The position numbers and the translations under genes are program-made. The notes under the pieces were generated by a model, which saw only the letters and a list, made by a program, of their open reading frames with translations, ran no database searches and had not been told where the DNA came from. Source: Bacteroidaceae bacterium (lineage in GTDB: Bacteria > Bacteroidota > Bacteroidia > Bacteroidales > Bacteroidaceae). From it: DNA of 64,000 nucleotides. Positions 1 to 64,000 of this stretch are shown here, in pieces; within the stretch, counting starts at the first letter, position 1, and the number at the start of each line of letters is the position of its first letter. The DNA lies in the NCBI GenBank assembly GCA_017631315.1, contig JAGBTN010000016.1, positions 1-64,000 on the forward strand, given 5' to 3'.

Positions 1-40
1 GATTTTCAGTCCTTTGCTCTACCAACTGAGCTATGGCACC
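1..40 (-). tRNA. tRNA-Phe (GAA), 3' part cut by window edge
   Basis: The minus strand reads a 7-nt acceptor strand, TA, a D-arm (GCTC...GAGC) and the anticodon loop CTGAAAA, giving anticodon GAA (Phe). The variable loop, T-arm and 3' acceptor lie outside the window. A Bacteroidetes promoter sits just upstream on the same strand. Confidence 0.9.
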
Positions 41-99
41 AGAGGCAAACCTTAAGATGTTTTTCTAATTGAAAAGCGTTATCTTTTGTTTTGCGAGTG

Positions 100-130
100 C
101 AAAGGTAGAGCTTTTTTTATAACTGTGCAA
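100..130 (-). promoter_or_regulatory. Promoter of tRNA-Phe
   Basis: On the minus strand the -7 box TACCTTTG (100-107) has a TTG (128-130) 20 bp upstream, matching the Bacteroidetes primary sigma factor consensus. Confidence 0.75.
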
Positions 131-180
131 GTTTTTGGCAAAAAAAAATGCACGAAAAACTGTTTTTTCTTCTTTTTCCC

Positions 181-210
181 TTGTTCTATTGCTTTTTATT
201 CGTACCTTTG
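181..210 (+). promoter_or_regulatory. Promoter of tRNA-Pro
   Basis: TTG (181-183), 19-bp spacer and TACCTTTG (203-210) precede the tRNA-Pro gene by 19 nt, matching the Bacteroidetes promoter. Confidence 0.75.
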
Positions 211-229
211 CAGCGGTTTTAATGCCATT

Positions 230-302
230 CGGAAAGTAGCGCAGTTGGTAGCGTACCACGTTCGGGACGTGGGGGTCGGGAGTTCGAGTCTCCTCTTTCC
301 GA
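230..302 (+). tRNA. tRNA-Pro (CGG)
   Basis: Complete cloverleaf: acceptor CGGAAAG pairs with CTTTCCG, D-stem GCGC/GCGT, anticodon stem CCACG/CGTGG with loop TTCGGGA (anticodon CGG), and T-arm GGGAG-TTCGAGT-CTCCT. CCA is not encoded. Confidence 0.95.
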
Positions 303-405
303 CTAATAGGAACAAAGGAATAGCTTCTACTACCCTTGTGGGCGCAACCTTCTTCTATCTGTTTTAATTCATCATCCCAAACCTTTAATTAGGAAATAAA
401 GAATG

Positions 406-421
406 ACCAATAATTATTGGT
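406..421. other. 16-bp perfect palindrome in the tRNA-Pro/DUF3108 gap
   Basis: ACCAATAATTATTGGT is a perfect inverted repeat between the tRNA-Pro gene and the 3' end of the minus-strand DUF3108 gene. It could be a weak terminator hairpin or a protein site; no T-tract follows directly. Otherwise nothing is recognised in 303-501. Confidence 0.3.
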
Positions 422-501
422 TTGCTATGCACGTGTACTATAGATGCGAAATGCGACTTAATGCAGAGCTATACGTTATAGGTGCAAATGGTGACTAATA
501 G

Positions 502-1302
502 TTATTTTTGATGCCTTAAACCTTTAGTGTTGGTCAGATATGCTTTAGCCACGCCGAAACGAAGGTACATATCCAAGCGAACCGGTATATGGTTCATATC
601 GTCGGAAATATAGAATCTAATGATCTCTTTTTCTTCTCCATCAGGATATTCAACAAAAGAGAATACCAAGCAACGGTAATTTGTGCCATTACTCTTCATC
701 TGAAAATTCTCACGACCACGATAAATCAGTGTAACATCCTCCACCTTATGACCGTCTGCCATAGGAAACTGGAATTTCTCACCAACACGAAAGTCTTCTG
801 CACGAAATGAACGTGCACGCAACAGCATACTCATCATGTCATAAAGACACTTAGAGCTATCGTACGTCTTCTCTGTAACTATTCCGTCTCTGTTCTTATA
901 GCGTTGACGTATATGTATTCTACCATTAGGGTAAGAATACCAGACTTCATCAACATAATAACGGCCTCCTTCATTTGCTCCCTTCTTATAATATATAGGA
1001 GACAAATCATTCGTAACAATGCTTAACAACGTATCGCGCATCATAAAAAAACGGTCGAGTTTTTCACTCGTGCGTGTAATAAGATGAGCACGATATGCTA
1101 ATTTCGCATCATGTTTTGTTTGTGTGATGCTCATCGTTGCTGTACCAGCACTTATCCAAATAAACTTCCAGTTGAAAAAGAGTTGATAGTTTAGCTCCTC
1201 ACCCGCCTGGAATGCCGTATTCTCTGCTGTACACTGAGCGTAAAAATGTGGAGCAGAATAAATGAGAATTAAAAATGTAAGAAGTACTTTCCTTAAGTTC
1301 AT
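502..1302 (-). CDS. DUF3108 domain-containing secreted protein
   Basis: This 266-residue protein begins with an N-terminal signal peptide of about 22 residues ending in YAQ. The rest matches the DUF3108 beta-rich pattern of Bacteroidetes: an early GEELNYQLFFNWKFIW segment, repeated aromatic beta strands and a terminal RFGVAKAYLTNTKG segment. It is probably periplasmic or outer-membrane associated; the molecular role of the family is unknown. Its start overlaps the stop of the upstream lipoprotein gene by 4 bp, so the two are probably translationally coupled at the end of the acpP operon. The family is recognised from memory of Bacteroidales orthologues. Confidence 0.8.
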   Translation of the reverse strand: MNLRKVLLTFLILIYSAPHFYAQCTAENTAFQAGEELNYQLFFNWKFIWISAGTATMSITQTKHDAKLAYRAHLITRTSEKLDRFFMMRDTLLSIVTNDLSPIYYKKGANEGGRYYVDEVWYSYPNGRIHIRQRYKNRDGIVTEKTYDSSKCLYDMMSMLLRARSFRAEDFRVGEKFQFPMADGHKVEDVTLIYRGRENFQMKSNGTNYRCLVFSFVEYPDGEEKEIIRFYISDDMNHIPVRLDMYLRFGVAKAYLTNTKGLRHQK

Positions 1303-3245
1303 CTTCGTTTCTCCTCTTGCTTTCTCTGTTCACGCTCTTTGTTACGTTGTTTCGACTCGCGCTTCTTGTCTGGCTTCTGTTTCGTAATTTCCAGTGGCTT
1401 TTGCGTTATTCGTGGTATTTCAAGCGGAGCCCAATCCTGCTCTATATCCCATTTTGCTTTAACTCTAACAGGCTGAGGAAAGTAATATACGGCTTCTGGT
1501 TGTAATTTGCTATCGTATTCCCCCGAGTCCCATACGCCATTATTATTTCGGTCAACAAAACAACGCAGATAATAATCACTAGGCTTCAAATAATAAAAAT
1601 CTGCACGATTTTTATCGTCAACAGCAAGTTCTGCAACACAATTATCGCTCCTATTCATGAGTTGAACAATAATGCTCGATGTGTCGGGATGAATAATATG
1701 AACAAACAGAGAACCATATTCGTCCTCGCTCTTAACAGAAAATTCGTTCTTGATAGCCTTACACGGATTGCCCATTACACCAACAACAGCAGCACTGTCT
1801 ATAGTAAAACGATATTGACGTTTCTGTTCCCATTCAGCATAGAGCGTATAGGACTTAATATCACGGTCAGGCAAAAAAAGGAATGGTTCCGGAATCCAGA
1901 AACTGTCCTGCTTAATGTAGAGGTGCATTCGTGTTGTATCAACAGAGGCTATTGGCTGTTTACTTGAATAAGAAACATTTTGATTCGGATTGAGCGTACC
2001 ACTTGGCTTTGCGGTAAAATCTAAAAATGTAACTTCGTAGGGATTCTTCTCGTCAGGCAAGGGATCTTTTGACTTTTTCTGACGCTTCGCTCTTTCCTTT
2101 TTCCAATCGTCTATCAACTTTTGTCGTTCTTTTTGGATTTTTTGCCATGTCTCTTTCGGTGCCACCTCTTGCAACTCAGTGTGAAGTTGCAAAAGCCCAA
2201 GCGTATCAGTCTCCATAAAAGTCAACTCAAAGCGCATTGTATCTTCCTTATGCGTAAATGCCGTATCAGTTATCCAATAAGTTATGGTATCATTATTGGG
2301 CGAAGCATCTACCACAAGACACGACTCGTCGAAGTTTAAACCCTTAATAATAGGCAATGAGTCCGATGGGGCTGTAAAATACAATTTTAGGATATCTGGA
2401 TTAGGACGCTCTAACTTTAGCAAGTGTTGGTCTTGCCCCGCCTCAAGAAAAGCATTTAATACAAGGTTATCTGGGAAATAATGGACATAAGGAATAGAAC
2501 GTATGCTGTCGAAATGTGTAGAATCACGCCAAACGGTATCCATGCGTACATCCATTCTACTATATGTAGTAAAAGTATCTGTAAGGAAGGCAATACGCTC
2601 ACTCTTTTGAGAAAACAGCAAATTTCCATCTTTGTCGTCAAGAGCAAAAGCTCTGTATTTACCAGGTTTTATACCCTTAATACAAAACTTGCCAGAGCCA
2701 TTGGTGCGCGAAACACGACTAAAAAACTTATGTCTAAGTATGGAATCGTTAAAGGTGGAATCTATGGGATAAATACCTACAAGGATTCCTTTAATTGGCT
2801 CAAGATCTTCTGCATTAAGCACTACTCCAGCCACTTCCATCGTATCTATCTCCGCTCCTGTGCTGAAACTGTAAGTATAGTTTCCCATAGGATTGCCCTC
2901 ATTATTGTCTACAATGGCATCGCTGAAATCGATAGTATATGTTGTATTAGACTGTAAACTATCATAAAGAGTTATTTTGACGGACTTCCCGTCTGCACGG
3001 ATATTTGCAGGCTCAATCTGTGGTGGCGAAACGATGACCTTCTCGTTAGCATTTTCTAATTTGATGAATTCATCAAAACGTATTTGAATTTTCTGCTTGT
3101 TATTAGCCACAGAACGATCTGCCGGAAAACATTCAACAACCTGTGGCGGAATTTCATCGTAAATTCCGCCGTCTGGTTCTCCGATGCTTGCACAAGCCAT
3201 CAGAAGAAACAAAAGAAGACTCGTAAAAATATATTTTATCTTCAT
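1299..3245 (-). CDS. Ig-like (Big_5) domain lipoprotein
   Basis: This 648-residue lipoprotein has a lipobox ending LLMAC (Cys18). Residues about 30-130 look like a bacterial Ig-like Big_5 domain (IPPQVVECFPADRS opening, SNTTYTIDFSDAIVDNNEGN, YTYSFSTG close). Further beta-rich segments follow, including a carboxypeptidase-regulatory-like stretch near residues 138-200 (GILVGIYPIDST...GKYRAFALDDKDGN) and a similar one near the C-terminus. The last ~30 residues are almost all Lys, Arg, Glu and Gln. It is probably an outer-membrane surface lipoprotein of unknown role. It lies 3 bp after the GH3 gene and overlaps the DUF3108 gene, so it belongs to that operon. Confidence 0.75.
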   Translation of the reverse strand: MKIKYIFTSLLLFLLMACASIGEPDGGIYDEIPPQVVECFPADRSVANNKQKIQIRFDEFIKLENANEKVIVSPPQIEPANIRADGKSVKITLYDSLQSNTTYTIDFSDAIVDNNEGNPMGNYTYSFSTGAEIDTMEVAGVVLNAEDLEPIKGILVGIYPIDSTFNDSILRHKFFSRVSRTNGSGKFCIKGIKPGKYRAFALDDKDGNLLFSQKSERIAFLTDTFTTYSRMDVRMDTVWRDSTHFDSIRSIPYVHYFPDNLVLNAFLEAGQDQHLLKLERPNPDILKLYFTAPSDSLPIIKGLNFDESCLVVDASPNNDTITYWITDTAFTHKEDTMRFELTFMETDTLGLLQLHTELQEVAPKETWQKIQKERQKLIDDWKKERAKRQKKSKDPLPDEKNPYEVTFLDFTAKPSGTLNPNQNVSYSSKQPIASVDTTRMHLYIKQDSFWIPEPFLFLPDRDIKSYTLYAEWEQKRQYRFTIDSAAVVGVMGNPCKAIKNEFSVKSEDEYGSLFVHIIHPDTSSIIVQLMNRSDNCVAELAVDDKNRADFYYLKPSDYYLRCFVDRNNNGVWDSGEYDSKLQPEAVYYFPQPVRVKAKWDIEQDWAPLEIPRITQKPLEITKQKPDKKRESKQRNKEREQRKQEEKRR

Positions 3246-3248
3246 CTC

Positions 3249-4763
3249 CTATAAATCGGAATTAAGTTCCAGTATTTGCTCTATAATTTCACGATTATTA
3301 CAAAGACGAGGAACCTTATGTTGTCCACCCAATTTACCTTTTTGCTTGAGCCAATCATTGAATACTGACGAACGCGCCTTAATTAATTCAAGTGGTTGAA
3401 GAGTGATATTTTTGTAACGTTTAGCCTCGTAATCTGAATTGATCTGTTGTAGATTCTCATCAAGTATACGTGCAAATTCAGAAATACTCTCCGGTTCGCG
3501 ACTGAACTCAATCACCCACTGATGGCGACATTTACCATTATTATCCATAAAAACAGGAGCTGCAGTATACTCTAAAACTTCTGCCCCTGTCTGACGACAA
3601 GCTTCTGCAAGACCCTTTTCTGCATTATCAACTATCAATTCTTCGCCAAAAGCATTAATAAATGACTTTGTACGTCCGGTAATGATAAACTTATAGGGAT
3701 TCACTTCTGTAAAACGAATCATGTCACCTATAATATAACGCCACAATCCACTGGATGTGGAAATAACCATTGCATAGTTACGTCCAGTTTCCACTTCCCA
3801 CAAAGGTAGAACTGTTGGGGGGTCATTCTCAAATTCATCCATCGGAATGAATTCGTAGAAGACACCATAGTCAATCATCAAACTCATTGCAACATCTGAT
3901 GGATCGTCTTGCAAGCCAAAGAAACCTTCCGATGCATTATATGTCTCCATATAATGCATTTGAGGTGACGTAATGAGACGTTGGTATTGGTTACGATATG
4001 GTGTAAATGCGACACCTCCATGAAAGAACATTTCAAGATTCGGCCAAACCTCATTAAGATACTGTTTACCGCTCAACTCCATCACACGTGTTAATACAGA
4101 AAGCATCCAAGAAGGAACACCACTGAGGTTTGTAACATTCTGCTTCATGGCTTCCATTGCTATACGTTCACGCTTTATCTCAAAATCACTAAGCAATGCC
4201 GTTGATTTCTTGGGTACACGAACTAAGTTAACCAACGGATTAATATTCTCGATGAGGATAGCACTAAGGTCACCTACTAAACTATCTGACAAATTATAGT
4301 TAGGTGCATGGCTACCACCAAGAATCAGTGCTTTACCATCAAAGATTTTACTTTTAGGATTATTACGCAAATACCATACTACAGCATCCTTTCCGCCTGC
4401 ATAATGCGTATCGTGTAAAGCATCAGTGCTAACAGGAATAAACTTACTCTTGTCGTTTGTAGTTCCACTTGACTTCGCATACCATTTTACTCTACCGGGC
4501 CAAAGAACATCCTTCTCTCCATGCCGCATCCGATCAATGAATCCTTTTAATTCCTCGTAGGTATTGAGCGGTGTTTGACGAGCAAAATTTTCATAAGATA
4601 AATCCTTCGCATAACCATGTGCACTACCCCATTCTGTTGAACAAGATTTTGAGAGTAATTGTCTCAAAACATTGCGTTGCAGTATCTCCGCTTTTGATGT
4701 ATAGGCATCTAACTTATGTAAACGTGTAGATAGGATTGGGCGTATGAATTTTGTCAGAGACAT
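3249..4763 (-). CDS. GH3 auxin-responsive-promoter family protein (acyl-adenylate-forming)
   Basis: This 504-residue protein matches bacterial members of the GH3 family, relatives of plant acyl-acid amido synthetases in the adenylate-forming superfamily. Visible motifs are the phosphate-binding loop YAKSSGTTNDKSKF (about residues 95-108), YNASEGFF in the centre, IIGDMIRF, and ITGRTKSFINAFGEEL before the C-terminal lid. The family activates carboxylic acids with ATP and couples them to an amine; the bacterial substrate is unknown. It is transcribed with acpP, fabF and rnc (34 bp after rnc), which hints at a fatty-acyl or related carboxylate substrate. That last point is inference only. Confidence 0.85.
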   Translation of the reverse strand: MSLTKFIRPILSTRLHKLDAYTSKAEILQRNVLRQLLSKSCSTEWGSAHGYAKDLSYENFARQTPLNTYEELKGFIDRMRHGEKDVLWPGRVKWYAKSSGTTNDKSKFIPVSTDALHDTHYAGGKDAVVWYLRNNPKSKIFDGKALILGGSHAPNYNLSDSLVGDLSAILIENINPLVNLVRVPKKSTALLSDFEIKRERIAMEAMKQNVTNLSGVPSWMLSVLTRVMELSGKQYLNEVWPNLEMFFHGGVAFTPYRNQYQRLITSPQMHYMETYNASEGFFGLQDDPSDVAMSLMIDYGVFYEFIPMDEFENDPPTVLPLWEVETGRNYAMVISTSSGLWRYIIGDMIRFTEVNPYKFIITGRTKSFINAFGEELIVDNAEKGLAEACRQTGAEVLEYTAAPVFMDNNGKCRHQWVIEFSREPESISEFARILDENLQQINSDYEAKRYKNITLQPLELIKARSSVFNDWLKQKGKLGGQHKVPRLCNNREIIEQILELNSDL

Positions 4764-4797
4764 CTTTGCGTTTGTTTAATTAAACGATTATATATAT

Positions 4798-5610
4798 TTA
4801 TTGTTGAGAATTGTCTGTAGAAGGCTTTGTTAATTCATCACGTAAACGTCGATCATTTTTTATACGATGTAAAGCATTTCTACTGGCTTTCTGATGACTT
4901 TCTTTTTTTGAATAACCTTTGCCTCGACCACATTCAAATCCATTGATCAGGATTTTAGTATCAAATAATGGCGAACCATCTTCTGACTTGGTCTCAGCAT
5001 GCAGAATAAACTCGTGGCTTAATTTATATCTTTGACACCATTCTAAAAGTTTACTCTTAAAGTTTACTTCTTGATAAGCAACCTTATTTATATCTATTAT
5101 ACGATGGAGTATTTTATTAGCAATAAAGTATTTACAATAGCTATAACCCCTATCTAAATATATTGCACCAACGAGAGCTTCAAATGCATTGCCTGCAAAA
5201 TAACTGTTATGTGTTTGGTTATGCTCGTGTCTTTGAACAAGTTTGTCTAAACCAATCTTAGTAGCCAATTTCCCTAACGATTCACGCTGAACTATTTTGC
5301 TGCGAGTATTCGTCAAGAAACCTTCTTTCTTAGAAGGGAAATGGTGGAAAACTATTTCACCAACAATTGCATCAAGTACAGCATCTCCAAGAAACTCCAA
5401 ACGTTCATTGTTGAGTGGAGTACCACTTTTCGCGTGTGCAAGCATTGATTTATGCATCAATGCTTCTTGGTATAGGCTAATTTTATGAGGATAGAAGCCT
5501 ATTATATTACGTAAAGCGCGATAAAGATCCCTATTCTTACGAAAAGGGAGCCTTATCGCGTCTATCAGGTTTTCTGCCTGCACTTGTATTAAACGAAGAA
5601 CGGCAGACAC
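4798..5610 (-). CDS. rnc: Ribonuclease III
   Basis: This is a 270-residue endonuclease for double-stranded RNA (rRNA maturation, mRNA turnover). The signature NERLEFLGDAVL is at residues 69-79, with metal-binding Glu72 and Asp76. The second catalytic segment, NAFEALVGAIYLDRG, follows near residue 150. A dsRNA-binding domain fills about residues 180-255 (FKSKLLEWCQ...KGYSKKESHQKASRNAL). It begins 4 bp after fabF, the usual Bacteroidales acpP-fabF-rnc order. The N-terminus is somewhat longer than in E. coli. Confidence 0.95.
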   Translation of the reverse strand: MSAVLRLIQVQAENLIDAIRLPFRKNRDLYRALRNIIGFYPHKISLYQEALMHKSMLAHAKSGTPLNNERLEFLGDAVLDAIVGEIVFHHFPSKKEGFLTNTRSKIVQRESLGKLATKIGLDKLVQRHEHNQTHNSYFAGNAFEALVGAIYLDRGYSYCKYFIANKILHRIIDINKVAYQEVNFKSKLLEWCQRYKLSHEFILHAETKSEDGSPLFDTKILINGFECGRGKGYSKKESHQKASRNALHRIKNDRRLRDELTKPSTDNSQQ

Positions 5611-5614
5611 GGCC

Positions 5615-6880
5615 TTACTCTGCGTATTTCTTGAAAATTACACAGGCATTATGGCCTCCGAAGCCAAACGTATTGCTCAACGCAGCTCGTATAGTGCGCT
5701 TTTGTGGTTGACCGAAGGTGAAATTCAACTTATAGTCAATTTCCGGATCCTCGTCGCCATCCTCATGATTAATCGTAGGCGGAACAATGTCCTCATTGAC
5801 CGACATAACGCAAGCCATTGCTTCAATAGCACCGGCAGCTCCCAACAAGTGACCTGTCATAGACTTGGTGCTGCTGATATTCAATTCGTATGCGTGTTGT
5901 CCAAAAAGTGAAATAATTGCCTTACACTCACTGATATCACCAACAGGTGTAGAGGTGCCGTGGACATTAATATAGTCAATGTCTGCAGGTTGCAGGCCAG
6001 CATCTTCGAGGGCATTCTGCATAACAAGTTTCGCACCAAGACCTTCAGGGTGCGATGCTGTTATGTGATGAGCATCTGCGCTCATGCCTGCGCCTGCCAT
6101 TTCTGCATAAATCTTTGCACCACGAGCCTTTGCGTGTTCTAATTCTTCAAGAATAAGAACAGCACCTCCTTCTGCCATTACAAAGCCATCGCGACTTGCG
6201 CTGAAAGGACGGCTTGCCTTTTGAGGTTCGTCGTTACGAGTACTCAAAGCATGCATCGCAGTAAAACCGCCAACACCAGCAGCTGTAATGGCTGCCTCTG
6301 CACCACCACTGACAATTACATCTGCTTTACCCAAACGAATTAGGTTGAAAGCATCTGCAAGTGCGTTTGTAGAAGATGCACAAGCACTGGAGGTTATAAA
6401 ATTGGGGCCATGGAAACCATACTTAATGCTAATATGACCGGCACAAATGTCGGCAATCATTTTAGGCACAAAGAAGGGATTAAACTTAGGACCAATGGTG
6501 TCACATGTCTTGGCATATGAAGTAACTTCCTCTTCGTAGGTCTTCATGCCACCGATTCCGACACCAAAAACAACGCCAATGCGGTTTTTATCGACTTTTT
6601 CCAAATCCATTGCACTATCTTCAACCGCCATAATAGCAGAAGCAAGTGCATACTGACAATAAGGATCCATTTTACGAACTTCCTTTCTGTCAATAAATTG
6701 CTCTGGCTTAAAGTCTTTTACCTCGCAGGCGAACTGCGTTTTAAACTTTGAAGCATCAAAATGTGTAATAGGCGAAGCACCGCTCACACCATTAAGCATA
6801 TTCTGCCAAGTTTCGGCAGCGGTATTGCCTAAAGGTGTGACGGCGCCAATGCCTGTCACCACAACTCTTTTCAGTTCCAT
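5615..6880 (-). CDS. fabF: Beta-ketoacyl-ACP synthase II
   Basis: This 421-residue condensing enzyme of type II fatty acid synthesis extends acyl-ACP with malonyl-ACP in the cytoplasm. The thiolase-fold catalytic triad is visible as Cys167 (SSACASS), His308 (VHGTSTPVGD) and His344 (TGHLLGAAGA). The glycine-rich C-terminus (SNTFGFGGHNACVIFK) is complete. Length is typical for FabF. It lies 25 bp downstream of acpP and 4 bp upstream of rnc in one operon. Confidence 0.97.
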   Translation of the reverse strand: MELKRVVVTGIGAVTPLGNTAAETWQNMLNGVSGASPITHFDASKFKTQFACEVKDFKPEQFIDRKEVRKMDPYCQYALASAIMAVEDSAMDLEKVDKNRIGVVFGVGIGGMKTYEEEVTSYAKTCDTIGPKFNPFFVPKMIADICAGHISIKYGFHGPNFITSSACASSTNALADAFNLIRLGKADVIVSGGAEAAITAAGVGGFTAMHALSTRNDEPQKASRPFSASRDGFVMAEGGAVLILEELEHAKARGAKIYAEMAGAGMSADAHHITASHPEGLGAKLVMQNALEDAGLQPADIDYINVHGTSTPVGDISECKAIISLFGQHAYELNISSTKSMTGHLLGAAGAIEAMACVMSVNEDIVPPTINHEDGDEDPEIDYKLNFTFGQPQKRTIRAALSNTFGFGGHNACVIFKKYAE

Positions 6881-6905
6881 GTGATGATGGACTATAAACT
6901 ACTTC

Positions 6906-7139
6906 TTACTTGTTTGCTTCGATGAATGCGATAGCATCAGCAACAGTAGAAATCTTTTCTGCCTTGTCGTCGGGAATAGTGATCTCAAATGCCTTCTCAA
7001 ACTCCATGATCAACTCTACTGTGTCCAAAGAGTCTGCACCAAGATCGTTTGTGAATGATGCTTCGGGAGTAACGTCTGCTTCATCTACACCCAACTTGTC
7101 AACGATAATCTCTTTTACTTTTGCTTCAATTTCTGACAT
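6906..7139 (-). CDS. acpP: Acyl carrier protein
   Basis: This 77-residue acidic four-helix protein carries the phosphopantetheine attachment motif GADSLD, with Ser37 as the modified residue. It carries growing acyl chains for FabF and the other FAS II enzymes. It is the first gene of the minus-strand operon. The upstream sequence has a one-mismatch -7 box (TTACTTTG on the minus strand near 7194-7201), so the promoter is probably there but is not a full match. Confidence 0.97.
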
Positions 7140-7263
7140 AACTTTATTTTTTAGTTATAAATAAATGTAATTAGTCTCATTTGTTTTGCGGTGCAAAGTA
7201 AAGACATTTAGAGCAATTTTGCAACACTTTGACATAAAAATATAGTTAAAAGTGCACATTTTA

Positions 7264-7379
7264 TTAGTATTTGTGCACAAAAAGCATCTCCAAGACACGG
7301 ATTCATGCATAAGTAAGGACATTATATATAATATAGGAGATTAAAGAGACAGTTATAGTATTTGTGTACAAAAAAACAT
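7264..7379. promoter_or_regulatory. Two palindromic boxes in the acpP-priA divergent region
   Basis: TTTGTGCACAAA (7270-7281, perfect palindrome) and TTTGTGTACAAA (7361-7372, one-base departure) sit in longer matching contexts (AGTATTTGTG...ACAAAAA) 91 bp apart between divergent acpP and priA. They look like paired operator sites. A third GTGCAC is at 7253. The regulator is unknown. Confidence 0.4.
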
Positions 7380-7388
7380 AGAAACATT

Positions 7389-7418
7389 TTGTTTCGGATA
7401 AAAAAAACAATAACTTTG
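7389..7418 (+). promoter_or_regulatory. Promoter of priA
   Basis: TTG (7389-7391), 19-bp spacer and TAACTTTG (7411-7418). The ATG is only 8 nt after the -7 box, so the mRNA would be nearly leaderless. Confidence 0.7.
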
Positions 7419-7426
7419 CAAACATT

Positions 7427-9862
7427 ATGCCAAAATATGTAGATGTCATATTGCCTTTACCATTACAGGGGATGTACACCTATACTTTACCTGTTGATTC
7501 CATTGTCCAACCAAAGATTGGGCAACGCATCATTGTTCCATTTGGCAATCGCAAATTTCATACTGGTATCATAAGCCGTCTGCATAACGAACCACCCTCG
7601 TTTCCGACAAAACCCGCATTGGAAATTCTTGACAAAGAACCAATAATCATCGAGAATCAATTGCTTTTATGGCAATGGATTAGCAATTTCTATTATTGTT
7701 CCCTGGGCGAAGTTTTCAAAGCTGCATTGCCATCCGGACTAAGACTGGAAAGCGAGAGTTCAATCATATTGAACGAAAATTGGGATAACGAATTGACTCT
7801 CTCGCCGAATGAAGGGAAAATCTGGGAAGCACTTTGTGGAAAACGAGAACAGACTATAGCAAGTTTGCAAAAAACAACTGGCATAAAAAACATCCTGCAT
7901 ACAGTTAAAGGCCTTTTGGAAAAAGGGGTCGTACAGATGAAAGAAGAAATACGACACACATACAAGCCAAAGACGGTAACATGTGTGCGTTTTTCGGAGA
8001 AATGCCACAAGGACGTCGACCGAAACGAGGTTCTTGACACAATACGGTTATCGCCTCAACAAAAGAAATTGTTTGACTGCTTCACTAATTTGAAGGAACC
8101 TGTTGAGAAACAAACGTTGCTACGAGAATCCGGATGTTCTGATGCCATATTGAGAGCATTATGTACAAAAGGAGTTGTAGAAACATACGCAAAACCTATT
8201 GAAAGATTACAGGCTTCCACTTCCTTTAACGAAACAATAGTTCCGGCTTCTCCGCTGACTCTGGTGCAACAAGAAGCCATGAATAGCATTGACGAGCAGT
8301 GGAAAAGTCATGATGTATGCCTTCTGCATGGCGTGACAAGCAGTGGAAAGACAGAAATATACATCCATCTTATGATGAGAGCACTTGAGGAGGGGAAGCA
8401 AGTGCTCTTCATGCTGCCGGAAATTGTCTTGACGACACAACTGACGGAAAGACTGCAACGTGTATTCGGTTCACGTTTAGGCGTCTATCATTCACGCTAC
8501 CCCGAAAACCAACGAGTAGAGTTGTACCACAAGATGTTGTCTGATGATCCGTATGACATTGTCGTCGGAGTGCGCAGCAGTATTTTTTTACCTTTCAAAC
8601 GACTTGGTTTAATCATCATTGACGAAGAGCACGAAACATCGTTCAAGCAACAGGATCCTGCCCCACGATATCATGCCAGAAATGCAGCATTGGTTATGGC
8701 CAAACAGGCTGGGGCTAAGACTTTACTGGGTTCTGCAACTCCAAGCATGGAGTCGTACTACAATGCCTTGAATGGCAAGTATGGTTTTGTTGCACTCAAG
8801 ACACGATATGCCGGACTTAAATTGCCAAGTATCGAGATTGTAGATGTTCGCGAGATGCAACGTAAGAAACTGATGTCAGGCATCTTCTCGGCACAACTGC
8901 TCGCCCATATAAAAAATACTTTGCAACAAAAGAAACAGGTCATTCTTTTCCAGAATCGCAGAGGATATGCTCCTATACTTGAATGCAAGGTATGCGGATG
9001 GACACCACGCTGCCAAAGTTGCGATGTAAGTCTTACTATCCACCGCGGTAACAGACAAATGGTTTGTCACTATTGTGGTAAGACATACGACATTCCGTCC
9101 GTTTGCCCAAACTGCGAAAGTCGCGAACTCTCCAGCAGGGGATACGGAACCGAACGCATTGAAGAACAGTTGCAAACACTTATCCCAGAGGCACGCATAG
9201 CACGAATGGATCTCGACACAACGCGTTCAAGGCAAAATTACGAACAGATTTTGCACGACTTCGAAGAGGGGAACACCGACATTCTCATCGGCACACAAAT
9301 GGTTTCCAAGGGATTACATTTCGACCGAGTTAGTCTTGTCGGAATCCTTTCGGCAGACACCATGCTCTCCCAGCCAGACTTCCGGAGTTATGAAAGAGCA
9401 TTCCAACTCATGGAGCAGGTAGCAGGCAGAGCAGGGCGAAAAGGAGAAGCTGGCCATGTAATACTGCAGACGAGGGACATTGAAAATGCTATTGTGCGAC
9501 AAGTTGTCTGCCACAATTACGAAGGCATGTATGCACAACAAGCAGAAGAACGTGAGTTGTTCCGCTACCCACCCTTTTGTCGCATCATTTTCATCTATAT
9601 AAAACACCGCGACGAAAAAGTTGTAGAAATTCTTTCCTCAGAATTTGCCTGTCTGCTGAGGCAAGTTTTCAACGATAGAGTATTAGGTCCCGACACTCCA
9701 CCGGTAAGCCGCGTCCAACTCATGCACATAAGAAAACTGATACTGAAACTGGAACTCTCTGCTCCGATGTCTGCTGTCCGCCAACGCATCATGGCTTTGC
9801 AAGAACAAATACTCGCTATGCCAAAATATCGTTCAGCACAGATATATTACGATGTTGACTGA
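7427..9862 (+). CDS. priA: Primosomal protein N' (replication restart helicase)
   Basis: This 811-residue 3'-5' DNA helicase reloads the replisome at stalled forks. The N-terminal DNA-binding domain (PKYVDVILPLPLQGMYTY) is present. Walker A GVTSSGKTE lies near residues 302-310 and Walker B IIDEEHE near 398-404. Zinc-binding cysteines run from about residue 519 to 565 (CKVCGWTPRCQSC, CHYCG, CPNC), followed by helicase motifs ILIGTQMVSKGLHF and QVAGRAGR. Length is typical. It is monocistronic, divergent from acpP, and followed by a 22-bp-module repeat array. Confidence 0.96.
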   Translation: MPKYVDVILPLPLQGMYTYTLPVDSIVQPKIGQRIIVPFGNRKFHTGIISRLHNEPPSFPTKPALEILDKEPIIIENQLLLWQWISNFYYCSLGEVFKAALPSGLRLESESSIILNENWDNELTLSPNEGKIWEALCGKREQTIASLQKTTGIKNILHTVKGLLEKGVVQMKEEIRHTYKPKTVTCVRFSEKCHKDVDRNEVLDTIRLSPQQKKLFDCFTNLKEPVEKQTLLRESGCSDAILRALCTKGVVETYAKPIERLQASTSFNETIVPASPLTLVQQEAMNSIDEQWKSHDVCLLHGVTSSGKTEIYIHLMMRALEEGKQVLFMLPEIVLTTQLTERLQRVFGSRLGVYHSRYPENQRVELYHKMLSDDPYDIVVGVRSSIFLPFKRLGLIIIDEEHETSFKQQDPAPRYHARNAALVMAKQAGAKTLLGSATPSMESYYNALNGKYGFVALKTRYAGLKLPSIEIVDVREMQRKKLMSGIFSAQLLAHIKNTLQQKKQVILFQNRRGYAPILECKVCGWTPRCQSCDVSLTIHRGNRQMVCHYCGKTYDIPSVCPNCESRELSSRGYGTERIEEQLQTLIPEARIARMDLDTTRSRQNYEQILHDFEEGNTDILIGTQMVSKGLHFDRVSLVGILSADTMLSQPDFRSYERAFQLMEQVAGRAGRKGEAGHVILQTRDIENAIVRQVVCHNYEGMYAQQAEERELFRYPPFCRIIFIYIKHRDEKVVEILSSEFACLLRQVFNDRVLGPDTPPVSRVQLMHIRKLILKLELSAPMSAVRQRIMALQEQILAMPKYRSAQIYYDVD

Positions 9863-9896
9863 CCAGAAAACATTCACACGTTTGTGACATTAAAAA

Positions 9897-9968
9897 AGTA
9901 TACGTGTTAAGTCCGCAAACTATACACGTTAAGTTGGGCAACTATACACGTTAAGTTTTCTACAATAC
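9897..9968. repeat. 22-bp modular intergenic repeat array, locus 1
   Basis: Three units start at 9897, 9919 and 9941. Each has a 10-nt insert (ATACGTGTTA once, ATACACGTTA twice) followed by a 12-nt element (AGTTGGGCAACT or variants). The array lies in the 276-bp gap between priA and ribE. Apart from this and the ribE promoter the gap shows nothing recognisable. Confidence 0.8.
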
Positions 9969-10079
9969 CAAAGTACTGCCGATAAGGCAACATTCAGTGA
10001 CGATATTTCCAGCAAAAATCATTTATGCCGAATACCAGATACAAGTTTTAGTATCTATAAAGGAAATATGACATGTGAA

Positions 10080-10110
10080 TTGTGAGTTTTGAATAAAATT
10101 CGTAACTTTG
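10080..10110 (+). promoter_or_regulatory. Promoter of the ribE-folA-thyA operon
   Basis: TTG (10080-10082), 20-bp spacer and TAACTTTG (10103-10110) lie 28 nt before the ribE ATG. Confidence 0.75.
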
Positions 10111-10138
10111 TAGGCGAAAATCAATCAGAATTTAGTTT

Positions 10139-10741
10139 ATGTTTTCGGGTATCATAGAAAATATGGCACGAGTAGTTGCCATAGAACACGAGCAAGACAA
10201 TGTACACTTGACGCTTTCATGCCCATTCGCAGATGAATTGAGCATAGACCAAAGCGTTGCCCACAACGGTGTTTGCCTGACTGTTGTACGTCTCGAAGCA
10301 GACACCTACACCGTAACTGCCATGCGCGAAACGCTGGAACGCAGCAACCTCGGTCTGCTCAATGTCGGCGATTTAGTGAATGTGGAACGTTCTATGTTAA
10401 TGAACGGACGATTAGACGGCCATATCGTACAAGGACATGTTGACCAAACAGCCGTTTGTATTGCAGTCGAAGACCAGCAAGGCAGTTATCAGTATACATT
10501 CCGCTACGATAGCACAAAAGAGATGGTAAAGCACGGATACTTCACCGTGGACAAAGGAAGCGTGACCGTCAACGGTGTAAGCCTCACTGTATGTCGTCCC
10601 ACTGAAGACACCTTCCAAGTCTGCATCATCCCCTACACCTACAACAACACAAACTTTCATGCCATCAAAGAAGGCACTGTTGTTAACATCGAATTTGACA
10701 TCATCGGCAAGTATCTGGCAAGAATGCAATCATTACTATAA
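10139..10741 (+). CDS. ribE: Riboflavin synthase, alpha chain
   Basis: This 200-residue enzyme dismutates two 6,7-dimethyl-8-ribityllumazine molecules into riboflavin and the pyrimidinedione. Two tandem lumazine-binding domains are visible: MFSGIIE...NGVCLTV (about 1-95) and GHIVQGHVDQT...VNGVSLTV (about 96-195). Length is typical. No FMN-riboswitch-like sequence is seen in the short leader. It is the first gene of a tight operon (2-bp gap to the hydrolase). Confidence 0.96.
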   Translation: MFSGIIENMARVVAIEHEQDNVHLTLSCPFADELSIDQSVAHNGVCLTVVRLEADTYTVTAMRETLERSNLGLLNVGDLVNVERSMLMNGRLDGHIVQGHVDQTAVCIAVEDQQGSYQYTFRYDSTKEMVKHGYFTVDKGSVTVNGVSLTVCRPTEDTFQVCIIPYTYNNTNFHAIKEGTVVNIEFDIIGKYLARMQSLL

Positions 10742-10743
10742 CT

Positions 10744-12480
10744 ATGAAACGATATTTCCTAATTTTATTAACTGCCCTGTTGGCAGTTGGAATGCAGGCT
10801 GGGAAACATGTCGCAATTTGGCCAAAAGGCAAGATGCCCAACACCCAACCACAGCAAATTGCTGCAATGACAGCAGAAGTCAACACTAAAGGCTTCAATC
10901 CCGACAAAAACAGAATGCCCTACTTGGAATGGATGGAGAAGCCCGCCAATCCCAACGGAGGCTGTATGATACTCATCTCAGGAGGAGCATACAATGTAAC
11001 CTGCGACAACAACCTCATACAACTATGGACAGAGCGTTTCACCGAACTGGGTTTCCAATGCGTAAACTTTGTCTATCGCACCCCGCGTCCGGAAGGACTT
11101 CCTATATACAAAACAGCATGGGAAGACGGACAACGTGCAGTCCGCATGGTTCGTAACGAATCAAAGAAACGTGGATTCGACCCCGAAAAAATTGGCACCA
11201 TAAGCATGTCTGCGGGTTCACATCTGGCCTTGTTGCTCGCAACAAGTTCACAAACACCTGCATATGCTCGCATAGACGACCTCGACGACGTGCCTTGCCA
11301 CATCAATTTTGCAATCGTCAATGCACCCGCCTACGTCCTCAGCGACAGCAAAGGCGGCACGCCCAATGTCCGACTTGGTTATGGCCCCGATGTAAAACTC
11401 GACACAATTTTCCATTTCGACGAAAAGACATGTCCCATGAGTCTGCATCATGGAGGAGCCGACGAATATAGCCCCAATGCATCGACAATGATTTTCCGCC
11501 AACTTCGCAAAAGAAGAATCAACGCAGAACTTCACATTTATCCTGGCAAAGGACATGGGGCATTCGGACTTGAACGTGGCGTAGAGTTCCTGAAACAAAT
11601 GGGCCTGCTGGATCCCCTCCTCCCCGAAGTGGAATTAATGAAACGTTATGACCACAACAACGACCGGGCGAAGTATGTAAAGGAAAACATCTGGCCAGAA
11701 GGAAAAATGCCTTATGTACAGGAGAATCAAGGAACACCATACATCGAGTGGCATATCCCTGCAAATCTCAAAACAAAAGCCATTCAGATAATCTATTCAG
11801 GCGGAAGTTATATGGGCAATGGTCCCGATGGATTCGAGGTTGCACCTGCACGCAGACATCTCAATAGCCTTGGCATGGCAGTCGTAACAATGCGCTACCG
11901 CACACCTCGTCCCGCAGCCGAAACAGGTTTGAAGAAACACATCTCCGCATGGCAAGACTTACAACGCGCCATTCGTATTGTCAAGAGCAAAGCAGCAGAT
12001 TATGGCCTGGACCCAAACAACATTGGCATCATGGGAAGCAGTGCTGGCGGGCATCTAACCTTAATGGGAGTAACATCATCCGTGCAACAAGCCTATCTCC
12101 CCATAGACGAACTCGATAAAGTACCTTGCAACGTACAATGGGGCATCGGCATATATCCTGCATACTCACTTACCGATGGTGCAGAAGAAAGCAACAACAT
12201 GGGTATCGGTGGTGTTGAAGACAATGCCGTACTTGTCCCCGAGTTCAATTTCGACCTCAAGACAGCCCCCATGCTCTTTGTTCATGGCGACGAAGATGTA
12301 TGGGCAGCAATGAATTCTGTCAAGATTTGGGAAAAGATGCGTGCCATGGGCATACAAAGCGAATTGCATGTCCTTGCAAAACGCAATCACTGTTTCCAGA
12401 AGACTGCATCACCAGGAACAGGAAGTTACACTTTCCTCGAACGTATAAGTGATTTCCTTAAAGAAATGAAGAAATTATAA
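10744..12480 (+). CDS. Secreted protein with two tandem alpha/beta-hydrolase (esterase-like) domains
   Basis: This 578-residue protein has a signal peptide (about residues 1-19) followed by two homologous alpha/beta-hydrolase domains of the acetyl-esterase/BD-FAE type. Each has an oxyanion-hole region (ISGGAYNV; YSGGSYMG), an RTPRP segment, a nucleophile elbow, and Asp and His in plausible positions (GGADEYSP/GKGHGAFG; HGDEDVW/KRNHCF). Domain 2 has a canonical elbow GSSAG, while domain 1 has SMSAG, lacking the first Gly. It probably deacylates a carbohydrate or xenobiotic ester in the periplasm; the substrate is unknown. Its place inside a riboflavin/folate/thymidylate operon is not explained by its function. 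Confidence 0.8.
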   Translation: MKRYFLILLTALLAVGMQAGKHVAIWPKGKMPNTQPQQIAAMTAEVNTKGFNPDKNRMPYLEWMEKPANPNGGCMILISGGAYNVTCDNNLIQLWTERFTELGFQCVNFVYRTPRPEGLPIYKTAWEDGQRAVRMVRNESKKRGFDPEKIGTISMSAGSHLALLLATSSQTPAYARIDDLDDVPCHINFAIVNAPAYVLSDSKGGTPNVRLGYGPDVKLDTIFHFDEKTCPMSLHHGGADEYSPNASTMIFRQLRKRRINAELHIYPGKGHGAFGLERGVEFLKQMGLLDPLLPEVELMKRYDHNNDRAKYVKENIWPEGKMPYVQENQGTPYIEWHIPANLKTKAIQIIYSGGSYMGNGPDGFEVAPARRHLNSLGMAVVTMRYRTPRPAAETGLKKHISAWQDLQRAIRIVKSKAADYGLDPNNIGIMGSSAGGHLTLMGVTSSVQQAYLPIDELDKVPCNVQWGIGIYPAYSLTDGAEESNNMGIGGVEDNAVLVPEFNFDLKTAPMLFVHGDEDVWAAMNSVKIWEKMRAMGIQSELHVLAKRNHCFQKTASPGTGSYTFLERISDFLKEMKKL

Positions 12481-12481
12481 C

Positions 12482-12973
12482 ATGAGTAAAATCAATATCA
12501 TAGCAGCGATTGCAGAAAACAATGCCATTGGACATGAAGGAAAACTTCTCTATTGGTTGCCTTCAGACTTGCATCGCTTCAAAACACTCACAACCGGACA
12601 TACCATCATCATGGGCCGCAAGACTTTCGAAAGTTTACCTAAAGGAGCATTGCCCAACCGCAGGAATGTGGTACTTTCTCGCAACGAAAAGAACTTTCCC
12701 GGAGCAGAAACATTTGCTTCCCTTAAAGACGCTCTCGCCAGTTGTAGTGCCGAAGAAGATATATATATCATTGGTGGTGCAAGTGTCTATACCGAGGCAC
12801 TCCCCCTTGCCGACCGTCTCTGCCTGACGGAAGTACACGACACTCCCAAAGAAGCAGATGCTTTCTTCCCCAACTTCAATCGTGAAGAGTGGGAAGTTGA
12901 CTTTCTCGAAAAACACGAGAAGGATGAGAAGCATGCTCAAGACTATGACTTTATAGATTACATAAGGAAATGA
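12482..12973 (+). CDS. folA: Dihydrofolate reductase
   Basis: This 163-residue enzyme reduces dihydrofolate to tetrahydrofolate with NADPH. The N-terminal [23 protein letters not shown] contains the active-site Asp, followed by the NADPH-binding GRKTFESLP and the IIGGASVY glycine motif. It lies 1 bp after the hydrolase gene and overlaps thyA by 4 bp. It regenerates the folate that ThyA oxidises, so the pairing is functionally coherent. Confidence 0.96.
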
Positions 12974-13767
12974 AACAATACCTCGACCTATTACAGAAGA
13001 TACTTAACGAAGGTACCAAGAAGGAAGACCGCACTGGTACTGGCACAATCAGCACCTTTGGACATCAAATGCGTTTTGATTTGAGCGAAGGTTTTCCTCT
13101 GCTTACAACCAAGAAAGTACACCTGAAGAGCATTATTTATGAACTGCTTTGGTTCCTGCAAGGCAACACCAACGCAAAATGGCTACAAGAGCGAGGTGTG
13201 CGCATCTGGAACGAATGGGCAGACCCTGAAACAGGCGACCTCGGACACATTTATGGCTATCAGTGGCGTTCATGGCCAGACTATGACGGAGGCTTTATAG
13301 ACCAGATTCAACAAGCAGTCGATACTATTAAGAACGACCCTGACTGCAGGCGCATCATCGTTTCTGCATGGAATGTGGCAGACATCAAGAATATGAACCT
13401 GCCCCCATGTCATGCATTCTTTCAGTTCTATGTGGCAAACGGCAAACTCTCCTTACAACTATACCAAAGAAGTGCAGACTGCTTCCTTGGTGTGCCATTT
13501 AATATTGCATCCTATGCCCTACTTTGCATGATGATGGCACAAGTGTGCGGACTTGAGCCGGGTGACTTCATTCATACAACAGGCGACACGCATATCTACT
13601 TGAACCATCTCGACCAAGTGAACTTGCAACTCAGTCGCGAGCCTCGCAAACTGCCACGAATGCGCATCAATCCTGAGGTGAAAGACATCTTCAAGTTCCA
13701 ATACGAAGACTTCACCCTCGAAGACTACGACCCCTACCCTGCCATTAAGGGTGTTGTAAGTGTTTAA
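12970..13767 (+). CDS. thyA: Thymidylate synthase
   Basis: This 265-residue enzyme methylates dUMP to dTMP using methylene-tetrahydrofolate. Seen are the phosphate-binding RTGTGT near the N-terminus, LLTTKKVH, the catalytic Cys147 in [22 protein letters not shown], and the conserved [10 protein letters not shown] near the C-terminus. Length equals the E. coli enzyme closely. It is the last gene of the operon, and its TAA stop overlaps the TAA stop of the convergent nitroreductase gene. Confidence 0.97.
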
Positions 13768-14717
13768 CGCATTTTGAACACAACGGGAAGAGTCATTCGC
13801 ATACTGACATCCTTCCCATTTATTTTAGCCGGAATCCATTGGGGCATTTCGGTAACAATGCGTATTGCCTCTTTGGAAAGGGAAAGATGTGGCGATCTGA
13901 TTGCCTTAACATCAGTAATGGTGCCATCTTTTCTGATGACAAAAGATACAAGCACTCTACCTTCAACCTTTTTCTTTTCACAGTCTTTGGGGTAGATAAT
14001 ATGTTCGCTTAACCACTTGTAACACTCTGCATCGCCACCTTTGAACTCTGCAAGCACATCGACAACATTGTAAACAGTGTCGTCGCCGGCATTGTCTGTT
14101 GAGTTCGACGAACAAATGTACTTGACCTTTGATGCATCACGAGGCTTTGCCTCCGGTTTCTCGTCGGGATAGCCGACAGCAATGACATAGAGCAACTTAT
14201 AGTCTTTTGGTATGTCGAGACGTTCAAGGAAAAACTTCGCTTTATCGCAAGTAAGCAGGAAACGAACGGGACCTGTCTGGATGCATGTACCTAACCCGAG
14301 CGACTGAGCAGCCAACATCATATTTTCGCCCATCAAACCTGCATCAAGATCAAAGCCTCCGTCTTTCGGAGCACAAACGCAAATTAGGTTAGGAGCACCG
14401 CGAAACATATTCTTAAAATTTGGTTCGCGTGCCACTTGTTCTGCATTCTCCTTCTTATATACCTCGCTCACGTCGGCAATCAGTTTCTGGTCTTCAATAA
14501 TCCTGACTGCCCACATCTGCATGTTTCGTGCGCTTGGAGCATTGATGCCAGCGCAAGCAATGGCTTCCAGTTTGTCGTGTTCTACTGGTTTATCCAAATA
14601 CTTCCGAACAGAACGACGCGCCATAATGCAATTCATCACTTCGTTTTCATACACATTTTGTGCGGTAAGAGATAATACGCTAAATAGCACAATGAAACCT
14701 AAAAACAATCTTTTCAT
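13764..14717 (-). CDS. Secreted nitroreductase fused to a TonB C-terminal domain
   Basis: This 317-residue protein is read from Met at 14717, giving a clean signal peptide ([20 protein letters not shown]). A longer reading from 14741 would start upstream of the expected transcription start (-7 box at 14744-14751), so it is rejected. Residues about 25-190 are a nitroreductase-fold FMN flavoprotein ([37 protein letters not shown]). Residues about 233-317 form a TonB C-terminal domain ([43 protein letters not shown]). No transmembrane anchor or proline-rich TonB linker is present. The substrate is unknown; the export signal and fusion suggest a periplasmic redox role. Confidence 0.85.
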
Positions 14718-14743
14718 AGGATAAAACTTAAAACAATACACCG

Positions 14744-14751
14744 CAAAATTA
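14744..14751 (-). promoter_or_regulatory. -7 box of the nitroreductase-TonB gene
   Basis: TAATTTTG on the minus strand, matching TAnnTTTG, 26 nt upstream of the chosen ATG. It decides the start codon at 14717. Confidence 0.6.
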
Positions 14752-14962
14752 GCGATAAGTTTACAGATTACAAAACATTTGAATCGTTTTCTTTGATATT
14801 CAACGTAATATGAACAGGCAATTACAAACGGAAAGGTATCGGAAATCGAGAATCGGAAGTAGAAAAATCCACAAGAAACAAAGCAAATAACGACCGACTA
14901 TTAACATCTTGAATTTCAACAATATACTTTAAGATAGAAAACCTTACATGATTTCTTCGAAA

Positions 14963-15028
14963 ACTATACACGTTAAGTCGGGCAACTATACACGTTAAGT
15001 TTTTCAACTTAACGTGTTAAACTTACAA
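14963..15028. repeat. 22-bp modular repeat array, locus 2 (with inverted last unit)
   Basis: Units start at 14963, 14985 and 15007. The first two have insert ATACACGTTA. The third carries the insert in reverse orientation (TAACGTGTTA), so ACACGTTAAGT (14990-15000) and ACTTAACGTGT (15007-15017) can form an 11-bp hairpin. It lies between the nitroreductase 5' region and tRNA-Met; nothing else is seen in 14752-15086. Confidence 0.8.
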
Positions 15029-15086
15029 GCAAAACATTAGGCAAAGAAAAAGGACTTGTGAGAATATTCACAAATCCCTGTTTTTG

Positions 15087-15160
15087 TAGCGGGAGTGGGT
15101 CACGATCCCACGACCTCCGGATTATGAATCCGACGCTCTAACCAGCTGAGCTATCCCGCC
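15087..15160 (-). tRNA. tRNA-Met (CAT)
   Basis: Minus-strand cloverleaf: acceptor GGCGGGA pairs with TCCCGCT, D-stem GCTC/GAGC, anticodon stem CGGA/TCCG with loop TTCATAA (anticodon CAT), and T-arm GTGGG...CCCAC. Elongator Met is the default call. An Ile2 (lysidine-modified CAT) tRNA cannot be excluded by eye. Confidence 0.9.
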
Positions 15161-15190
15161 ATCCGCCACTCCTCTTCGGAATTGCGAACG

Positions 15191-15221
15191 CAAAGGTACA
15201 GCTTTTTTGCGGAATGACCAA
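15191..15221 (-). promoter_or_regulatory. Promoter of tRNA-Met
   Basis: Minus-strand -7 box TACCTTTG (15191-15198) with TTG (15219-15221) 20 bp upstream. Confidence 0.75.
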
Positions 15222-15302
15222 ACTTTTGCTGTACTTTTTTCAATTTTTCTTTCTTTTAATGTTTACTACATATTTATAACATGTATAATGGTATATAATG
15301 TG

Positions 15303-15310
15303 TAATTTTG
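15303..15310 (+). promoter_or_regulatory. -7 box of aroB
   Basis: TAATTTTG matches TAnnTTTG. An ATG at 15312 would lie at or before the transcription start, which favours the ATG at 15342. Confidence 0.55.
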
Positions 15311-15341
15311 TATGATAAAAAAGCACAGAAAAGACACCAGA

Positions 15342-16391
15342 ATGCAGAATGTATTTATAAGCCAACATTTACACAAGGACATTTCAAACATCATAGAGCA
15401 GTATACCTACGACCGTCTTTTTGTCCTTACAGACACCACTACTCTCAAATTATGTTGGCCAATCGTCAGCCAACTGCCTTGTATCGAATCTGCACAGATG
15501 ATAACAATAGGCGACACAGACGACAACAAAACACTCGACTCGCTTGTTCATGTCTGGAAGCAGCTGCAACAAGGCGGTGCAACACGCCACTCGCTACTCA
15601 TCAATCTTGGAGGCGGCATGATAACCGACCTCGGCGGATTTGCAGCAAGCACATTCAAGCGGGGATTGACCTACATAAACATCCCAACAACACTGCTCAG
15701 CCAAGTTGACGCCAGCGTTGGAGGCAAAACCGGCATCAACTTCGAAGGATTGAAAAACGAAATAGGCGTCTTCAGTCAAGCTGCAACGGTTATAATCTCA
15801 AGCGAGTTTCTACGTTCGCTTGACCTGAAGAATCTGCTCTCCGGTTATGCAGAAATGCTCAAACATGGGCTTATCAGCGATTACGAAAGCTGGGCAGAAT
15901 TACTTCGTTTCAATATTGAGGATTTTGACTACGGCCAGTTAAATACATTAGTAGCAAAAAGCATAGCAATAAAAGAAAAGATTGTAGAAGCCGACCCTAC
16001 AGAAAAAAACATACGCAAAGCATTAAACCTTGGACACACCCTAGGGCACGCCATTGAAAGCCTTGCTATGGAACAAAGAGAAACCATACTTCACGGCTAT
16101 GCCGTTGCATGGGGAATAATAGGCGAACTCTATTTGAGTTTCATGAAATGCAATTTCCCGAAAGAACACTTGCAACAGACTGTTCAATTCATCAGACAAT
16201 ACTATGGCAATGCACCTGTTGACTGTAAACAATATGAACGCCTCTACCAATTAATGATGCACGACAAGAAAAACTCGGGAAACAACATAAACTTTACACT
16301 CTTAGGCAATATAGGAGACATTCGCATCAATCAGCAAGCGACAAAGAACGAGATATTCGAGATGCTCGACTTCCTAACCTTCAATATCTAA
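15342..16391 (+). CDS. aroB: 3-dehydroquinate synthase
   Basis: This protein of about 349 residues is the second enzyme of the shikimate pathway: it converts DAHP to 3-dehydroquinate using NAD and a divalent metal. Motifs are the NAD-binding GGGMITDLGGF, FKRGLTYINIPTTLLSQVDASVGGKTG, the metal ligand Glu in SGYAEMLKHG, and the HTLGHAIE and ILHGYAVAWG histidines. An in-frame ATG at 15312 would add ten residues, but it sits almost on the -7 box, so 15342 is preferred. It is convergent with the leucine operon, sharing a terminator. Confidence 0.95.
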   Translation: MQNVFISQHLHKDISNIIEQYTYDRLFVLTDTTTLKLCWPIVSQLPCIESAQMITIGDTDDNKTLDSLVHVWKQLQQGGATRHSLLINLGGGMITDLGGFAASTFKRGLTYINIPTTLLSQVDASVGGKTGINFEGLKNEIGVFSQAATVIISSEFLRSLDLKNLLSGYAEMLKHGLISDYESWAELLRFNIEDFDYGQLNTLVAKSIAIKEKIVEADPTEKNIRKALNLGHTLGHAIESLAMEQRETILHGYAVAWGIIGELYLSFMKCNFPKEHLQQTVQFIRQYYGNAPVDCKQYERLYQLMMHDKKNSGNNINFTLLGNIGDIRINQQATKNEIFEMLDFLTFNI

Positions 16392-16417
16392 AGATAACGC
16401 GCAAATAACATAAACAT

Positions 16418-16458
16418 AAGGACGAACCACCTTGAATATCCAGGAAGTTCGTCCTTTT
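16418..16458. terminator. Bidirectional terminator between aroB and the leucine operon
   Basis: AAGGACGAAC (16418-16427) pairs with GTTCGTCCTT (16447-16456), followed by T residues on the plus side. It lies between convergent genes. Confidence 0.75.
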
Positions 16459-16479
16459 ATATATCATTAAAGATGTTTT

Positions 16480-18015
16480 CTACTGTACCTTCTCGTCTTC
16501 GAGCAAATTCAACATCTTGATGGTCGATTTGATAGCAGATTCCGTTTGGTCTGCATCGAGACCTCGTGTACGGAAGACACGGTCGTTCCATGTCCAAGTA
16601 ATAACAGTCTGAACAAGAGCATCAGTACGTCCGCCGGGAGGAATGCTTACAGTATAATTAGCCAACCACGGGAAGGAACGTCCTAAACGGTTTTTATAAA
16701 TATGACGAATTGCACGAACGAAAGCATCAAACTGGCCATCGCCCTTTGCACTTTCCTCATAAGTTTCGCCATTCACCTCCAAGCGCACACTTGCCAAAGG
16801 CTTAAGGCCGTATGCTGTGGTGACAACATACGAAAGCAAACGCACATGCTCTTCGGGTGCACCATGCTTGAGAACATCACTTACAATGTATGGCAAATCT
16901 TCTTGAGTAACAAGTTCCTTCTTGTCGCCAAGCTCAATGATACGTTCAGTAACACGCTTTGTCTGTTCCGGAGAAAGTTCTAGTCCAAGTTCCTCGAGAT
17001 TGCGAAGGATATTTGCCTTTCCGGAATTCTTGCCGAGCGCATACTCGCGTTTACGCCCGAAACGTTCAGGCAAAAGAGGATTCTGATAAAGACCTGCTTT
17101 ATTGTCGCCATCGGCATGAACACCAGCAACCTGGGTAAAGACGCTTTCGCCGGTAATCGGCTTATTAGGAGGAATAGCAATACCGCTATAACTCTCCACA
17201 AGTCGTGACACCTCACCCAAACGGCTTTCATCCACATGCGTATGGACTTGAAGATGGTCATTAAGAACAGCCTGTACACTTGCAAGAGGTGCATTACCAG
17301 CCCTTTCACCTAAGCCATTAACACTCGTATGTATACCCTTGCAACCAGCCATAACAGCAGCAAGCACATTACTGATTGCTAAATCATAATCGTTATGAGC
17401 GTGGAAGTCAAATCGTTTGTCAGAAAAGCGCTCAACCATCTGACGCATGTAATGTGACAACACAATTGGATTGAGCACACCAAGAGTATCCGGTAGCATA
17501 TAGCGATCGATAGGCATCTCGGAGAGTCCTTCTACAAGGGCAAACACATAATCCGGACTGTCTTTCATGCCATTGCTCCAGTCCTCAAGATAGACATTTA
17601 CACTGACACCCTTCTGCTGAGCATAGTCTATGGTATAGCGTATATCAGCGATATGTTCCTCAAGTGTCTTGTGTAACTGACCTTCACAATGTTTACGACT
17701 GCCTTTGCAAAGAAGGTTCATGTGACAGCATCCGCTCTCAACAATCCAATCCACACTGGCTTTCCCATCAACAAAACCGAGGACCTCTACCCTGTCGAGC
17801 CGACCTGTTTGGCTTGCCCAGCGTGTTATGTTTTTTACCGCCTCCTTCTCTCCTTCCGAAACGCGTGCACTTGCCACTTCAATCCGATCTACATTAAGAT
17901 CTTGTAACAAAGCACGAGCAATCATCAGTTTTTCATGAGGCATGAAACTTACACCGCTCGTCTGTTCTCCATCGCGCAGTGTAGTGTCCATTATCTCTAT
18001 GTGCCTGCTTTCCAT
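16480..18015 (-). CDS. Citramalate synthase-like / second 2-isopropylmalate-synthase-family enzyme
   Basis: This 511-residue protein has a DRE-TIM barrel ([16 protein letters not shown] near the N-terminus; metal site in HAHNDYDLAISN; NGLGERAGNAPL) and a C-terminal LeuA-type allosteric domain (about residues 385-505). It condenses acetyl-CoA with a 2-oxoacid. Because a bona fide leuA is the first gene of the operon, this divergent paralogue could be an (R)-citramalate synthase feeding isoleucine synthesis, or a second IPMS. The sequence alone does not settle this. It is the last gene of leuA-leuC-leuD-this, 12 bp after leuD. Confidence 0.75.
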   Translation of the reverse strand: MESRHIEIMDTTLRDGEQTSGVSFMPHEKLMIARALLQDLNVDRIEVASARVSEGEKEAVKNITRWASQTGRLDRVEVLGFVDGKASVDWIVESGCCHMNLLCKGSRKHCEGQLHKTLEEHIADIRYTIDYAQQKGVSVNVYLEDWSNGMKDSPDYVFALVEGLSEMPIDRYMLPDTLGVLNPIVLSHYMRQMVERFSDKRFDFHAHNDYDLAISNVLAAVMAGCKGIHTSVNGLGERAGNAPLASVQAVLNDHLQVHTHVDESRLGEVSRLVESYSGIAIPPNKPITGESVFTQVAGVHADGDNKAGLYQNPLLPERFGRKREYALGKNSGKANILRNLEELGLELSPEQTKRVTERIIELGDKKELVTQEDLPYIVSDVLKHGAPEEHVRLLSYVVTTAYGLKPLASVRLEVNGETYEESAKGDGQFDAFVRAIRHIYKNRLGRSFPWLANYTVSIPPGGRTDALVQTVITWTWNDRVFRTRGLDADQTESAIKSTIKMLNLLEDEKVQ

Positions 18016-18027
18016 AAGAAGACAAAA

Positions 18028-18651
18028 TTAAAGGCTATTTGCAGTTTCCCACTTCTCTATCTTGTCTGTATTAGAGAGGAGGAAGTCGATATCATCGTAT
18101 GCATTCATCAAACAATACTTCTTGTAGCTGTTAATTGCAAACTGTTCACTGTTGCCAGTCGTGAGGTTTGTAATTGTTTGATTGGGTACATCTACCTTAA
18201 TTTCTGCTTTTGGATTTTCCTTCACTGTTTGGAAAAGTTCTTGTTGAAACTCTCTGCTAACGACGACAGGAAGCACAAAACAATTAAGCAAGTTATTACG
18301 ATGTATGTCGGCAAAACTACTGCTAACAACAACCCTTGCCCCATAACCGGCTATTGCCCATGCTGCATGTTCGCGACTTGAACCCGAGCCCCAGTTCTGT
18401 CCGCCAATAATAATTTCGTGGACACCCTTGCTTGGCGCTTCACTATAAGCAGGTTGATTCATCACGAAATCTTCGACGGGTTTACCGTTTGCATCATAAC
18501 GAAGATCGTGCATAAAGGCATCGCCAAAGAACTTTGGGTCTCGCGTTGTGCTTGCCAGATAGCGTGCAGGAATAATTAAGTCTGTGTTACAGTTGTCAAT
18601 CTCAATAGGAAGACAAGTAGATTGTATGATGTCAAATTTCTGTTTAGCCAT
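18028..18651 (-). CDS. leuD: 3-isopropylmalate dehydratase, small subunit
   Basis: This 207-residue swivel-domain subunit partners LeuC to isomerise 2- to 3-isopropylmalate (leucine synthesis), and possibly citramalate. Seen are NTDLIIPARYL near the N-terminus and the active-site loop IGGQNWGSGSSREHAAWAI, then FADIHRNNLLN. Length is typical. It begins 4 bp after leuC. Confidence 0.95.
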   Translation of the reverse strand: MAKQKFDIIQSTCLPIEIDNCNTDLIIPARYLASTTRDPKFFGDAFMHDLRYDANGKPVEDFVMNQPAYSEAPSKGVHEIIIGGQNWGSGSSREHAAWAIAGYGARVVVSSSFADIHRNNLLNCFVLPVVVSREFQQELFQTVKENPKAEIKVDVPNQTITNLTTGNSEQFAINSYKKYCLMNAYDDIDFLLSNTDKIEKWETANSL

Positions 18652-18655
18652 AATA

Positions 18656-20047
18656 TCAAATGTTTCGTGGGTCTGTAATTACTCCAGTAATGGCAGAAGC
18701 TGCCACAACAAGCGGTGATGCTAGAACTGTACGTGCTCCTGGGCCTTGACGACCTACGAAGTTTCTGTTAGAAGTACTGATACTTAATTTCCCTGCAGGA
18801 ACTTTATCTGGATTCATAGCCAAGCAACTTGAACAACTGGGCAAACGTAATTCAAATCCTGCTTCTTCGAGAATCTTGTCGATACCTTCGTCGATGATTT
18901 GCTGGCGAACGAGCCAACTGCCAGGCACAAGCCAAGCAACGACATTGGCTGCCTTCTTTTTACCTTTCACAACAGAAGCAAAAGCACGGAAGTCTTCAAT
19001 TCGTCCATTTGTACAAGCACCCAAGAAACAATAGTCCACAGGAGTACCTTCCAACTTCTGTCCGGGTTCGAACTGCATATATTCAAGCTGGGAGAGGAAC
19101 TGAGCGCGGTCTGCTTCTGGCACACTATCAATTGTTGGAATACATTCGTCGATAGCAATACCTGCACCCGGATTGGTTCCGTAAGTGATGCGAGGTTTAA
19201 TGTCTTCTGCTTTGTATGTAACTTCTTTGTCAAATACTGCATCGTCGTCGCTTTTTAGTTTGCTCCATTCTGCTACAGCCTTATCCCAGGCTTCGCCTTT
19301 GGGGGCATATTCACGACCTTTGAGGTAGGCAAAAGTTGTTTCATCGGGAGCGATGATGCCTGCACGGCTACCCATTTCTATCGAGAGATTAGAAAGGGTA
19401 AGACGTCCTTCCATAGACATATTTCGTACGGTGCTACCTGCGTATTCCACTGCATAACCTGTGGCTCCACTGGTTGTCATTTGAGCCATGATATACAAGG
19501 CAACGTCCTTTGCCGTTACGCCTGGTTGAAGTTCGCCTTCAATGTTGATGCGCATTGTTTTAGGCTTCTGTTGCAAGATGCATTGTGAAGCGAGCACCTG
19601 AGCCACTTCACTTGTGCCGATACCCATTGCGATGGCACCAACTGCACCATGTGTACTGGTGTGCGAGTCGCCGCAAACAATAGTCATTCCAGGCAAGGAA
19701 AGTGCTTTTTCCGGCCCAACTACATGAATGATGCCATTATCCTTTGTGCCCATAGCAAAATGGCGAATGCCAAACTCCTTGCAATTAGCAGCAAGGGTCT
19801 CTACTTGCTTTCGTCCCACGGGATCGTCAATATGGTCTTGCTGGTCGCTTGGAGTATTATGGTCGGGCATTGCGAAAACATGGTCGGGACGGAATACCTT
19901 TATTCCTTTGTCGCGGAGTGTGTCGAATGCCTGAGGACTGGTTACCTCGTGAGCATAGAGACGATCAATGTAGAGTTGTGTTGGTCCGTCTTCCACGTTT
20001 TGTACAACATGTGCGTCCCATATCTTGTCGAAGAGAGTTGACTTCAT
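18656..20047 (-). CDS. leuC: 3-isopropylmalate dehydratase, large subunit
   Basis: This 463-residue aconitase-family subunit binds a [4Fe-4S] cluster. Cluster and active-site motifs are [36 protein letters not shown] and [15 protein letters not shown]. The C-terminal [20 protein letters not shown] is complete. It acts with LeuD, whose gene follows after 4 bp, and lies 12 bp after leuA. Confidence 0.96.
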
Positions 20048-20059
20048 GGATAATATGTT

Positions 20060-21556
20060 TTACTTGAATTTATTTATACAATCAATATAAGCCTCAACAG
20101 AAGCTGTTACAATGTCGGTGTTGGCACCGAAACCATAATAGACCTTGCCATCATATTCAACCTGCATGTGAACCTTACCCATATCGTCTGAGCCTTTGGA
20201 GATGGCTTGAATGGTGAATTCCTTGAGTGTCATCTCTCTCTTGATGATGGTCTTAAGAGCCTTGATAGCTGCATCGACAGGGCCATTGCCGGATGCCGCA
20301 CTTTCGAACTTCTCGTTGGCAATGATGAGGCCGATGCTTGCAACGCTACGAACACCTTTGCCTGTTGTCACTTGCAGGTAATCAAGTTTGATGTTGTGTG
20401 TTGCGGAACGGTCTGCACCTGCGAGGACAAGAACGTCGTCGTCTGTCACTTCTTTCTTCTTGTCGGCAAGTTTGAGGAACTCTTCATATATCTTGTCCAG
20501 ACGTTCGCCATCTACGTCTATGCCGTTTACATTAAGACGATGTCTCAAGGCTGCACGACCGCTTCGGGCTGTCAAGACGATTGCATTGTCGTCAATGCCG
20601 ACATCCTTGGGGTTCATAATTTCGTAGGTAGAAGCATTCTTCAGCACACCGTCCTGATGAATACCACTGCTATGAGCAAAGGCATTTCTGCCAACGACGG
20701 CCTTGTTGGGCTGAACGGGCATATTCATCAGCGAGCTTATCATACGGCTTGTTGGATAAATCTTTGTCGTATTGATGTTCGTATCGATGCCAAGATCGGG
20801 ATGAGTTTTGAATATCATGGCTACCTCTTCGAGAGAAGTGTTGCCTGCACGTTCGCCAATACCGTTGATTGTTACTTCAACCTGACGAGCGCCATTCAGT
20901 ACACCGGCAACCGTATTGGCTGTTGCCATGCCGAGGTCGTTGTGGCAATGAGTAGAAAGAATACTGCGTCCTGCAGCAAAGGCATCAACATGTTCGTAGA
21001 GATATTTAATCTTTTCGCCGTATTCGTATGGGGTACGGAAGCCAGTCGTGTCGGGTATATTGCAGACTGTTGCACCTGCCTTTGTTACTGCATCGATGAC
21101 GCGAGCCAGATACTCGTTGTCTGTTCTGCCTGCATCTTCGGCATAAAACTCCACATCCTCTACATATCTCTTTGCATACTTCACAGCGGCAACGGCACGT
21201 TCGATGATTTCTTCGGGCGTTGAGTTAAACTTATAGCGAATATGGCTCTCGCTTGTGCCGATACCTGTATGGATTCGTTTGTGTTTTGCATACTTCAATG
21301 CCTCTGCTGCACAGTCGATATCCTTTTCCACCGCACGGGTCAAAGCGCAGATGGTGGGCCATGTTACTGCCTTACTGATTTCTATGACGCTATTGAAGTC
21401 GCCCGGACTGCTGACAGGGAAACCTGCTTCAATAACATCCACGCCAAGCGCTTCGAGTTGTCGAGCCACTTGAATCTTTTCTACTGTATTGAGCTGACAC
21501 CCGGGCACTTGTTCGCCATCACGCAGTGTCGTATCGAAAATAAACAACTTATCCAT
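20060..21556 (-). CDS. leuA: 2-isopropylmalate synthase
   Basis: This 498-residue enzyme condenses acetyl-CoA with 2-oxoisovalerate, the committed step of leucine synthesis. The N-terminus has [19 protein letters not shown], then [12 protein letters not shown], metal-binding [14 protein letters not shown], and [17 protein letters not shown]. The C-terminal regulatory domain (leucine feedback) covers about residues 370-495. It is the first gene of the operon. The leader between the -7 box and ATG is only about 25 nt, leaving no room for a leucine attenuator. Confidence 0.95.
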
Positions 21557-21585
21557 AGTAAGATTTCAACTTTTAATTTCGCGTG

Positions 21586-21593
21586 CAAAGATA
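21586..21593 (-). promoter_or_regulatory. -7 box of the leucine operon
   Basis: TATCTTTG on the minus strand, 29 nt upstream of the leuA ATG. No clear TTG is seen at -33. Confidence 0.6.
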
Positions 21594-21779
21594 TAAAAAA
21601 AAGTTGGATACTTAAAGACGAGATAGAGGAAAAGTAAAGGAAATACATAATTTCTACACTAAAACATCGAAACCAACAATAACAATTTGTTATGTAAATC
21701 AGTGTTTTGCTTTCTTTTTGACGTTTTTGCACACTTCTACATTCGGTTGATTTCATGCCGGAAAACGTCAAAATAACGA

Positions 21780-21889
21780 ACTTAACGTGTATGGGTTGCA
21801 AACGACACACAAGAAGATTGAAAACTAAACACGTTAAGTCGGGCAACTACACTGGCGTCGTTTGAGAACTTAACACGTATCTGATATTG
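21780..21889. repeat. 22-bp modular repeat array, locus 3 (degenerate)
   Basis: An inverted unit core ACTTAACGTGTAT (21780-21792) is followed by three units in exact 22-bp register at 21824, 21846 and 21868, with inserts AAACACGTTA, ACACTGGCGT and TAACACGTAT. The rest of the 640-bp gap between leuA and the GH2 gene (21594-22235) holds no supported gene. Confidence 0.7.
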
Positions 21890-22106
21890 AATCCACACCT
21901 CAAAAAGTGTGCAAAAACGAGTAAATTCAAGTATTTATGTTGACATCACAAGGCATTTTCTATTGATGCAAAATAACATTCCACACATAACACACTGTAT
22001 ATCAACCCGTATGCGTTTTACGCACAATTCATTAGAAAAACACAGAAAAACGCACACAAATAGTGTCAAAGTGTATTTGAACGATTTTCGAGGAATCAGA
22101 ATGTAA

Positions 22107-26678
<4,572 letters not shown>

Positions 26679-26739
26679 AAACCTTCTGCATCGACTACAA
26701 TCCCTGTAAGCAAAAGGCAAGTCGGAATGTAAGAAAGGT

Positions 26740-26849
26740 ACCTCTCTAGAGAAGTTTGTAATTTACTCCAGAGAAGTTGGCAAACTATACACGTTAAGTC
26801 GGGCAACTATACACGTTAAGTTGGGCAAGTTCTTTAGAGTAGTTGAAAA
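26740..26849. repeat. 22-bp modular repeat array, locus 4 (five units, two insert types)
   Basis: Five units in strict 22-bp register begin at 26740, 26762, 26784, 26806 and 26828. The two central units carry insert ATACACGTTA. The outer ones carry TCTCTAGAGA (perfect palindrome), ACTCCAGAGA and TCTTTAGAGT. The 12-nt element between them is AGTCGGGCAACT or a close variant. It lies between the GH2 gene and the FISUMP leader; nothing else is recognised in 26850-27064. Confidence 0.8.
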
Positions 26850-27064
26850 GCCATATAGAAATGCAGACTTTTCTCCTGCTCTACCAACACACACCCATAA
26901 ACGGCTACTACCCTATCCGTAAGTGTTAAGGGATGGTTCATATTATTCTAAACTTCGTCCTTGGAAGCAAGAAAAATGAATATATAGTTATCCTCTTATA
27001 AAGTTTAAGGAGAAAAGAAAACAAGAAAATCGAGTTTTCATTTTCTTTGTATATATATAATTCG

Positions 27065-27072
27065 TATCTTTG
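27065..27072 (+). promoter_or_regulatory. -7 box of the FISUMP leader RNA
   Basis: TATCTTTG, about 290 nt upstream of the FISUMP ATG. It sets the 5' end of the structured leader at about 27079. Confidence 0.6.
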
Positions 27073-27078
27073 CAGACG

Positions 27079-27359
27079 AAAAGGGCAATAAACAACCTCG
27101 GCGGAGGAAACCCTTTCATATCTTATCGAAAATAAACGAAGCGTTATGCTCGTCTTGTCAAACGGATAACCTGGTAAGTTATAAAATACAGACAAGAAGT
27201 GTCATGATAGTTTCCATGCTAAGCGTGGACTGCTATTGATGCATCTATCTGTATAGGTTTTACCAGGACCTCCGTTTGAAGATGTGGATACAGTGCCACG
27301 CTTCTGCGTATAACTAAATGTCCTTGGGGTGCTGATGGACACTGAAATACACAAACAAA
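27079..27359 (+). ncRNA. Structured 5' leader RNA, copy 1 (upstream of FISUMP lipoprotein)
   Basis: Pairings visible by eye: hairpin CCTC/GAGG (27096-27099/27104-27107); closing stem GAAGCGT/ACGCTTC (27138-27144/27298-27304); CAAACGGA/TCCGTTTG (27159-27166/27271-27278); CCTGGTAA/TTACCAGG (27170-27177/27260-27267); ATACAGA/TCTGTAT (27186-27192/27248-27254); apical hairpin TCCATGC/GCGTGGA (27213-27219/27223-27229); 3' hairpin TGTCC/GGACA (27319-27323/27337-27341), ending 18 nt before the ATG. The same architecture recurs at 58697-59015 with compensatory changes. It is probably a cis-regulatory element; I cannot assign it to a known family. Confidence 0.8.
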
Positions 27360-28973
27360 ATGAGAAAAGTATTCAGTTTAGGGGCATTGCTCATGCTGGC
27401 AATGTGCGCCGGCTTTGTCTGCAGTTGTAATGACGATGTAGAGGAAACCCCACCAGCAACAGTCACACCTCCCAGTGGCGATGCAACAGAGGACAAGGAC
27501 ACCCATGAGTATGTTGACCTTGGCTTGCCATCAGGAACTTTGTGGGCAACATGCAATGTCGGTGCCAACAGTCCTGAAGAATACGGTGATTACTTTGCTT
27601 GGGCCGAGACAGAACCTAAAACGACATACGATTGGAGCACCTACAAGTACTACAATGGTACCACAATGACGAAGTACTGTGCAGAAAGTAAATATGGAAC
27701 AGTTGATAACAAGACCGAACTTGAGGCAATGGACGATGCTGCCACAGTAAACTGGGGAGCAGATTGGCAGATACCAAGTAGAGAACAATTCGAAGAACTC
27801 ATCAACAGCAGTTGCACAACCACAAAATGGACAACCATGAATGGCGAAAACGGCAGAAAGATAACAAGTAAGAGCAATGGTAACAGTATATTCTTGCCGG
27901 CTGCTGGTAGATGTGAAGATACGAGCCTCTACGATGCAGGTAGCTACGGCTACTATCATTCACGTACTGTCGGTGTCGGTTCAGTTCCAAGCTCCCATAG
28001 TATTGGCCTTCGATTATATTCCAGCAGGATCCACTCGAACGGCCAAAGCCGTTACTCCGGTCACAGCGTTCGTCCTGTCCGTGTAAAGGAGAGCATTGCT
28101 GTTTCAAATATAGAAATAAGTAAGACAGAACTTTCTGTCAAGGTCGGTGCAACCTCACAACTTTCGGCAATCATACTGCCTGAAAATGCAACCAATAAAG
28201 CAGTTGTTTGGGCAAGCAGCAATGCAGATGTTGCGACGGTTGATGAGACAGGTAAGGTCTTTGCTGTTGCTTTAGGTATTTGCACGATTACTTGTTCTGC
28301 AACAGACGGTAGTAGCGTAAAGGCAGAGTGTAAGGTAACAGTAATAAAGAATGACAATTCCGGAACATTGGATGGTCATGAATATGTCGACCTCGACTTG
28401 CCATCAGGAACTTTGTGGGCAACATGCAATGTAGGTGCTTCAAAGCCTGAAGAATATGGCGATTACTTTGCATGGGGCGAAGCAGAACCAAAGAGTGATT
28501 ACAGTTGGAGCACCTATAAGTATTGTCAAGGAATAGAACCTACAATGACGAAGTATTGCACAATCAGTGATTGTGGTATAGTCGATAACAAGACTGAACT
28601 TGAAGCAATGGACGATGCTGCCACAGTAAACTGGGGCAGCGATTGGCAGATGCCAAGTCCTCAACAGTTAGAAGAACTCATCAACAATAGTTATACAACC
28701 ACAGCGTGGACAACCATGAATGGCAAATATGGCAGGATGATAACCAGCAAGAGCAATGGCAACAGTATTTTCTTGCCAGCTGCCGGTTCTCGCGACGAAG
28801 TGACCCTCAACAGTGCAGGTAGCATCGGCTGCTATTGGTCGTCACTCAATACGGGTTACAGTATCTATGCTTTCAACCTGAGTTTCGATTCCGGCAATAT
28901 CTACACGTACTACTTTAGCATCTATTCCCGCTTTTTCGGCCTGAGCGTTCGCCCCATTCGTGTGAAGAAGTAA
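27360..28973 (+). CDS. Surface lipoprotein with two FISUMP domains flanking a Big_2 Ig-like domain
   Basis: This 537-residue lipoprotein has a type II signal peptide with Cys23 followed by NDD. Domain 1 (about 48-240) and domain 2 (about 338-537) are homologous FISUMP domains (Fibrobacter succinogenes major paralogous family, C-type-lectin-like fold), each opening HEYVDL(G/D)LPSGTLWATCNVGA and closing SVRP(V/I)RV. A Big_2 Ig-like domain (about 243-325, SVKVGATSQLSAIILPENATN) lies between. The two FISUMP copies are nearly identical for ~130 residues and then diverge strongly over a block of equal length before the shared SVRP ending. It is probably a surface-exposed ligand-binding or adhesin protein. 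It is monocistronic behind a structured leader. Confidence 0.85.
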   Translation: MRKVFSLGALLMLAMCAGFVCSCNDDVEETPPATVTPPSGDATEDKDTHEYVDLGLPSGTLWATCNVGANSPEEYGDYFAWAETEPKTTYDWSTYKYYNGTTMTKYCAESKYGTVDNKTELEAMDDAATVNWGADWQIPSREQFEELINSSCTTTKWTTMNGENGRKITSKSNGNSIFLPAAGRCEDTSLYDAGSYGYYHSRTVGVGSVPSSHSIGLRLYSSRIHSNGQSRYSGHSVRPVRVKESIAVSNIEISKTELSVKVGATSQLSAIILPENATNKAVVWASSNADVATVDETGKVFAVALGICTITCSATDGSSVKAECKVTVIKNDNSGTLDGHEYVDLDLPSGTLWATCNVGASKPEEYGDYFAWGEAEPKSDYSWSTYKYCQGIEPTMTKYCTISDCGIVDNKTELEAMDDAATVNWGSDWQMPSPQQLEELINNSYTTTAWTTMNGKYGRMITSKSNGNSIFLPAAGSRDEVTLNSAGSIGCYWSSLNTGYSIYAFNLSFDSGNIYTYYFSIYSRFFGLSVRPIRVKK

Positions 28974-29038
28974 TTTGTTTTAACATACCTTACCCCATTG
29001 TATCGCATCTAATAAAAGGTGAGGAATGGTTCAAATTA

Positions 29039-29076
29039 GGAGTGATACTACAGAAAAAAAGTATCACCCCTTTTTT
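29039..29076. terminator. Terminator of the FISUMP gene
   Basis: GGAGTGATACT (29039-29049) pairs with AGTATCACCCC (29060-29070) with one mismatch, followed by TTTTTT. The A-rich loop also offers a T-tract to the opposite strand, so it may serve the convergent GH25 gene as well. Confidence 0.8.
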
Positions 29077-29161
29077 ATAAAACAGTTTTTACAAAAAAAT
29101 ATCTAACCACAAAATGCAATCTGGTAGATTATTGAAATAGCCACTAAACATCAACACCACA

Positions 29162-30049
29162 TTATTGAGGCTCTGGCAGCGTAAGTTGAATGAGCTCTTC
29201 TACTGTACCATTGAATATGTTACAATCCACAAAACCTTTTATGCCCGAGATTCTGCCGCAATCGGTATGTTGCCAAAAGGCCCATTTCCCTTTGTACTCG
29301 AGTTTATCTACATAATAATGTGCTATCCAATAAGGATAAACGTCGAACTCCGGAGTGTTGAGATAGTCTATTTTGAACTTATAGCCGGTATAGATAATTG
29401 GTTTTACCTGATACTCCTTCTCTACTGTATCGAGCCAAATCTTAACATCTCGACGCAGCTGTGCAGGTGTCAAATTGCCGATTTTTTCAACATCGAGAAC
29501 CGGGGGCAAATCGCCGGGTTCGAGTTGGGCAATAGAAAGGTAATAATCGGCCTGCTTTCGTGGGCTGACACCAGGAACAAAGAAATGATAAGCACCTCTA
29601 ATCAAATCGTTTCGCTTAGCATTAGCAAAGTTCCTATTAAAGTCGCCATCAAGTAAATCGGAACCTTCTGTAGCCTTGATAAAAACAAAACTTATTGGTG
29701 CATCACCAATGGAAGCGTTGCGAAGTTTTTCCCAGTTAACGCGTCCCTGATAATGACTGATGTCGATGCCTCGCACTTCATAACCGTCAGGATAACTTGG
29801 CCGGCCATAAAGAGCACGCCAACGAAAACTGAAAGGACTAACAAAAAAATGATAGAAAAGGCAGACATAGAAAGCAATGACAAGCAGTCCGCCAATCCAA
29901 ATTGCCCATGAAGGCAAGGAAGAAAAGAAACGTAAGAAGCGGAACCCACGGGAAGCCTTCTTTCGCTTCCCGCGGGTTTGCTTATTCAAACCGCTCGACC
30001 TCCTGCCTTGAGGACTGTACGATGCGGCATGTTTCTTTGTCTGTGTCAA
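29162..30049 (-). CDS. GH25 family lysozyme, membrane-anchored
   Basis: This 295-residue protein has a basic cytoplasmic tail (about 1-45), one transmembrane helix (IGGLLVIAFYVCLFYHFF, about 52-70) and a GH25 muramidase domain (about 92-290). Catalytic-type residues are visible in RGIDISHYQG and LPPVLDVEK, with the FIKATEG, KPIIYTG and YPYWIAHYY motifs. It would cleave the beta-1,4 bond between MurNAc and GlcNAc from the periplasmic side of the inner membrane. It lies 6 bp after pfp and is probably co-transcribed, though no functional link is evident. Confidence 0.9.
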   Translation of the reverse strand: MTQTKKHAASYSPQGRRSSGLNKQTRGKRKKASRGFRFLRFFSSLPSWAIWIGGLLVIAFYVCLFYHFFVSPFSFRWRALYGRPSYPDGYEVRGIDISHYQGRVNWEKLRNASIGDAPISFVFIKATEGSDLLDGDFNRNFANAKRNDLIRGAYHFFVPGVSPRKQADYYLSIAQLEPGDLPPVLDVEKIGNLTPAQLRRDVKIWLDTVEKEYQVKPIIYTGYKFKIDYLNTPEFDVYPYWIAHYYVDKLEYKGKWAFWQHTDCGRISGIKGFVDCNIFNGTVEELIQLTLPEPQ

Positions 30050-30055
30050 GGTTGA

Positions 30056-31705
30056 TTATTTACCTTGTTCCAAAGCAAGCGTCTTGGTGCACTGGTCGCA
30101 CACCTCGCTTGGGCCCCAGTACTGGATTGGGCCGGGATATACATAGCAAGTGTTCTTTGCCCACTCCTCGCGCTTGCTTGCGAAGAACTTGAAGGGAGCA
30201 CCATCGAGTTCAACGAGAGCCTTGCGAATTACGGGCTTCATAGCACCATTACGACGCTCCATGTTCATCATCATTGTGATGGGCACACCACCTGCAATCC
30301 ATTCAGAAGCGGGAGCTGTGGTATTCTTGATGACGCTCATGTAGCCTGTCTTACCATTTGCAATCAAACGGCTTGCATTGAAACCGAGGCTGTAGCAGTA
30401 GTCGGCATCGTAGTTGCTGGGGGCTGCGCAACGACCTTCGTAACCGAAGAAGTGGTGCTGAGCAGAGAACTTACCATTGTACTTACCTTCCTTCTTCCAT
30501 TCGTCGAGCTTAGTAGCAACCATTGCAGAAAGCAACTTTTCTGTCTCGATAAGGCTAACCTGTACATTGCCGTGGGGGTCACGGTCGAGGCAGAGCTGAC
30601 GCTCTACATCCTTTGGCAGGCTTTCGAGCACAGCAAGGTTCTCGGGAGCGATGTTGCTCTTTACGAAGGCCACCTGTGCGTCCTTGCTTTCGAACTCGCG
30701 GCTTTCGCCTGTTGCGGGGTCTGTGAGAACTTCGTTGAGCTCGGCAATAAGCTTCTTGATAGCAGGAATGAATTCAATCAATCCTTCAGGTACAAGGATT
30801 GTACCGAAGTTATTACCGTCTGCAGCACGGTCAGCAACAATCTTTGCAAGATAAGTTACAACATCGTCGAGACTCATAGCCTTCTGCTCTACTTCCTCGC
30901 TGACAAGACATGCATTGGGCTGTGTCTCGAGAGCGCACTCAAGAGCAATGTGGCTGGCGCTGCGACCCATAAGCTTAATGAAGTGCCAGTACTTGCGGGC
31001 ACTGTTGCAGTCACGCTGGATGTTACCGATGAGTTCGCTATATGTCTTACATGCTGTGTCGAAGCCGAAACTTGTTTCGATTTGTTCGTTCTTCAAGTCG
31101 CCATCGATAGTCTTGGGGCAACCAATCACTTGAACGCCATAGTTCTTTGCTGCATAGTATTCAGCCAGAACGCAAGCATTGGTGTTGCTATCGTCACCAC
31201 CGATGATAACAAGAGCCTTGATGCCAAGTTTACGGAGAATCTCGATGCCGCTCTCGAATTGAGCTTCCTTTTCGAGTTTTGTACGACCAGAACCGATAAT
31301 GTCGAAGCCACCAGTATTACGGTATTCGTCAATGATTGCATCTGTAAACTCAACATACTTATGGTCAACGAGACCGCCGGGGCCCATCAAGAAGCCATAG
31401 AGTTTGCTGTCCTTGTTGAGGGACTTAACACCATCATACAGACCACTGATAACATTATGACCACCAGGAGCCTGACCACCGCTGAGGATGATGCCTACAT
31501 TGATTGGTTCGAGGGCCGTCTGTTCGCCAGCCTCGAAAGTAATAACAGGCATGCCATAAGTATTGGGGAACATAGCCTTGATTTCGTCCTGATTACCTAC
31601 GCTTTGAGTTGCAGCGCCTTCCACTGCTACAACAGAACCTTGCAAGGCCTTGGGGAGCTTAGGCTGGTAGGCAGCACGAGCCTCCTGAAGTGCACTTTTC
31701 TTCAT
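30056..31705 (-). CDS. pfp: Pyrophosphate-dependent 6-phosphofructokinase
   Basis: This 549-residue long-type PFK interconverts fructose-6-phosphate and fructose-1,6-bisphosphate using PPi. The phosphate-donor loop reads GGDDS; the second Asp is the marker of PPi rather than ATP use. Other motifs are LSGGQAPGGHN near the N-terminus, PKTIDGDLKN (catalytic Asp) and LMGRSASHIALECAL. Length is typical of the plant-like/Bacteroidetes PFP. The -7 box TATCTTTG lies 49 nt upstream. The long plus-strand ORF across it is an antisense shadow. Confidence 0.95.
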   Translation of the reverse strand: MKKSALQEARAAYQPKLPKALQGSVVAVEGAATQSVGNQDEIKAMFPNTYGMPVITFEAGEQTALEPINVGIILSGGQAPGGHNVISGLYDGVKSLNKDSKLYGFLMGPGGLVDHKYVEFTDAIIDEYRNTGGFDIIGSGRTKLEKEAQFESGIEILRKLGIKALVIIGGDDSNTNACVLAEYYAAKNYGVQVIGCPKTIDGDLKNEQIETSFGFDTACKTYSELIGNIQRDCNSARKYWHFIKLMGRSASHIALECALETQPNACLVSEEVEQKAMSLDDVVTYLAKIVADRAADGNNFGTILVPEGLIEFIPAIKKLIAELNEVLTDPATGESREFESKDAQVAFVKSNIAPENLAVLESLPKDVERQLCLDRDPHGNVQVSLIETEKLLSAMVATKLDEWKKEGKYNGKFSAQHHFFGYEGRCAAPSNYDADYCYSLGFNASRLIANGKTGYMSVIKNTTAPASEWIAGGVPITMMMNMERRNGAMKPVIRKALVELDGAPFKFFASKREEWAKNTCYVYPGPIQYWGPSEVCDQCTKTLALEQGK

Positions 31706-31753
31706 ATTTTCTTGGTTTATAAGTTATTTATAAGATTATTTACTTTTCGGATG

Positions 31754-31784
31754 CAAAGATATAAATAATGAAGCAAAAAGACAA
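31754..31784 (-). promoter_or_regulatory. Promoter of pfp-GH25
   Basis: Minus-strand TATCTTTG (31754-31761) with TTG (31782-31784) 20 bp upstream. Confidence 0.7.
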
Positions 31785-31818
31785 ATTATTTGAACTATTT
31801 CAAAAATGCTTTGGCATT

Positions 31819-33759
31819 TTACCCCAGTTCATCGCACTCTTTGAGCCAAGAGGCAGAACTTGCATCGGAAGGCATTCGCCAATCGCCACGTGGGCTAAGA
31901 CTGCATCTGCCTACCTTCGGTCCGTCTGGCATACAACTGCGTTTGAACTGTTGCGAGAAGAAACGGCGGAAAAAGATACGCAACCACTTCCGAATTGTAG
32001 CATCGTCGTACGTCTGATTAAATGCCTGACGAGCAAGGAGATATATTTTGGCAGGACGGAAGCCCCATCGCAGAAGATAATAGAGGAAGAAGTCGTGCAG
32101 TTCGTAGGGACCTACAAGATCTTCTGTCTTCTGAACAAAATTACCCTGTTCGTCGGCTGGTATCAGTTCGGGGCTGATGGGCGTATCAACGATGTCAAGC
32201 AAAACCTGCCGTGTACTGTCATCATCAAAGGACTGGGCAGCCCAGCGTACTATATGCTGAACGAGAGTTTTGGGTACGGAGGCATTCACCGCATACATGC
32301 TCATATGGTCGCCATTATAGGTTGCCCATCCAAGAGCCAATTCGCTGAGGTCGCCAGTGCCAACAACAAAACCGTTCATTTGGTTGGCGGCATCCATGAG
32401 GATTTGGGTACGCTCTCTGGCTTGAGCATTCTCATAGGTCACATCGTGTTTCTCCATGTCGTGACCGAGGTCAGCAAAATGTTGTAAACAAGCTTCCTTG
32501 ATGCCGATTTCGCGAATGGTGATGCCAAGCAATTTCATGAGGTTGACAGCATTGGTGTAGGTTCGTCCGGACGTACCAAATCCGGGCATTGTAATACCAA
32601 CAACACCTCTGCGACTCAAACCTAACTTGTCGAATGCTGCCACACAAACGAGCAAGGCGAGTGTGCTGTCAAGGCCACCGCTGATGCCTACAACGACTGT
32701 TTCTGCTCCTGTATGTTTGATGCGACTCGCGAGTCCTTGCTTCTGTATCTCGAAAATTTCTTGACAACGCTCGTCAAGGCGAATGGTAGACGGCGAGAAG
32801 GGATGGGGATCTACGTTGCGTGTCAGCGAGAATGGACGGGCTTGAATTCGCTCCGTTTCAATGATATGGAAAGCCTGTCCCCCCATTCTTTTTTGAATTT
32901 GTGTGGCACAATCGGCAAAAGTGGTATTCTGACGACGTTCGCAACGAATGCGTTCCACGTCCAATTCCGCTTCAAGAATTTGCGACACGAGTTGGTGGCG
33001 TTTTGCCTCTGCAAGCAGTGTGCCACATTCGCAGATAATACCTTTCCCGTCGAAGACCAGGTCTTGCGTACTTTCGCCAAAACCACAACCGGTATAGACA
33101 TAACCACAAAGGGCTCTTGAACTTTGCAATGCAACGGAGTTCTGCAAATAGCCATACTTGCCCGCCGCGTCGCTGTCGGCACTGAGATTGAAGATAATGT
33201 CGGCACCCTGCAAAGCAAGTAATGAACTTGGCGGAATGGGAGCATTGGCTTCTCCACCAAATTCCACACCAAACAGGCAAGAAGGAGTACGGAAAAGCAT
33301 ATTCGGGCATACCGCAACCTGCTGTCCACAAATGAGCACAGTTCCCTCCGAAACGTCTGTACCGCTCAGAAACCAGCGCTTCTCGTAAAATTCCTTGTGA
33401 TTAGGCAGATATGTCTTCGGCACAAGAGCATGTATCCTTCCTCTCTGAACGATGGCTGCACAGTTGAGCAAAGAACCACAATAAGGCACAGGCAAGCCAA
33501 CGATACTGATGATGTTGAGGCTTCTGGTTGTATTCATCAGGTGGATGAGAGCCATCTCCGCCTCGTCGAGCAAAAGTTGTTGGTCAAAGAGGTCGCCACA
33601 AGAATAAGCCGTAAGCGAGAGTTCCGGGAAACAAATAATCTCCACGCCTTTTCCTTCAGCTTGAATAACGAGAGATTCTATCTGTTGGACATTATATTGG
33701 CAGTCGGCAACCTTCACCGAAGGGATGGCCGATGCTACTTTTACAAACCCATGATTCAT
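31819..33759 (-). CDS. nadE: NAD synthase with N-terminal nitrilase-type glutaminase domain lacking its catalytic Cys
   Basis: This 646-residue protein has an N-terminal nitrilase-fold glutaminase domain (about 1-290) and a C-terminal NAD synthase domain (about 320-600; ATP-binding GISGGLDSTLAL, GTGDLSELALGW). It amidates nicotinic acid adenine dinucleotide to NAD. In the glutaminase domain Glu46 (FPELSLTAYSCGD) and Lys115 (VPKTYLPNHKEFYE) are in place. The nucleophile segment, usually VE(I/L)CEDLW, reads VEFGGEANAP, so position 168 is Gly (codon 33256-33258). Glutamine hydrolysis is therefore probably lost and ammonia would be the nitrogen donor. The frame is otherwise intact and full length. 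Confidence 0.93.
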   Translation of the reverse strand: MNHGFVKVASAIPSVKVADCQYNVQQIESLVIQAEGKGVEIICFPELSLTAYSCGDLFDQQLLLDEAEMALIHLMNTTRSLNIISIVGLPVPYCGSLLNCAAIVQRGRIHALVPKTYLPNHKEFYEKRWFLSGTDVSEGTVLICGQQVAVCPNMLFRTPSCLFGVEFGGEANAPIPPSSLLALQGADIIFNLSADSDAAGKYGYLQNSVALQSSRALCGYVYTGCGFGESTQDLVFDGKGIICECGTLLAEAKRHQLVSQILEAELDVERIRCERRQNTTFADCATQIQKRMGGQAFHIIETERIQARPFSLTRNVDPHPFSPSTIRLDERCQEIFEIQKQGLASRIKHTGAETVVVGISGGLDSTLALLVCVAAFDKLGLSRRGVVGITMPGFGTSGRTYTNAVNLMKLLGITIREIGIKEACLQHFADLGHDMEKHDVTYENAQARERTQILMDAANQMNGFVVGTGDLSELALGWATYNGDHMSMYAVNASVPKTLVQHIVRWAAQSFDDDSTRQVLLDIVDTPISPELIPADEQGNFVQKTEDLVGPYELHDFFLYYLLRWGFRPAKIYLLARQAFNQTYDDATIRKWLRIFFRRFFSQQFKRSCMPDGPKVGRCSLSPRGDWRMPSDASSASWLKECDELG

Positions 33760-33797
33760 TTTTGTTCTCTATATGAATTGCATTCTAAACTATGATG

Positions 33798-33805
33798 CAA
33801 AGATA
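33798..33805 (-). promoter_or_regulatory. -7 box of nadE
   Basis: TATCTTTG on the minus strand, 39 nt upstream of the nadE ATG. Confidence 0.6.
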
Positions 33806-33971
33806 CGAAAATCTTTCAAAAGAACGCCAAAAGGGACAAATATTTTTATGGGACTGACAATTATAAAGCATTGGAATATGATGACAAAAAACCATGTAGC
33901 AAAGAAAAAGAGATTCTCAGCGAAACACTGCCAAGAATCTCTCTCCTTAGAATCCTACAAAAAGGAATGTC

Positions 33972-36023
33972 TTATTTAATCATCCCAACACTGCGCTTCA
34001 CGAAACGAGTGAGGGCTTCGCCTTTGAGAAGGCCGTTTTGCAAAAGAGCCAGGTCGATGAGTTGGTGAATGCGGTCGTTACCCTCTGCATATTTCTTCAG
34101 CACATCGTCGCGTTTCTGCTGCTCGGTTCGGATATCTTCGCCACACTTCTTCAAGTCTTCCTTCTCGCTATCGGTTATCTCTTCAGGCTTCTTCTTGTCC
34201 TGTTCTTGGCGAAGAACAGCCTGACGTGCATTCAACCCTCTCAACTCGGCCTCTATGGGCTTCAAGGCTTCTGCGGTGTTCTGTTCGCAATCCTCAAGAA
34301 CCTCACGAATGAGCGGTGAGTCGGTATTGAGCACAATGTTATACATGTCGGGCATCTCGCCATAGAATGCCATGCCGGGTTGCAGACGAGCCATCTCCTT
34401 CATGCGACGCATATACTCGCTTTGGGTCATCATAACCGGCAACTGGTCTTCGCCTAATGCCTGAGCCTCAACATTGAAGTCAACCTTCTCTGTCTTAGGA
34501 GCCTGCGAACGGAAAACAATAGAGAGTTTATCGCTGCGCTCTGCCTCAAGTTTCTCGCGTTTCGTTTCTTCCTTTTGGATAAGGCGGTCGATGATATCTG
34601 CATCGACACGGGTAAATGAACTCTTCTCCAACTTGCGCTCGAGCAAGCCAACAAGCGGAGCATCGAGCTGACCGTCCATGAGCAAAACCTTATAGCCCTT
34701 TTGCTTGGCAGCATCAATATAGGTGTACTGTGCATCGGGATCGTTGGCATACAGGTACACGAGTTGCTCATCCTTGTTCGTCTGGTTATCCTTTATGAGT
34801 GCCTGGAACTCGTCGAGTGTATAGTATTTTCCCTCTGTGTCCTTCAAAAGGAAGTAAGCCTTTGCCTTGTCGAAGTAATCCTCCTCCGTGAGCAAGCCGT
34901 AGTGGATGAACACCTTAATGTCGTCCCACTTTTTCTCAAAGTCCTCACGCTCGTTCTTAAAGATGGAAGCCAAGCGGTCGTTGACCTTCTTCATAATGTA
35001 AGAACTTATCTTCTTAACGTTTGCATCGCTCTGCAAGTAGCTGCGGCTTACGTTCAGAGGGATATCGGGAGAATCGATAACGCCATGCAACAGGGTCAGG
35101 AATTCAGGAACGATACCTTCCACCGCATCGGTCACAAACACCTGATTGCAGTAGAGTTGTATCTTGTTGCGCTGAACCTCGAGATTGTTCTTAATCTTCG
35201 GGAAGTAAAGGATGCCGGTAAGATTGAAGGGATAATCCACATTGAGATGAATCCAGAAGAGCGGCTCGTCGGCCATAGGAAAGAGATGGCGATAAAACTC
35301 CTTATAGTCTTCGTCCTTCAAGTCGGCAGGCTTCTTCGTCCAAAGAGGTTCAACATTGTTTATTACGTTGCCTTCTTCGGTCTCCTGCTGCTTGCCGTCC
35401 TTCCACTCTGTCTTCTTGCCGAAAGCAACCGGCACAGGCAAGAAATGGCAATACTTGCGGAGCAAACCTTCTATCTTATCCTTTTCGAGGAATTCCTGAC
35501 AATCGTCGTCGATGTGCATCACGATGTCTGTGCCACGCTCTGCCTTTTCTGTTTCTTCGAGTGTATAACTGGGACTTCCGTCACAACTCCACTTCATGGC
35601 AGGGGCATCCTGATAACTCTTTGTAATAATGTCAACCTGCTTGCTTACCATGAAAGAAGAATAGAAACCAAGGCCAAAATGACCGATAATGGCATTGGCA
35701 TCGTCCTTGTATTTGTCGAGGAAGTCGTTGGCACCCGAGAAGGCAATCTGATTGATGTACTTCTCTATCTCATCGGCTGTCATGCCGATACCATTGTCGC
35801 TTACGGTAATTGTCTTTGCGTCCTTATCCACACTGACACGAACCTTCAGTTCGCCCATCTCGCCTTTGAAGTCGCCTTTGCCTGCAAGTGTCTTCAATTT
35901 TTGTGTAGCGTCAACTGCATTACTTACAATTTCGCGAATGAAAATTTCGTGATCGCTATAAAGAAACTTTTTAATGACGGGGAAGATATTCTCTGTCGTT
36001 ACCCCAATGTTACCTTGTTTCAT
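33972..36023 (-). CDS. htpG: Molecular chaperone HtpG (Hsp90)
   Basis: This 683-residue Hsp90 has the GHKL ATPase domain (about 1-230: REIVSNAVDATQKL, VSDNGIGMT, GHFGLGFYSSFMV), a middle domain with the catalytic-loop Arg in NVSRSYLQSD, and a C-terminal dimerisation domain. It remodels client proteins in the cytoplasm. It is placed 3 bp after clpC, so the two stress chaperones form one operon. Length is slightly longer than in E. coli, as in other Bacteroidetes. Confidence 0.97.
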   Translation of the reverse strand: MKQGNIGVTTENIFPVIKKFLYSDHEIFIREIVSNAVDATQKLKTLAGKGDFKGEMGELKVRVSVDKDAKTITVSDNGIGMTADEIEKYINQIAFSGANDFLDKYKDDANAIIGHFGLGFYSSFMVSKQVDIITKSYQDAPAMKWSCDGSPSYTLEETEKAERGTDIVMHIDDDCQEFLEKDKIEGLLRKYCHFLPVPVAFGKKTEWKDGKQQETEEGNVINNVEPLWTKKPADLKDEDYKEFYRHLFPMADEPLFWIHLNVDYPFNLTGILYFPKIKNNLEVQRNKIQLYCNQVFVTDAVEGIVPEFLTLLHGVIDSPDIPLNVSRSYLQSDANVKKISSYIMKKVNDRLASIFKNEREDFEKKWDDIKVFIHYGLLTEEDYFDKAKAYFLLKDTEGKYYTLDEFQALIKDNQTNKDEQLVYLYANDPDAQYTYIDAAKQKGYKVLLMDGQLDAPLVGLLERKLEKSSFTRVDADIIDRLIQKEETKREKLEAERSDKLSIVFRSQAPKTEKVDFNVEAQALGEDQLPVMMTQSEYMRRMKEMARLQPGMAFYGEMPDMYNIVLNTDSPLIREVLEDCEQNTAEALKPIEAELRGLNARQAVLRQEQDKKKPEEITDSEKEDLKKCGEDIRTEQQKRDDVLKKYAEGNDRIHQLIDLALLQNGLLKGEALTRFVKRSVGMIK

Positions 36024-36026
36024 ATA

Positions 36027-38558
36027 CTATTCTGTTATTATGATTTTATCTTTATTCTCCTCATCTATTTCTGCTTTCAAATGCATTGCACCACTTGTTT
36101 CCCTACTCATCAGCACCTCGCAAAGCGGATCTTCTATAAAATCCTGAATGGCACGCTTCAAGGGACGGGCACCAAACTGCATGTCGTAACCCTTTTTGCC
36201 AAGCAACTGACGGGCCTCTGCACTGACCTCGAGAGTATGACCCATCTCGTTGATGCGTTCAAGTAAAGGTTGCAATTCTATATTCACAATACTCTGAATA
36301 TCATCGGGTATAAGATGGTCAAAGTAAACAATGTTGTCCAGGCGGTTGATGAACTCTGGAGCAAACTGCTTCTCTATCGCCTTACGGACAATACCGCGGT
36401 TTTGCTTCTTGCCCGACGTCAGATCTGTAGGACTTTGGAAGCCTATGCCGTTTCCAAAGTCGCGAATCTGTTTTGTGCCGCAGTTACTGGTCATTATGAT
36501 GACTGTGTTGCGGAAATCGATGGTATTACCGTTTCCATCTGTCAGTCGGCCTTCATCCATCACCTGCAACAGAAGATTGAAAACGTCTGTATGCGCCTTC
36601 TCTATCTCGTCGAGCAAGACTATCGAATAAGGTTTACGGCGGACACGTTCGGTAAGTTGACCGCCTTCGTCGTAACCCACATATCCCGGAGGTGCGCCCA
36701 CCATTCGGCTGACCGTGTGCTTCTCCATGTATTCGCTCATATCGACACGAATAATGGCATCGGCCTTTCCGAACAGTTCTTCGGCAAGGCACTTGGCCAG
36801 ATAGGTTTTGCCAACGCCCGTCGGGCCGACAAAAAGGAAAGTACCTATAGGCTTCTGGGGGTCCTTCAAACCCACACGGCTGCGCTGTATGGCTCTCGCC
36901 ACAGTGGCAACAGCCTCGTCTTGGCCAACAACTTTCTGCTGCAAGGTTTCCTTTAGGGTACGAAGTTTTTCGTTTTCCTCCTGACCGATGCGCTTAACGG
37001 GAATTCCGGTCATATTGCTTATCACGTCAGCCACAATCTGTTCGTCAACAAGAGACTTCTCTGTTTCAACCAGCGACTGTTCCCATGCTTGTTTGGCCTG
37101 TTCCAGTTCTTGTGCTACGGTAGAGCATCTGTCGCGAAGCACAGCGGCCTTCTCGAAGTCTTGGCGTGCGGCTGCCTCGTCTCTCTTTTGGTTGAGTTCG
37201 GAAACGAGTTTTTCCAGATTGGTAATTTCCTCCGGCACCGGCACATCTTGAATACGCATACGACTTCCAGCCTCATCGAGAATGTCGATAGCCTTATCGG
37301 GGAAACTGCGGTCGGTTATGTAGCGGCCGGTCAGCTTGACACAAGCCTCGAGGGCTTGGTCTGTATAGCGAACATGATGATGTTGTTCGTAGCGTTCGCG
37401 CAGGTTGACGAGAATTTGCAAAGTCTCTTCTGCCGAAGGTGGTGCCACTTGTACCTTTTGGAAACGGCGTTCCAGTGCGCCGTCTTTTTCTATTGTCTTG
37501 CGAAACTCATCGAGTGTTGTTGCACCAATGCATTGGAATTCTCCTCGGCTCAAGGCTGGCTTAAGCATATTTGCAGCGTCCATAGAACCTGCTGCATTGC
37601 CGGCACCAACGAGAGTATGTATTTCGTCGATGAAGACTATTACATCAGGATTCTGTTGCAACTCCTTGATAATGCAACGCAGACGCTCCTCGAACTGACC
37701 ACGATACTTTGTGCCGGCAACCACACTTGCCAAGTCGAGCACTACGATTCGCTTGTTCCAAAGTGTACGACTCACCCTATGGGTAACAATGCGTTGTGCC
37801 AACCCTTCTACGATGGCGTTCTTTCCGACACCTGGTTCGCCAATGAGTATGGGATTGTTTTTCTTGCGTCGGTTCAGAATCTGAGCCACACGTTCTATCT
37901 CTTTCTCTCTGCCAACAACAGGGTCGAGCAGGTCGTTCGCGGCCATGAGAGTCAGGTCGGTGCCAAAATTATCGAGAGCCGGCGTCTTGCTGTCCTGTTT
38001 TTTCTGTTGACGTTGTGGAATGATATTTGCTTCTATGCCTGCAGATACGGGCTCCATATCGTCCTCGTCGTCATTTCCGTCCCAGTTTCCTGTTGGGGAG
38101 ACATCTGTTTTGCTTTCTTCTTGGGGAAGTCGAAGCGGAGCCGCTGCGGTCTCGTATGTGATGTTGAGTTTGCTCAAGATGTCGCTGGCCTCATTGTCGT
38201 TTGCCTTTAGAATTGCGAGCAAAACATGGATAGGTTCAATGCTCTCCGACTTCATAAGGCTTGCTTCGAGTTTACAAAGGCGCATGATGCGATTGGCCTG
38301 CGTGTCGAAGTTCATATCGGCAGGTGTTGGCGAGATGAGTACCTGATGCTGACGGGCTGTCATTTCGAGTTGACTTTTTAGTGCAGAAACACCGCCTGGC
38401 AGGTAATATGCCAAAAACTGACTGGCTTTGTTGTCAGTATGCCGGATGATGCCCAGCAGCAGATGAAGCGGCGAAACACTGCCACAATGCAGTCTGCTTG
38501 CTTCCTCCTTGCTGAAGTTCAAGATGTTGAACGTATCTGGTGAAAAGTTTGTTGTCAT
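36027..38558 (-). CDS. clpC: ClpC-type AAA+ unfoldase with unusual Walker A in D1
   Basis: This 843-residue protein has an N-terminal Clp repeat domain (1-145), AAA+ D1 (about 200-420), a coiled-coil middle domain with a UVR-like segment (LNQKRDEAAARQDFEKAA) and AAA+ D2 (about 520-830). It unfolds substrates for ClpP. D1 Walker B (FIDEIHTLVGAG) and D2 Walker A (GPTGVGKTYLAK) and B (LLDEIEKAH) are canonical. D1 Walker A reads GEPGVGKNAIVEGL: Asn247 (codon 37818-37820) replaces the Ser/Thr that coordinates Mg. No clear promoter is seen upstream. It is followed by htpG after 3 bp. Confidence 0.95.
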   Translation of the reverse strand: MTTNFSPDTFNILNFSKEEASRLHCGSVSPLHLLLGIIRHTDNKASQFLAYYLPGGVSALKSQLEMTARQHQVLISPTPADMNFDTQANRIMRLCKLEASLMKSESIEPIHVLLAILKANDNEASDILSKLNITYETAAAPLRLPQEESKTDVSPTGNWDGNDDEDDMEPVSAGIEANIIPQRQQKKQDSKTPALDNFGTDLTLMAANDLLDPVVGREKEIERVAQILNRRKKNNPILIGEPGVGKNAIVEGLAQRIVTHRVSRTLWNKRIVVLDLASVVAGTKYRGQFEERLRCIIKELQQNPDVIVFIDEIHTLVGAGNAAGSMDAANMLKPALSRGEFQCIGATTLDEFRKTIEKDGALERRFQKVQVAPPSAEETLQILVNLRERYEQHHHVRYTDQALEACVKLTGRYITDRSFPDKAIDILDEAGSRMRIQDVPVPEEITNLEKLVSELNQKRDEAAARQDFEKAAVLRDRCSTVAQELEQAKQAWEQSLVETEKSLVDEQIVADVISNMTGIPVKRIGQEENEKLRTLKETLQQKVVGQDEAVATVARAIQRSRVGLKDPQKPIGTFLFVGPTGVGKTYLAKCLAEELFGKADAIIRVDMSEYMEKHTVSRMVGAPPGYVGYDEGGQLTERVRRKPYSIVLLDEIEKAHTDVFNLLLQVMDEGRLTDGNGNTIDFRNTVIIMTSNCGTKQIRDFGNGIGFQSPTDLTSGKKQNRGIVRKAIEKQFAPEFINRLDNIVYFDHLIPDDIQSIVNIELQPLLERINEMGHTLEVSAEARQLLGKKGYDMQFGARPLKRAIQDFIEDPLCEVLMSRETSGAMHLKAEIDEENKDKIIITE

Positions 38559-38692
38559 ATCTTATAGGGTTGTCTGCTTGTATTCTACAAATGTCATGCC
38601 AAACACAAAAGAACATAAAGTCATGACGCCATAAACATCCGAATGCAGAAGATATTAGCAGACATCCTGCCCTCCGAAATATGATGGCTCAA

Positions 38693-38770
38693 AAGTTCAC
38701 GTGTAAAGTCGACAAACTACACACGTGAAGATTGCCATTTACACACGTGAAGTTGGGCGACTTGACAGGC
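38693..38770. repeat. 22-bp modular repeat array, locus 5 (CACGTG subtype)
   Basis: Units begin near 38694, 38716 and 38738, with inserts TCACGTGTAA (inverted), ACACACGTGA and ACACACGTGA, and end in a degenerate unit near 38760. It is upstream of clpC and about 240 bp upstream of the BspA-like gene. Beyond it and the hairpin at 38772-38837, the gap 38559-38939 is AT-rich with no supported gene. Confidence 0.75.
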
Positions 38771-38771
38771 A

Positions 38772-38837
38772 AGAGCCCCTCCCAACCTTAACCCTAACGC
38801 TTAACTCCTCCCCCTAGGGGGAGGTCGGGAGGGGGCT
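38772..38837. repeat. Large G/C-tract inverted repeat with 18-bp perfect palindrome
   Basis: CCTCCCCCTAGGGGGAGG (38807-38824) is a perfect palindrome, and AGCCCCTCCC (38774-38783) can pair with GGGAGGGGGCT (38827-38837) around it. It is extremely GC-rich in an AT-rich gap. It could be a strong terminator-like hairpin or a small dispersed palindromic element. Confidence 0.7.
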
Positions 38838-38939
38838 GTCAATGATATTTATATATTATTTACCCATTTATATAAATAAGTAAATTATAATATAATATAT
38901 AGCGTTGCCATACCTCTAAAATAAAACACTGTTGACGTG

Positions 38940-38970
38940 TTGCAAGTGTTGAGATTTTTTCGTATCTTTG
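38940..38970 (+). promoter_or_regulatory. Promoter of the first BspA-like gene
   Basis: TTG (38940-38942), 20-bp spacer and TATCTTTG (38963-38970), 28 nt before the ATG. Confidence 0.7.
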
Positions 38971-38998
38971 CAGAAGAAAAAGATAACCTCATAGTCTT

Positions 38999-41059
38999 AT
39001 GACATACCCTTACTCGCATTATCCCAAAACAATCGAGATTGACGGCATCTACTACAACTTAGTTACATGGGCAAAGCAAGCCGAAGTAACTAGAAATCCT
39101 AACGAATACCGTGGCGCAGTTAACATCCCGGAGACTGTTTCCTACAATGGCGTAACATATTCTGTCACAAGCATAGGAGACGGCGCATTCAGATCATCCG
39201 GTCTTACCTCTGTCACTATTGGCAACTCCGTAAAAAGCATAGGAAACTATGCATTCTATAAATGCTACAATCTTACCTCTGTCACCATAGGCAACTCTGT
39301 AACAAGCATAGGAAGCGGTGCATTCAGTGACTGCTCATATTTGGAAAAGGTTATTGTTCCTAACATTGCAGCATGGTGCGGGATTGCATTTGAAGATGAG
39401 AATGCAAATCCTTTATATCGTGCCCACCATTTGTATAGCGATGAAACAACAGAAATAACAAACCTTATTATCCCCAACTCCGTAACAAGCATAGGATACT
39501 TAGCATTCCGTGGCTGCTCCGGTCTTACCTCTGTCAACATACCCAACTCCGTAACAAGCATAGGAAAGTCTGCATTCGATGGCTGCTCAGGTCTTACCTC
39601 TGTCACCATACCCAACTCCGTAAAAAGCATAGGATACAGGGCATTCTATAACTGTTCAGGTCTGAAAAAGGTCATTGTGCCGGACATTGCAGCATGGTGC
39701 AGCATTGATTTTGCTGATTATTATGATGCTGATATGTGGGTAAATCCTTTTATTGATGTTGATGATTATTCTGCAAATCCTTTATATTATGCAAGACACC
39801 TTTACAGCGATGAAACAACAGAAATAACAAACCTTATTATCCCCAACTCCGTAACAAGCATAGGAGGCTATGCATTCTGGAACTGCCGTGCTCTTACCTC
39901 TGTAACCATACCCAACTCCGTAACAAGCATTGGATGGCGTGCATTCCAAGATTGCTCGGGTCTTACCTCTGTCACCATACCCAACTCCGTAAAAAGGATA
40001 GAATGGCATGCATTCCGAGATTGCTCGGGTCTTACCTCTGTCACCATCCCAAACTCCGTAAAAAGCATTGGAGGGATTGCATTCCAAGATTGCTCGGGTC
40101 TTACCTCTGTCACCATCCCCAACTCCGTAACAAGGATAGAATGGCATGCATTCGATGGCTGCTCAGGTCTTACCTCTGTCACCATACCCAACTCCGTAAC
40201 AAGCATACAAAACGACGCATTCAGGTACTGCTTGGGTCTTACCTCTGTCACCATCCCAAACTCCGTAACAAGCATAGGAGACAGGGCATTCGCTTACTGC
40301 ACTGGTCTTACCTCTGTCAATATCGGCAATGGTGTGAAGAGTATAGGGAGCAGTGCCTTTGCCGACTGTGCAGAATTGACAGATGTCTATTGTTATGCAG
40401 AGAGCGTGCCTTCCACAAATAGCAATGCTTTTGACGGTTCGTACACAGAATATGCTACGCTCCATGTGCCGGCTGCATCTATCGAAAAATACAAGGCCAA
40501 AGCACCCTGGAGCAACTTCGGTACGATAGTTGCTACAGATGGCACAATACCCGAACCGCCCACACCAGAGAAGTGCGCTACGCCAACCATCAGTTACAGC
40601 AAAGGCGAACTGACTTTCTCCTGCAATACAGAAGGAGCAGAATTCATTTCGGAGATTAAAGACGCCGACATCAAAAAGCATTACACAGCCTCTGTTTCAC
40701 TAACCGCAACCTACAACATCAGCGTCTATGCCACAAAGGCAAACTATGAAAACAGCGACACCATTCAGGCTACGCTCTGCTGGATAGAGCAACAGCCACA
40801 GACGGAAGGCATAACAGACGAAGATGCCGTGGCAGAAATGCAGGCTGTTCCTGTTCTGATACAGACACAAGGCAACACCATCAACGTGCAAGGTGCAGAA
40901 GCAGGCACAGAGATTATTCTCTACGGCACGAATGGCGTACAACTCGATTCTGTCATTGCAACCACAGGCGTTGCATCGCTGAACGCTTCTGGTCTGTCGG
41001 GCTCTGTGGCAATCGTCAAGATTGGCAACAAGACCGTCAAGGTGTTGATAAAGCAGTAA
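38999..41059 (+). CDS. BspA-like leucine-rich-repeat protein without signal peptide
   Basis: This 686-residue protein has about 14 LRR_5 (Treponema pallidum-type) units of 23 residues with consensus LTSVTIPNSVTSIGxxAFxxCSG. They are interrupted by two IVP(N/D)IAAWC modules. A C-terminal region (about 510-686) includes chitobiase-like and sorting-tail-like segments ending VKVLIKQ. The N-terminus MTYPYSHYPKTIEIDGIYYNL aligns with the mature start of the second BspA-like protein (59016-62576), so the expected signal peptide is absent. The promoter lies only 28 nt upstream and no signal-coding sequence is found in any frame before it. Either export is lost or the gene is a 5'-truncated duplicate. 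BspA-like proteins are adhesins in related bacteria. Confidence 0.85.
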   Translation: MTYPYSHYPKTIEIDGIYYNLVTWAKQAEVTRNPNEYRGAVNIPETVSYNGVTYSVTSIGDGAFRSSGLTSVTIGNSVKSIGNYAFYKCYNLTSVTIGNSVTSIGSGAFSDCSYLEKVIVPNIAAWCGIAFEDENANPLYRAHHLYSDETTEITNLIIPNSVTSIGYLAFRGCSGLTSVNIPNSVTSIGKSAFDGCSGLTSVTIPNSVKSIGYRAFYNCSGLKKVIVPDIAAWCSIDFADYYDADMWVNPFIDVDDYSANPLYYARHLYSDETTEITNLIIPNSVTSIGGYAFWNCRALTSVTIPNSVTSIGWRAFQDCSGLTSVTIPNSVKRIEWHAFRDCSGLTSVTIPNSVKSIGGIAFQDCSGLTSVTIPNSVTRIEWHAFDGCSGLTSVTIPNSVTSIQNDAFRYCLGLTSVTIPNSVTSIGDRAFAYCTGLTSVNIGNGVKSIGSSAFADCAELTDVYCYAESVPSTNSNAFDGSYTEYATLHVPAASIEKYKAKAPWSNFGTIVATDGTIPEPPTPEKCATPTISYSKGELTFSCNTEGAEFISEIKDADIKKHYTASVSLTATYNISVYATKANYENSDTIQATLCWIEQQPQTEGITDEDAVAEMQAVPVLIQTQGNTINVQGAEAGTEIILYGTNGVQLDSVIATTGVASLNASGLSGSVAIVKIGNKTVKVLIKQ

Positions 41060-41080
41060 TGCACATAAACATCCGCATAC

Positions 41081-41118
41081 AAAAAAGCCTCTCCCTTTCT
41101 TCGGGAAGAGGCTTTTTA
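41081..41118. terminator. Bidirectional terminator between the BspA-like gene and uvrA
   Basis: AAAAAGCCTCTCCC pairs with GGGAAGAGGCTTTTT around a short loop, with an A-tract on one side and a T-tract on the other. It serves both convergent genes. Confidence 0.9.
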
Positions 41119-41146
41119 CGTATATATTATATAAGAAATAACGTCC

Positions 41147-43960
41147 TCAAGAGAGCATCGATTCTTTTGGAGTTCCACAGTAAAGAACCTCGCCGCCATT
41201 GCGTCCGCCACCCGGGCCCATTTCGATAATCCAATCGGCAGAACGAATAATATCCTCGTTGTGTTCTATGACAAGAATGGTGTTGCCTTTGTCTACAAGT
41301 TTTCCAAGCACACCCAACAAAACACGAATATCCTCGAAGTGCAGACCTGTGGTAGGTTCGTCGAGAACATAAAGCGTCCGTCCAGTATCGCGTCTGCTGA
41401 GTTCTGCCGCAAGTTTCACTCGCTGGCTTTCTCCACCAGAAAGAGTATTGCTCGGCTGACCCAATTTGATGTAACCGAGGCCTACCTCCTGCAAGACCTT
41501 GATTTTATTCAGTATATTGGGCTGATTGGCAAAGAACTCCACTGCCTGGTTGATAGTCATGTCGAGCACATCGGCAATGCTCTTGCCACGAAAGCGCACC
41601 TCGAGTGTCTCTCTATTGTAACGCTTTCCTCTACACTCCTCGCAAGGCACATATACATCGGGCAGGAAATTCATCTCTATGGTACGATAACCATTGCCAC
41701 CACATGTTTCACAGCGACCACCTTTTACATTGAACGAAAAGCGTCCTGGCTTATATCCACGGATTCGTGCTTCGGGCAATTCTACAAAAAGTTTACGAAT
41801 GTCGGAGAAGACATCGGTGTAGGTTGCCGGATTAGAACGAGGTGTTCTGCCAAGAGGACTCTGGTCTACATTGATAACCTTGTCTATATGCTCCAGACCT
41901 TCGATGGATTTGTATGGAAGAGGCTCTGCAAGGGAACGATAGAAATGTTTGCTAAGGATGGGATATAGCGTTTGGCTGATGAGCGAACTCTTTCCGCTAC
42001 CGCTAACACCTGTAATACATATAAGTTTCCCGAGCGGAATGCTGACATCTATATTCTTGAGGTTATGTCCACAGGCTCCTTTTATACTCAAAGACAGGCC
42101 ATTCCCTTCTCTGCGTTGCAAAGGCGGTTCAATGCTTAACACACCTTTCAGGTATCGACTGGTAAGCGTATCCTTCTCAAGCATCTCCTCATAAGTGCCC
42201 TGGAAAACAACTTCTCCACCTCGTCTGCCAGCCAGCGGACCAATATCAACGATATAGTCGGAGTTTTCCATCATCTCACGGTCGTGCTCCACTACAAGTA
42301 CAGTATTACCCGCATCACGAAGCGCCTTGAGCGAGCGAATGAGTTTGCTATTATCTCGACGATGAAGGCCAATGCTTGGCTCGTCGAGTATATAAAGTAC
42401 ACCTACAAGCTGGCTGCCTATCTGTGTTGCAAGACGAATACGCTGACTCTCACCTCCGGAAAGGCTCATAGAAGGACGTGAGAGCGAAAGATAATCAAGA
42501 CCAACGTCGAGCAAAAAGCGAAGGCGTGTCTTAATTTCTTTAATTATCTCAGATGCAATAGCACGTTGTCTTTCAGTTAGTTTTTCGTCTAAGTTTTCGA
42601 GCCATTCGTAGAGCTGTCCAAGGTCAAGAGAAGACACCTGGGCAATGTTTTGGCCATCTAAAAGGAAATGCAAAGATTCCTTTTTCAAACGTTGCCCCTT
42701 ACATTCGGGACATTCGCAAACACCATTGAACTGTTCTGCCCATTTCTGGGCTGCAGCCCCGACATCTGCGTCCCTCATTTGCTCTATATATTTGACCAAA
42801 CCACTATATTCTACGTAGACGTCGTTTGTGGTCCTTGCCTTGGAAGCAGGAATACGAAGTCGCTCGGAACAACCTTCCAATATCTCGCCAATTGCTTCTT
42901 CCGGCACATCGCAAAGCGGTGTATCAGCAGTGCAGCCATATTGTTCGAGCAACGTCTCCACTTGCCAGAATATCATTGCCGACTTTGCCTTTCCAAGAGG
43001 CGCAAAACCGCCTTCGCGCAACGAAAGCGACGGATCTGGGATAACCTTATCCTTGTCTATAATGTGTACGAAGCCAAGTCCCTTACAACGAGGACAAGCA
43101 CCTTGAGGGCTGTTAAAAGAAAAGTTATGAGGAGCAGGGTCGTGATAAGACATGCCACTCGTAGGGCACATCAAGTGCTTGCTGTAGTGACGTACCGAAT
43201 TATCGGCCATGTCGCAAACAAGCATCTCGCCATCACCTTGCTTCATTGCAACAGCAACACTCTGAACAAGCCTCTTGTCATCTTTATGCTGTACTTGAAG
43301 ACGGTCGATGACAACTTCAATGCTATGATTGCGATAGCGGTCGAGTTTCATGTCCGGAAGTATTTCCTGCATCTCACCATCGACACGAACGTACAAATAA
43401 CCCTTTCGGCGTATAGCATCAAAGAGTTCCTTGTAGTGGCCTTTACGGTTCTTTACAAGAGGAGAAAGCAAGACAATGCGTTTTCCAAGATATTCGTCGA
43501 GCAAGAGTTCAAGAATCTGTTCCTCCGTATATCGAACCATCTTCTCTCCACTAACATAAGAATAAGCCTCGGCAGTGCGAGCATAGAGCAAACGCAAGAA
43601 GTCATAAATTTCTGTTGTCGTACCGACTGTACTTCGAGGATTCTTATTCGTAGTCTTTTGCTCAATACTGATAACAGGACTTAACCCCGTTATCTTATCG
43701 ACATCGGGGCGTTCCATGTTTCCGAGAAAATTACGAGCATAGGCACTGAAAGTTTCGATATAACGACGCTGACCTTCAGCATAAATCGTATCGAAAGCAA
43801 GCGAAGATTTACCGCTTCCGCTCAATCCGGTAATAACAGTCAAACTTCCACGCGGAATCTCGACGTCAACGTTTTTAAGGTTGTGTACGCGAGCGCCTTC
43901 TACGCATATTCTTTGTTCGTTATTCACTTTCTTCGGCACTTCCGCTCTCGTTCTCCCCAT
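41147..43960 (-). CDS. uvrA: Excinuclease ABC subunit A
   Basis: This 937-residue DNA-damage sensor of nucleotide excision repair has two ABC ATPase halves. Walker A sites are [11 protein letters not shown] (N-terminal half) and [11 protein letters not shown] (C-terminal half), with signature motifs [12 protein letters not shown] and [12 protein letters not shown]. Zinc-finger cysteines are in [15 protein letters not shown] and CETCGGNG...CEECRGK. The first cysteine pair reads CPTSG, which I believe is common in Bacteroidetes. The start at 43960 overlaps the upstream gene by 41 bp; a GTG at 43927 would reduce the overlap to 8 bp and starts nearer the conserved [13 protein letters not shown]. 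Confidence 0.96.
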
Positions 43961-44675
43961 TATTATAACCCGAAATTACGTTGATAGCCTTCTTTATATT
44001 ATAATCGATTCCATCGCTTCCCTTGGCGGAAACCACAAGGAAATATACACCATCTTTTACTACCTTCCCATTGAATTTGCCATCCCAACTGCCCCGAACA
44101 TCATCCCAGGAATAGAGTTTCTTACCCCAGCGATTGAAAACTGCGGCATGAAAGGAGACAATACTCTTATAACCATCTTTTGGCTTAAGCACATCGTTCC
44201 TCTCGTCACCATTTGGTGATATGCCATTGGGAAACTCAAGTTTGCTCTCGCTAATTGAGAAGTTAATGATTTTAGGCTCTTCGCCTTCATCTGGGAAAGC
44301 ATAGAGGAAATCGCCCTCCGAATCGTAAAATTCCGCTTCAAATTGCACAACATAACTTCCACTTTCAGCAAACTCCATCTCCAACTCCTCATACTCGCCA
44401 TATTCCCGGCTTCTTCGTATAATAGGTTCGGACGTAGCTTCCTTGGTATTCGTTATTGTCCAAGTATATTTTACATTGCATGGCTCACTGGGATTAGCAT
44501 TGAACACAATGCGAACCGGAGCGTTCAAAGGTTTGGTGTCATTTGCAATGACATCAGTTTCCTCCTCTCCTTCGTCGTTAATCATGTAATAAGTTGCTGT
44601 CGGATCTACTGTCGGGACTTGCGCAAACGCGAAGAGAGAGATAAACGCAAAATAAATGAATAAAATCTGCCTCAT
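43920..44675 (-). CDS. Gliding-motility-associated C-terminal (CHU_C-type) secreted protein
   Basis: This 251-residue protein is read from the Met at 44675, giving a signal peptide ([19 protein letters not shown]). A longer reading from 44714 would precede the -7 box at 44693-44700. The C-terminal ~85 residues match the gliding-motility C-terminal domain used for type IX secretion or sorting: [51 protein letters not shown]. The N-terminal half is a PKD/Ig-like beta region. It overlaps uvrA and probably shares its promoter. Confidence 0.85.
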
Positions 44676-44692
44676 TTCATATAATATTTCTG

Positions 44693-44700
44693 CAAAATTA
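44693..44700 (-). promoter_or_regulatory. -7 box of the CHU_C gene and uvrA
   Basis: TAATTTTG on the minus strand, 17 nt upstream of the ATG at 44675. Confidence 0.55.
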
Positions 44701-44764
44701 GCAAAAAAGCACAATAATTGAAGTTATTTCTCTCTTAAATTAGTTAAAAGGGTAATAAAAATGT

Positions 44765-44772
44765 TACCTTTG
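44765..44772 (+). promoter_or_regulatory. -7 box of the LysM gene (leaderless arrangement)
   Basis: TACCTTTG ends 5 nt before the ATG at 44778, so transcription should start at or next to the start codon. Confidence 0.6.
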
Positions 44773-44777
44773 CATAG

Positions 44778-46106
44778 ATGAAACACATTATTACACTATT
44801 ACTGAGTTTATGCCCAATGATTATGTATGGGCAAAATACTCTTTCCGCTCTCGAAGGCATGCATTCTGTCGGCAAAGGCGAGACATGGGAAAACATAGCA
44901 GCCAGCAAAGGAGTTTCTATTGCCGAACTGCAGACTGCCAACCCAGACATCAACCCAGACAAGAAGCTCAAAAAGGGCACGCTGTTGATTATCCCGCAAA
45001 AGCCTCAAGTTGTAGAGAAACAAGAAACCATTCAAGAACCTACAATAATTGAACCTGTTGTACGAACAACATTGTCGCACCTTAAAGTTGGTGTTCTTTT
45101 TACGTTTGCCGACGCCAAAATGGTTACAATGTATCGAGGATTATTGATGGCAGCGGATAGCATTCGCAAGAGTGGCGTTGATATAGATATTTATGCTTGG
45201 GATTGTGGCACTACAACAACTCAGATTGAAACATTGCTCCCAAAACTTGCAGGACTTGATATCATTTTCGGTCCAAATTCAGCAACGCAGATTCCTTTAG
45301 TTGCAGAATATTGCAAAGAACAAGGCACGCGTCTCGTTTTGCCATTGTGGAATGGACAAACCCTGCATGACTACCCGATGGTATATAATGCGACTGCACC
45401 CAACACAGTATTGTACGATGCTGCAGTAAAAAAACTTCTCCACAATACTGCCAATAAGAATTTTGTAATAGTAAATTGCAATAGTAGCGACAATCGAGGC
45501 AAAACATTTTCTCGTGCTCTCACTGAAGAACTTAACAAACGTTCAATACGTGCCAAGAGCCTTCTGCTTGAAGATGACGACAATGCCTACAACAATGCTT
45601 TAGACTCCATTCAGGAGAACTTCATTCTCCTTGACGATAACAGCGGTCGATCGTTAAGTATCATGATGGCTCGAATTAAAGATTTTCGTCAAAAGCATCC
45701 CACATTCCAACTTTCCCTCATTGGATATCCCGAATGGTTAAACGAAACAGAAAGACATCTGGATAATTTCTTTTTTGCAAATACATACATCGCAAGTCCA
45801 TACTACTATAATGTCTTAGACGAGAAGAACAAAGAATTCCAGCGCAAATACGAAAAGAATTTTCAGACTTACATGACTCCCGGCAATCCACGTTATGCTG
45901 CGCTTGGCTTCGACTTAGGCATGTTCTTCCTTTCCGGACTCAATAAATTCGGCGATACTTTTGAACAAAAACAAAACAATCTCCAGCAGAACCCTTATCA
46001 GAATTGGTATCAATTCGAACGAAACGATTCTGGGTTAAGTTTCACTAACCGTTTTGTTCAATTCATACACTTCACTCCAGAAAAAAAGATAGAACTTATT
46101 CGATAA
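44778..46106 (+). CDS. LysM domain fused to a periplasmic-binding-protein-like domain
   Basis: This 442-residue protein has a signal peptide (1-19, ending MYGQ), one LysM peptidoglycan-binding motif (about 29-75: HSVGKGETWENIAASKGVSIAELQ...GTLLIIP) and a type 1 periplasmic-binding fold (about 98-430: LKVGVLFTFADAKM, DIIFGPNSATQIPLVAEYCKEQGTRLVLPL). It is related to the branched-chain amino acid/receptor-ligand family. No ABC transporter is adjacent, so it is more likely a cell-wall-associated sensor or scaffold than a transport receptor. It is followed after 12 bp by a PorT-like barrel, a pairing I recall in Bacteroides. Confidence 0.85.
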   Translation: MKHIITLLLSLCPMIMYGQNTLSALEGMHSVGKGETWENIAASKGVSIAELQTANPDINPDKKLKKGTLLIIPQKPQVVEKQETIQEPTIIEPVVRTTLSHLKVGVLFTFADAKMVTMYRGLLMAADSIRKSGVDIDIYAWDCGTTTTQIETLLPKLAGLDIIFGPNSATQIPLVAEYCKEQGTRLVLPLWNGQTLHDYPMVYNATAPNTVLYDAAVKKLLHNTANKNFVIVNCNSSDNRGKTFSRALTEELNKRSIRAKSLLLEDDDNAYNNALDSIQENFILLDDNSGRSLSIMMARIKDFRQKHPTFQLSLIGYPEWLNETERHLDNFFFANTYIASPYYYNVLDEKNKEFQRKYEKNFQTYMTPGNPRYAALGFDLGMFFLSGLNKFGDTFEQKQNNLQQNPYQNWYQFERNDSGLSFTNRFVQFIHFTPEKKIELIR

Positions 46107-46118
46107 CATATTTTTATT

Positions 46119-46844
46119 TTGAAACGCCTACTCCTTTTTCTATTCATCACACTTCACGCATCTGTTCTTGCAGTCGTTGCGCAGGTTGGTAAGCCGCGAA
46201 CGGACCTGGCTATTGGTGTGAATGGTGGTTTTGTCATGAACAGGGTCTCATTCATGCCAAGCATTAAGCAAAACTTCAAGAATGGCACGACTGCAGGCTT
46301 CACGGCACGCTATACTTGCGAGAAATACTTTGGAATGATTTGTGCATTCCAGGGCGAACTCAACTATTCTCAAGCAGGTTGGAACGAAAACATCACAACA
46401 AGCGAAGATACCTATCAACGTACCATCCACTATTTGCAATTACCTCTACTTGCCAATCTTGGTTTTGGACGTGAACGTGGGGGTGTGAAGGGTTTCCTTG
46501 TTATCGGACCCCAACTAGGCTTTTGCATAGGCGAAAGCGAAAAACGTGAAGGAGAATGGTCTGAACAAACCTTATCGTTACGACCAAGTGGTGTGACGCA
46601 ACAATATGATTTGAAAGTACAGCGCAGGTTCGAATACGGAATTACCGGTGGCCTTGGCATTGACGTCAGCACAAAAAAAGGACATCACTTTATTGTTGAA
46701 GGGCGATACTTCTATGGCCTAAGCGACATCTTCTCAAACTCGAAGAAAGATCCTTTTGGCAGAAGTGCAAACGGCACTATCTCGGCTAAAGTTTCTTATC
46801 TGTTTGACATCATTCGAACAAAGCCAAACAGCGACAGCAACTGA
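46119..46844 (+). CDS. PorT-like outer-membrane beta-barrel protein
   Basis: This 241-residue protein starts at a TTG codon; no ATG gives a signal peptide in this frame. The signal peptide ends LAVVAQ. The rest shows alternating beta strands with LAIGVNGGFVMNRVSF, FTARYTCEKYFGMICAFQGELNYSQAGW, YLQLPLLANLGFG and a C-terminal strand of the outer-membrane barrel (OMP_b-brl_2) family, to which PorT of the type IX secretion system belongs. A specific T9SS role is not proven; many Bacteroidales carry several such barrels. It is in an operon with the LysM protein. Its stop is directly adjacent to the stop of the convergent MBL gene. Confidence 0.75.
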   Translation: MKRLLLFLFITLHASVLAVVAQVGKPRTDLAIGVNGGFVMNRVSFMPSIKQNFKNGTTAGFTARYTCEKYFGMICAFQGELNYSQAGWNENITTSEDTYQRTIHYLQLPLLANLGFGRERGGVKGFLVIGPQLGFCIGESEKREGEWSEQTLSLRPSGVTQQYDLKVQRRFEYGITGGLGIDVSTKKGHHFIVEGRYFYGLSDIFSNSKKDPFGRSANGTISAKVSYLFDIIRTKPNSDSN

Positions 46845-47606
46845 CTAACATTCCAGTTCAAGTCCATCGTAAGCATAATGGAAGCCTTCGGGAAGAAGTT
46901 CTTCTTGAACTGCGTGAAGTCCTACCTGATGGCACATATGAATAAAATAAGTAGGCACATTGCCCAAGCTGCGACTGAATGCAATTGCCTGCTCAACAGT
47001 CTGATGAGTTTTGTGTGGTGTATGACGCAAGGCTCCAACAATCAACATTTTTATTCCTTCGAGCAACGGGCGTGAAGATGGCTGCAGTTCTGTCATATCA
47101 GTAAGATAAGCCACATCGCCTATTCTATATCCGAGGATGGGCAAACTCCCATGCAAGGCACGAAGCGCAGTCACCTTTAGTGTGCCAAATTGCAACCTGT
47201 CGCCTTCCTCAACTTCATGAAGAGTCAGTTGGGGAATACCGGGATAAGTGCGTCTAACCAAGCAATAAGGAAGTCTTTCTTTTAGATGTAGGCAGGTATA
47301 TGCGTCGGCATAAAGCGGAAGAGAACGTTCGAAAGTAAAAGGCCTCAAGTCGTCTATTCCTCCCACATGGTCGTAATGTTCATGGGTAATTAGCACTGCA
47401 TCCAGAGGCTTGTTCATGCCAATGCGCAGCATTTGCTGACGGAAGTCAGGACCGCAATCAAGCAAGATGTATGTACCGTTTTCCTCAAACAGAGCAGATG
47501 TACGCAAACGTTGGTCACGAGGGTCTTTACTTGTACATACTTCGCACTGACACCCTATTTGTGGGACGCCAATGCTTGTGCCTGTTCCAAGAATTGTTAT
47601 CTTCAT
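46845..47606 (-). CDS. MBL-fold metallohydrolase (PhnP-like phosphodiesterase)
   Basis: This 253-residue protein has ILGTGTSIGVPQIGCQCEVC at the N-terminus and the binuclear metal motif THEHYDHVGG, plus further His and Asp ligands downstream (HGSLPILGYRIG, YLTDMTEL, HMCHQVG). The CxCxxC segment and overall pattern match the PhnP/cyclic phosphodiesterase branch. It probably hydrolyses a cyclic phosphodiester; the physiological substrate is unknown. It is the last gene of DUF4348-murB-MBL on the minus strand, 56 bp after murB. Confidence 0.88.
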   Translation of the reverse strand: MKITILGTGTSIGVPQIGCQCEVCTSKDPRDQRLRTSALFEENGTYILLDCGPDFRQQMLRIGMNKPLDAVLITHEHYDHVGGIDDLRPFTFERSLPLYADAYTCLHLKERLPYCLVRRTYPGIPQLTLHEVEEGDRLQFGTLKVTALRALHGSLPILGYRIGDVAYLTDMTELQPSSRPLLEGIKMLIVGALRHTPHKTHQTVEQAIAFSRSLGNVPTYFIHMCHQVGLHAVQEELLPEGFHYAYDGLELEC

Positions 47607-47662
47607 TTTCTCGTGTACCGTTTATAGCATTTATAACATCTGTCCGTGTTTGCAAAATGAAG

Positions 47663-48694
47663 TTATAAAAGATTCACCTCTGTTTCCAACATAATACCGA
47701 AGCGTTCGGATACTGCATTACGAACAGCCTGGCAGAGCCTGTAAATATCTTGCCCTGTTGCTCCTCCTTTGTTGACGAGCACAAGTGCCTGGCGGTCGTG
47801 CACTGCTGCTGCACCAAGGCTTTTCCCTTTCCAGCCTACCTGTTCTATGAGCCAACCAGCAGCAAGTTTTACTTTGCCTTCTTGTGCCGGATAAGACGGC
47901 ATAGCAGGAAACTCCTTTTGCAATGCTTCTGCCTTCGATGCAGACACGATTGGATTCTTGAAGAAACTGCCGGCATTGCCTTGCTCGGCAGGGTCGGGCA
48001 ATTTTGTGCGGCGAATGTTAATGATAACGTCACGCAACTCATTTGCCGTCAACGTCTTTTCGGAAAGTCCTGCATCTTCAATGGCTCTCACAAGCCCACC
48101 ATATTGCAGTTTCGGAGTAAAGATTTTGTTGAGGCGGAATGTGACGTGAGTTATGGCATATCGGCACCATAATTCTTCCTTGAAGATGCTTTCGCGGTAT
48201 CCATAACGACAATCCTTTGCTTGCCAAGCATGCTCTTTCCCGTCTGCCAGGCAGATGCCCTTAACCTCTTCAATAACATCGCACACCTCCACACCGTATG
48301 CACCGATGTTCTGCACTGCTGCTGCACCTATCTGACTTGGAATGAGCGACAGGTTTTCCATTCCATACCATCCTTGTTGAATGGCATAGTCTATGAATTC
48401 GTCACAAGTCTCGCCTGCACCGACTTCTACAAATATCTCGTCGTCTGTCTCACGGATTACGTTTATTCCCTTTATTTGTGACTTCAGCACAACGCCTTCA
48501 TAGTCGTTGAGGAAGAGCAGGTTGCTGCCGTCGCCTATGTGTAGCAATGGGAGTTGAGCATACGTTGTATGTATGTGTGTCAATGCTTCGAGCAAAGATT
48601 CCTCGGAATCATAGATGAACAGAACTTTTGCTCGTGCCTCAATACCGAAGGTGTTGAGTTGGCGAAGAGAAGCATCAGGTATAATTTGTAACAT
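47663..48694 (-). CDS. murB: UDP-N-acetylenolpyruvoylglucosamine reductase
   Basis: This 343-residue FAD enzyme reduces UDP-GlcNAc-enolpyruvate to UDP-MurNAc in peptidoglycan precursor synthesis. Seen are LNTFGIEARAK, LHIGDGSNLLFL, IPSQIGAAAVQNIGAYG (FAD binding), CRYGYRESIFK and the catalytic Ser in NAGSFFKNP. Length and lack of extra loops fit the type I enzyme. It lies 12 bp after the DUF4348 gene. Confidence 0.96.
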   Translation of the reverse strand: MLQIIPDASLRQLNTFGIEARAKVLFIYDSEESLLEALTHIHTTYAQLPLLHIGDGSNLLFLNDYEGVVLKSQIKGINVIRETDDEIFVEVGAGETCDEFIDYAIQQGWYGMENLSLIPSQIGAAAVQNIGAYGVEVCDVIEEVKGICLADGKEHAWQAKDCRYGYRESIFKEELWCRYAITHVTFRLNKIFTPKLQYGGLVRAIEDAGLSEKTLTANELRDVIINIRRTKLPDPAEQGNAGSFFKNPIVSASKAEALQKEFPAMPSYPAQEGKVKLAAGWLIEQVGWKGKSLGAAAVHDRQALVLVNKGGATGQDIYRLCQAVRNAVSERFGIMLETEVNLL

Positions 48695-48706
48695 GGTCTG
48701 GAGATA

Positions 48707-49561
48707 TCAATTTTCGTAACGTGTCAGTTGCCATCCTTCACTTCCTTTTGTAAAGGTAAAGAGTTCCTGCATTCCGTTGGAGAATCCGCTTTTCCGCATC
48801 ACTACTTTATATCCGGTATAGTACTGCCCCTTGCGAATGTTGGAAATAATGCCAGCCGGCACTTCCGGGCAGAACGTATGCCATTGGTCTGCATCGATAA
48901 TGCCATCTATTCCTTCTTCGCTACCATCTTGGACGACGACATGAAGCGGGTCGGCTACAGACTTACTTTGGAAAAGGCTGTCGGTACAAAAGCGAGCATA
49001 GAAACCGTAGAAGTCGCAGAGTTCGTCATCTTGGAAGGTTGCTTCCCTTATGGCCTCGAAATACCACCGGCCTTCACGGCAGCAGAAAGTGTAATTGCGT
49101 ATCGTTCCGTCGTTCAGATTTATGCGTTGCAGGCTGACAACGGAGTCTTCTGCCTCCTCGTCACCTTCAACCTGCATCTGGCCCACATTGCCATAAAGCG
49201 TGGTAAAGTAATCGCCGGAAAGGAAACTGAACTCAAAATCGGGGTCAAAGTGTTCGAGCATTTCGTCCGAGTAACCGGTACGTTCCAGGCGAATGGGATT
49301 GGCAGTCCTGTTACGACGTAGCGTTTTGTCGTGCAGATAGACAAAGAGGAAATCGTCGAAACTGCCATCTATGGATTGGCCTTCATCTATCGTCAAGTCC
49401 GTATTTTCGGCATCACACGTCAATGTGTCGCACAATGTGCTGTCCAACAACTCGGCCGAGAACTCTTCCGGTTCATTGTTCTGCCCTCCCCGTCTGTTTT
49501 CGCACGAAAGGATTGTTGCAGCAACGAAAGACAAGCAAATGACTTTACACTTAATACTCAT
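48707..49561 (-). CDS. DUF4348 domain-containing lipoprotein
   Basis: This 284-residue protein is read from Met at 49561, giving a lipoprotein signal (FVAATILSC, then ENRRGG). A start at 49591 would overlap the -7 box at 49589-49596. Residues about 60-284 match DUF4348 of Bacteroides (FDDFLFVYLHDKTLRRNRTANP, YFTTLYGN, FYARFCTDSLFQSKSVADPLHV, FTKGSEGWQL). The role is unknown; it is envelope-anchored. It is the first gene of the operon with murB. Confidence 0.85.
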   Translation of the reverse strand: MSIKCKVICLSFVAATILSCENRRGGQNNEPEEFSAELLDSTLCDTLTCDAENTDLTIDEGQSIDGSFDDFLFVYLHDKTLRRNRTANPIRLERTGYSDEMLEHFDPDFEFSFLSGDYFTTLYGNVGQMQVEGDEEAEDSVVSLQRINLNDGTIRNYTFCCREGRWYFEAIREATFQDDELCDFYGFYARFCTDSLFQSKSVADPLHVVVQDGSEEGIDGIIDADQWHTFCPEVPAGIISNIRKGQYYTGYKVVMRKSGFSNGMQELFTFTKGSEGWQLTRYEN

Positions 49562-49588
49562 TTTGCATCTTAATGCCTTAAAATCACG

Positions 49589-49596
49589 CAAAGGTA
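49589..49596 (-). promoter_or_regulatory. -7 box of DUF4348-murB-MBL
   Basis: TACCTTTG on the minus strand, 27 nt upstream of the ATG at 49561. Confidence 0.65.
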
Positions 49597-49640
49597 CGAA
49601 GAATTTAATAATTAGGGGTTAACATTTAAGAATTATTTTG

Positions 49641-49648
49641 TACTTTTG
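49641..49648 (+). promoter_or_regulatory. -7 box of pheS
   Basis: TACTTTTG, 38 nt before the pheS ATG. It is divergent from the DUF4348 promoter. Confidence 0.6.
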
Positions 49649-49686
49649 CACACGAAACAGAAAAAGACCTAATAGCGAACAACAAG

Positions 49687-50709
49687 ATGATACAGAAAAT
49701 AGAACAGTTGATGCAAGAGATTTCTGCGCTGCAAGCAAAGAATGCAGAAGAGGCAGAGGCTCTGCGTATCAAGTATTTGAGCAAGAAAGGCGAGATTTCA
49801 CAACTGATGAATGATTTCCGCAACGTGCCTGCCGAACAGAAGAAAGAGGTTGGCATGAAAATCAACGAACTCAAGACCTTGGCTCAAGAGAAGATAACTG
49901 CCTTGAAAGACAATGCCGGCGAAACTGCTGCTACAGGTTCTGCAGCCATCGACCTCACACGTACTCCCTACCCCATTGCTCTCGGTGCGCGCCATCCTCT
50001 CACGATTGTCAAGAACGAAATCGTCGATATCTTCAGCCGTATGGGCTTCACCCTGGCCGACGGACCCGAGGTGGAAGACGACTGGCACGTATATAGCAGC
50101 ATGAACTTTGCCGACGACCATCCTGCTCGCGACATGCAGGACACCTTCTTCGTCGAAGCACACCCCGACATCATTCTGCGTTCCCACACCAGCAGCGTGC
50201 AGGCTCGCGTCATGGAAAACACCCAGCCTCCCATCCGCGTCATCTGCCCCGGACGCGTCTATCGCAACGAGGCAATCAGTGCCCGAGCACACTGTTTCTT
50301 CCATCAGGTGGAAGGTCTCTACATCGACAAGAACGTCAGTTTCACCGACCTCAAGCAAGTGCTGTTGCTCTTTGCCCAGGAGATGTTCGGTCCCGAAACA
50401 AAGATACGCCTCCGCCCCAGTTATTTCCCCTTCACAGAGCCCAGCGCCGAGATGGACGTCAGTTGCACACTTTGCAAGGGCAAAGGCTGCAGCCTCTGCA
50501 AAGGAGCTGGCTGGCTGGAGATTCTTGGCTGCGGCATGGTGGACCCCGCTGTGCTTGAAGCAAACGGCATAGACAGCAGCGTCTATACAGGTTATGCCTT
50601 TGGCATGGGCATAGAGCGCATTACCAACCTGAAGTACCAGGTGAAAGACTTGCGCATGTTCAGCGAGAACGATGTTCGTTTCCTCGACGAATTCACCAGC
50701 GCAAAATAA
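49687..50709 (+). CDS. pheS: Phenylalanyl-tRNA synthetase, alpha subunit
   Basis: This 340-residue class II synthetase subunit charges tRNA-Phe together with PheT, which is not adjacent. An N-terminal coiled coil (1-85) precedes the catalytic core: HPLTIVKNEIVDIFSRMGF, DMQDTFF, LRSHTSSVQAR, motif 2 GRVYRNEAISARAHCFFHQVEGL, FTEPSAEMDVSC, and motif 3 GMGIERI. Length is typical. It ends in a perfect 13-bp stem terminator and is monocistronic. Confidence 0.97.
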   Translation: MIQKIEQLMQEISALQAKNAEEAEALRIKYLSKKGEISQLMNDFRNVPAEQKKEVGMKINELKTLAQEKITALKDNAGETAATGSAAIDLTRTPYPIALGARHPLTIVKNEIVDIFSRMGFTLADGPEVEDDWHVYSSMNFADDHPARDMQDTFFVEAHPDIILRSHTSSVQARVMENTQPPIRVICPGRVYRNEAISARAHCFFHQVEGLYIDKNVSFTDLKQVLLLFAQEMFGPETKIRLRPSYFPFTEPSAEMDVSCTLCKGKGCSLCKGAGWLEILGCGMVDPAVLEANGIDSSVYTGYAFGMGIERITNLKYQVKDLRMFSENDVRFLDEFTSAK

Positions 50710-50734
50710 TATATTTTCATACTCTGCAGCATAG

Positions 50735-50772
50735 CGAGAGCCCAAAGCACGACTTTGGGCTCTCGTTTTTTT
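50735..50772 (+). terminator. Rho-independent terminator of pheS
   Basis: CGAGAGCCCAAAG (50735-50747) pairs perfectly with CTTTGGGCTCTCG (50753-50765) around a 5-nt loop, followed by a run of Ts. Confidence 0.95.
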
Positions 50773-50809
50773 GTGCCTATCCGTATCGGCACACTGGGAT
50801 AACGGAAAA

Positions 50810-50919
50810 ACTACACACGTGAAGTCGGGCAACTACACACGTGAAGTTTGCCATTTACACACGTGAAGTCGGGCAACTTTACACGTGAAGTTTTTCGTCG
50901 TAACACGAGTACTTTGCCG
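50810..50919. repeat. 22-bp modular repeat array, locus 6 (CACGTG subtype, five units)
   Basis: Units start at 50810, 50832, 50854, 50876 and (degenerate) 50898. Inserts are ACACACGTGA three times, TTACACGTGA and TAACACGAGT, separated by AGTCGGGCAACT-type 12-mers. It lies between pheS and the next gene; nothing else is recognised in 50920-51119. Confidence 0.8.
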
Positions 50920-51119
50920 AAACACCGTTTTACACTGATTTTCTTGCAGTTATATCCAACAAAACAAAACTGCCGACCGAAACTCCAAAGACACGGCAGA
51001 TGCAACATCTGTGTGTAAACTGAAATTTCTTTTTTTGTGTCTGCTTACAACATGTATCTGCATTTTATTTGTCAGCGAAAACAATGGGATTATATTACTA
51101 AAAGTTTTAACGACTTTAT

Positions 51120-51150
51120 TTGTTCGCTTGCGAAAGATTTCGTAACTTTG
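51120..51150 (+). promoter_or_regulatory. Promoter of the 87-residue gene
   Basis: TTG (51120-51122), 20-bp spacer and TAACTTTG (51143-51150), 34 nt before the ATG. Confidence 0.75.
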
Positions 51151-51184
51151 TCTGTGTAAAAAACAACCCTTATAATTTAATAAG

Positions 51185-51448
51185 ATGAAACGCAAGGAAT
51201 TAAAAAAACGGATTAATTATCTGTGTGGCGAATTATTGGCAGAATGTATCGCAATGGCGCAGTACCACAAAAAAGACAACCTGCGCGATGTGGAAAACGT
51301 CATGCTCAGTATCATCAGAATGCAGAACGACTGGATTTGCCGCCTCTCGCACATTGAGCCGAGAAACACGCGTCTGTTTTTCAAGAAACTGCGCGAAGAT
51401 ATGCAAAAACGTACCGACGAAGTAATTGAACAAATTCAGAACCTCTAA
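51185..51448 (+). CDS. Small conserved-looking basic helical protein
   Basis: This 87-residue protein is almost certainly all alpha-helical, rich in Lys, Arg, Glu and Asn, with no signal peptide. It has its own well-formed promoter, which supports it being real. The pattern (KRINYLCGELLAECIAMAQYH...NVMLSIIRMQNDWICRLSH) resembles small Bacteroidales proteins of unknown function. It lies 64 bp upstream of the acyltransferase gene, possibly co-transcribed. No function is proposed. Confidence 0.7.
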   Translation: MKRKELKKRINYLCGELLAECIAMAQYHKKDNLRDVENVMLSIIRMQNDWICRLSHIEPRNTRLFFKKLREDMQKRTDEVIEQIQNL

Positions 51449-51512
51449 TACAGAGACCTGAAAGATTCACACATGAAAAGTTAGAACAGCAACTTTTCTG
51501 ACAGAAATTTCT

Positions 51513-52058
51513 ATGCTTAAAACTCTTTGCACTAAAATACTTTTCGGATGGCTCGGCTTTACAGAAACTGTTACCGAACCATTACCTCCAAAATGTATCA
51601 TCGCACTCGCACCCCACACGAGCAACTGGGACTTCATTATCGGGAACCTTTATAGCGGCACTAAAAACTATCGAAGCGACTTCCTCATGAAGAAAGAGTG
51701 GTTCTTCTGGCCGATGGGCATCCTGATGCGAAAACTCGGAGGCATTCCCGTTTACCGAAGCAAACAGATGCACTCCACAGACATCATTGCAGAACGGGCG
51801 AGAAACAGCAGCACATTCCGGCTTTGCATCACCCCCGAAGGCACACGCAAAGCACAAGCAGACTGGAAGAAAGGATTCTACTATATTGCCCTCAAAGCAG
51901 AAATACCCATCCTGCTCTATGCTCTCGACTACGCCGAAAGACGCATCGTTTGCACAAAAACCATCATCCCAAACGGGAACATCGAAGAGCAAATGAAGGA
52001 AATCAAAGACTACTATAAAAACTTCAAAGGGCTACATCCGAAACAATTCAAAATCTAA
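51513..52058 (+). CDS. PlsC-type acyltransferase
   Basis: This 181-residue protein belongs to the glycerolipid acyltransferase family. Motif I is HTSNWD (HX4D), motif II FLMKKEWFFWP, and motif III PEGTR. It is shorter than classical PlsC (about 240) and lacks an obvious N-terminal membrane helix beyond the first hydrophobic residues. It probably acylates a glycerol-phosphate, lysophospholipid or ornithine-type lipid at the inner membrane; the substrate is undetermined. The golvesin/amidase gene follows 45 bp downstream. Confidence 0.88.
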   Translation: MLKTLCTKILFGWLGFTETVTEPLPPKCIIALAPHTSNWDFIIGNLYSGTKNYRSDFLMKKEWFFWPMGILMRKLGGIPVYRSKQMHSTDIIAERARNSSTFRLCITPEGTRKAQADWKKGFYYIALKAEIPILLYALDYAERRIVCTKTIIPNGNIEEQMKEIKDYYKNFKGLHPKQFKI

Positions 52059-52103
52059 CAACCAATCACTTGTAGCAAGCCAAGACACAAACTATCGCTT
52101 AAA

Positions 52104-55004
52104 ATGAAAAAAATACTGCTTCTACTGCTTCTTTCCGGATGGTATGCAACATCCTCCATTGCACAGCAGAACAACATAGAACATGTGCGCGAATACTTCG
52201 CAAAATATACCAACCCCGACTTCCCGAACCTAAAAGAAATAACGGTCAAAGACATACAGACAGATGACCAGCAAAAACGCATCACCATTGTACTTAGCGA
52301 CAACTTCATAGCACAACCGCTCACTCCACTCACCGTTGACAAAATCTATACCGAAGTAAAACTGCTGCAACCAGCACCTTACAACTCCTACAACCTCACC
52401 ATCGTAGCAGCAGGCACTCCCATCGAGCAACTCATCCCTACTTATATGATGAGCAAGCCCGACACCGCTCGTGTATATAAACGTGAACCCTTCGAAGGCA
52501 ACCCATGGGTGACGCCCACAAGTCTGCCGTACACCATTAAGAAAGGTATGCAAGGCAGACACCTGTGCCTTTGGCAAAGCCACGGCAAATACTTCAGCCA
52601 CAACAAACAACAATGGATTTGGCAACGTCCAAGACTCTTCTGCACCACAGAAGACCTCTACACACAGACCATCGTTGTCCCCTACCTCATCCCGATGCTT
52701 CAAAATGCCGGCGCAGTCGTATTTACACCAAGAGAGCGTGACTGGCAGAAACAGGAAATCATCATAGACAATGATGCCATCATGGATGGCAGTCGCTACG
52801 AAGAACGCGTCAGCAAATACCATTGGCAATATGGTGGCGTAGGTTTTTCGCATACTCGTGAAGGATATGAAAATGGCGAGAACCCATTCCGCATGGGAAC
52901 ATACCAGATGATAGAAGCCACACAAAACAGAACGACAACAAGCGATGCTGTTTGGATTCCGGAAATACTCGTAGAAGGCGACTACGCTGTCTATGTATCG
53001 TATCAAACAGTACCTGGCAGCATACCGGATGCAACCTACACTGTTAAACACGGAGGCACTGCCACCACTTTCAGCGTTAACCAGCAAATGGGCGGTGGCA
53101 CATGGGTGTATCTCGGAACATTTCATTTCACAAAAGGGAAAAGCGAATCTAACAGCATAGCACTCTCCAATTTAAGTGCATACAAAGGTGTTGTTACCGC
53201 CGATGCCGTCCGATTGGGAGGTGGCATGGGAAATATCGTCCGAGGAGACTCAACAATGTTATTGCCTGTCGGAAGCGACTTGCCTCGCTGTTTAGAAGCA
53301 GCACGCTACTCTGCTCAATGGTATGGCATGCCCGACAGTGTTTACTCTCGCCGAGGTAACGACGACTATAGCGACGACATCAACACACGACCTCTCGCCG
53401 AAAACTACCTTGCCGAAGGAAGTAATTACCTGAAAGGAGACAGCGGACTCTGTGTACCAATAGAACTTAGTATGGGCATTCACAGCGATGCAGGTTTTCA
53501 CGAAGACAATACATTAATAGGCACACTTGGCATCTACACAAAGGATTTCTGCGAAGGGCGTACTGGAGCAGGTCTCTCCCGTCTCGTAAGCCGCGACCTC
53601 GCCGACATGGTCATGACACAAGTATGCACAGACATGACACGAGAATTAGGTATATGGAATCGCAGAGACATGTACGACCGTAATTATGGCGAGACACGTG
53701 ACCCACAATTCCCTGCCATCATTCTCGAAACACTCAGCCATCAGAACTGGGCTGATATGCGACTCGGCCACGACCCATGGTTCAAGTTCCTTTATGCAAG
53801 AGCGGTTTATAAAGGCATCCTGCGTTTCCTTTCTACCATCCATGGTGGCAAAGACTGTGTGGTTCAACCCTTGCCTGTAGCAGGTCTTTCTGCAGAAGCA
53901 GACGGAGAGAACAAAAAGATTACACTTCGTTGGACACCAAGACTCGACATCGCCGAGCCAACTGCCGAACCAAAAGGCTATGTCATCTATACCAAAAAAG
54001 CAGGTGGTGACTTCGATAATGGTCAATACATAAGTGGAGAAAACTTCTTCTACCAATTAAATGCCGAACCAGGAATACTTTATAGTTTCCGTATTGCCGC
54101 TGTCAACGAGGGAGGAGCCAGTTTGTTGAGCGAAGAAGTTTGTGCCGCCATTTCGAACGACACAAATGCTCCGTCAATACTGCTTGTTGATGCATTTCAA
54201 AGATTGGCAGGCCCCCAACCCTTCGACAACGAAGCAACAGGAGGTTTTAATTTCGAACAAGAACCCGGAGTTATTGATATTAAGTCGCCAGGTTTTTGCG
54301 GTTATCAACAAAACTTTGATAAAACCCAATATGGGAAAGGATTCGGAGCAAGCGGCGACGAATTGGAAGGTATGATATTGGCTGGCAACACTCACGACTA
54401 TAGCACCCGCACTGCTATTGACATCCTACAAAAACACCCCGAATGTAACATCAGTAGCACCACACCCATACAGATTGCAGGCCTCGACCTTCGTAAATAC
54501 CGTATTGCTAACTTCACTTTGGGTGCACAAAAGGACGATGGATATTCTCTCACCCGACGTAAAGCCTTCACACCAGAAATGCTTACAGCAATCTCACAAT
54601 TGACGATGCAAGGAACATCCATCATGGTAAGCGGTGCATTCATTGGTAGCGACGTGCGTAATGCTGGTGACGATGCCTTTATCGCTGATAAGTTAAAATA
54701 TCGATACGTTGCAACAACACCAACCGACAGCATCTGCACTGTGGAAGGCCTCGGCAACATTGGTAGTATCTACAGTCGTCCGAACGAAGAAAACTACTGG
54801 CTGTGTAGTACAGATATCATTGAAGGAGTTGGCGGAGCATTTAATGCAATGAAATATAGCACAAATAACTATCCTGCTGCCGTTGCCTATCCAGGACCGG
54901 GATATCGTGTCCTTGCATTTGGCTTCCCGCTCGAATGTATTAAAGAAACAGAAACCCGACAAAACATTGTGGGAATAGCCATTGATTTTCTATTAGGAAA
55001 ATAA
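52104..55004 (+). CDS. Secreted golvesin-domain / amidase-like / fibronectin III protein ('xanthan lyase' annotation group)
   Basis: This 966-residue protein has a signal peptide (MKKILLLLLLSGWYATSSIAQ). Residues about 285-375 form a golvesin C-terminal-like domain (EGDYAVYVSYQTVPGSIPDA...TADAVRLGGG). Around 390-575 lies an N-acetylmuramoyl-L-alanine amidase-like region with GIHSDAGFHEDN and AIILETLSHQNWADM supplying His and Glu. A fibronectin III domain (about 590-685) and a C-terminal glutaminase-like region follow. Bacteroides homologues are often annotated xanthan lyase without support. A peptidoglycan-remodelling role in the periplasm or at the surface is more consistent with what is visible. 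Confidence 0.8.
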   Translation: MKKILLLLLLSGWYATSSIAQQNNIEHVREYFAKYTNPDFPNLKEITVKDIQTDDQQKRITIVLSDNFIAQPLTPLTVDKIYTEVKLLQPAPYNSYNLTIVAAGTPIEQLIPTYMMSKPDTARVYKREPFEGNPWVTPTSLPYTIKKGMQGRHLCLWQSHGKYFSHNKQQWIWQRPRLFCTTEDLYTQTIVVPYLIPMLQNAGAVVFTPRERDWQKQEIIIDNDAIMDGSRYEERVSKYHWQYGGVGFSHTREGYENGENPFRMGTYQMIEATQNRTTTSDAVWIPEILVEGDYAVYVSYQTVPGSIPDATYTVKHGGTATTFSVNQQMGGGTWVYLGTFHFTKGKSESNSIALSNLSAYKGVVTADAVRLGGGMGNIVRGDSTMLLPVGSDLPRCLEAARYSAQWYGMPDSVYSRRGNDDYSDDINTRPLAENYLAEGSNYLKGDSGLCVPIELSMGIHSDAGFHEDNTLIGTLGIYTKDFCEGRTGAGLSRLVSRDLADMVMTQVCTDMTRELGIWNRRDMYDRNYGETRDPQFPAIILETLSHQNWADMRLGHDPWFKFLYARAVYKGILRFLSTIHGGKDCVVQPLPVAGLSAEADGENKKITLRWTPRLDIAEPTAEPKGYVIYTKKAGGDFDNGQYISGENFFYQLNAEPGILYSFRIAAVNEGGASLLSEEVCAAISNDTNAPSILLVDAFQRLAGPQPFDNEATGGFNFEQEPGVIDIKSPGFCGYQQNFDKTQYGKGFGASGDELEGMILAGNTHDYSTRTAIDILQKHPECNISSTTPIQIAGLDLRKYRIANFTLGAQKDDGYSLTRRKAFTPEMLTAISQLTMQGTSIMVSGAFIGSDVRNAGDDAFIADKLKYRYVATTPTDSICTVEGLGNIGSIYSRPNEENYWLCSTDIIEGVGGAFNAMKYSTNNYPAAVAYPGPGYRVLAFGFPLECIKETETRQNIVGIAIDFLLGK

Positions 55005-55047
55005 TGGCAAATAAATGAAATAATACCTCTCAACACTCAATCAACAG

Positions 55048-55374
55048 ATGTATACTATTTATTGCAACATGAAAGGCTCACGACAACTTTCTGTCGAAGA
55101 AGCACATTTGAATACCATCGACCGATATTCACTCTTCTCTGATTTACTTGACAGTAACGGGATTGTATCTGAAAGCGTCCTGGAAAAATTGCGTTTGAAT
55201 GTTCGTTCAATATTGTCATGCAATGAAACTGACACAGATATGCTTGACTTATGCGAACACATACTCTTTCATAACGACATGAAAGCCTTTGGTCTGCATC
55301 AGCTTATTTTACTATTCATTGACTGGAAAAAAGAACAACTCGACAAGCTAAAGTCTTCTCTTGAAATAGAATAG
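55048..55374 (+). CDS. Hypothetical protein, 108 residues
   Basis: I do not recognise this protein. It has no signal peptide or transmembrane segment, is predicted mostly helical and slightly acidic, and has three Cys. A Met eight codons in (55069) is an alternative start. It sits 43 bp after the golvesin/amidase gene and 8 bp before ygiQ, on the same strand, so it is probably translated as part of that transcript. Position and codon use resemble its neighbours, which supports a real gene. Confidence 0.6.
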   Translation: MYTIYCNMKGSRQLSVEEAHLNTIDRYSLFSDLLDSNGIVSESVLEKLRLNVRSILSCNETDTDMLDLCEHILFHNDMKAFGLHQLILLFIDWKKEQLDKLKSSLEIE

Positions 55375-55382
55375 AATAAGAC

Positions 55383-57314
55383 ATGGCAATTGACCATTTG
55401 ACAAATAAAACGGCCTGGCTGCCTACAACACGAAAAGAAATGGAGCAGCGCGGTTGGGATGAAGCAGATGTCATCCTCTTTAGTGCTGACGCATATGTTG
55501 ACCATCCATCCTTCGGGGCTGCCGTCATTGGCAGACTTTTGGAAGCAGAAGGACTCCGTGTCTGTATAGTACCTCAACCAGATTGGCATGGAGACTTTCG
55601 TGACTTTCGCAAGTTAGGCAGACCACGTCTTTTCTTTGGCATATCGCCTGGCTGTATGGATTCTATGGTCAATAAATACACGGCTGCCCGTCGATTAAGA
55701 AGCGAAGATGCTTATAGCCCTGACGGACGTCATGATCTCCGTCCGGAATATCCAACCATTGTCTATACCAACATATTAAGGCAACTCTTTCCTGATGTCC
55801 CTATTGTTCTTGGTGGAATTGAAGCAAGCCTTAGAAGGGTGATGCACTACGATTACTGGCAAGAACGTTTCCGGCCAAGCATCCTTTGTGATTGCGATGC
55901 AGACCTCATCACATACGGCATGGGGGAGAAACCGACATTGGAACTTGTTAGACTTCTTACGGATGCCATCGACCAATCTCATCCTCTTCTTCATTATGAT
56001 GAGAAAGGGGAACCGTGCATTACACGTCAACTACTTCGTGAGGTGGGCATTGCCAATCTGAAACAGACCGTAACACTTTGGCAAAAAGAGGAAATACCCG
56101 GCGGCATCAACAATGATGATATTGTACTGCACAGCTACGAGGAATGTCTTAAACAACCACAACTACATGCCGAAAATTTCCGCCACATAGAAGAGGAGAG
56201 CAACAAGATACATGCTCAACGACTATTGCAGCAAACAGGGAACAAATGGGTAGTGGTCAACCCACCCCATCCTCCGCTTACCTCTGAAGAACTTGACCAT
56301 AGCTTTGATTTGCCCTACACACGCCTGCCACATCCAAAGTATAAAGGCAAACGCATCCCTGCATATGAGATGATTAAATTTAGTGTCACGCTACATCGGG
56401 GATGTTTTGGAGGTTGTGCGTTCTGCACTATCAGTGCTCATCAAGGGAAGTTCATCGTAAGCCGCTCTAAAGAGAGTATTCTTCGGGAAGTAAAAGCCAT
56501 CTGTCAAATGCCGGACTTCAAGGGCTATCTCAGCGATCTTGGAGGTCCAAGTGCCAACATGTACCAGATGCATGGCAAGCGACAGGAACTCTGCGAAAAA
56601 TGCAAACGTCCGTCATGTATTCATCCTGCCATCTGTCCCAACCTGAACGGCGACCACAGGCCATTACTTGACATCTATCGTTCTGTCGATGCTTTGCCTG
56701 GAATCAAGAAGAGCTTCATTGGCAGTGGTGTTCGCTATGATATGTTATTACACGACTGGAAGGACGACCGCCTGAATAATGCAAACAAAGAATACACCAG
56801 AGAACTCATAACGAAACACGTTAGCGGACGATTGAAAGTCGCACCCGAGCACACAAGCGACGAAGTGCTCAAACTAATGCGCAAACCTTCTTTCAGTCAG
56901 TTCCGACAATTCAAGAGTATCTTCGACCAAACTTGCCGACAAGCAGGAATCAAGCAGCAGATTATTCCATACTTCATAAGCAGTCACCCTTCGTGCACTG
57001 CTCTCGATATGGCAGACCTTGCCATACAAACGAAGCAAATGGACTTCCATCTGGAACAAGTACAAGACTTCACGCCAACCCCACTCACAATGGCAACAAC
57101 ATGCTGGGCTACAGGTTACAACCCATACACGCTCCAACCTGTATTCAGTGCAAAGACTCCCAGCGAAAAACAACAACAACGCATGTTCTTCTTTTGGTAT
57201 AAACCGGAAGAGAAGCGAAACATCGAACAATACCTACACAATATCGGACGAACTGATTTATTGAAAAGATTATATACTACAACAAATCCCACAAAGAAGA
57301 GAAACAAGTCTTGA
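55383..57314 (+). CDS. ygiQ: YgiQ family radical SAM protein
   Basis: This 643-residue protein has an N-terminal YgiQ domain (about 1-300: MEQRGWDEADVILFSADAYVDHPSFG), a radical SAM core whose cluster motif is CFGGCAFC (about residue 341), and a C-terminal YgiQ-specific region. The family uses a [4Fe-4S] cluster and S-adenosylmethionine; its reaction is not established. Length matches family members of 600-740 residues. The preceding unknown gene is 8 bp upstream. Confidence 0.93.
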   Translation: MAIDHLTNKTAWLPTTRKEMEQRGWDEADVILFSADAYVDHPSFGAAVIGRLLEAEGLRVCIVPQPDWHGDFRDFRKLGRPRLFFGISPGCMDSMVNKYTAARRLRSEDAYSPDGRHDLRPEYPTIVYTNILRQLFPDVPIVLGGIEASLRRVMHYDYWQERFRPSILCDCDADLITYGMGEKPTLELVRLLTDAIDQSHPLLHYDEKGEPCITRQLLREVGIANLKQTVTLWQKEEIPGGINNDDIVLHSYEECLKQPQLHAENFRHIEEESNKIHAQRLLQQTGNKWVVVNPPHPPLTSEELDHSFDLPYTRLPHPKYKGKRIPAYEMIKFSVTLHRGCFGGCAFCTISAHQGKFIVSRSKESILREVKAICQMPDFKGYLSDLGGPSANMYQMHGKRQELCEKCKRPSCIHPAICPNLNGDHRPLLDIYRSVDALPGIKKSFIGSGVRYDMLLHDWKDDRLNNANKEYTRELITKHVSGRLKVAPEHTSDEVLKLMRKPSFSQFRQFKSIFDQTCRQAGIKQQIIPYFISSHPSCTALDMADLAIQTKQMDFHLEQVQDFTPTPLTMATTCWATGYNPYTLQPVFSAKTPSEKQQQRMFFFWYKPEEKRNIEQYLHNIGRTDLLKRLYTTTNPTKKRNKS

Positions 57315-57366
57315 CATTATTTATATACATTATTTATATATATATATTTGAATTGGAAATAACATT

Positions 57367-57831
57367 ATGCAAAGCGAATGGTTTGAATGTAAGGTCCGTT
57401 ACGACAAGACCTTAGAAAACGGCCTCATCAAAAAGGTCACAGAGACATATTTGGTAGATGCACTCAGTTTTACTGAAGCAGAGAAAAGATTCATCGAGGA
57501 AATAACACCCTTCATGACGGGTGAATTTATTGTTACAGACATTAAGCGTGCCAGAATTTCAGAACTCTTCGACAGCGAAGACCTGAGCGACGACCGTTGG
57601 TTCCGTGCACGTATTGCATACATTACACTCGACGAGAAAACCGGCGTAGAGAAACGTACTGCACAAAACGTACTTATCCAAGCAAACGACTTCCATAAAG
57701 CAATCAACAGGCTCGACGAAGGCATGAAGGGAACATTGGGCGAATGGGTTATCGTCACAGTAACGGAAACCGCCATTATCGATGTATTCAAGTTCAAGGT
57801 AAGCGATGAACCTGTCGGAGAAAATAAATAA
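57367..57831 (+). CDS. DUF4494 domain-containing protein
   Basis: This 154-residue cytoplasmic protein starts with WFECKVRYDKTLENGLIKKVTE and contains FTEAEKRFIEE and RARISELF, the pattern of DUF4494 in Bacteroidetes, a family with phage-like and chromosomal members of unknown function. It overlaps yggS by 26 bp in another frame, so translation is probably coupled. The same-strand neighbour is consistent across Bacteroidales as far as I recall. Confidence 0.88.
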   Translation: MQSEWFECKVRYDKTLENGLIKKVTETYLVDALSFTEAEKRFIEEITPFMTGEFIVTDIKRARISELFDSEDLSDDRWFRARIAYITLDEKTGVEKRTAQNVLIQANDFHKAINRLDEGMKGTLGEWVIVTVTETAIIDVFKFKVSDEPVGENK

Positions 57832-58474
57832 CATACAGAAAACACTGCCCGCAGGTGTAAGACTTGTCGCTGTCAGCAAATACCATCCGGCATCGTTGAT
57901 TCAAGAAGCCTACGATGCCGGACAACGGATTTTCGGTGAAAGTCACGTCCAAGAACTCGTTGCGAAACACGACGCACTACCAAAAGACATAGAGTGGCAC
58001 TTCATCGGTCATCTGCAGACAAACAAAGTAAAATACATCGCACCATTCGTCAGCCTAATCCATGCCGTTGACTCGGAACGGTTGCTCATTGAGATAAACA
58101 AACAAGCCAAACGCAGTGGTCGAACAATTCCCATTCTTCTGCAAGTGCATGTGGCAAAGGAGACAACAAAGTTCGGCTTCACACCCGATGAACTGTTAAA
58201 CTTCATGGAAAATGGAGATTGGCGTCAATACACAAACATACGCTTTTCCGGCATAATGTGCATGGCAACCAACACCGAAGACGAAGCACTTATCGCATCA
58301 GAATTCGAACAAGCAAAAACGCTTTTCCACAGAATAAAAGAAAAGTATTTTAGCGACTCTGACACATTCAACGAATGTTCTTGGGGAATGAGTGGAGACT
58401 ACCCCATTGCCATCGAACACGGAAGCACATTGATTCGAATCGGAAGCATGATATTCGGAGAACGCACCTACTAA
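57806..58474 (+). CDS. yggS: YggS-type PLP homeostasis protein
   Basis: This 222-residue single-domain TIM-barrel protein binds pyridoxal phosphate through the Lys in RLVAVSKYHP. Other family motifs are FGESHVQEL, WHFIGHLQTNKVKYI, KFGF and MGMSGD-like CSWGMSGDYPIAIEHGST. It has no known catalytic activity and buffers PLP. It overlaps the DUF4494 gene by 26 bp. Confidence 0.94.
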   Translation: MNLSEKINNIQKTLPAGVRLVAVSKYHPASLIQEAYDAGQRIFGESHVQELVAKHDALPKDIEWHFIGHLQTNKVKYIAPFVSLIHAVDSERLLIEINKQAKRSGRTIPILLQVHVAKETTKFGFTPDELLNFMENGDWRQYTNIRFSGIMCMATNTEDEALIASEFEQAKTLFHRIKEKYFSDSDTFNECSWGMSGDYPIAIEHGSTLIRIGSMIFGERTY

Positions 58475-58527
58475 AAAAGCATAAACTCGACATACCTCAA
58501 TTTCAGCCGATTACACAACGCCAGTAT

Positions 58528-58605
58528 ACTTGGCAAACTTAACGTGTAAAGTCGGCCGACTTAACGTGTATAGTTGCCCGACTTCTCTGCAGAAGTTTTC
58601 AAAGT
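58528..58605. repeat. 22-bp modular repeat array, locus 7 (minus orientation)
   Basis: Read on the minus strand, four units in 22-bp register have inserts TCTGCAGAGA, ATACACGTTA, TTACACGTTA and ATACTGGCGT, linked by AGTCGGGCAACT, AGTCGGCCGACT and AGTTTGCCAAGT. All three insert types known from the other loci occur here. The remainder of 58475-58682 shows nothing else. Confidence 0.75.
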
Positions 58606-58682
58606 TCTCTTGTGTGTGTTCGAGAGTACCCCAAAAAAGTTATTTTTTTATTGCTTTTTGCTCATTATTCATAACTAATTTG

Positions 58683-58690
58683 TAACTTTG
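58683..58690 (+). promoter_or_regulatory. -7 box of the BspA leader RNA
   Basis: TAACTTTG with a TTG about 22 bp upstream (58658-58660). It sets the leader 5' end near 58697. Confidence 0.6.
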
Positions 58691-58696
58691 CAACGC

Positions 58697-59015
58697 GGAA
58701 GATTACAAAACCGTCTCGGAGGAGACACTTTCGTACCTTATTAGAAATCATTGAAGCGTTATGCTCTTTCTTGCAAGCTGAGAACCTGAGAAATTTTCAA
58801 GAATTGCAAAGAACCTCGGAGACCTTTTTCTTGGTCAACGGTCATAAAGAGAACGACATAGTGGCTTCACGCGTCAGCGTGGAACTGCTCTAATCATCTT
58901 TTATGACCGGGTTTTCTCAGGACCTTCAGCTTGAAGATGGGACATACAGTTCCACGCTTCTTGCATACTGTTAATGTCCTTTTGGTGCTGGAGGACAACA
59001 AAAACGTAGTCCACT
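58697..59015 (+). ncRNA. Structured 5' leader RNA, copy 2 (upstream of the BspA-like gene)
   Basis: Same architecture as 27079-27359: hairpin GTCTC/GAGAC (58713-58717/58722-58726); closing GAAGCGT/ACGCTTC (58753-58759/58954-58960); CAAGCTGA/TCAGCTTG (58774-58781/58926-58933); CCTGAGAAA/TTTCTCAGG (58785-58793/58913-58921); GGTCATAAA/TTTATGACC (58840-58848/58900-58908); apical TTCACGC/GCGTGGA (58866-58872/58877-58883); 3' hairpin TGTCC/GGACA (58975-58979/58993-58997) with conserved loop GGTGCTG. Stems 2, 3 and 4 differ in sequence from copy 1 yet keep pairing. Copy 2 has about 45 extra nt near 58794-58839, including GACC/GGTC. Confidence 0.8.
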
Positions 59016-62000
59016 ATGGAAAAACGAAAACACATTTGGGCAATGCTGCTTTTTGTAGTATCTTGTCTATTCAGTACCAATGCTTTTGCCTACGATGCAG
59101 AGATTGACGGCATCTACTACAACTTCAACGAAAATGAAGCCACGGTAACGTATAACGACTATGATTATTACTCTGGTGACATTTTGATTCCAAAGTCTGT
59201 CATTTACAATGAAAAAACTTACTCCGTAACTAGCATAGGAGACAAAGCATTCTTTGAATGCTATGACCTTACCTCTGTCAACATACCAAACTCAGTAACT
59301 TACATTGGCTACCACGCATTCTGGGCGTGCAGTAATCTTACCTCTATTACCATACCAAACTCAGTAACTTACATTGGAACCGAAGCATTCAGTTGCTCTA
59401 GTCTTACCTCTGTAACCATACCAAACTCAGTAACAGAAATAAATTACGATGCATTCAGCAACTGCAGAGCTCTTACCTCTGTAACCATACCAAACTCAGT
59501 AACAATAATAAGAAGCAACGCATTCAGTGGCTGCGATGGTCTTACCTCTGTAATCATACCAAACTCCGTTACAAGAATAGGAAGCGATGCATTCCTTGAT
59601 TGCTATTTTACAAAAGAATCATTTATTAATAATTCTACATTAACAAGCGATACTTATTGGGGAGCAACTATTTGTGATATTGAAACAAATGATGGATTAT
59701 TAATAACAAACAATGAAGTGGTAAAATGCAGACCTTGCGCAACCTCTGTCGTCATACCCAATTCCGTTACTAGCATAGGAAAGAATGCATTCTATTGCTG
59801 CTATGGCCTTACCTCTGTTACCATCCCCAATTCCGTAACTAGCATAGGAGACAATGCATTCGGGAATTGCTCTGGCCTGAAGAAAGTCATTGTTCCTGAC
59901 ATTGCAGCATGGTGCGGTATTGCATTTGCTGACCCTAGTTCTAGCTATAGTTATTCAAATCCTTTACGTTATGCCAAACATCTTTACAGCGATGAGGCGA
60001 CAGAAATAACAAACCTTATTATCCCCAACTCCGTAACAAGCATAGGAAGCTCTGCTTTCTATAACTGCTCTGGTCTTACATCTGTAACCATACCCAACTC
60101 CGTAACAAGCATAGGAAGCTCTGCTTTCTATAACTGCTCTGGTCTTACATCTGTAACCATACCCAACTCCGTAACAAGCATAGGAAGCTCTGCTTTCTTA
60201 GGTTGCTCTGGCCTTACCTCAGTAACGATAAACAGCAATGCCGTTGCTTCTAAGTCGTATACCATTGCTAATAACTTATCTAGCGTTTTCGGCAGCCAAG
60301 TGAAAGAATACATCTTCGGCGAAGGTGTACAACAAATAGGAAACTGCGCATTATACTGCTGTTCTGGTCTTACCTCTGTTACCATTCATAACTCCGTAAC
60401 AAGCATAGGAGAGCGGGCATTCTATGACTGCGATGGGCTTACATCTGTCACCATACCTAATTCCGTAACAAACATAGGACGCGCCGCATTCTATGGCTGC
60501 GATGGCCTTACCTCTGTAACCATCCCCAACTCCGTAACAAGCATAGGAGACCAAGCATTCGATTACTGCTCTGGCCTTACCTCTGTAACGATAAACAGCA
60601 ATGCCGTTGCTTCTAAGTCGTATGACAGTGGTCATACTATAGCTAGTATTTTCGGCAGCAAAGTGAAAGAATACATCTTCGGCGAAGATGTACAACAAAT
60701 AGGAAACTGGGCATTATATCGCTGCTCTAGTCTTACCTCTGTCACCATACCAAACTCCGTTACAAGCATAGGAAGCGGCGCATTCTGTGAATGCGATGGT
60801 CTTACCTCTGTAACTATCCCTAACTCCGTAACGAGCATAGGAGAGTGGGCATTCGAACGCTGCTCTGGGCTGAAGAAAGTCATTGTTCCTGACATTGCAG
60901 CATGGTGCAGTATTGAATTTGGAAACGAATATGCAAATCCTTTATTATATGCCAAGCATCTTTACAGCGATGAGACGACGGAAATAACAAACCTTATTAT
61001 CCCCGACTCCGTAAAAAGCATAGGAAACTACGCATTCCGTCACTGCGATGGTCTTACCTCTGTAACTATCCCTAACTCCGTAACGAGCATAGGAAACGAC
61101 GCTTTCTTTTGTTGCTATGGTCTTGCCACTGTCACCATTGGTAACTCCGTAACAAGCATAGGAAGCGGTGCATTCCGTTACTGCGATGCTCTTACCTCTG
61201 TAACCATAGGAAACTCCGTAACTAGCATAGGAGACAATGCATTCTATGGCTGCTCTGGGCTGAAGAAAGTCATTGTTCCTGACATTGCAGCATGGTGTGA
61301 TATTGCATTTGGCAATCTATATGCACATCCTTTAAGTTGGAAAGGAGGAGGTAATCTTTACAGCGATGAAACGACACAAATAACAAACCTTATTATCCCC
61401 AACTCCGTAACAAGCATAGGAAACTGGGCATTCTATCGCTGCGAAGGTCTTACCTCTGTGACCATTGGCAACTCCGTAACTAGCATAGGAAGCCAAGCAT
61501 TCGATTACTGCTCTGGGCTGAAGAAAGTCATTGTTCCTGACATTGCAGCATGGTGCAGTATTGAATTTGGAAACGAATATGCAAATCCTTTATTATATGC
61601 CAAGCATCTTTACAGCGATGAGACAACAGAAATAACAAACCTTATTATCCCTAGCTCCGTAACGAGCATAGGAGACTATGCATTCCGCAACTGCAGGGCT
61701 CTTACCTCTGTCAACATACCAAACTCCGTAACGAGCATAGGAGACTATGCATTCTATTACTGCTCTGGCCTTACCTCTATAACCATTGGCAATAGTGTGA
61801 AAAGCATCGAGAACTATGCTTTTGCCTACTGTTCTAAACTGACAGACGTCTATTGTTATGCAGAGAGCGTGCCTTCAACGGGTAGCGACGCTTTTACAGA
61901 GTCGAACATCCAAAATGCTACGCTCCATGTTCCAGGCAGCAAGGCAGCATATGAAGCAGTATCTCCTTGGAATGGATTTGGTGAGATTGTAGAGATGACT

Positions 62001-62576
62001 AGCCCCATAACAGTCGGAGAAACGGGTTTTGCTACATTCTGTTCTCCATACGCTTTGGACTTCTCCGAAGTCGAAGACATTAGGGCTTACATCGTCAGTG
62101 GCTTTAACCAGGAAACGGGCACGTTAGTACTTACGCGTGTAACAGAGGTGCCTGCTGGCGAAGGACTTTACATTGCAGGAACACCAGGCGAACATCGGAT
62201 TCCGAAAACCCAAACTTCAATGTTCTATGCCAATCTGCTGAAAGGCGTAACAGAGCCAACAATCATTTCTCCCACAGATGGTAATTACACAAACTATATT
62301 CTTTCGAATGGCAGTTATGGTGTAGGCTTCTATACGCTCTCCCAAACCGGCACATTGGATGCAGGCAAAGCATACCTGCAGTTACTGACGGCAAGCGTTG
62401 CCGGCATCAAAGCATTGAAGATAGAATTCGACGAAAATGACGACCCAACCGGTATCGCCATCACCTCAACTTCTCCCACAGAAGAGAACACCATCTACAA
62501 CCTTGCTGGACAAAGAGTAAGTAAGGCACACAGAGGAATCAATATCGTAAACGGAAAGAAAGTTTTCATTAAATAA
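59016..62576 (+). CDS. BspA-like leucine-rich-repeat surface protein
   Basis: This 1186-residue protein has a signal peptide (MEKRKHIWAMLLFVVSCLFSTNAFA) followed by about 27 LRR_5 units of 23 residues (LTSVTIPNSVTSIGxxAFxxCSG). They are interspersed with four KKVIVPDIAAWC modules and two VKEYIFGE(G/D)VQQIGN modules. A C-terminal non-LRR domain (about 990-1150) and a tail IYNLAGQRVSKAHRG...GKKVFIK follow; the tail resembles Prevotella sorting tails. BspA relatives bind host matrix proteins and co-aggregate. Several repeats are identical at DNA level, indicating recent expansion. It is transcribed behind a structured leader and followed 15 bp later by a 56-residue YxxP peptide gene. Confidence 0.92.
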   Translation: MEKRKHIWAMLLFVVSCLFSTNAFAYDAEIDGIYYNFNENEATVTYNDYDYYSGDILIPKSVIYNEKTYSVTSIGDKAFFECYDLTSVNIPNSVTYIGYHAFWACSNLTSITIPNSVTYIGTEAFSCSSLTSVTIPNSVTEINYDAFSNCRALTSVTIPNSVTIIRSNAFSGCDGLTSVIIPNSVTRIGSDAFLDCYFTKESFINNSTLTSDTYWGATICDIETNDGLLITNNEVVKCRPCATSVVIPNSVTSIGKNAFYCCYGLTSVTIPNSVTSIGDNAFGNCSGLKKVIVPDIAAWCGIAFADPSSSYSYSNPLRYAKHLYSDEATEITNLIIPNSVTSIGSSAFYNCSGLTSVTIPNSVTSIGSSAFYNCSGLTSVTIPNSVTSIGSSAFLGCSGLTSVTINSNAVASKSYTIANNLSSVFGSQVKEYIFGEGVQQIGNCALYCCSGLTSVTIHNSVTSIGERAFYDCDGLTSVTIPNSVTNIGRAAFYGCDGLTSVTIPNSVTSIGDQAFDYCSGLTSVTINSNAVASKSYDSGHTIASIFGSKVKEYIFGEDVQQIGNWALYRCSSLTSVTIPNSVTSIGSGAFCECDGLTSVTIPNSVTSIGEWAFERCSGLKKVIVPDIAAWCSIEFGNEYANPLLYAKHLYSDETTEITNLIIPDSVKSIGNYAFRHCDGLTSVTIPNSVTSIGNDAFFCCYGLATVTIGNSVTSIGSGAFRYCDALTSVTIGNSVTSIGDNAFYGCSGLKKVIVPDIAAWCDIAFGNLYAHPLSWKGGGNLYSDETTQITNLIIPNSVTSIGNWAFYRCEGLTSVTIGNSVTSIGSQAFDYCSGLKKVIVPDIAAWCSIEFGNEYANPLLYAKHLYSDETTEITNLIIPSSVTSIGDYAFRNCRALTSVNIPNSVTSIGDYAFYYCSGLTSITIGNSVKSIENYAFAYCSKLTDVYCYAESVPSTGSDAFTESNIQNATLHVPGSKAAYEAVSPWNGFGEIVEMTSPITVGETGFATFCSPYALDFSEVEDIRAYIVSGFNQETGTLVLTRVTEVPAGEGLYIAGTPGEHRIPKTQTSMFYANLLKGVTEPTIISPTDGNYTNYILSNGSYGVGFYTLSQTGTLDAGKAYLQLLTASVAGIKALKIEFDENDDPTGIAITSTSPTEENTIYNLAGQRVSKAHRGINIVNGKKVFIK
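60024..60198 (+). repeat. Exact 69-bp tandem repeat (2.5 copies) in the BspA-like gene
   Basis: The sequence repeats with period 69 bp (23 codons, one LRR) without a single mismatch over 175 bp. This points to very recent duplication and a likely copy-number-variable site. Confidence 0.9.
60861..61654 (+). repeat. Pair of near-identical ~145-bp segments 648 bp apart in the BspA-like gene
   Basis: 60861-61006 and 61509-61654 encode the same LKKVIVPDIAAWCSIEFGNEY...LYAKHLYSDETTEITN module, with about three base differences. The 648-bp offset is 216 codons, so recombination between them would stay in frame. Confidence 0.8.
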
Positions 62577-62591
62577 GGTAAAAGTAGGAAA

Positions 62592-62762
62592 ATGAAAGCA
62601 AAATACGAAACACCACAGATGATTCAGGTATCTATCTCTACAAAACACCTAGTCTCTGCTTCTACAACAAATGAAAACATCTATAACGACGATCCACAAG
62701 ACCCAGGAAATGCGCTAACTAAAGAAAATAACGACCACAGCATCTGGGACAATGAATGGTAA
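62592..62762 (+). CDS. 56-residue YxxP-type small protein downstream of the BspA-like gene
   Basis: A short ORF encodes MKAKYETPQMIQVSIS at its start and DHSIWDNEW at its end, with an Asn/Asp-rich middle. It starts 15 bp after the BspA stop and is followed by a strong terminator, so it is the last gene of that transcript. The K-x-Y-x-x-P start, hydrophobic patch and W-D-x-x-W end recur, from memory, in many small Prevotella/Bacteroides proteins of unknown function. The Y-x-x-P element also resembles leader motifs of some ribosomally made peptides, but no maturation enzyme is nearby. No signal peptide. Confidence 0.7.
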   Translation: MKAKYETPQMIQVSISTKHLVSASTTNENIYNDDPQDPGNALTKENNDHSIWDNEW

Positions 62763-62781
62763 CTAAAAAATATAATATGGA

Positions 62782-62809
62782 AAGAAGGTGTGCCTAGGCA
62801 CACCTTCTT
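62782..62809. terminator. Bidirectional terminator (28-bp perfect palindrome)
   Basis: A 14-bp perfect stem centred on CCTAGG (62793-62798) is followed by a T-rich stretch on both strands. It ends the BspA/YxxP transcript and the opposing tRNA-Gly transcript. Confidence 0.85.
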
Positions 62810-62818
62810 GTTTCTTTG

Positions 62819-62891
62819 AGCGATAGACGGGGCTCGAACCCGCGACCCTCGGCTTGGGAAGCCAATGCTCTACCAACTGAGCCACTATCGC
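62819..62891 (-). tRNA. tRNA-Gly (CCC)
   Basis: Minus-strand cloverleaf: acceptor GCGATAG/CTATCGC, D-stem GCTC/GAGC, anticodon stem TTGGC/GCCGA with loop TTCCCAA (anticodon CCC), and T-arm GCGGG-TTCGAGC-CCCGT. CCA is not encoded. Confidence 0.95.
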
Positions 62892-62906
62892 ATTTGTTAA
62901 CATGTG

Positions 62907-62914
62907 CAAAGATA
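62907..62914 (-). promoter_or_regulatory. -7 box of tRNA-Gly
   Basis: TATCTTTG on the minus strand, 15 nt upstream of the tRNA 5' end. Confidence 0.65.
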
Positions 62915-63022
62915 CGAAAAAATACTTTTAAAAGAGTACATCCTGATAAATAAAAAAGTTATATATCCTTAATTTAGGGTATTTATCTCATGTTATATCT
63001 ACTATAATAAAGAAAATAATAC

Positions 63023-63030
63023 TAAATTTG
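63023..63030 (+). promoter_or_regulatory. -7 box of the rubrerythrin gene
   Basis: TAAATTTG matches TAnnTTTG, 56 nt before the ATG. The rest of 62915-63086 is AT-rich with nothing else recognised. Confidence 0.5.
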
Positions 63031-63086
63031 TATCAGAAATAATAAAAGAGAATATTTACTAGTACTAACAATTAAACAATAGAAAG

Positions 63087-63635
63087 ATGAAAAAGAAATT
63101 TGTTTGCACCGTGTGCGGATATATCTATGAGGGCGAAGAGGCACCTGCAAAGTGCCCACAGTGTGGCGTACCCGCAAGTAAATTCCAAGAGATGAGCGAA
63201 GAGGGCATGAGCTATGTAACAGAACACGTTATTGGCGTTGCCAAGGGTTGCCCACAAGAAATCTGGGAAGGCCTGCAATCTCACTTCGCTGGCGAATGCA
63301 CAGAAGTAGGTATGTATTTGGCAATGTCACGCCAAGCAGACCGTGAGGGTTATCCCGAAATTGCAGAAGCATTCAAGCGCTATGCTCTTGAGGAAGCCGA
63401 CCACGCAAGTCGCTTTGCCGAACTCATTGGTGATGTTGTTTGGGACACAAAGACGAACCTGCAAAAGCGTGCAGAGGCTGAATGTGGTGCTTGCTCAGGC
63501 AAGATGGAAATTGCAAAAGCAGCCAAAGAAGCTGGTCTGGATGCCATACACGACACTGTACACGAAATGGCTAAGGACGAAGCACGTCACGGCCGTGGCT
63601 TCGAAGGTCTTCTGAAGCGCTACTTTGGCAAGTAA
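63087..63635 (+). CDS. Reverse rubrerythrin (rubredoxin-ferritin-like peroxidase)
   Basis: This 182-residue protein has an N-terminal rubredoxin domain ([20 protein letters not shown]) followed by a ferritin-like di-iron domain. Carboxylate/His ligands are seen in [28 protein letters not shown] and [10 protein letters not shown]. This domain order is the reverse of classical rubrerythrin. It reduces hydrogen peroxide (and possibly oxygen) with electrons from NADH via a partner reductase, protecting an anaerobe. Monocistronic. Confidence 0.93.
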
Positions 63636-63638
63636 GCC

Positions 63639-64000
63639 TCAGGCTAAAAGCTGAAAGACATAAACTGACTGCCATCCTGCTGGTTTTCTTAACCAATCCT
63701 GCAGGGTGGCAGTTTTTTTGTAACCACAACGGGAAAAAAGTGCTTGCGATGCTATGTTATCATCTGGGATGTAAGCATAAAGTTGTTTTAATCCCAGAAA
63801 AGAGAAAGCATATTCCTTCAAAAGTTGAAGAGCCTCAGTAGCAACACCACGACGTTGCTGTTCTGCAAGAACAACAATACCGACTTCAGCACGAAGATGG
63901 AGGGGATCAAAATGCATAAGGTCAAGAAAACCGACACCAATACCTTCTGTTGTCTCGATAACAAATCGCAACTGGCGGTCTCGATAAAGATCATTTGTGT
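63639..64000 (-). CDS. GNAT-family N-acetyltransferase, N-terminus cut by window edge
   Basis: The open frame runs off the window end (upstream residues read TNDLYRDRQ before LRFVIE), so the apparent TTG start at 63971 is internal. The visible ~120 residues contain the GNAT acetyl-CoA core: VGFLDLMHFDP, AEVGIVVLAEQQRRGVATEAL (motif A, Q/RxxGxA-like) and SQALFSRCGYKKT. It resembles RimL/SpeG-like acetyltransferases; the substrate is unknown. Its 3' end contains the terminator hairpin of the convergent rubrerythrin gene. Confidence 0.88.
   Translation of the reverse strand, partial: TNDLYRDRQLRFVIETTEGIGVGFLDLMHFDPLHLRAEVGIVVLAEQQRRGVATEALQLLKEYAFSFLGLKQLYAYIPDDNIASQALFSRCGYKKTATLQDWLRKPAGWQSVYVFQLLA
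63668..63719 (+). terminator. Terminator of the rubrerythrin gene, inside the GNAT coding sequence
   Basis: ACTGCCATCCTGC (63668-63680) pairs with GCAGGGTGGCAGT (63701-63713) with one G-T wobble, followed by a run of Ts (63714-63719). Confidence 0.75.

Follow-up and report, generated by a model that had tools for sequence, protein, structure and literature searches.

The array at positions 26737..26853 of the window, by which we mean the whole 64-kb stretch of Bacteroidaceae DNA analysed here (G000:C16:1-64000, part of the 2.68-Mb draft genome G000), raises the question of what kind of element is built from its evenly stepped 22-bp units. The initial annotation had described it as one of seven intergenic arrays in which a fixed 12-mer, hereafter the linker, alternates in exact 22-bp register with an exchangeable 10-nt insert, hereafter the core, and had taken the arrays for either a modular binding array or a dispersed non-coding element.

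Anatomy of the arrays and their 22-bp units

A lag-22 scan of the window at our lowest match threshold (22/40) recovered all seven arrays at the positions claimed for them, and added one borderline stretch at 12332-12412. None of the arrays is assigned a strand. Array 1 (9895..9960) consists of ATACACGTTA cores with an exact linker at 9932, array 2 (14959..15026) has an exact linker at 14976 and closes on the right with an inverted unit, and the degenerate array 3 (21777..21869) contains an exact linker at 21837 and a ACACTGGCGT core. The array under study, array 4 (26737..26853), combines mixed core classes with an exact linker at 26797 and a one-mismatch linker at 26819. Array 5 (38682..38779) and array 6 (50807..50896) share ACACACGTGA cores, the former with no linker closer than the one-mismatch copy at 38751 and the latter with exact linkers at 50823 and 50867. 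Array 7 (58506..58615), with mixed cores and an exact linker on the minus strand at 58572, precedes a BspA-like leucine-rich-repeat (LRR) reading frame by about 400 bp. Such reading frames, which carry 69-bp DNA repeats, were noted at 39000-41059 and 59016-62576 of the window and at four further loci (L034, L036, L029 and L121), and a composite array subfamily stands upstream of several BspA-like LRR paralogues.

The linker AGTYGGGCAACT is present in the window in seven exact copies and two copies with one mismatch, compared with a mean of 0.47 copies (up to one mismatch allowed) in dinucleotide shuffles of the same DNA. All seven arrays were placed outside genes by a codon-usage gene caller, in agreement with the initial annotation, and two purely mechanical ORFs overlap the linkers at 21837 and 50823. 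Searched against Rfam at gathering thresholds, the window yielded tRNAs only. The annotation had proposed a genome-wide search for the 12-mer as a check, and had named its absence elsewhere, or its frequent occurrence in coding regions with no register, as outcomes that would speak against the element. Neither was observed: the search yielded 54 exact copies in G000, against zero for the reversed control, and three of the 54 look coding by reading of the DNA. Loci were retrieved around the 47 hits lying elsewhere in the genome and read; without the three coding-looking copies, 51 anchors remained, which belong to 46 arrays.

Walking outward from these anchors, with steps of 21–23 bp accepted, gave 229 linkers (loose end units counted) and 167 inner cores. 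Within that range the register is tight rather than exact, as 167 of the 183 unit steps measure 22 bp, 11 measure 21 bp and five measure 23 bp; furthermore, on either side of the 51 anchors a loose linker score is highest at offset 22. The idea of a fixed 12-mer did not survive. The exact form occurs in six of the seven window arrays, and just once in five of these, with neighbouring linkers varying around it, and the 229 linkers fall into 141 strand-collapsed types, the commonest being AGTCGGGCAACT (36 times) and AGTTGCCCAACT or its complement (15 times). Likewise, the three insert classes originally recognised expand to 66 core types among the 167 inner cores, with TCTCTGCAGA (31), ATACACGTTA (22) and ACACACGTGA (9) as the most frequent. 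A CRISPR array, with identical direct repeats and unique spacers, does not fit the recurrence of the two commonest cores between loci and the variation of the linkers. The motif GTAG, which like CGTC is a tag at the foot of REP palindromes, occurs in some units, for example GTGTAGTTG.

The inserts had also been described as mostly palindromic or nearly so. Core arm pairing reaches 0.541, above the maximum of 0.515 obtained from 1000 shuffles of half-cores, which sustains this description in part; however, the excess is smaller when the 66 unique cores are considered (0.491; the shuffles averaged 0.405 and reached 0.497 at most), and the centre is usually asymmetric, the two central bases being GT/AC or TG/CA in 134 of 167 cores. 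An anchored alignment had 74.6% of its cells paired, against 68.8% after shuffling. In the same alignment, pairs changed on both sides were not raised (6, shuffled mean 7.0), and sliding by -2 columns produced an equal covariation score (0.164 vs 0.163). In the linkers, a pairing excess was looked for and none was found. Many G000 cores hold the six-base palindromes CTGCAG, ACGCGT or CACGTG, and GTTAAC appears in the other array family.

Scale, gene context and distribution

The wider extent of the arrays in G000 was assessed in a 662-kb sample comprising two contigs and the window, with genes called by a small codon-usage script. A profile derived from the anchored arrays detected 48 arrays, 47 of them intergenic. 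Of 263 intergenic regions, 81 (about 31%) showed lag 22 in a sequence-agnostic scan (match threshold 24/40), any other lag from 14 to 33 being detected in at most seven, and five Markov shuffles produced 0–1 lag-22 arrays. According to the gene caller, 82 of the 83 lag-22 arrays are intergenic, so that the designation of a dispersed non-coding element is well supported by both approaches. Since about one-third of the sampled intergenic regions show lag 22, the seven arrays of the window represent the visible corner of a wider 22-bp lattice. This includes another array family built on GGTTAACC-type cores, modules such as AAGGTTAACCATTATTGCCCG, to which a rough regex sort assigned 26 of the 83 arrays while leaving 22 unsorted, and further arrays on AGGCACGCC- or ACATACATGT-type cores. 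A 22-bp family of ATCATGATGCAGCAATTGATTT-type units was also seen in the genome G026 (L050, G026:C14:9767), and a similar family (TTGAATGGTCATGATGCAACAA) in G000 (G000:C17:90271).

The 82 intergenic arrays lie in 46 tandem, 20 convergent and 16 divergent gene contexts (match threshold 24/40), and in 36 of the 46 tandem contexts of G000 the array is nearer to the upstream stop (p=1.6e-4). This placement would suit RNA-level elements, either bidirectional terminators or 3'-UTR hairpins, as would the folding of both strands, which is better than in mononucleotide-shuffled sequence (z averaging about -3.2 and -2.9). A tendency towards GAAAAC/GTTTTC at array ends was counted as well: among 298 ends, GTTTT points outward in 103 and inward in 42, and in the 81 tandem contexts TTTTT stands at the downstream end (27) slightly more often than at the upstream end (19). 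However, RNAalifold returned 0 consensus pairs across the 46 arrays, and GTTTT marks upstream ends (30/81) and downstream ends (28/81) equally often, so that these ends ignore the direction of transcription. The 16 arrays between divergent genes also argue against such a role. Moreover, in the part of the window from 9001 to 28000, where 20 terminator-like stems were found and 18.0 were expected, no such stem overlaps an array, and three stand 10–24 bp beyond one. With no consensus structure and with GTTTT indifferent to transcription, RNA-level readings are weakened, and we regard them as unlikely. An idea based on wobble, with T.G pairs and a GCCC linker strand, was discarded, as the orientation is mixed, the sense strand showing GGGC in 10 cases and GCCC in 7.

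Beyond G000, a search of 399 genomes of the family for pairs of exact linkers with N{0,30} between them gave 41 matches in 12 genomes and five genera; the gap was exactly 10 nt in all 41, and the reversed control gave none. R1, a sequence model of the arrays, was positive in at least 24 of the 121 genomes of the genus, at least 14 of which had at least 12 matches, and these counts are lower bounds, obtained under stricter filters with about 42 candidates scored per genome. When six other genomes from five genera were scanned without reference to sequence (match threshold 23/36), lag 22 was detected in 13 of 165 intergenic regions, pooled, compared with six for the double lag of 44, three for lag 42 and at most two for any other lag between 10 and 49. 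The units differ between genera and their letters are mostly unrelated; many are palindromic by eye, some lag-22 hits are not clearly so, and two hits in G254 share a GGGCAACT motif. At a match threshold of 26/40, array density amounts to 11.0 per 100 kb in G000 and to 1.7–3.8 per 100 kb in the six other genomes.

At the same threshold of 26/40, no lag-22 array was found in 200 kb of E. coli K-12, nor in 29 loci from the order, all but one of which belong to other families and one to this family, or in 29 loci from the phylum. These loci, placed by a pattern, are about 3 kb each, and by a crude measure their noncoding DNA adds up to about 22 kb. IMG/VR viral contigs gave no match to two array patterns, and plasmid and phage collections gave no match to one array; in the material searched, the arrays were found on chromosomes only. 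The genome G193 carries a long 22-bp tandem array of 8.8 copies (G193:C10:119987-120086; L061 / L082), situated between two ABC permease-like genes that read as FtsX/MacB-type.

Turnover between relatives and comparison with known repeats

The evolution of the arrays was followed in G023, a sister species of the same genus, the two genomes not being independent. Of the arrays on two G000 contigs, alignments run through all 26 that lie within syntenic blocks, a further 15 being untestable, and no whole-array loss was observed at the 26 sites. Divergence between the two species, measured for 24 of the 46 arrays, amounts to 9.3% in linkers, 7.3% in cores and 7.4% in flanks. In a separate comparison, identity was 88.3% in arrays and 85.7% in flanking intergenic DNA. 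The arrays thus diverge at about the flanking rate, and their letters show no strong purifying selection. At paired core positions, a pair is gained or lost through a single change in 26 cases; two double changes keep the pair and three lose it. Two arrays are longer or shorter than their orthologue by a single whole 22-bp unit, and two of the 12 indels within arrays are 22 bp long, the rest measuring 1, 2, 3, 11 or 20 bp.

At a greater distance, 20 loci of G008 and G051 contained 19 arrays, seven of which could be mapped onto the available G000 sequence (match threshold 24/40). A G000 array lies between the same flanking matches, with changed cores, at six of these seven sites, and one site is without a G000 array; up to 4 kb was allowed between flanking matches, so that "the same place" is exact only where the arrays were aligned. 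Four such pairs were aligned base by base, and three of them line up clearly, the fourth (L224) not. They include a core swap in register, from TCTGCAGTGA in G000 to TAACACGTTA in G008, and the swap of a whole lattice, from AGGTTAACCA in G000 to TAACGTGTTA in G051. Whole-unit differences and cores swapped in register between orthologous arrays bear out the modular architecture with exchangeable inserts proposed by the initial annotation. Across these species, place and period are retained and the letters are not.

Because the letters show little constraint, the strongest rival to a functional interpretation is that of neutral minisatellites, in which replication slippage or unequal crossing-over would lengthen and shorten arrays of palindromic units that serve no function, the 22-bp period descending from one ancestor. 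Divergence at about the flanking rate, unit-sized indels together with concerted unit changes, and the strong differences in density between genomes all agree with this account. It would not, however, lead one to expect a single period across mostly unrelated sequences of several genera, or the retention of the same places over distances at which the units have been replaced, both of which are unexpected under free drift; the lack of lag-22 arrays in E. coli and in the loci from other families also counts against it. Taken together, we consider neutral origin possible, though somewhat doubtful.

Among described systems, REP/BIME elements, which bind gyrase, are the most alike in habit. These bacterial interspersed mosaic elements (PMC3733652) share with the arrays short palindromic units, mosaic combinations, an intergenic position near gene ends and a high copy number. 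The arrays differ in keeping a strict 22-bp tandem register with a period common to different sequences. Strict membership would imply spread by a Y1 (RAYT) transposase. The REP-like habit speaks for such spread, as do three loci with Y1 genes in two genomes of the genus, G067 and G077 (L199, L200 and L204), each lying no more than about 0.8 kb from an array of 21- or 22-bp period. Nevertheless, of the 14 genomes that reach 12 or more R1 matches, 10, including G000, gave no match to the Y1 domain PF01797, and neither did G254 (20 linker copies), G193 or G301; the assemblies are incomplete (72% for G023). The other four of the 14 gave strong (G026, G034) or weak (G069, G391) PF01797 matches. 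Together with the absence of whole-array loss at the 26 sites, the mostly missing Y1 partner largely refutes transposase-driven spread for this clade, which we hold to be very unlikely, and with it strict membership in REP/BIME.

Neisserial intergenic mosaic elements (NIME/dRS3) are short inverted-repeat units in intergenic arrays, separated by 50–150-bp repeats. They resemble the present arrays as intergenic arrays of inverted-repeat units, whereas here the lattice is contiguous, at 22 bp. The BrickBuilt MITE of Porphyromonas gingivalis resembles the arrays as a tandem short-unit minisatellite with about 20 dispersed intergenic copies, and is reported from P. gingivalis and P. gulae as one sequence family with a 23-bp unit, a leader and a tail, and IS5-like terminal inverted repeats (PMC4596501). 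The arrays differ from it in stepping by 22 bp in 167 of 183 cases and by 23 bp in only five. Furthermore, the empty site looked for in a MITE was found at none of the 26 syntenic arrays, all of which are kept in the sister species. REP/BIME and BrickBuilt are the closest kinds, and neither matches. A study of candidate RNAs reports 250 palindromic candidates, 230 of them predicted terminators and some exclusive to Bacteroidetes (PMC8040213). No account of the element was found within open-licence full texts, in keeping with the earlier statement that no described family fits.

A further possibility is that the arrays serve gene cassettes as sites of recombination or attachment, in the manner of integrons or of rAID clusters, which are described as conserved intergenic motifs among small immunity genes of Bacteroidales (PMC12247911). 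Some arrays of the genus g13 occupy comparable immunity-gene-like surroundings, and in other genera some arrays stand among small genes that resemble immunity genes by reading. Some breaks in synteny fall at arrays, and G023 carries a 1.09-kb insertion in a terminal array module, flanked at both ends by a short direct repeat (L135 vs L021). By contrast, the G000 arrays are dispersed, and the breaks, striking as some are, show no enrichment over random intergenic positions (10 of 37 intergenic edges at arrays, 8.0 expected, p=0.26), so that this reading was rejected as highly improbable. At L021, the G000 counterpart, a different insertion of 1.08 kb lies between a tRNA-like stretch and the array.

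A candidate protein and the putative lattice

A DNA-binding protein of the HU-HIG family (HU domain, PF18291) was considered as a reader of the arrays because several HU-HIG genes have an array directly upstream. Several AGTYGGGCAACT arrays of the genus g13 adjoin an HU-HIG gene, the domain having been tested for two of the proteins, and one genome each of g3 and g9 has an HU-HIG protein next to an array, recognised from translations only. HU-HIG loci were compared with AraC loci from five genomes (match threshold 26/40), using 25 of 70 HU-HIG matches, of which one was dropped as it repeats its neighbour's array, and 30 of 211 AraC matches. Lag-22 arrays were present at 10 of 24 HU-HIG and 2 of 30 AraC loci (p=0.003), one orthologous array being counted twice; the excess is weaker per noncoding base (54.5 per 100 kb vs 25-38). 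Across 30 HU-HIG loci, including five from G000, 16 arrays were counted at the same threshold, of which 11 stand upstream of the domain start at a distance of up to 300 bp and three downstream of it within the same distance. Three of the five G000 loci carry arrays, and their letter classes differ. Since the excess shrinks per noncoding base, HU-HIG stays a lead rather than the sole explanation, and is named here as a candidate array-binding protein in that sense.

In four genomes (G262, G207, G384 and G135), GAGTYGGGCAACTC arrays were seen beside HU-HIG-like frames (L079, L095, L080, L097 and L083). By reading of translations, small genes resembling immunity genes surround the GAGTYGGGCAACTC arrays, and in G384 and G135 the HU-HIG-like frame is seemingly cut short at the array.

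With the rival explanations in view, we give about an even chance to the interpretation that these are REP/BIME-like palindromic 22-bp arrays acting in the Bacteroidaceae as a putative DNA-level protein-binding lattice. The fixed spacing of two helical turns is compatible with a binding array, the binding itself being putative. The common two-turn step and the dyad in each unit lead us to infer the involvement of double-helical DNA and of dimers placed side by side. The conserved property would be geometry, namely one dyad-bearing unit per two helical turns, on which protein dimers could sit side by side on one face of the DNA and assemble into a cooperative lattice, possibly with an architectural role such as that proposed for REP/BIME arrays. 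Turnover unit by unit, through slippage or gene conversion, may homogenise each array, and the letters could drift while the spacing holds, owing either to changing protein specificity or to tolerance of sequence. Counted against the lattice are the divergence at the flanking rate, the small number of 22-bp indels and the weak conservation of pairs. In addition, the many module families within a genome would need several proteins or one that reads shape.

A more specific version of this proposal is a geometric code, in place of a sequence code, which intergenic lattices would carry throughout the family: the 22-bp step, dyad symmetry and chromosomal address alone would be conserved, the letters would change in concert, and putative dimeric chromatin proteins, assembling along one face of the DNA, would act as readers; each HU-HIG paralogue may then own a letter class, its own promoter array and its dispersed sites. 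We put this forward tentatively, as a scheme that is rather unlikely to hold in full.

The arrays are present in about 31% of the sampled intergenic regions of G000, which belongs to a family of common animal-gut bacteria. Should their spacing and place be conserved and their sequence not, annotation based on motifs or on conservation misses such arrays, and they would offer a testable entry to the organisation of the nucleoid or of gene borders in the Bacteroidaceae. Even if the DNA is selfish or neutral, the occurrence of one 22-bp step across different sequences needs explaining.
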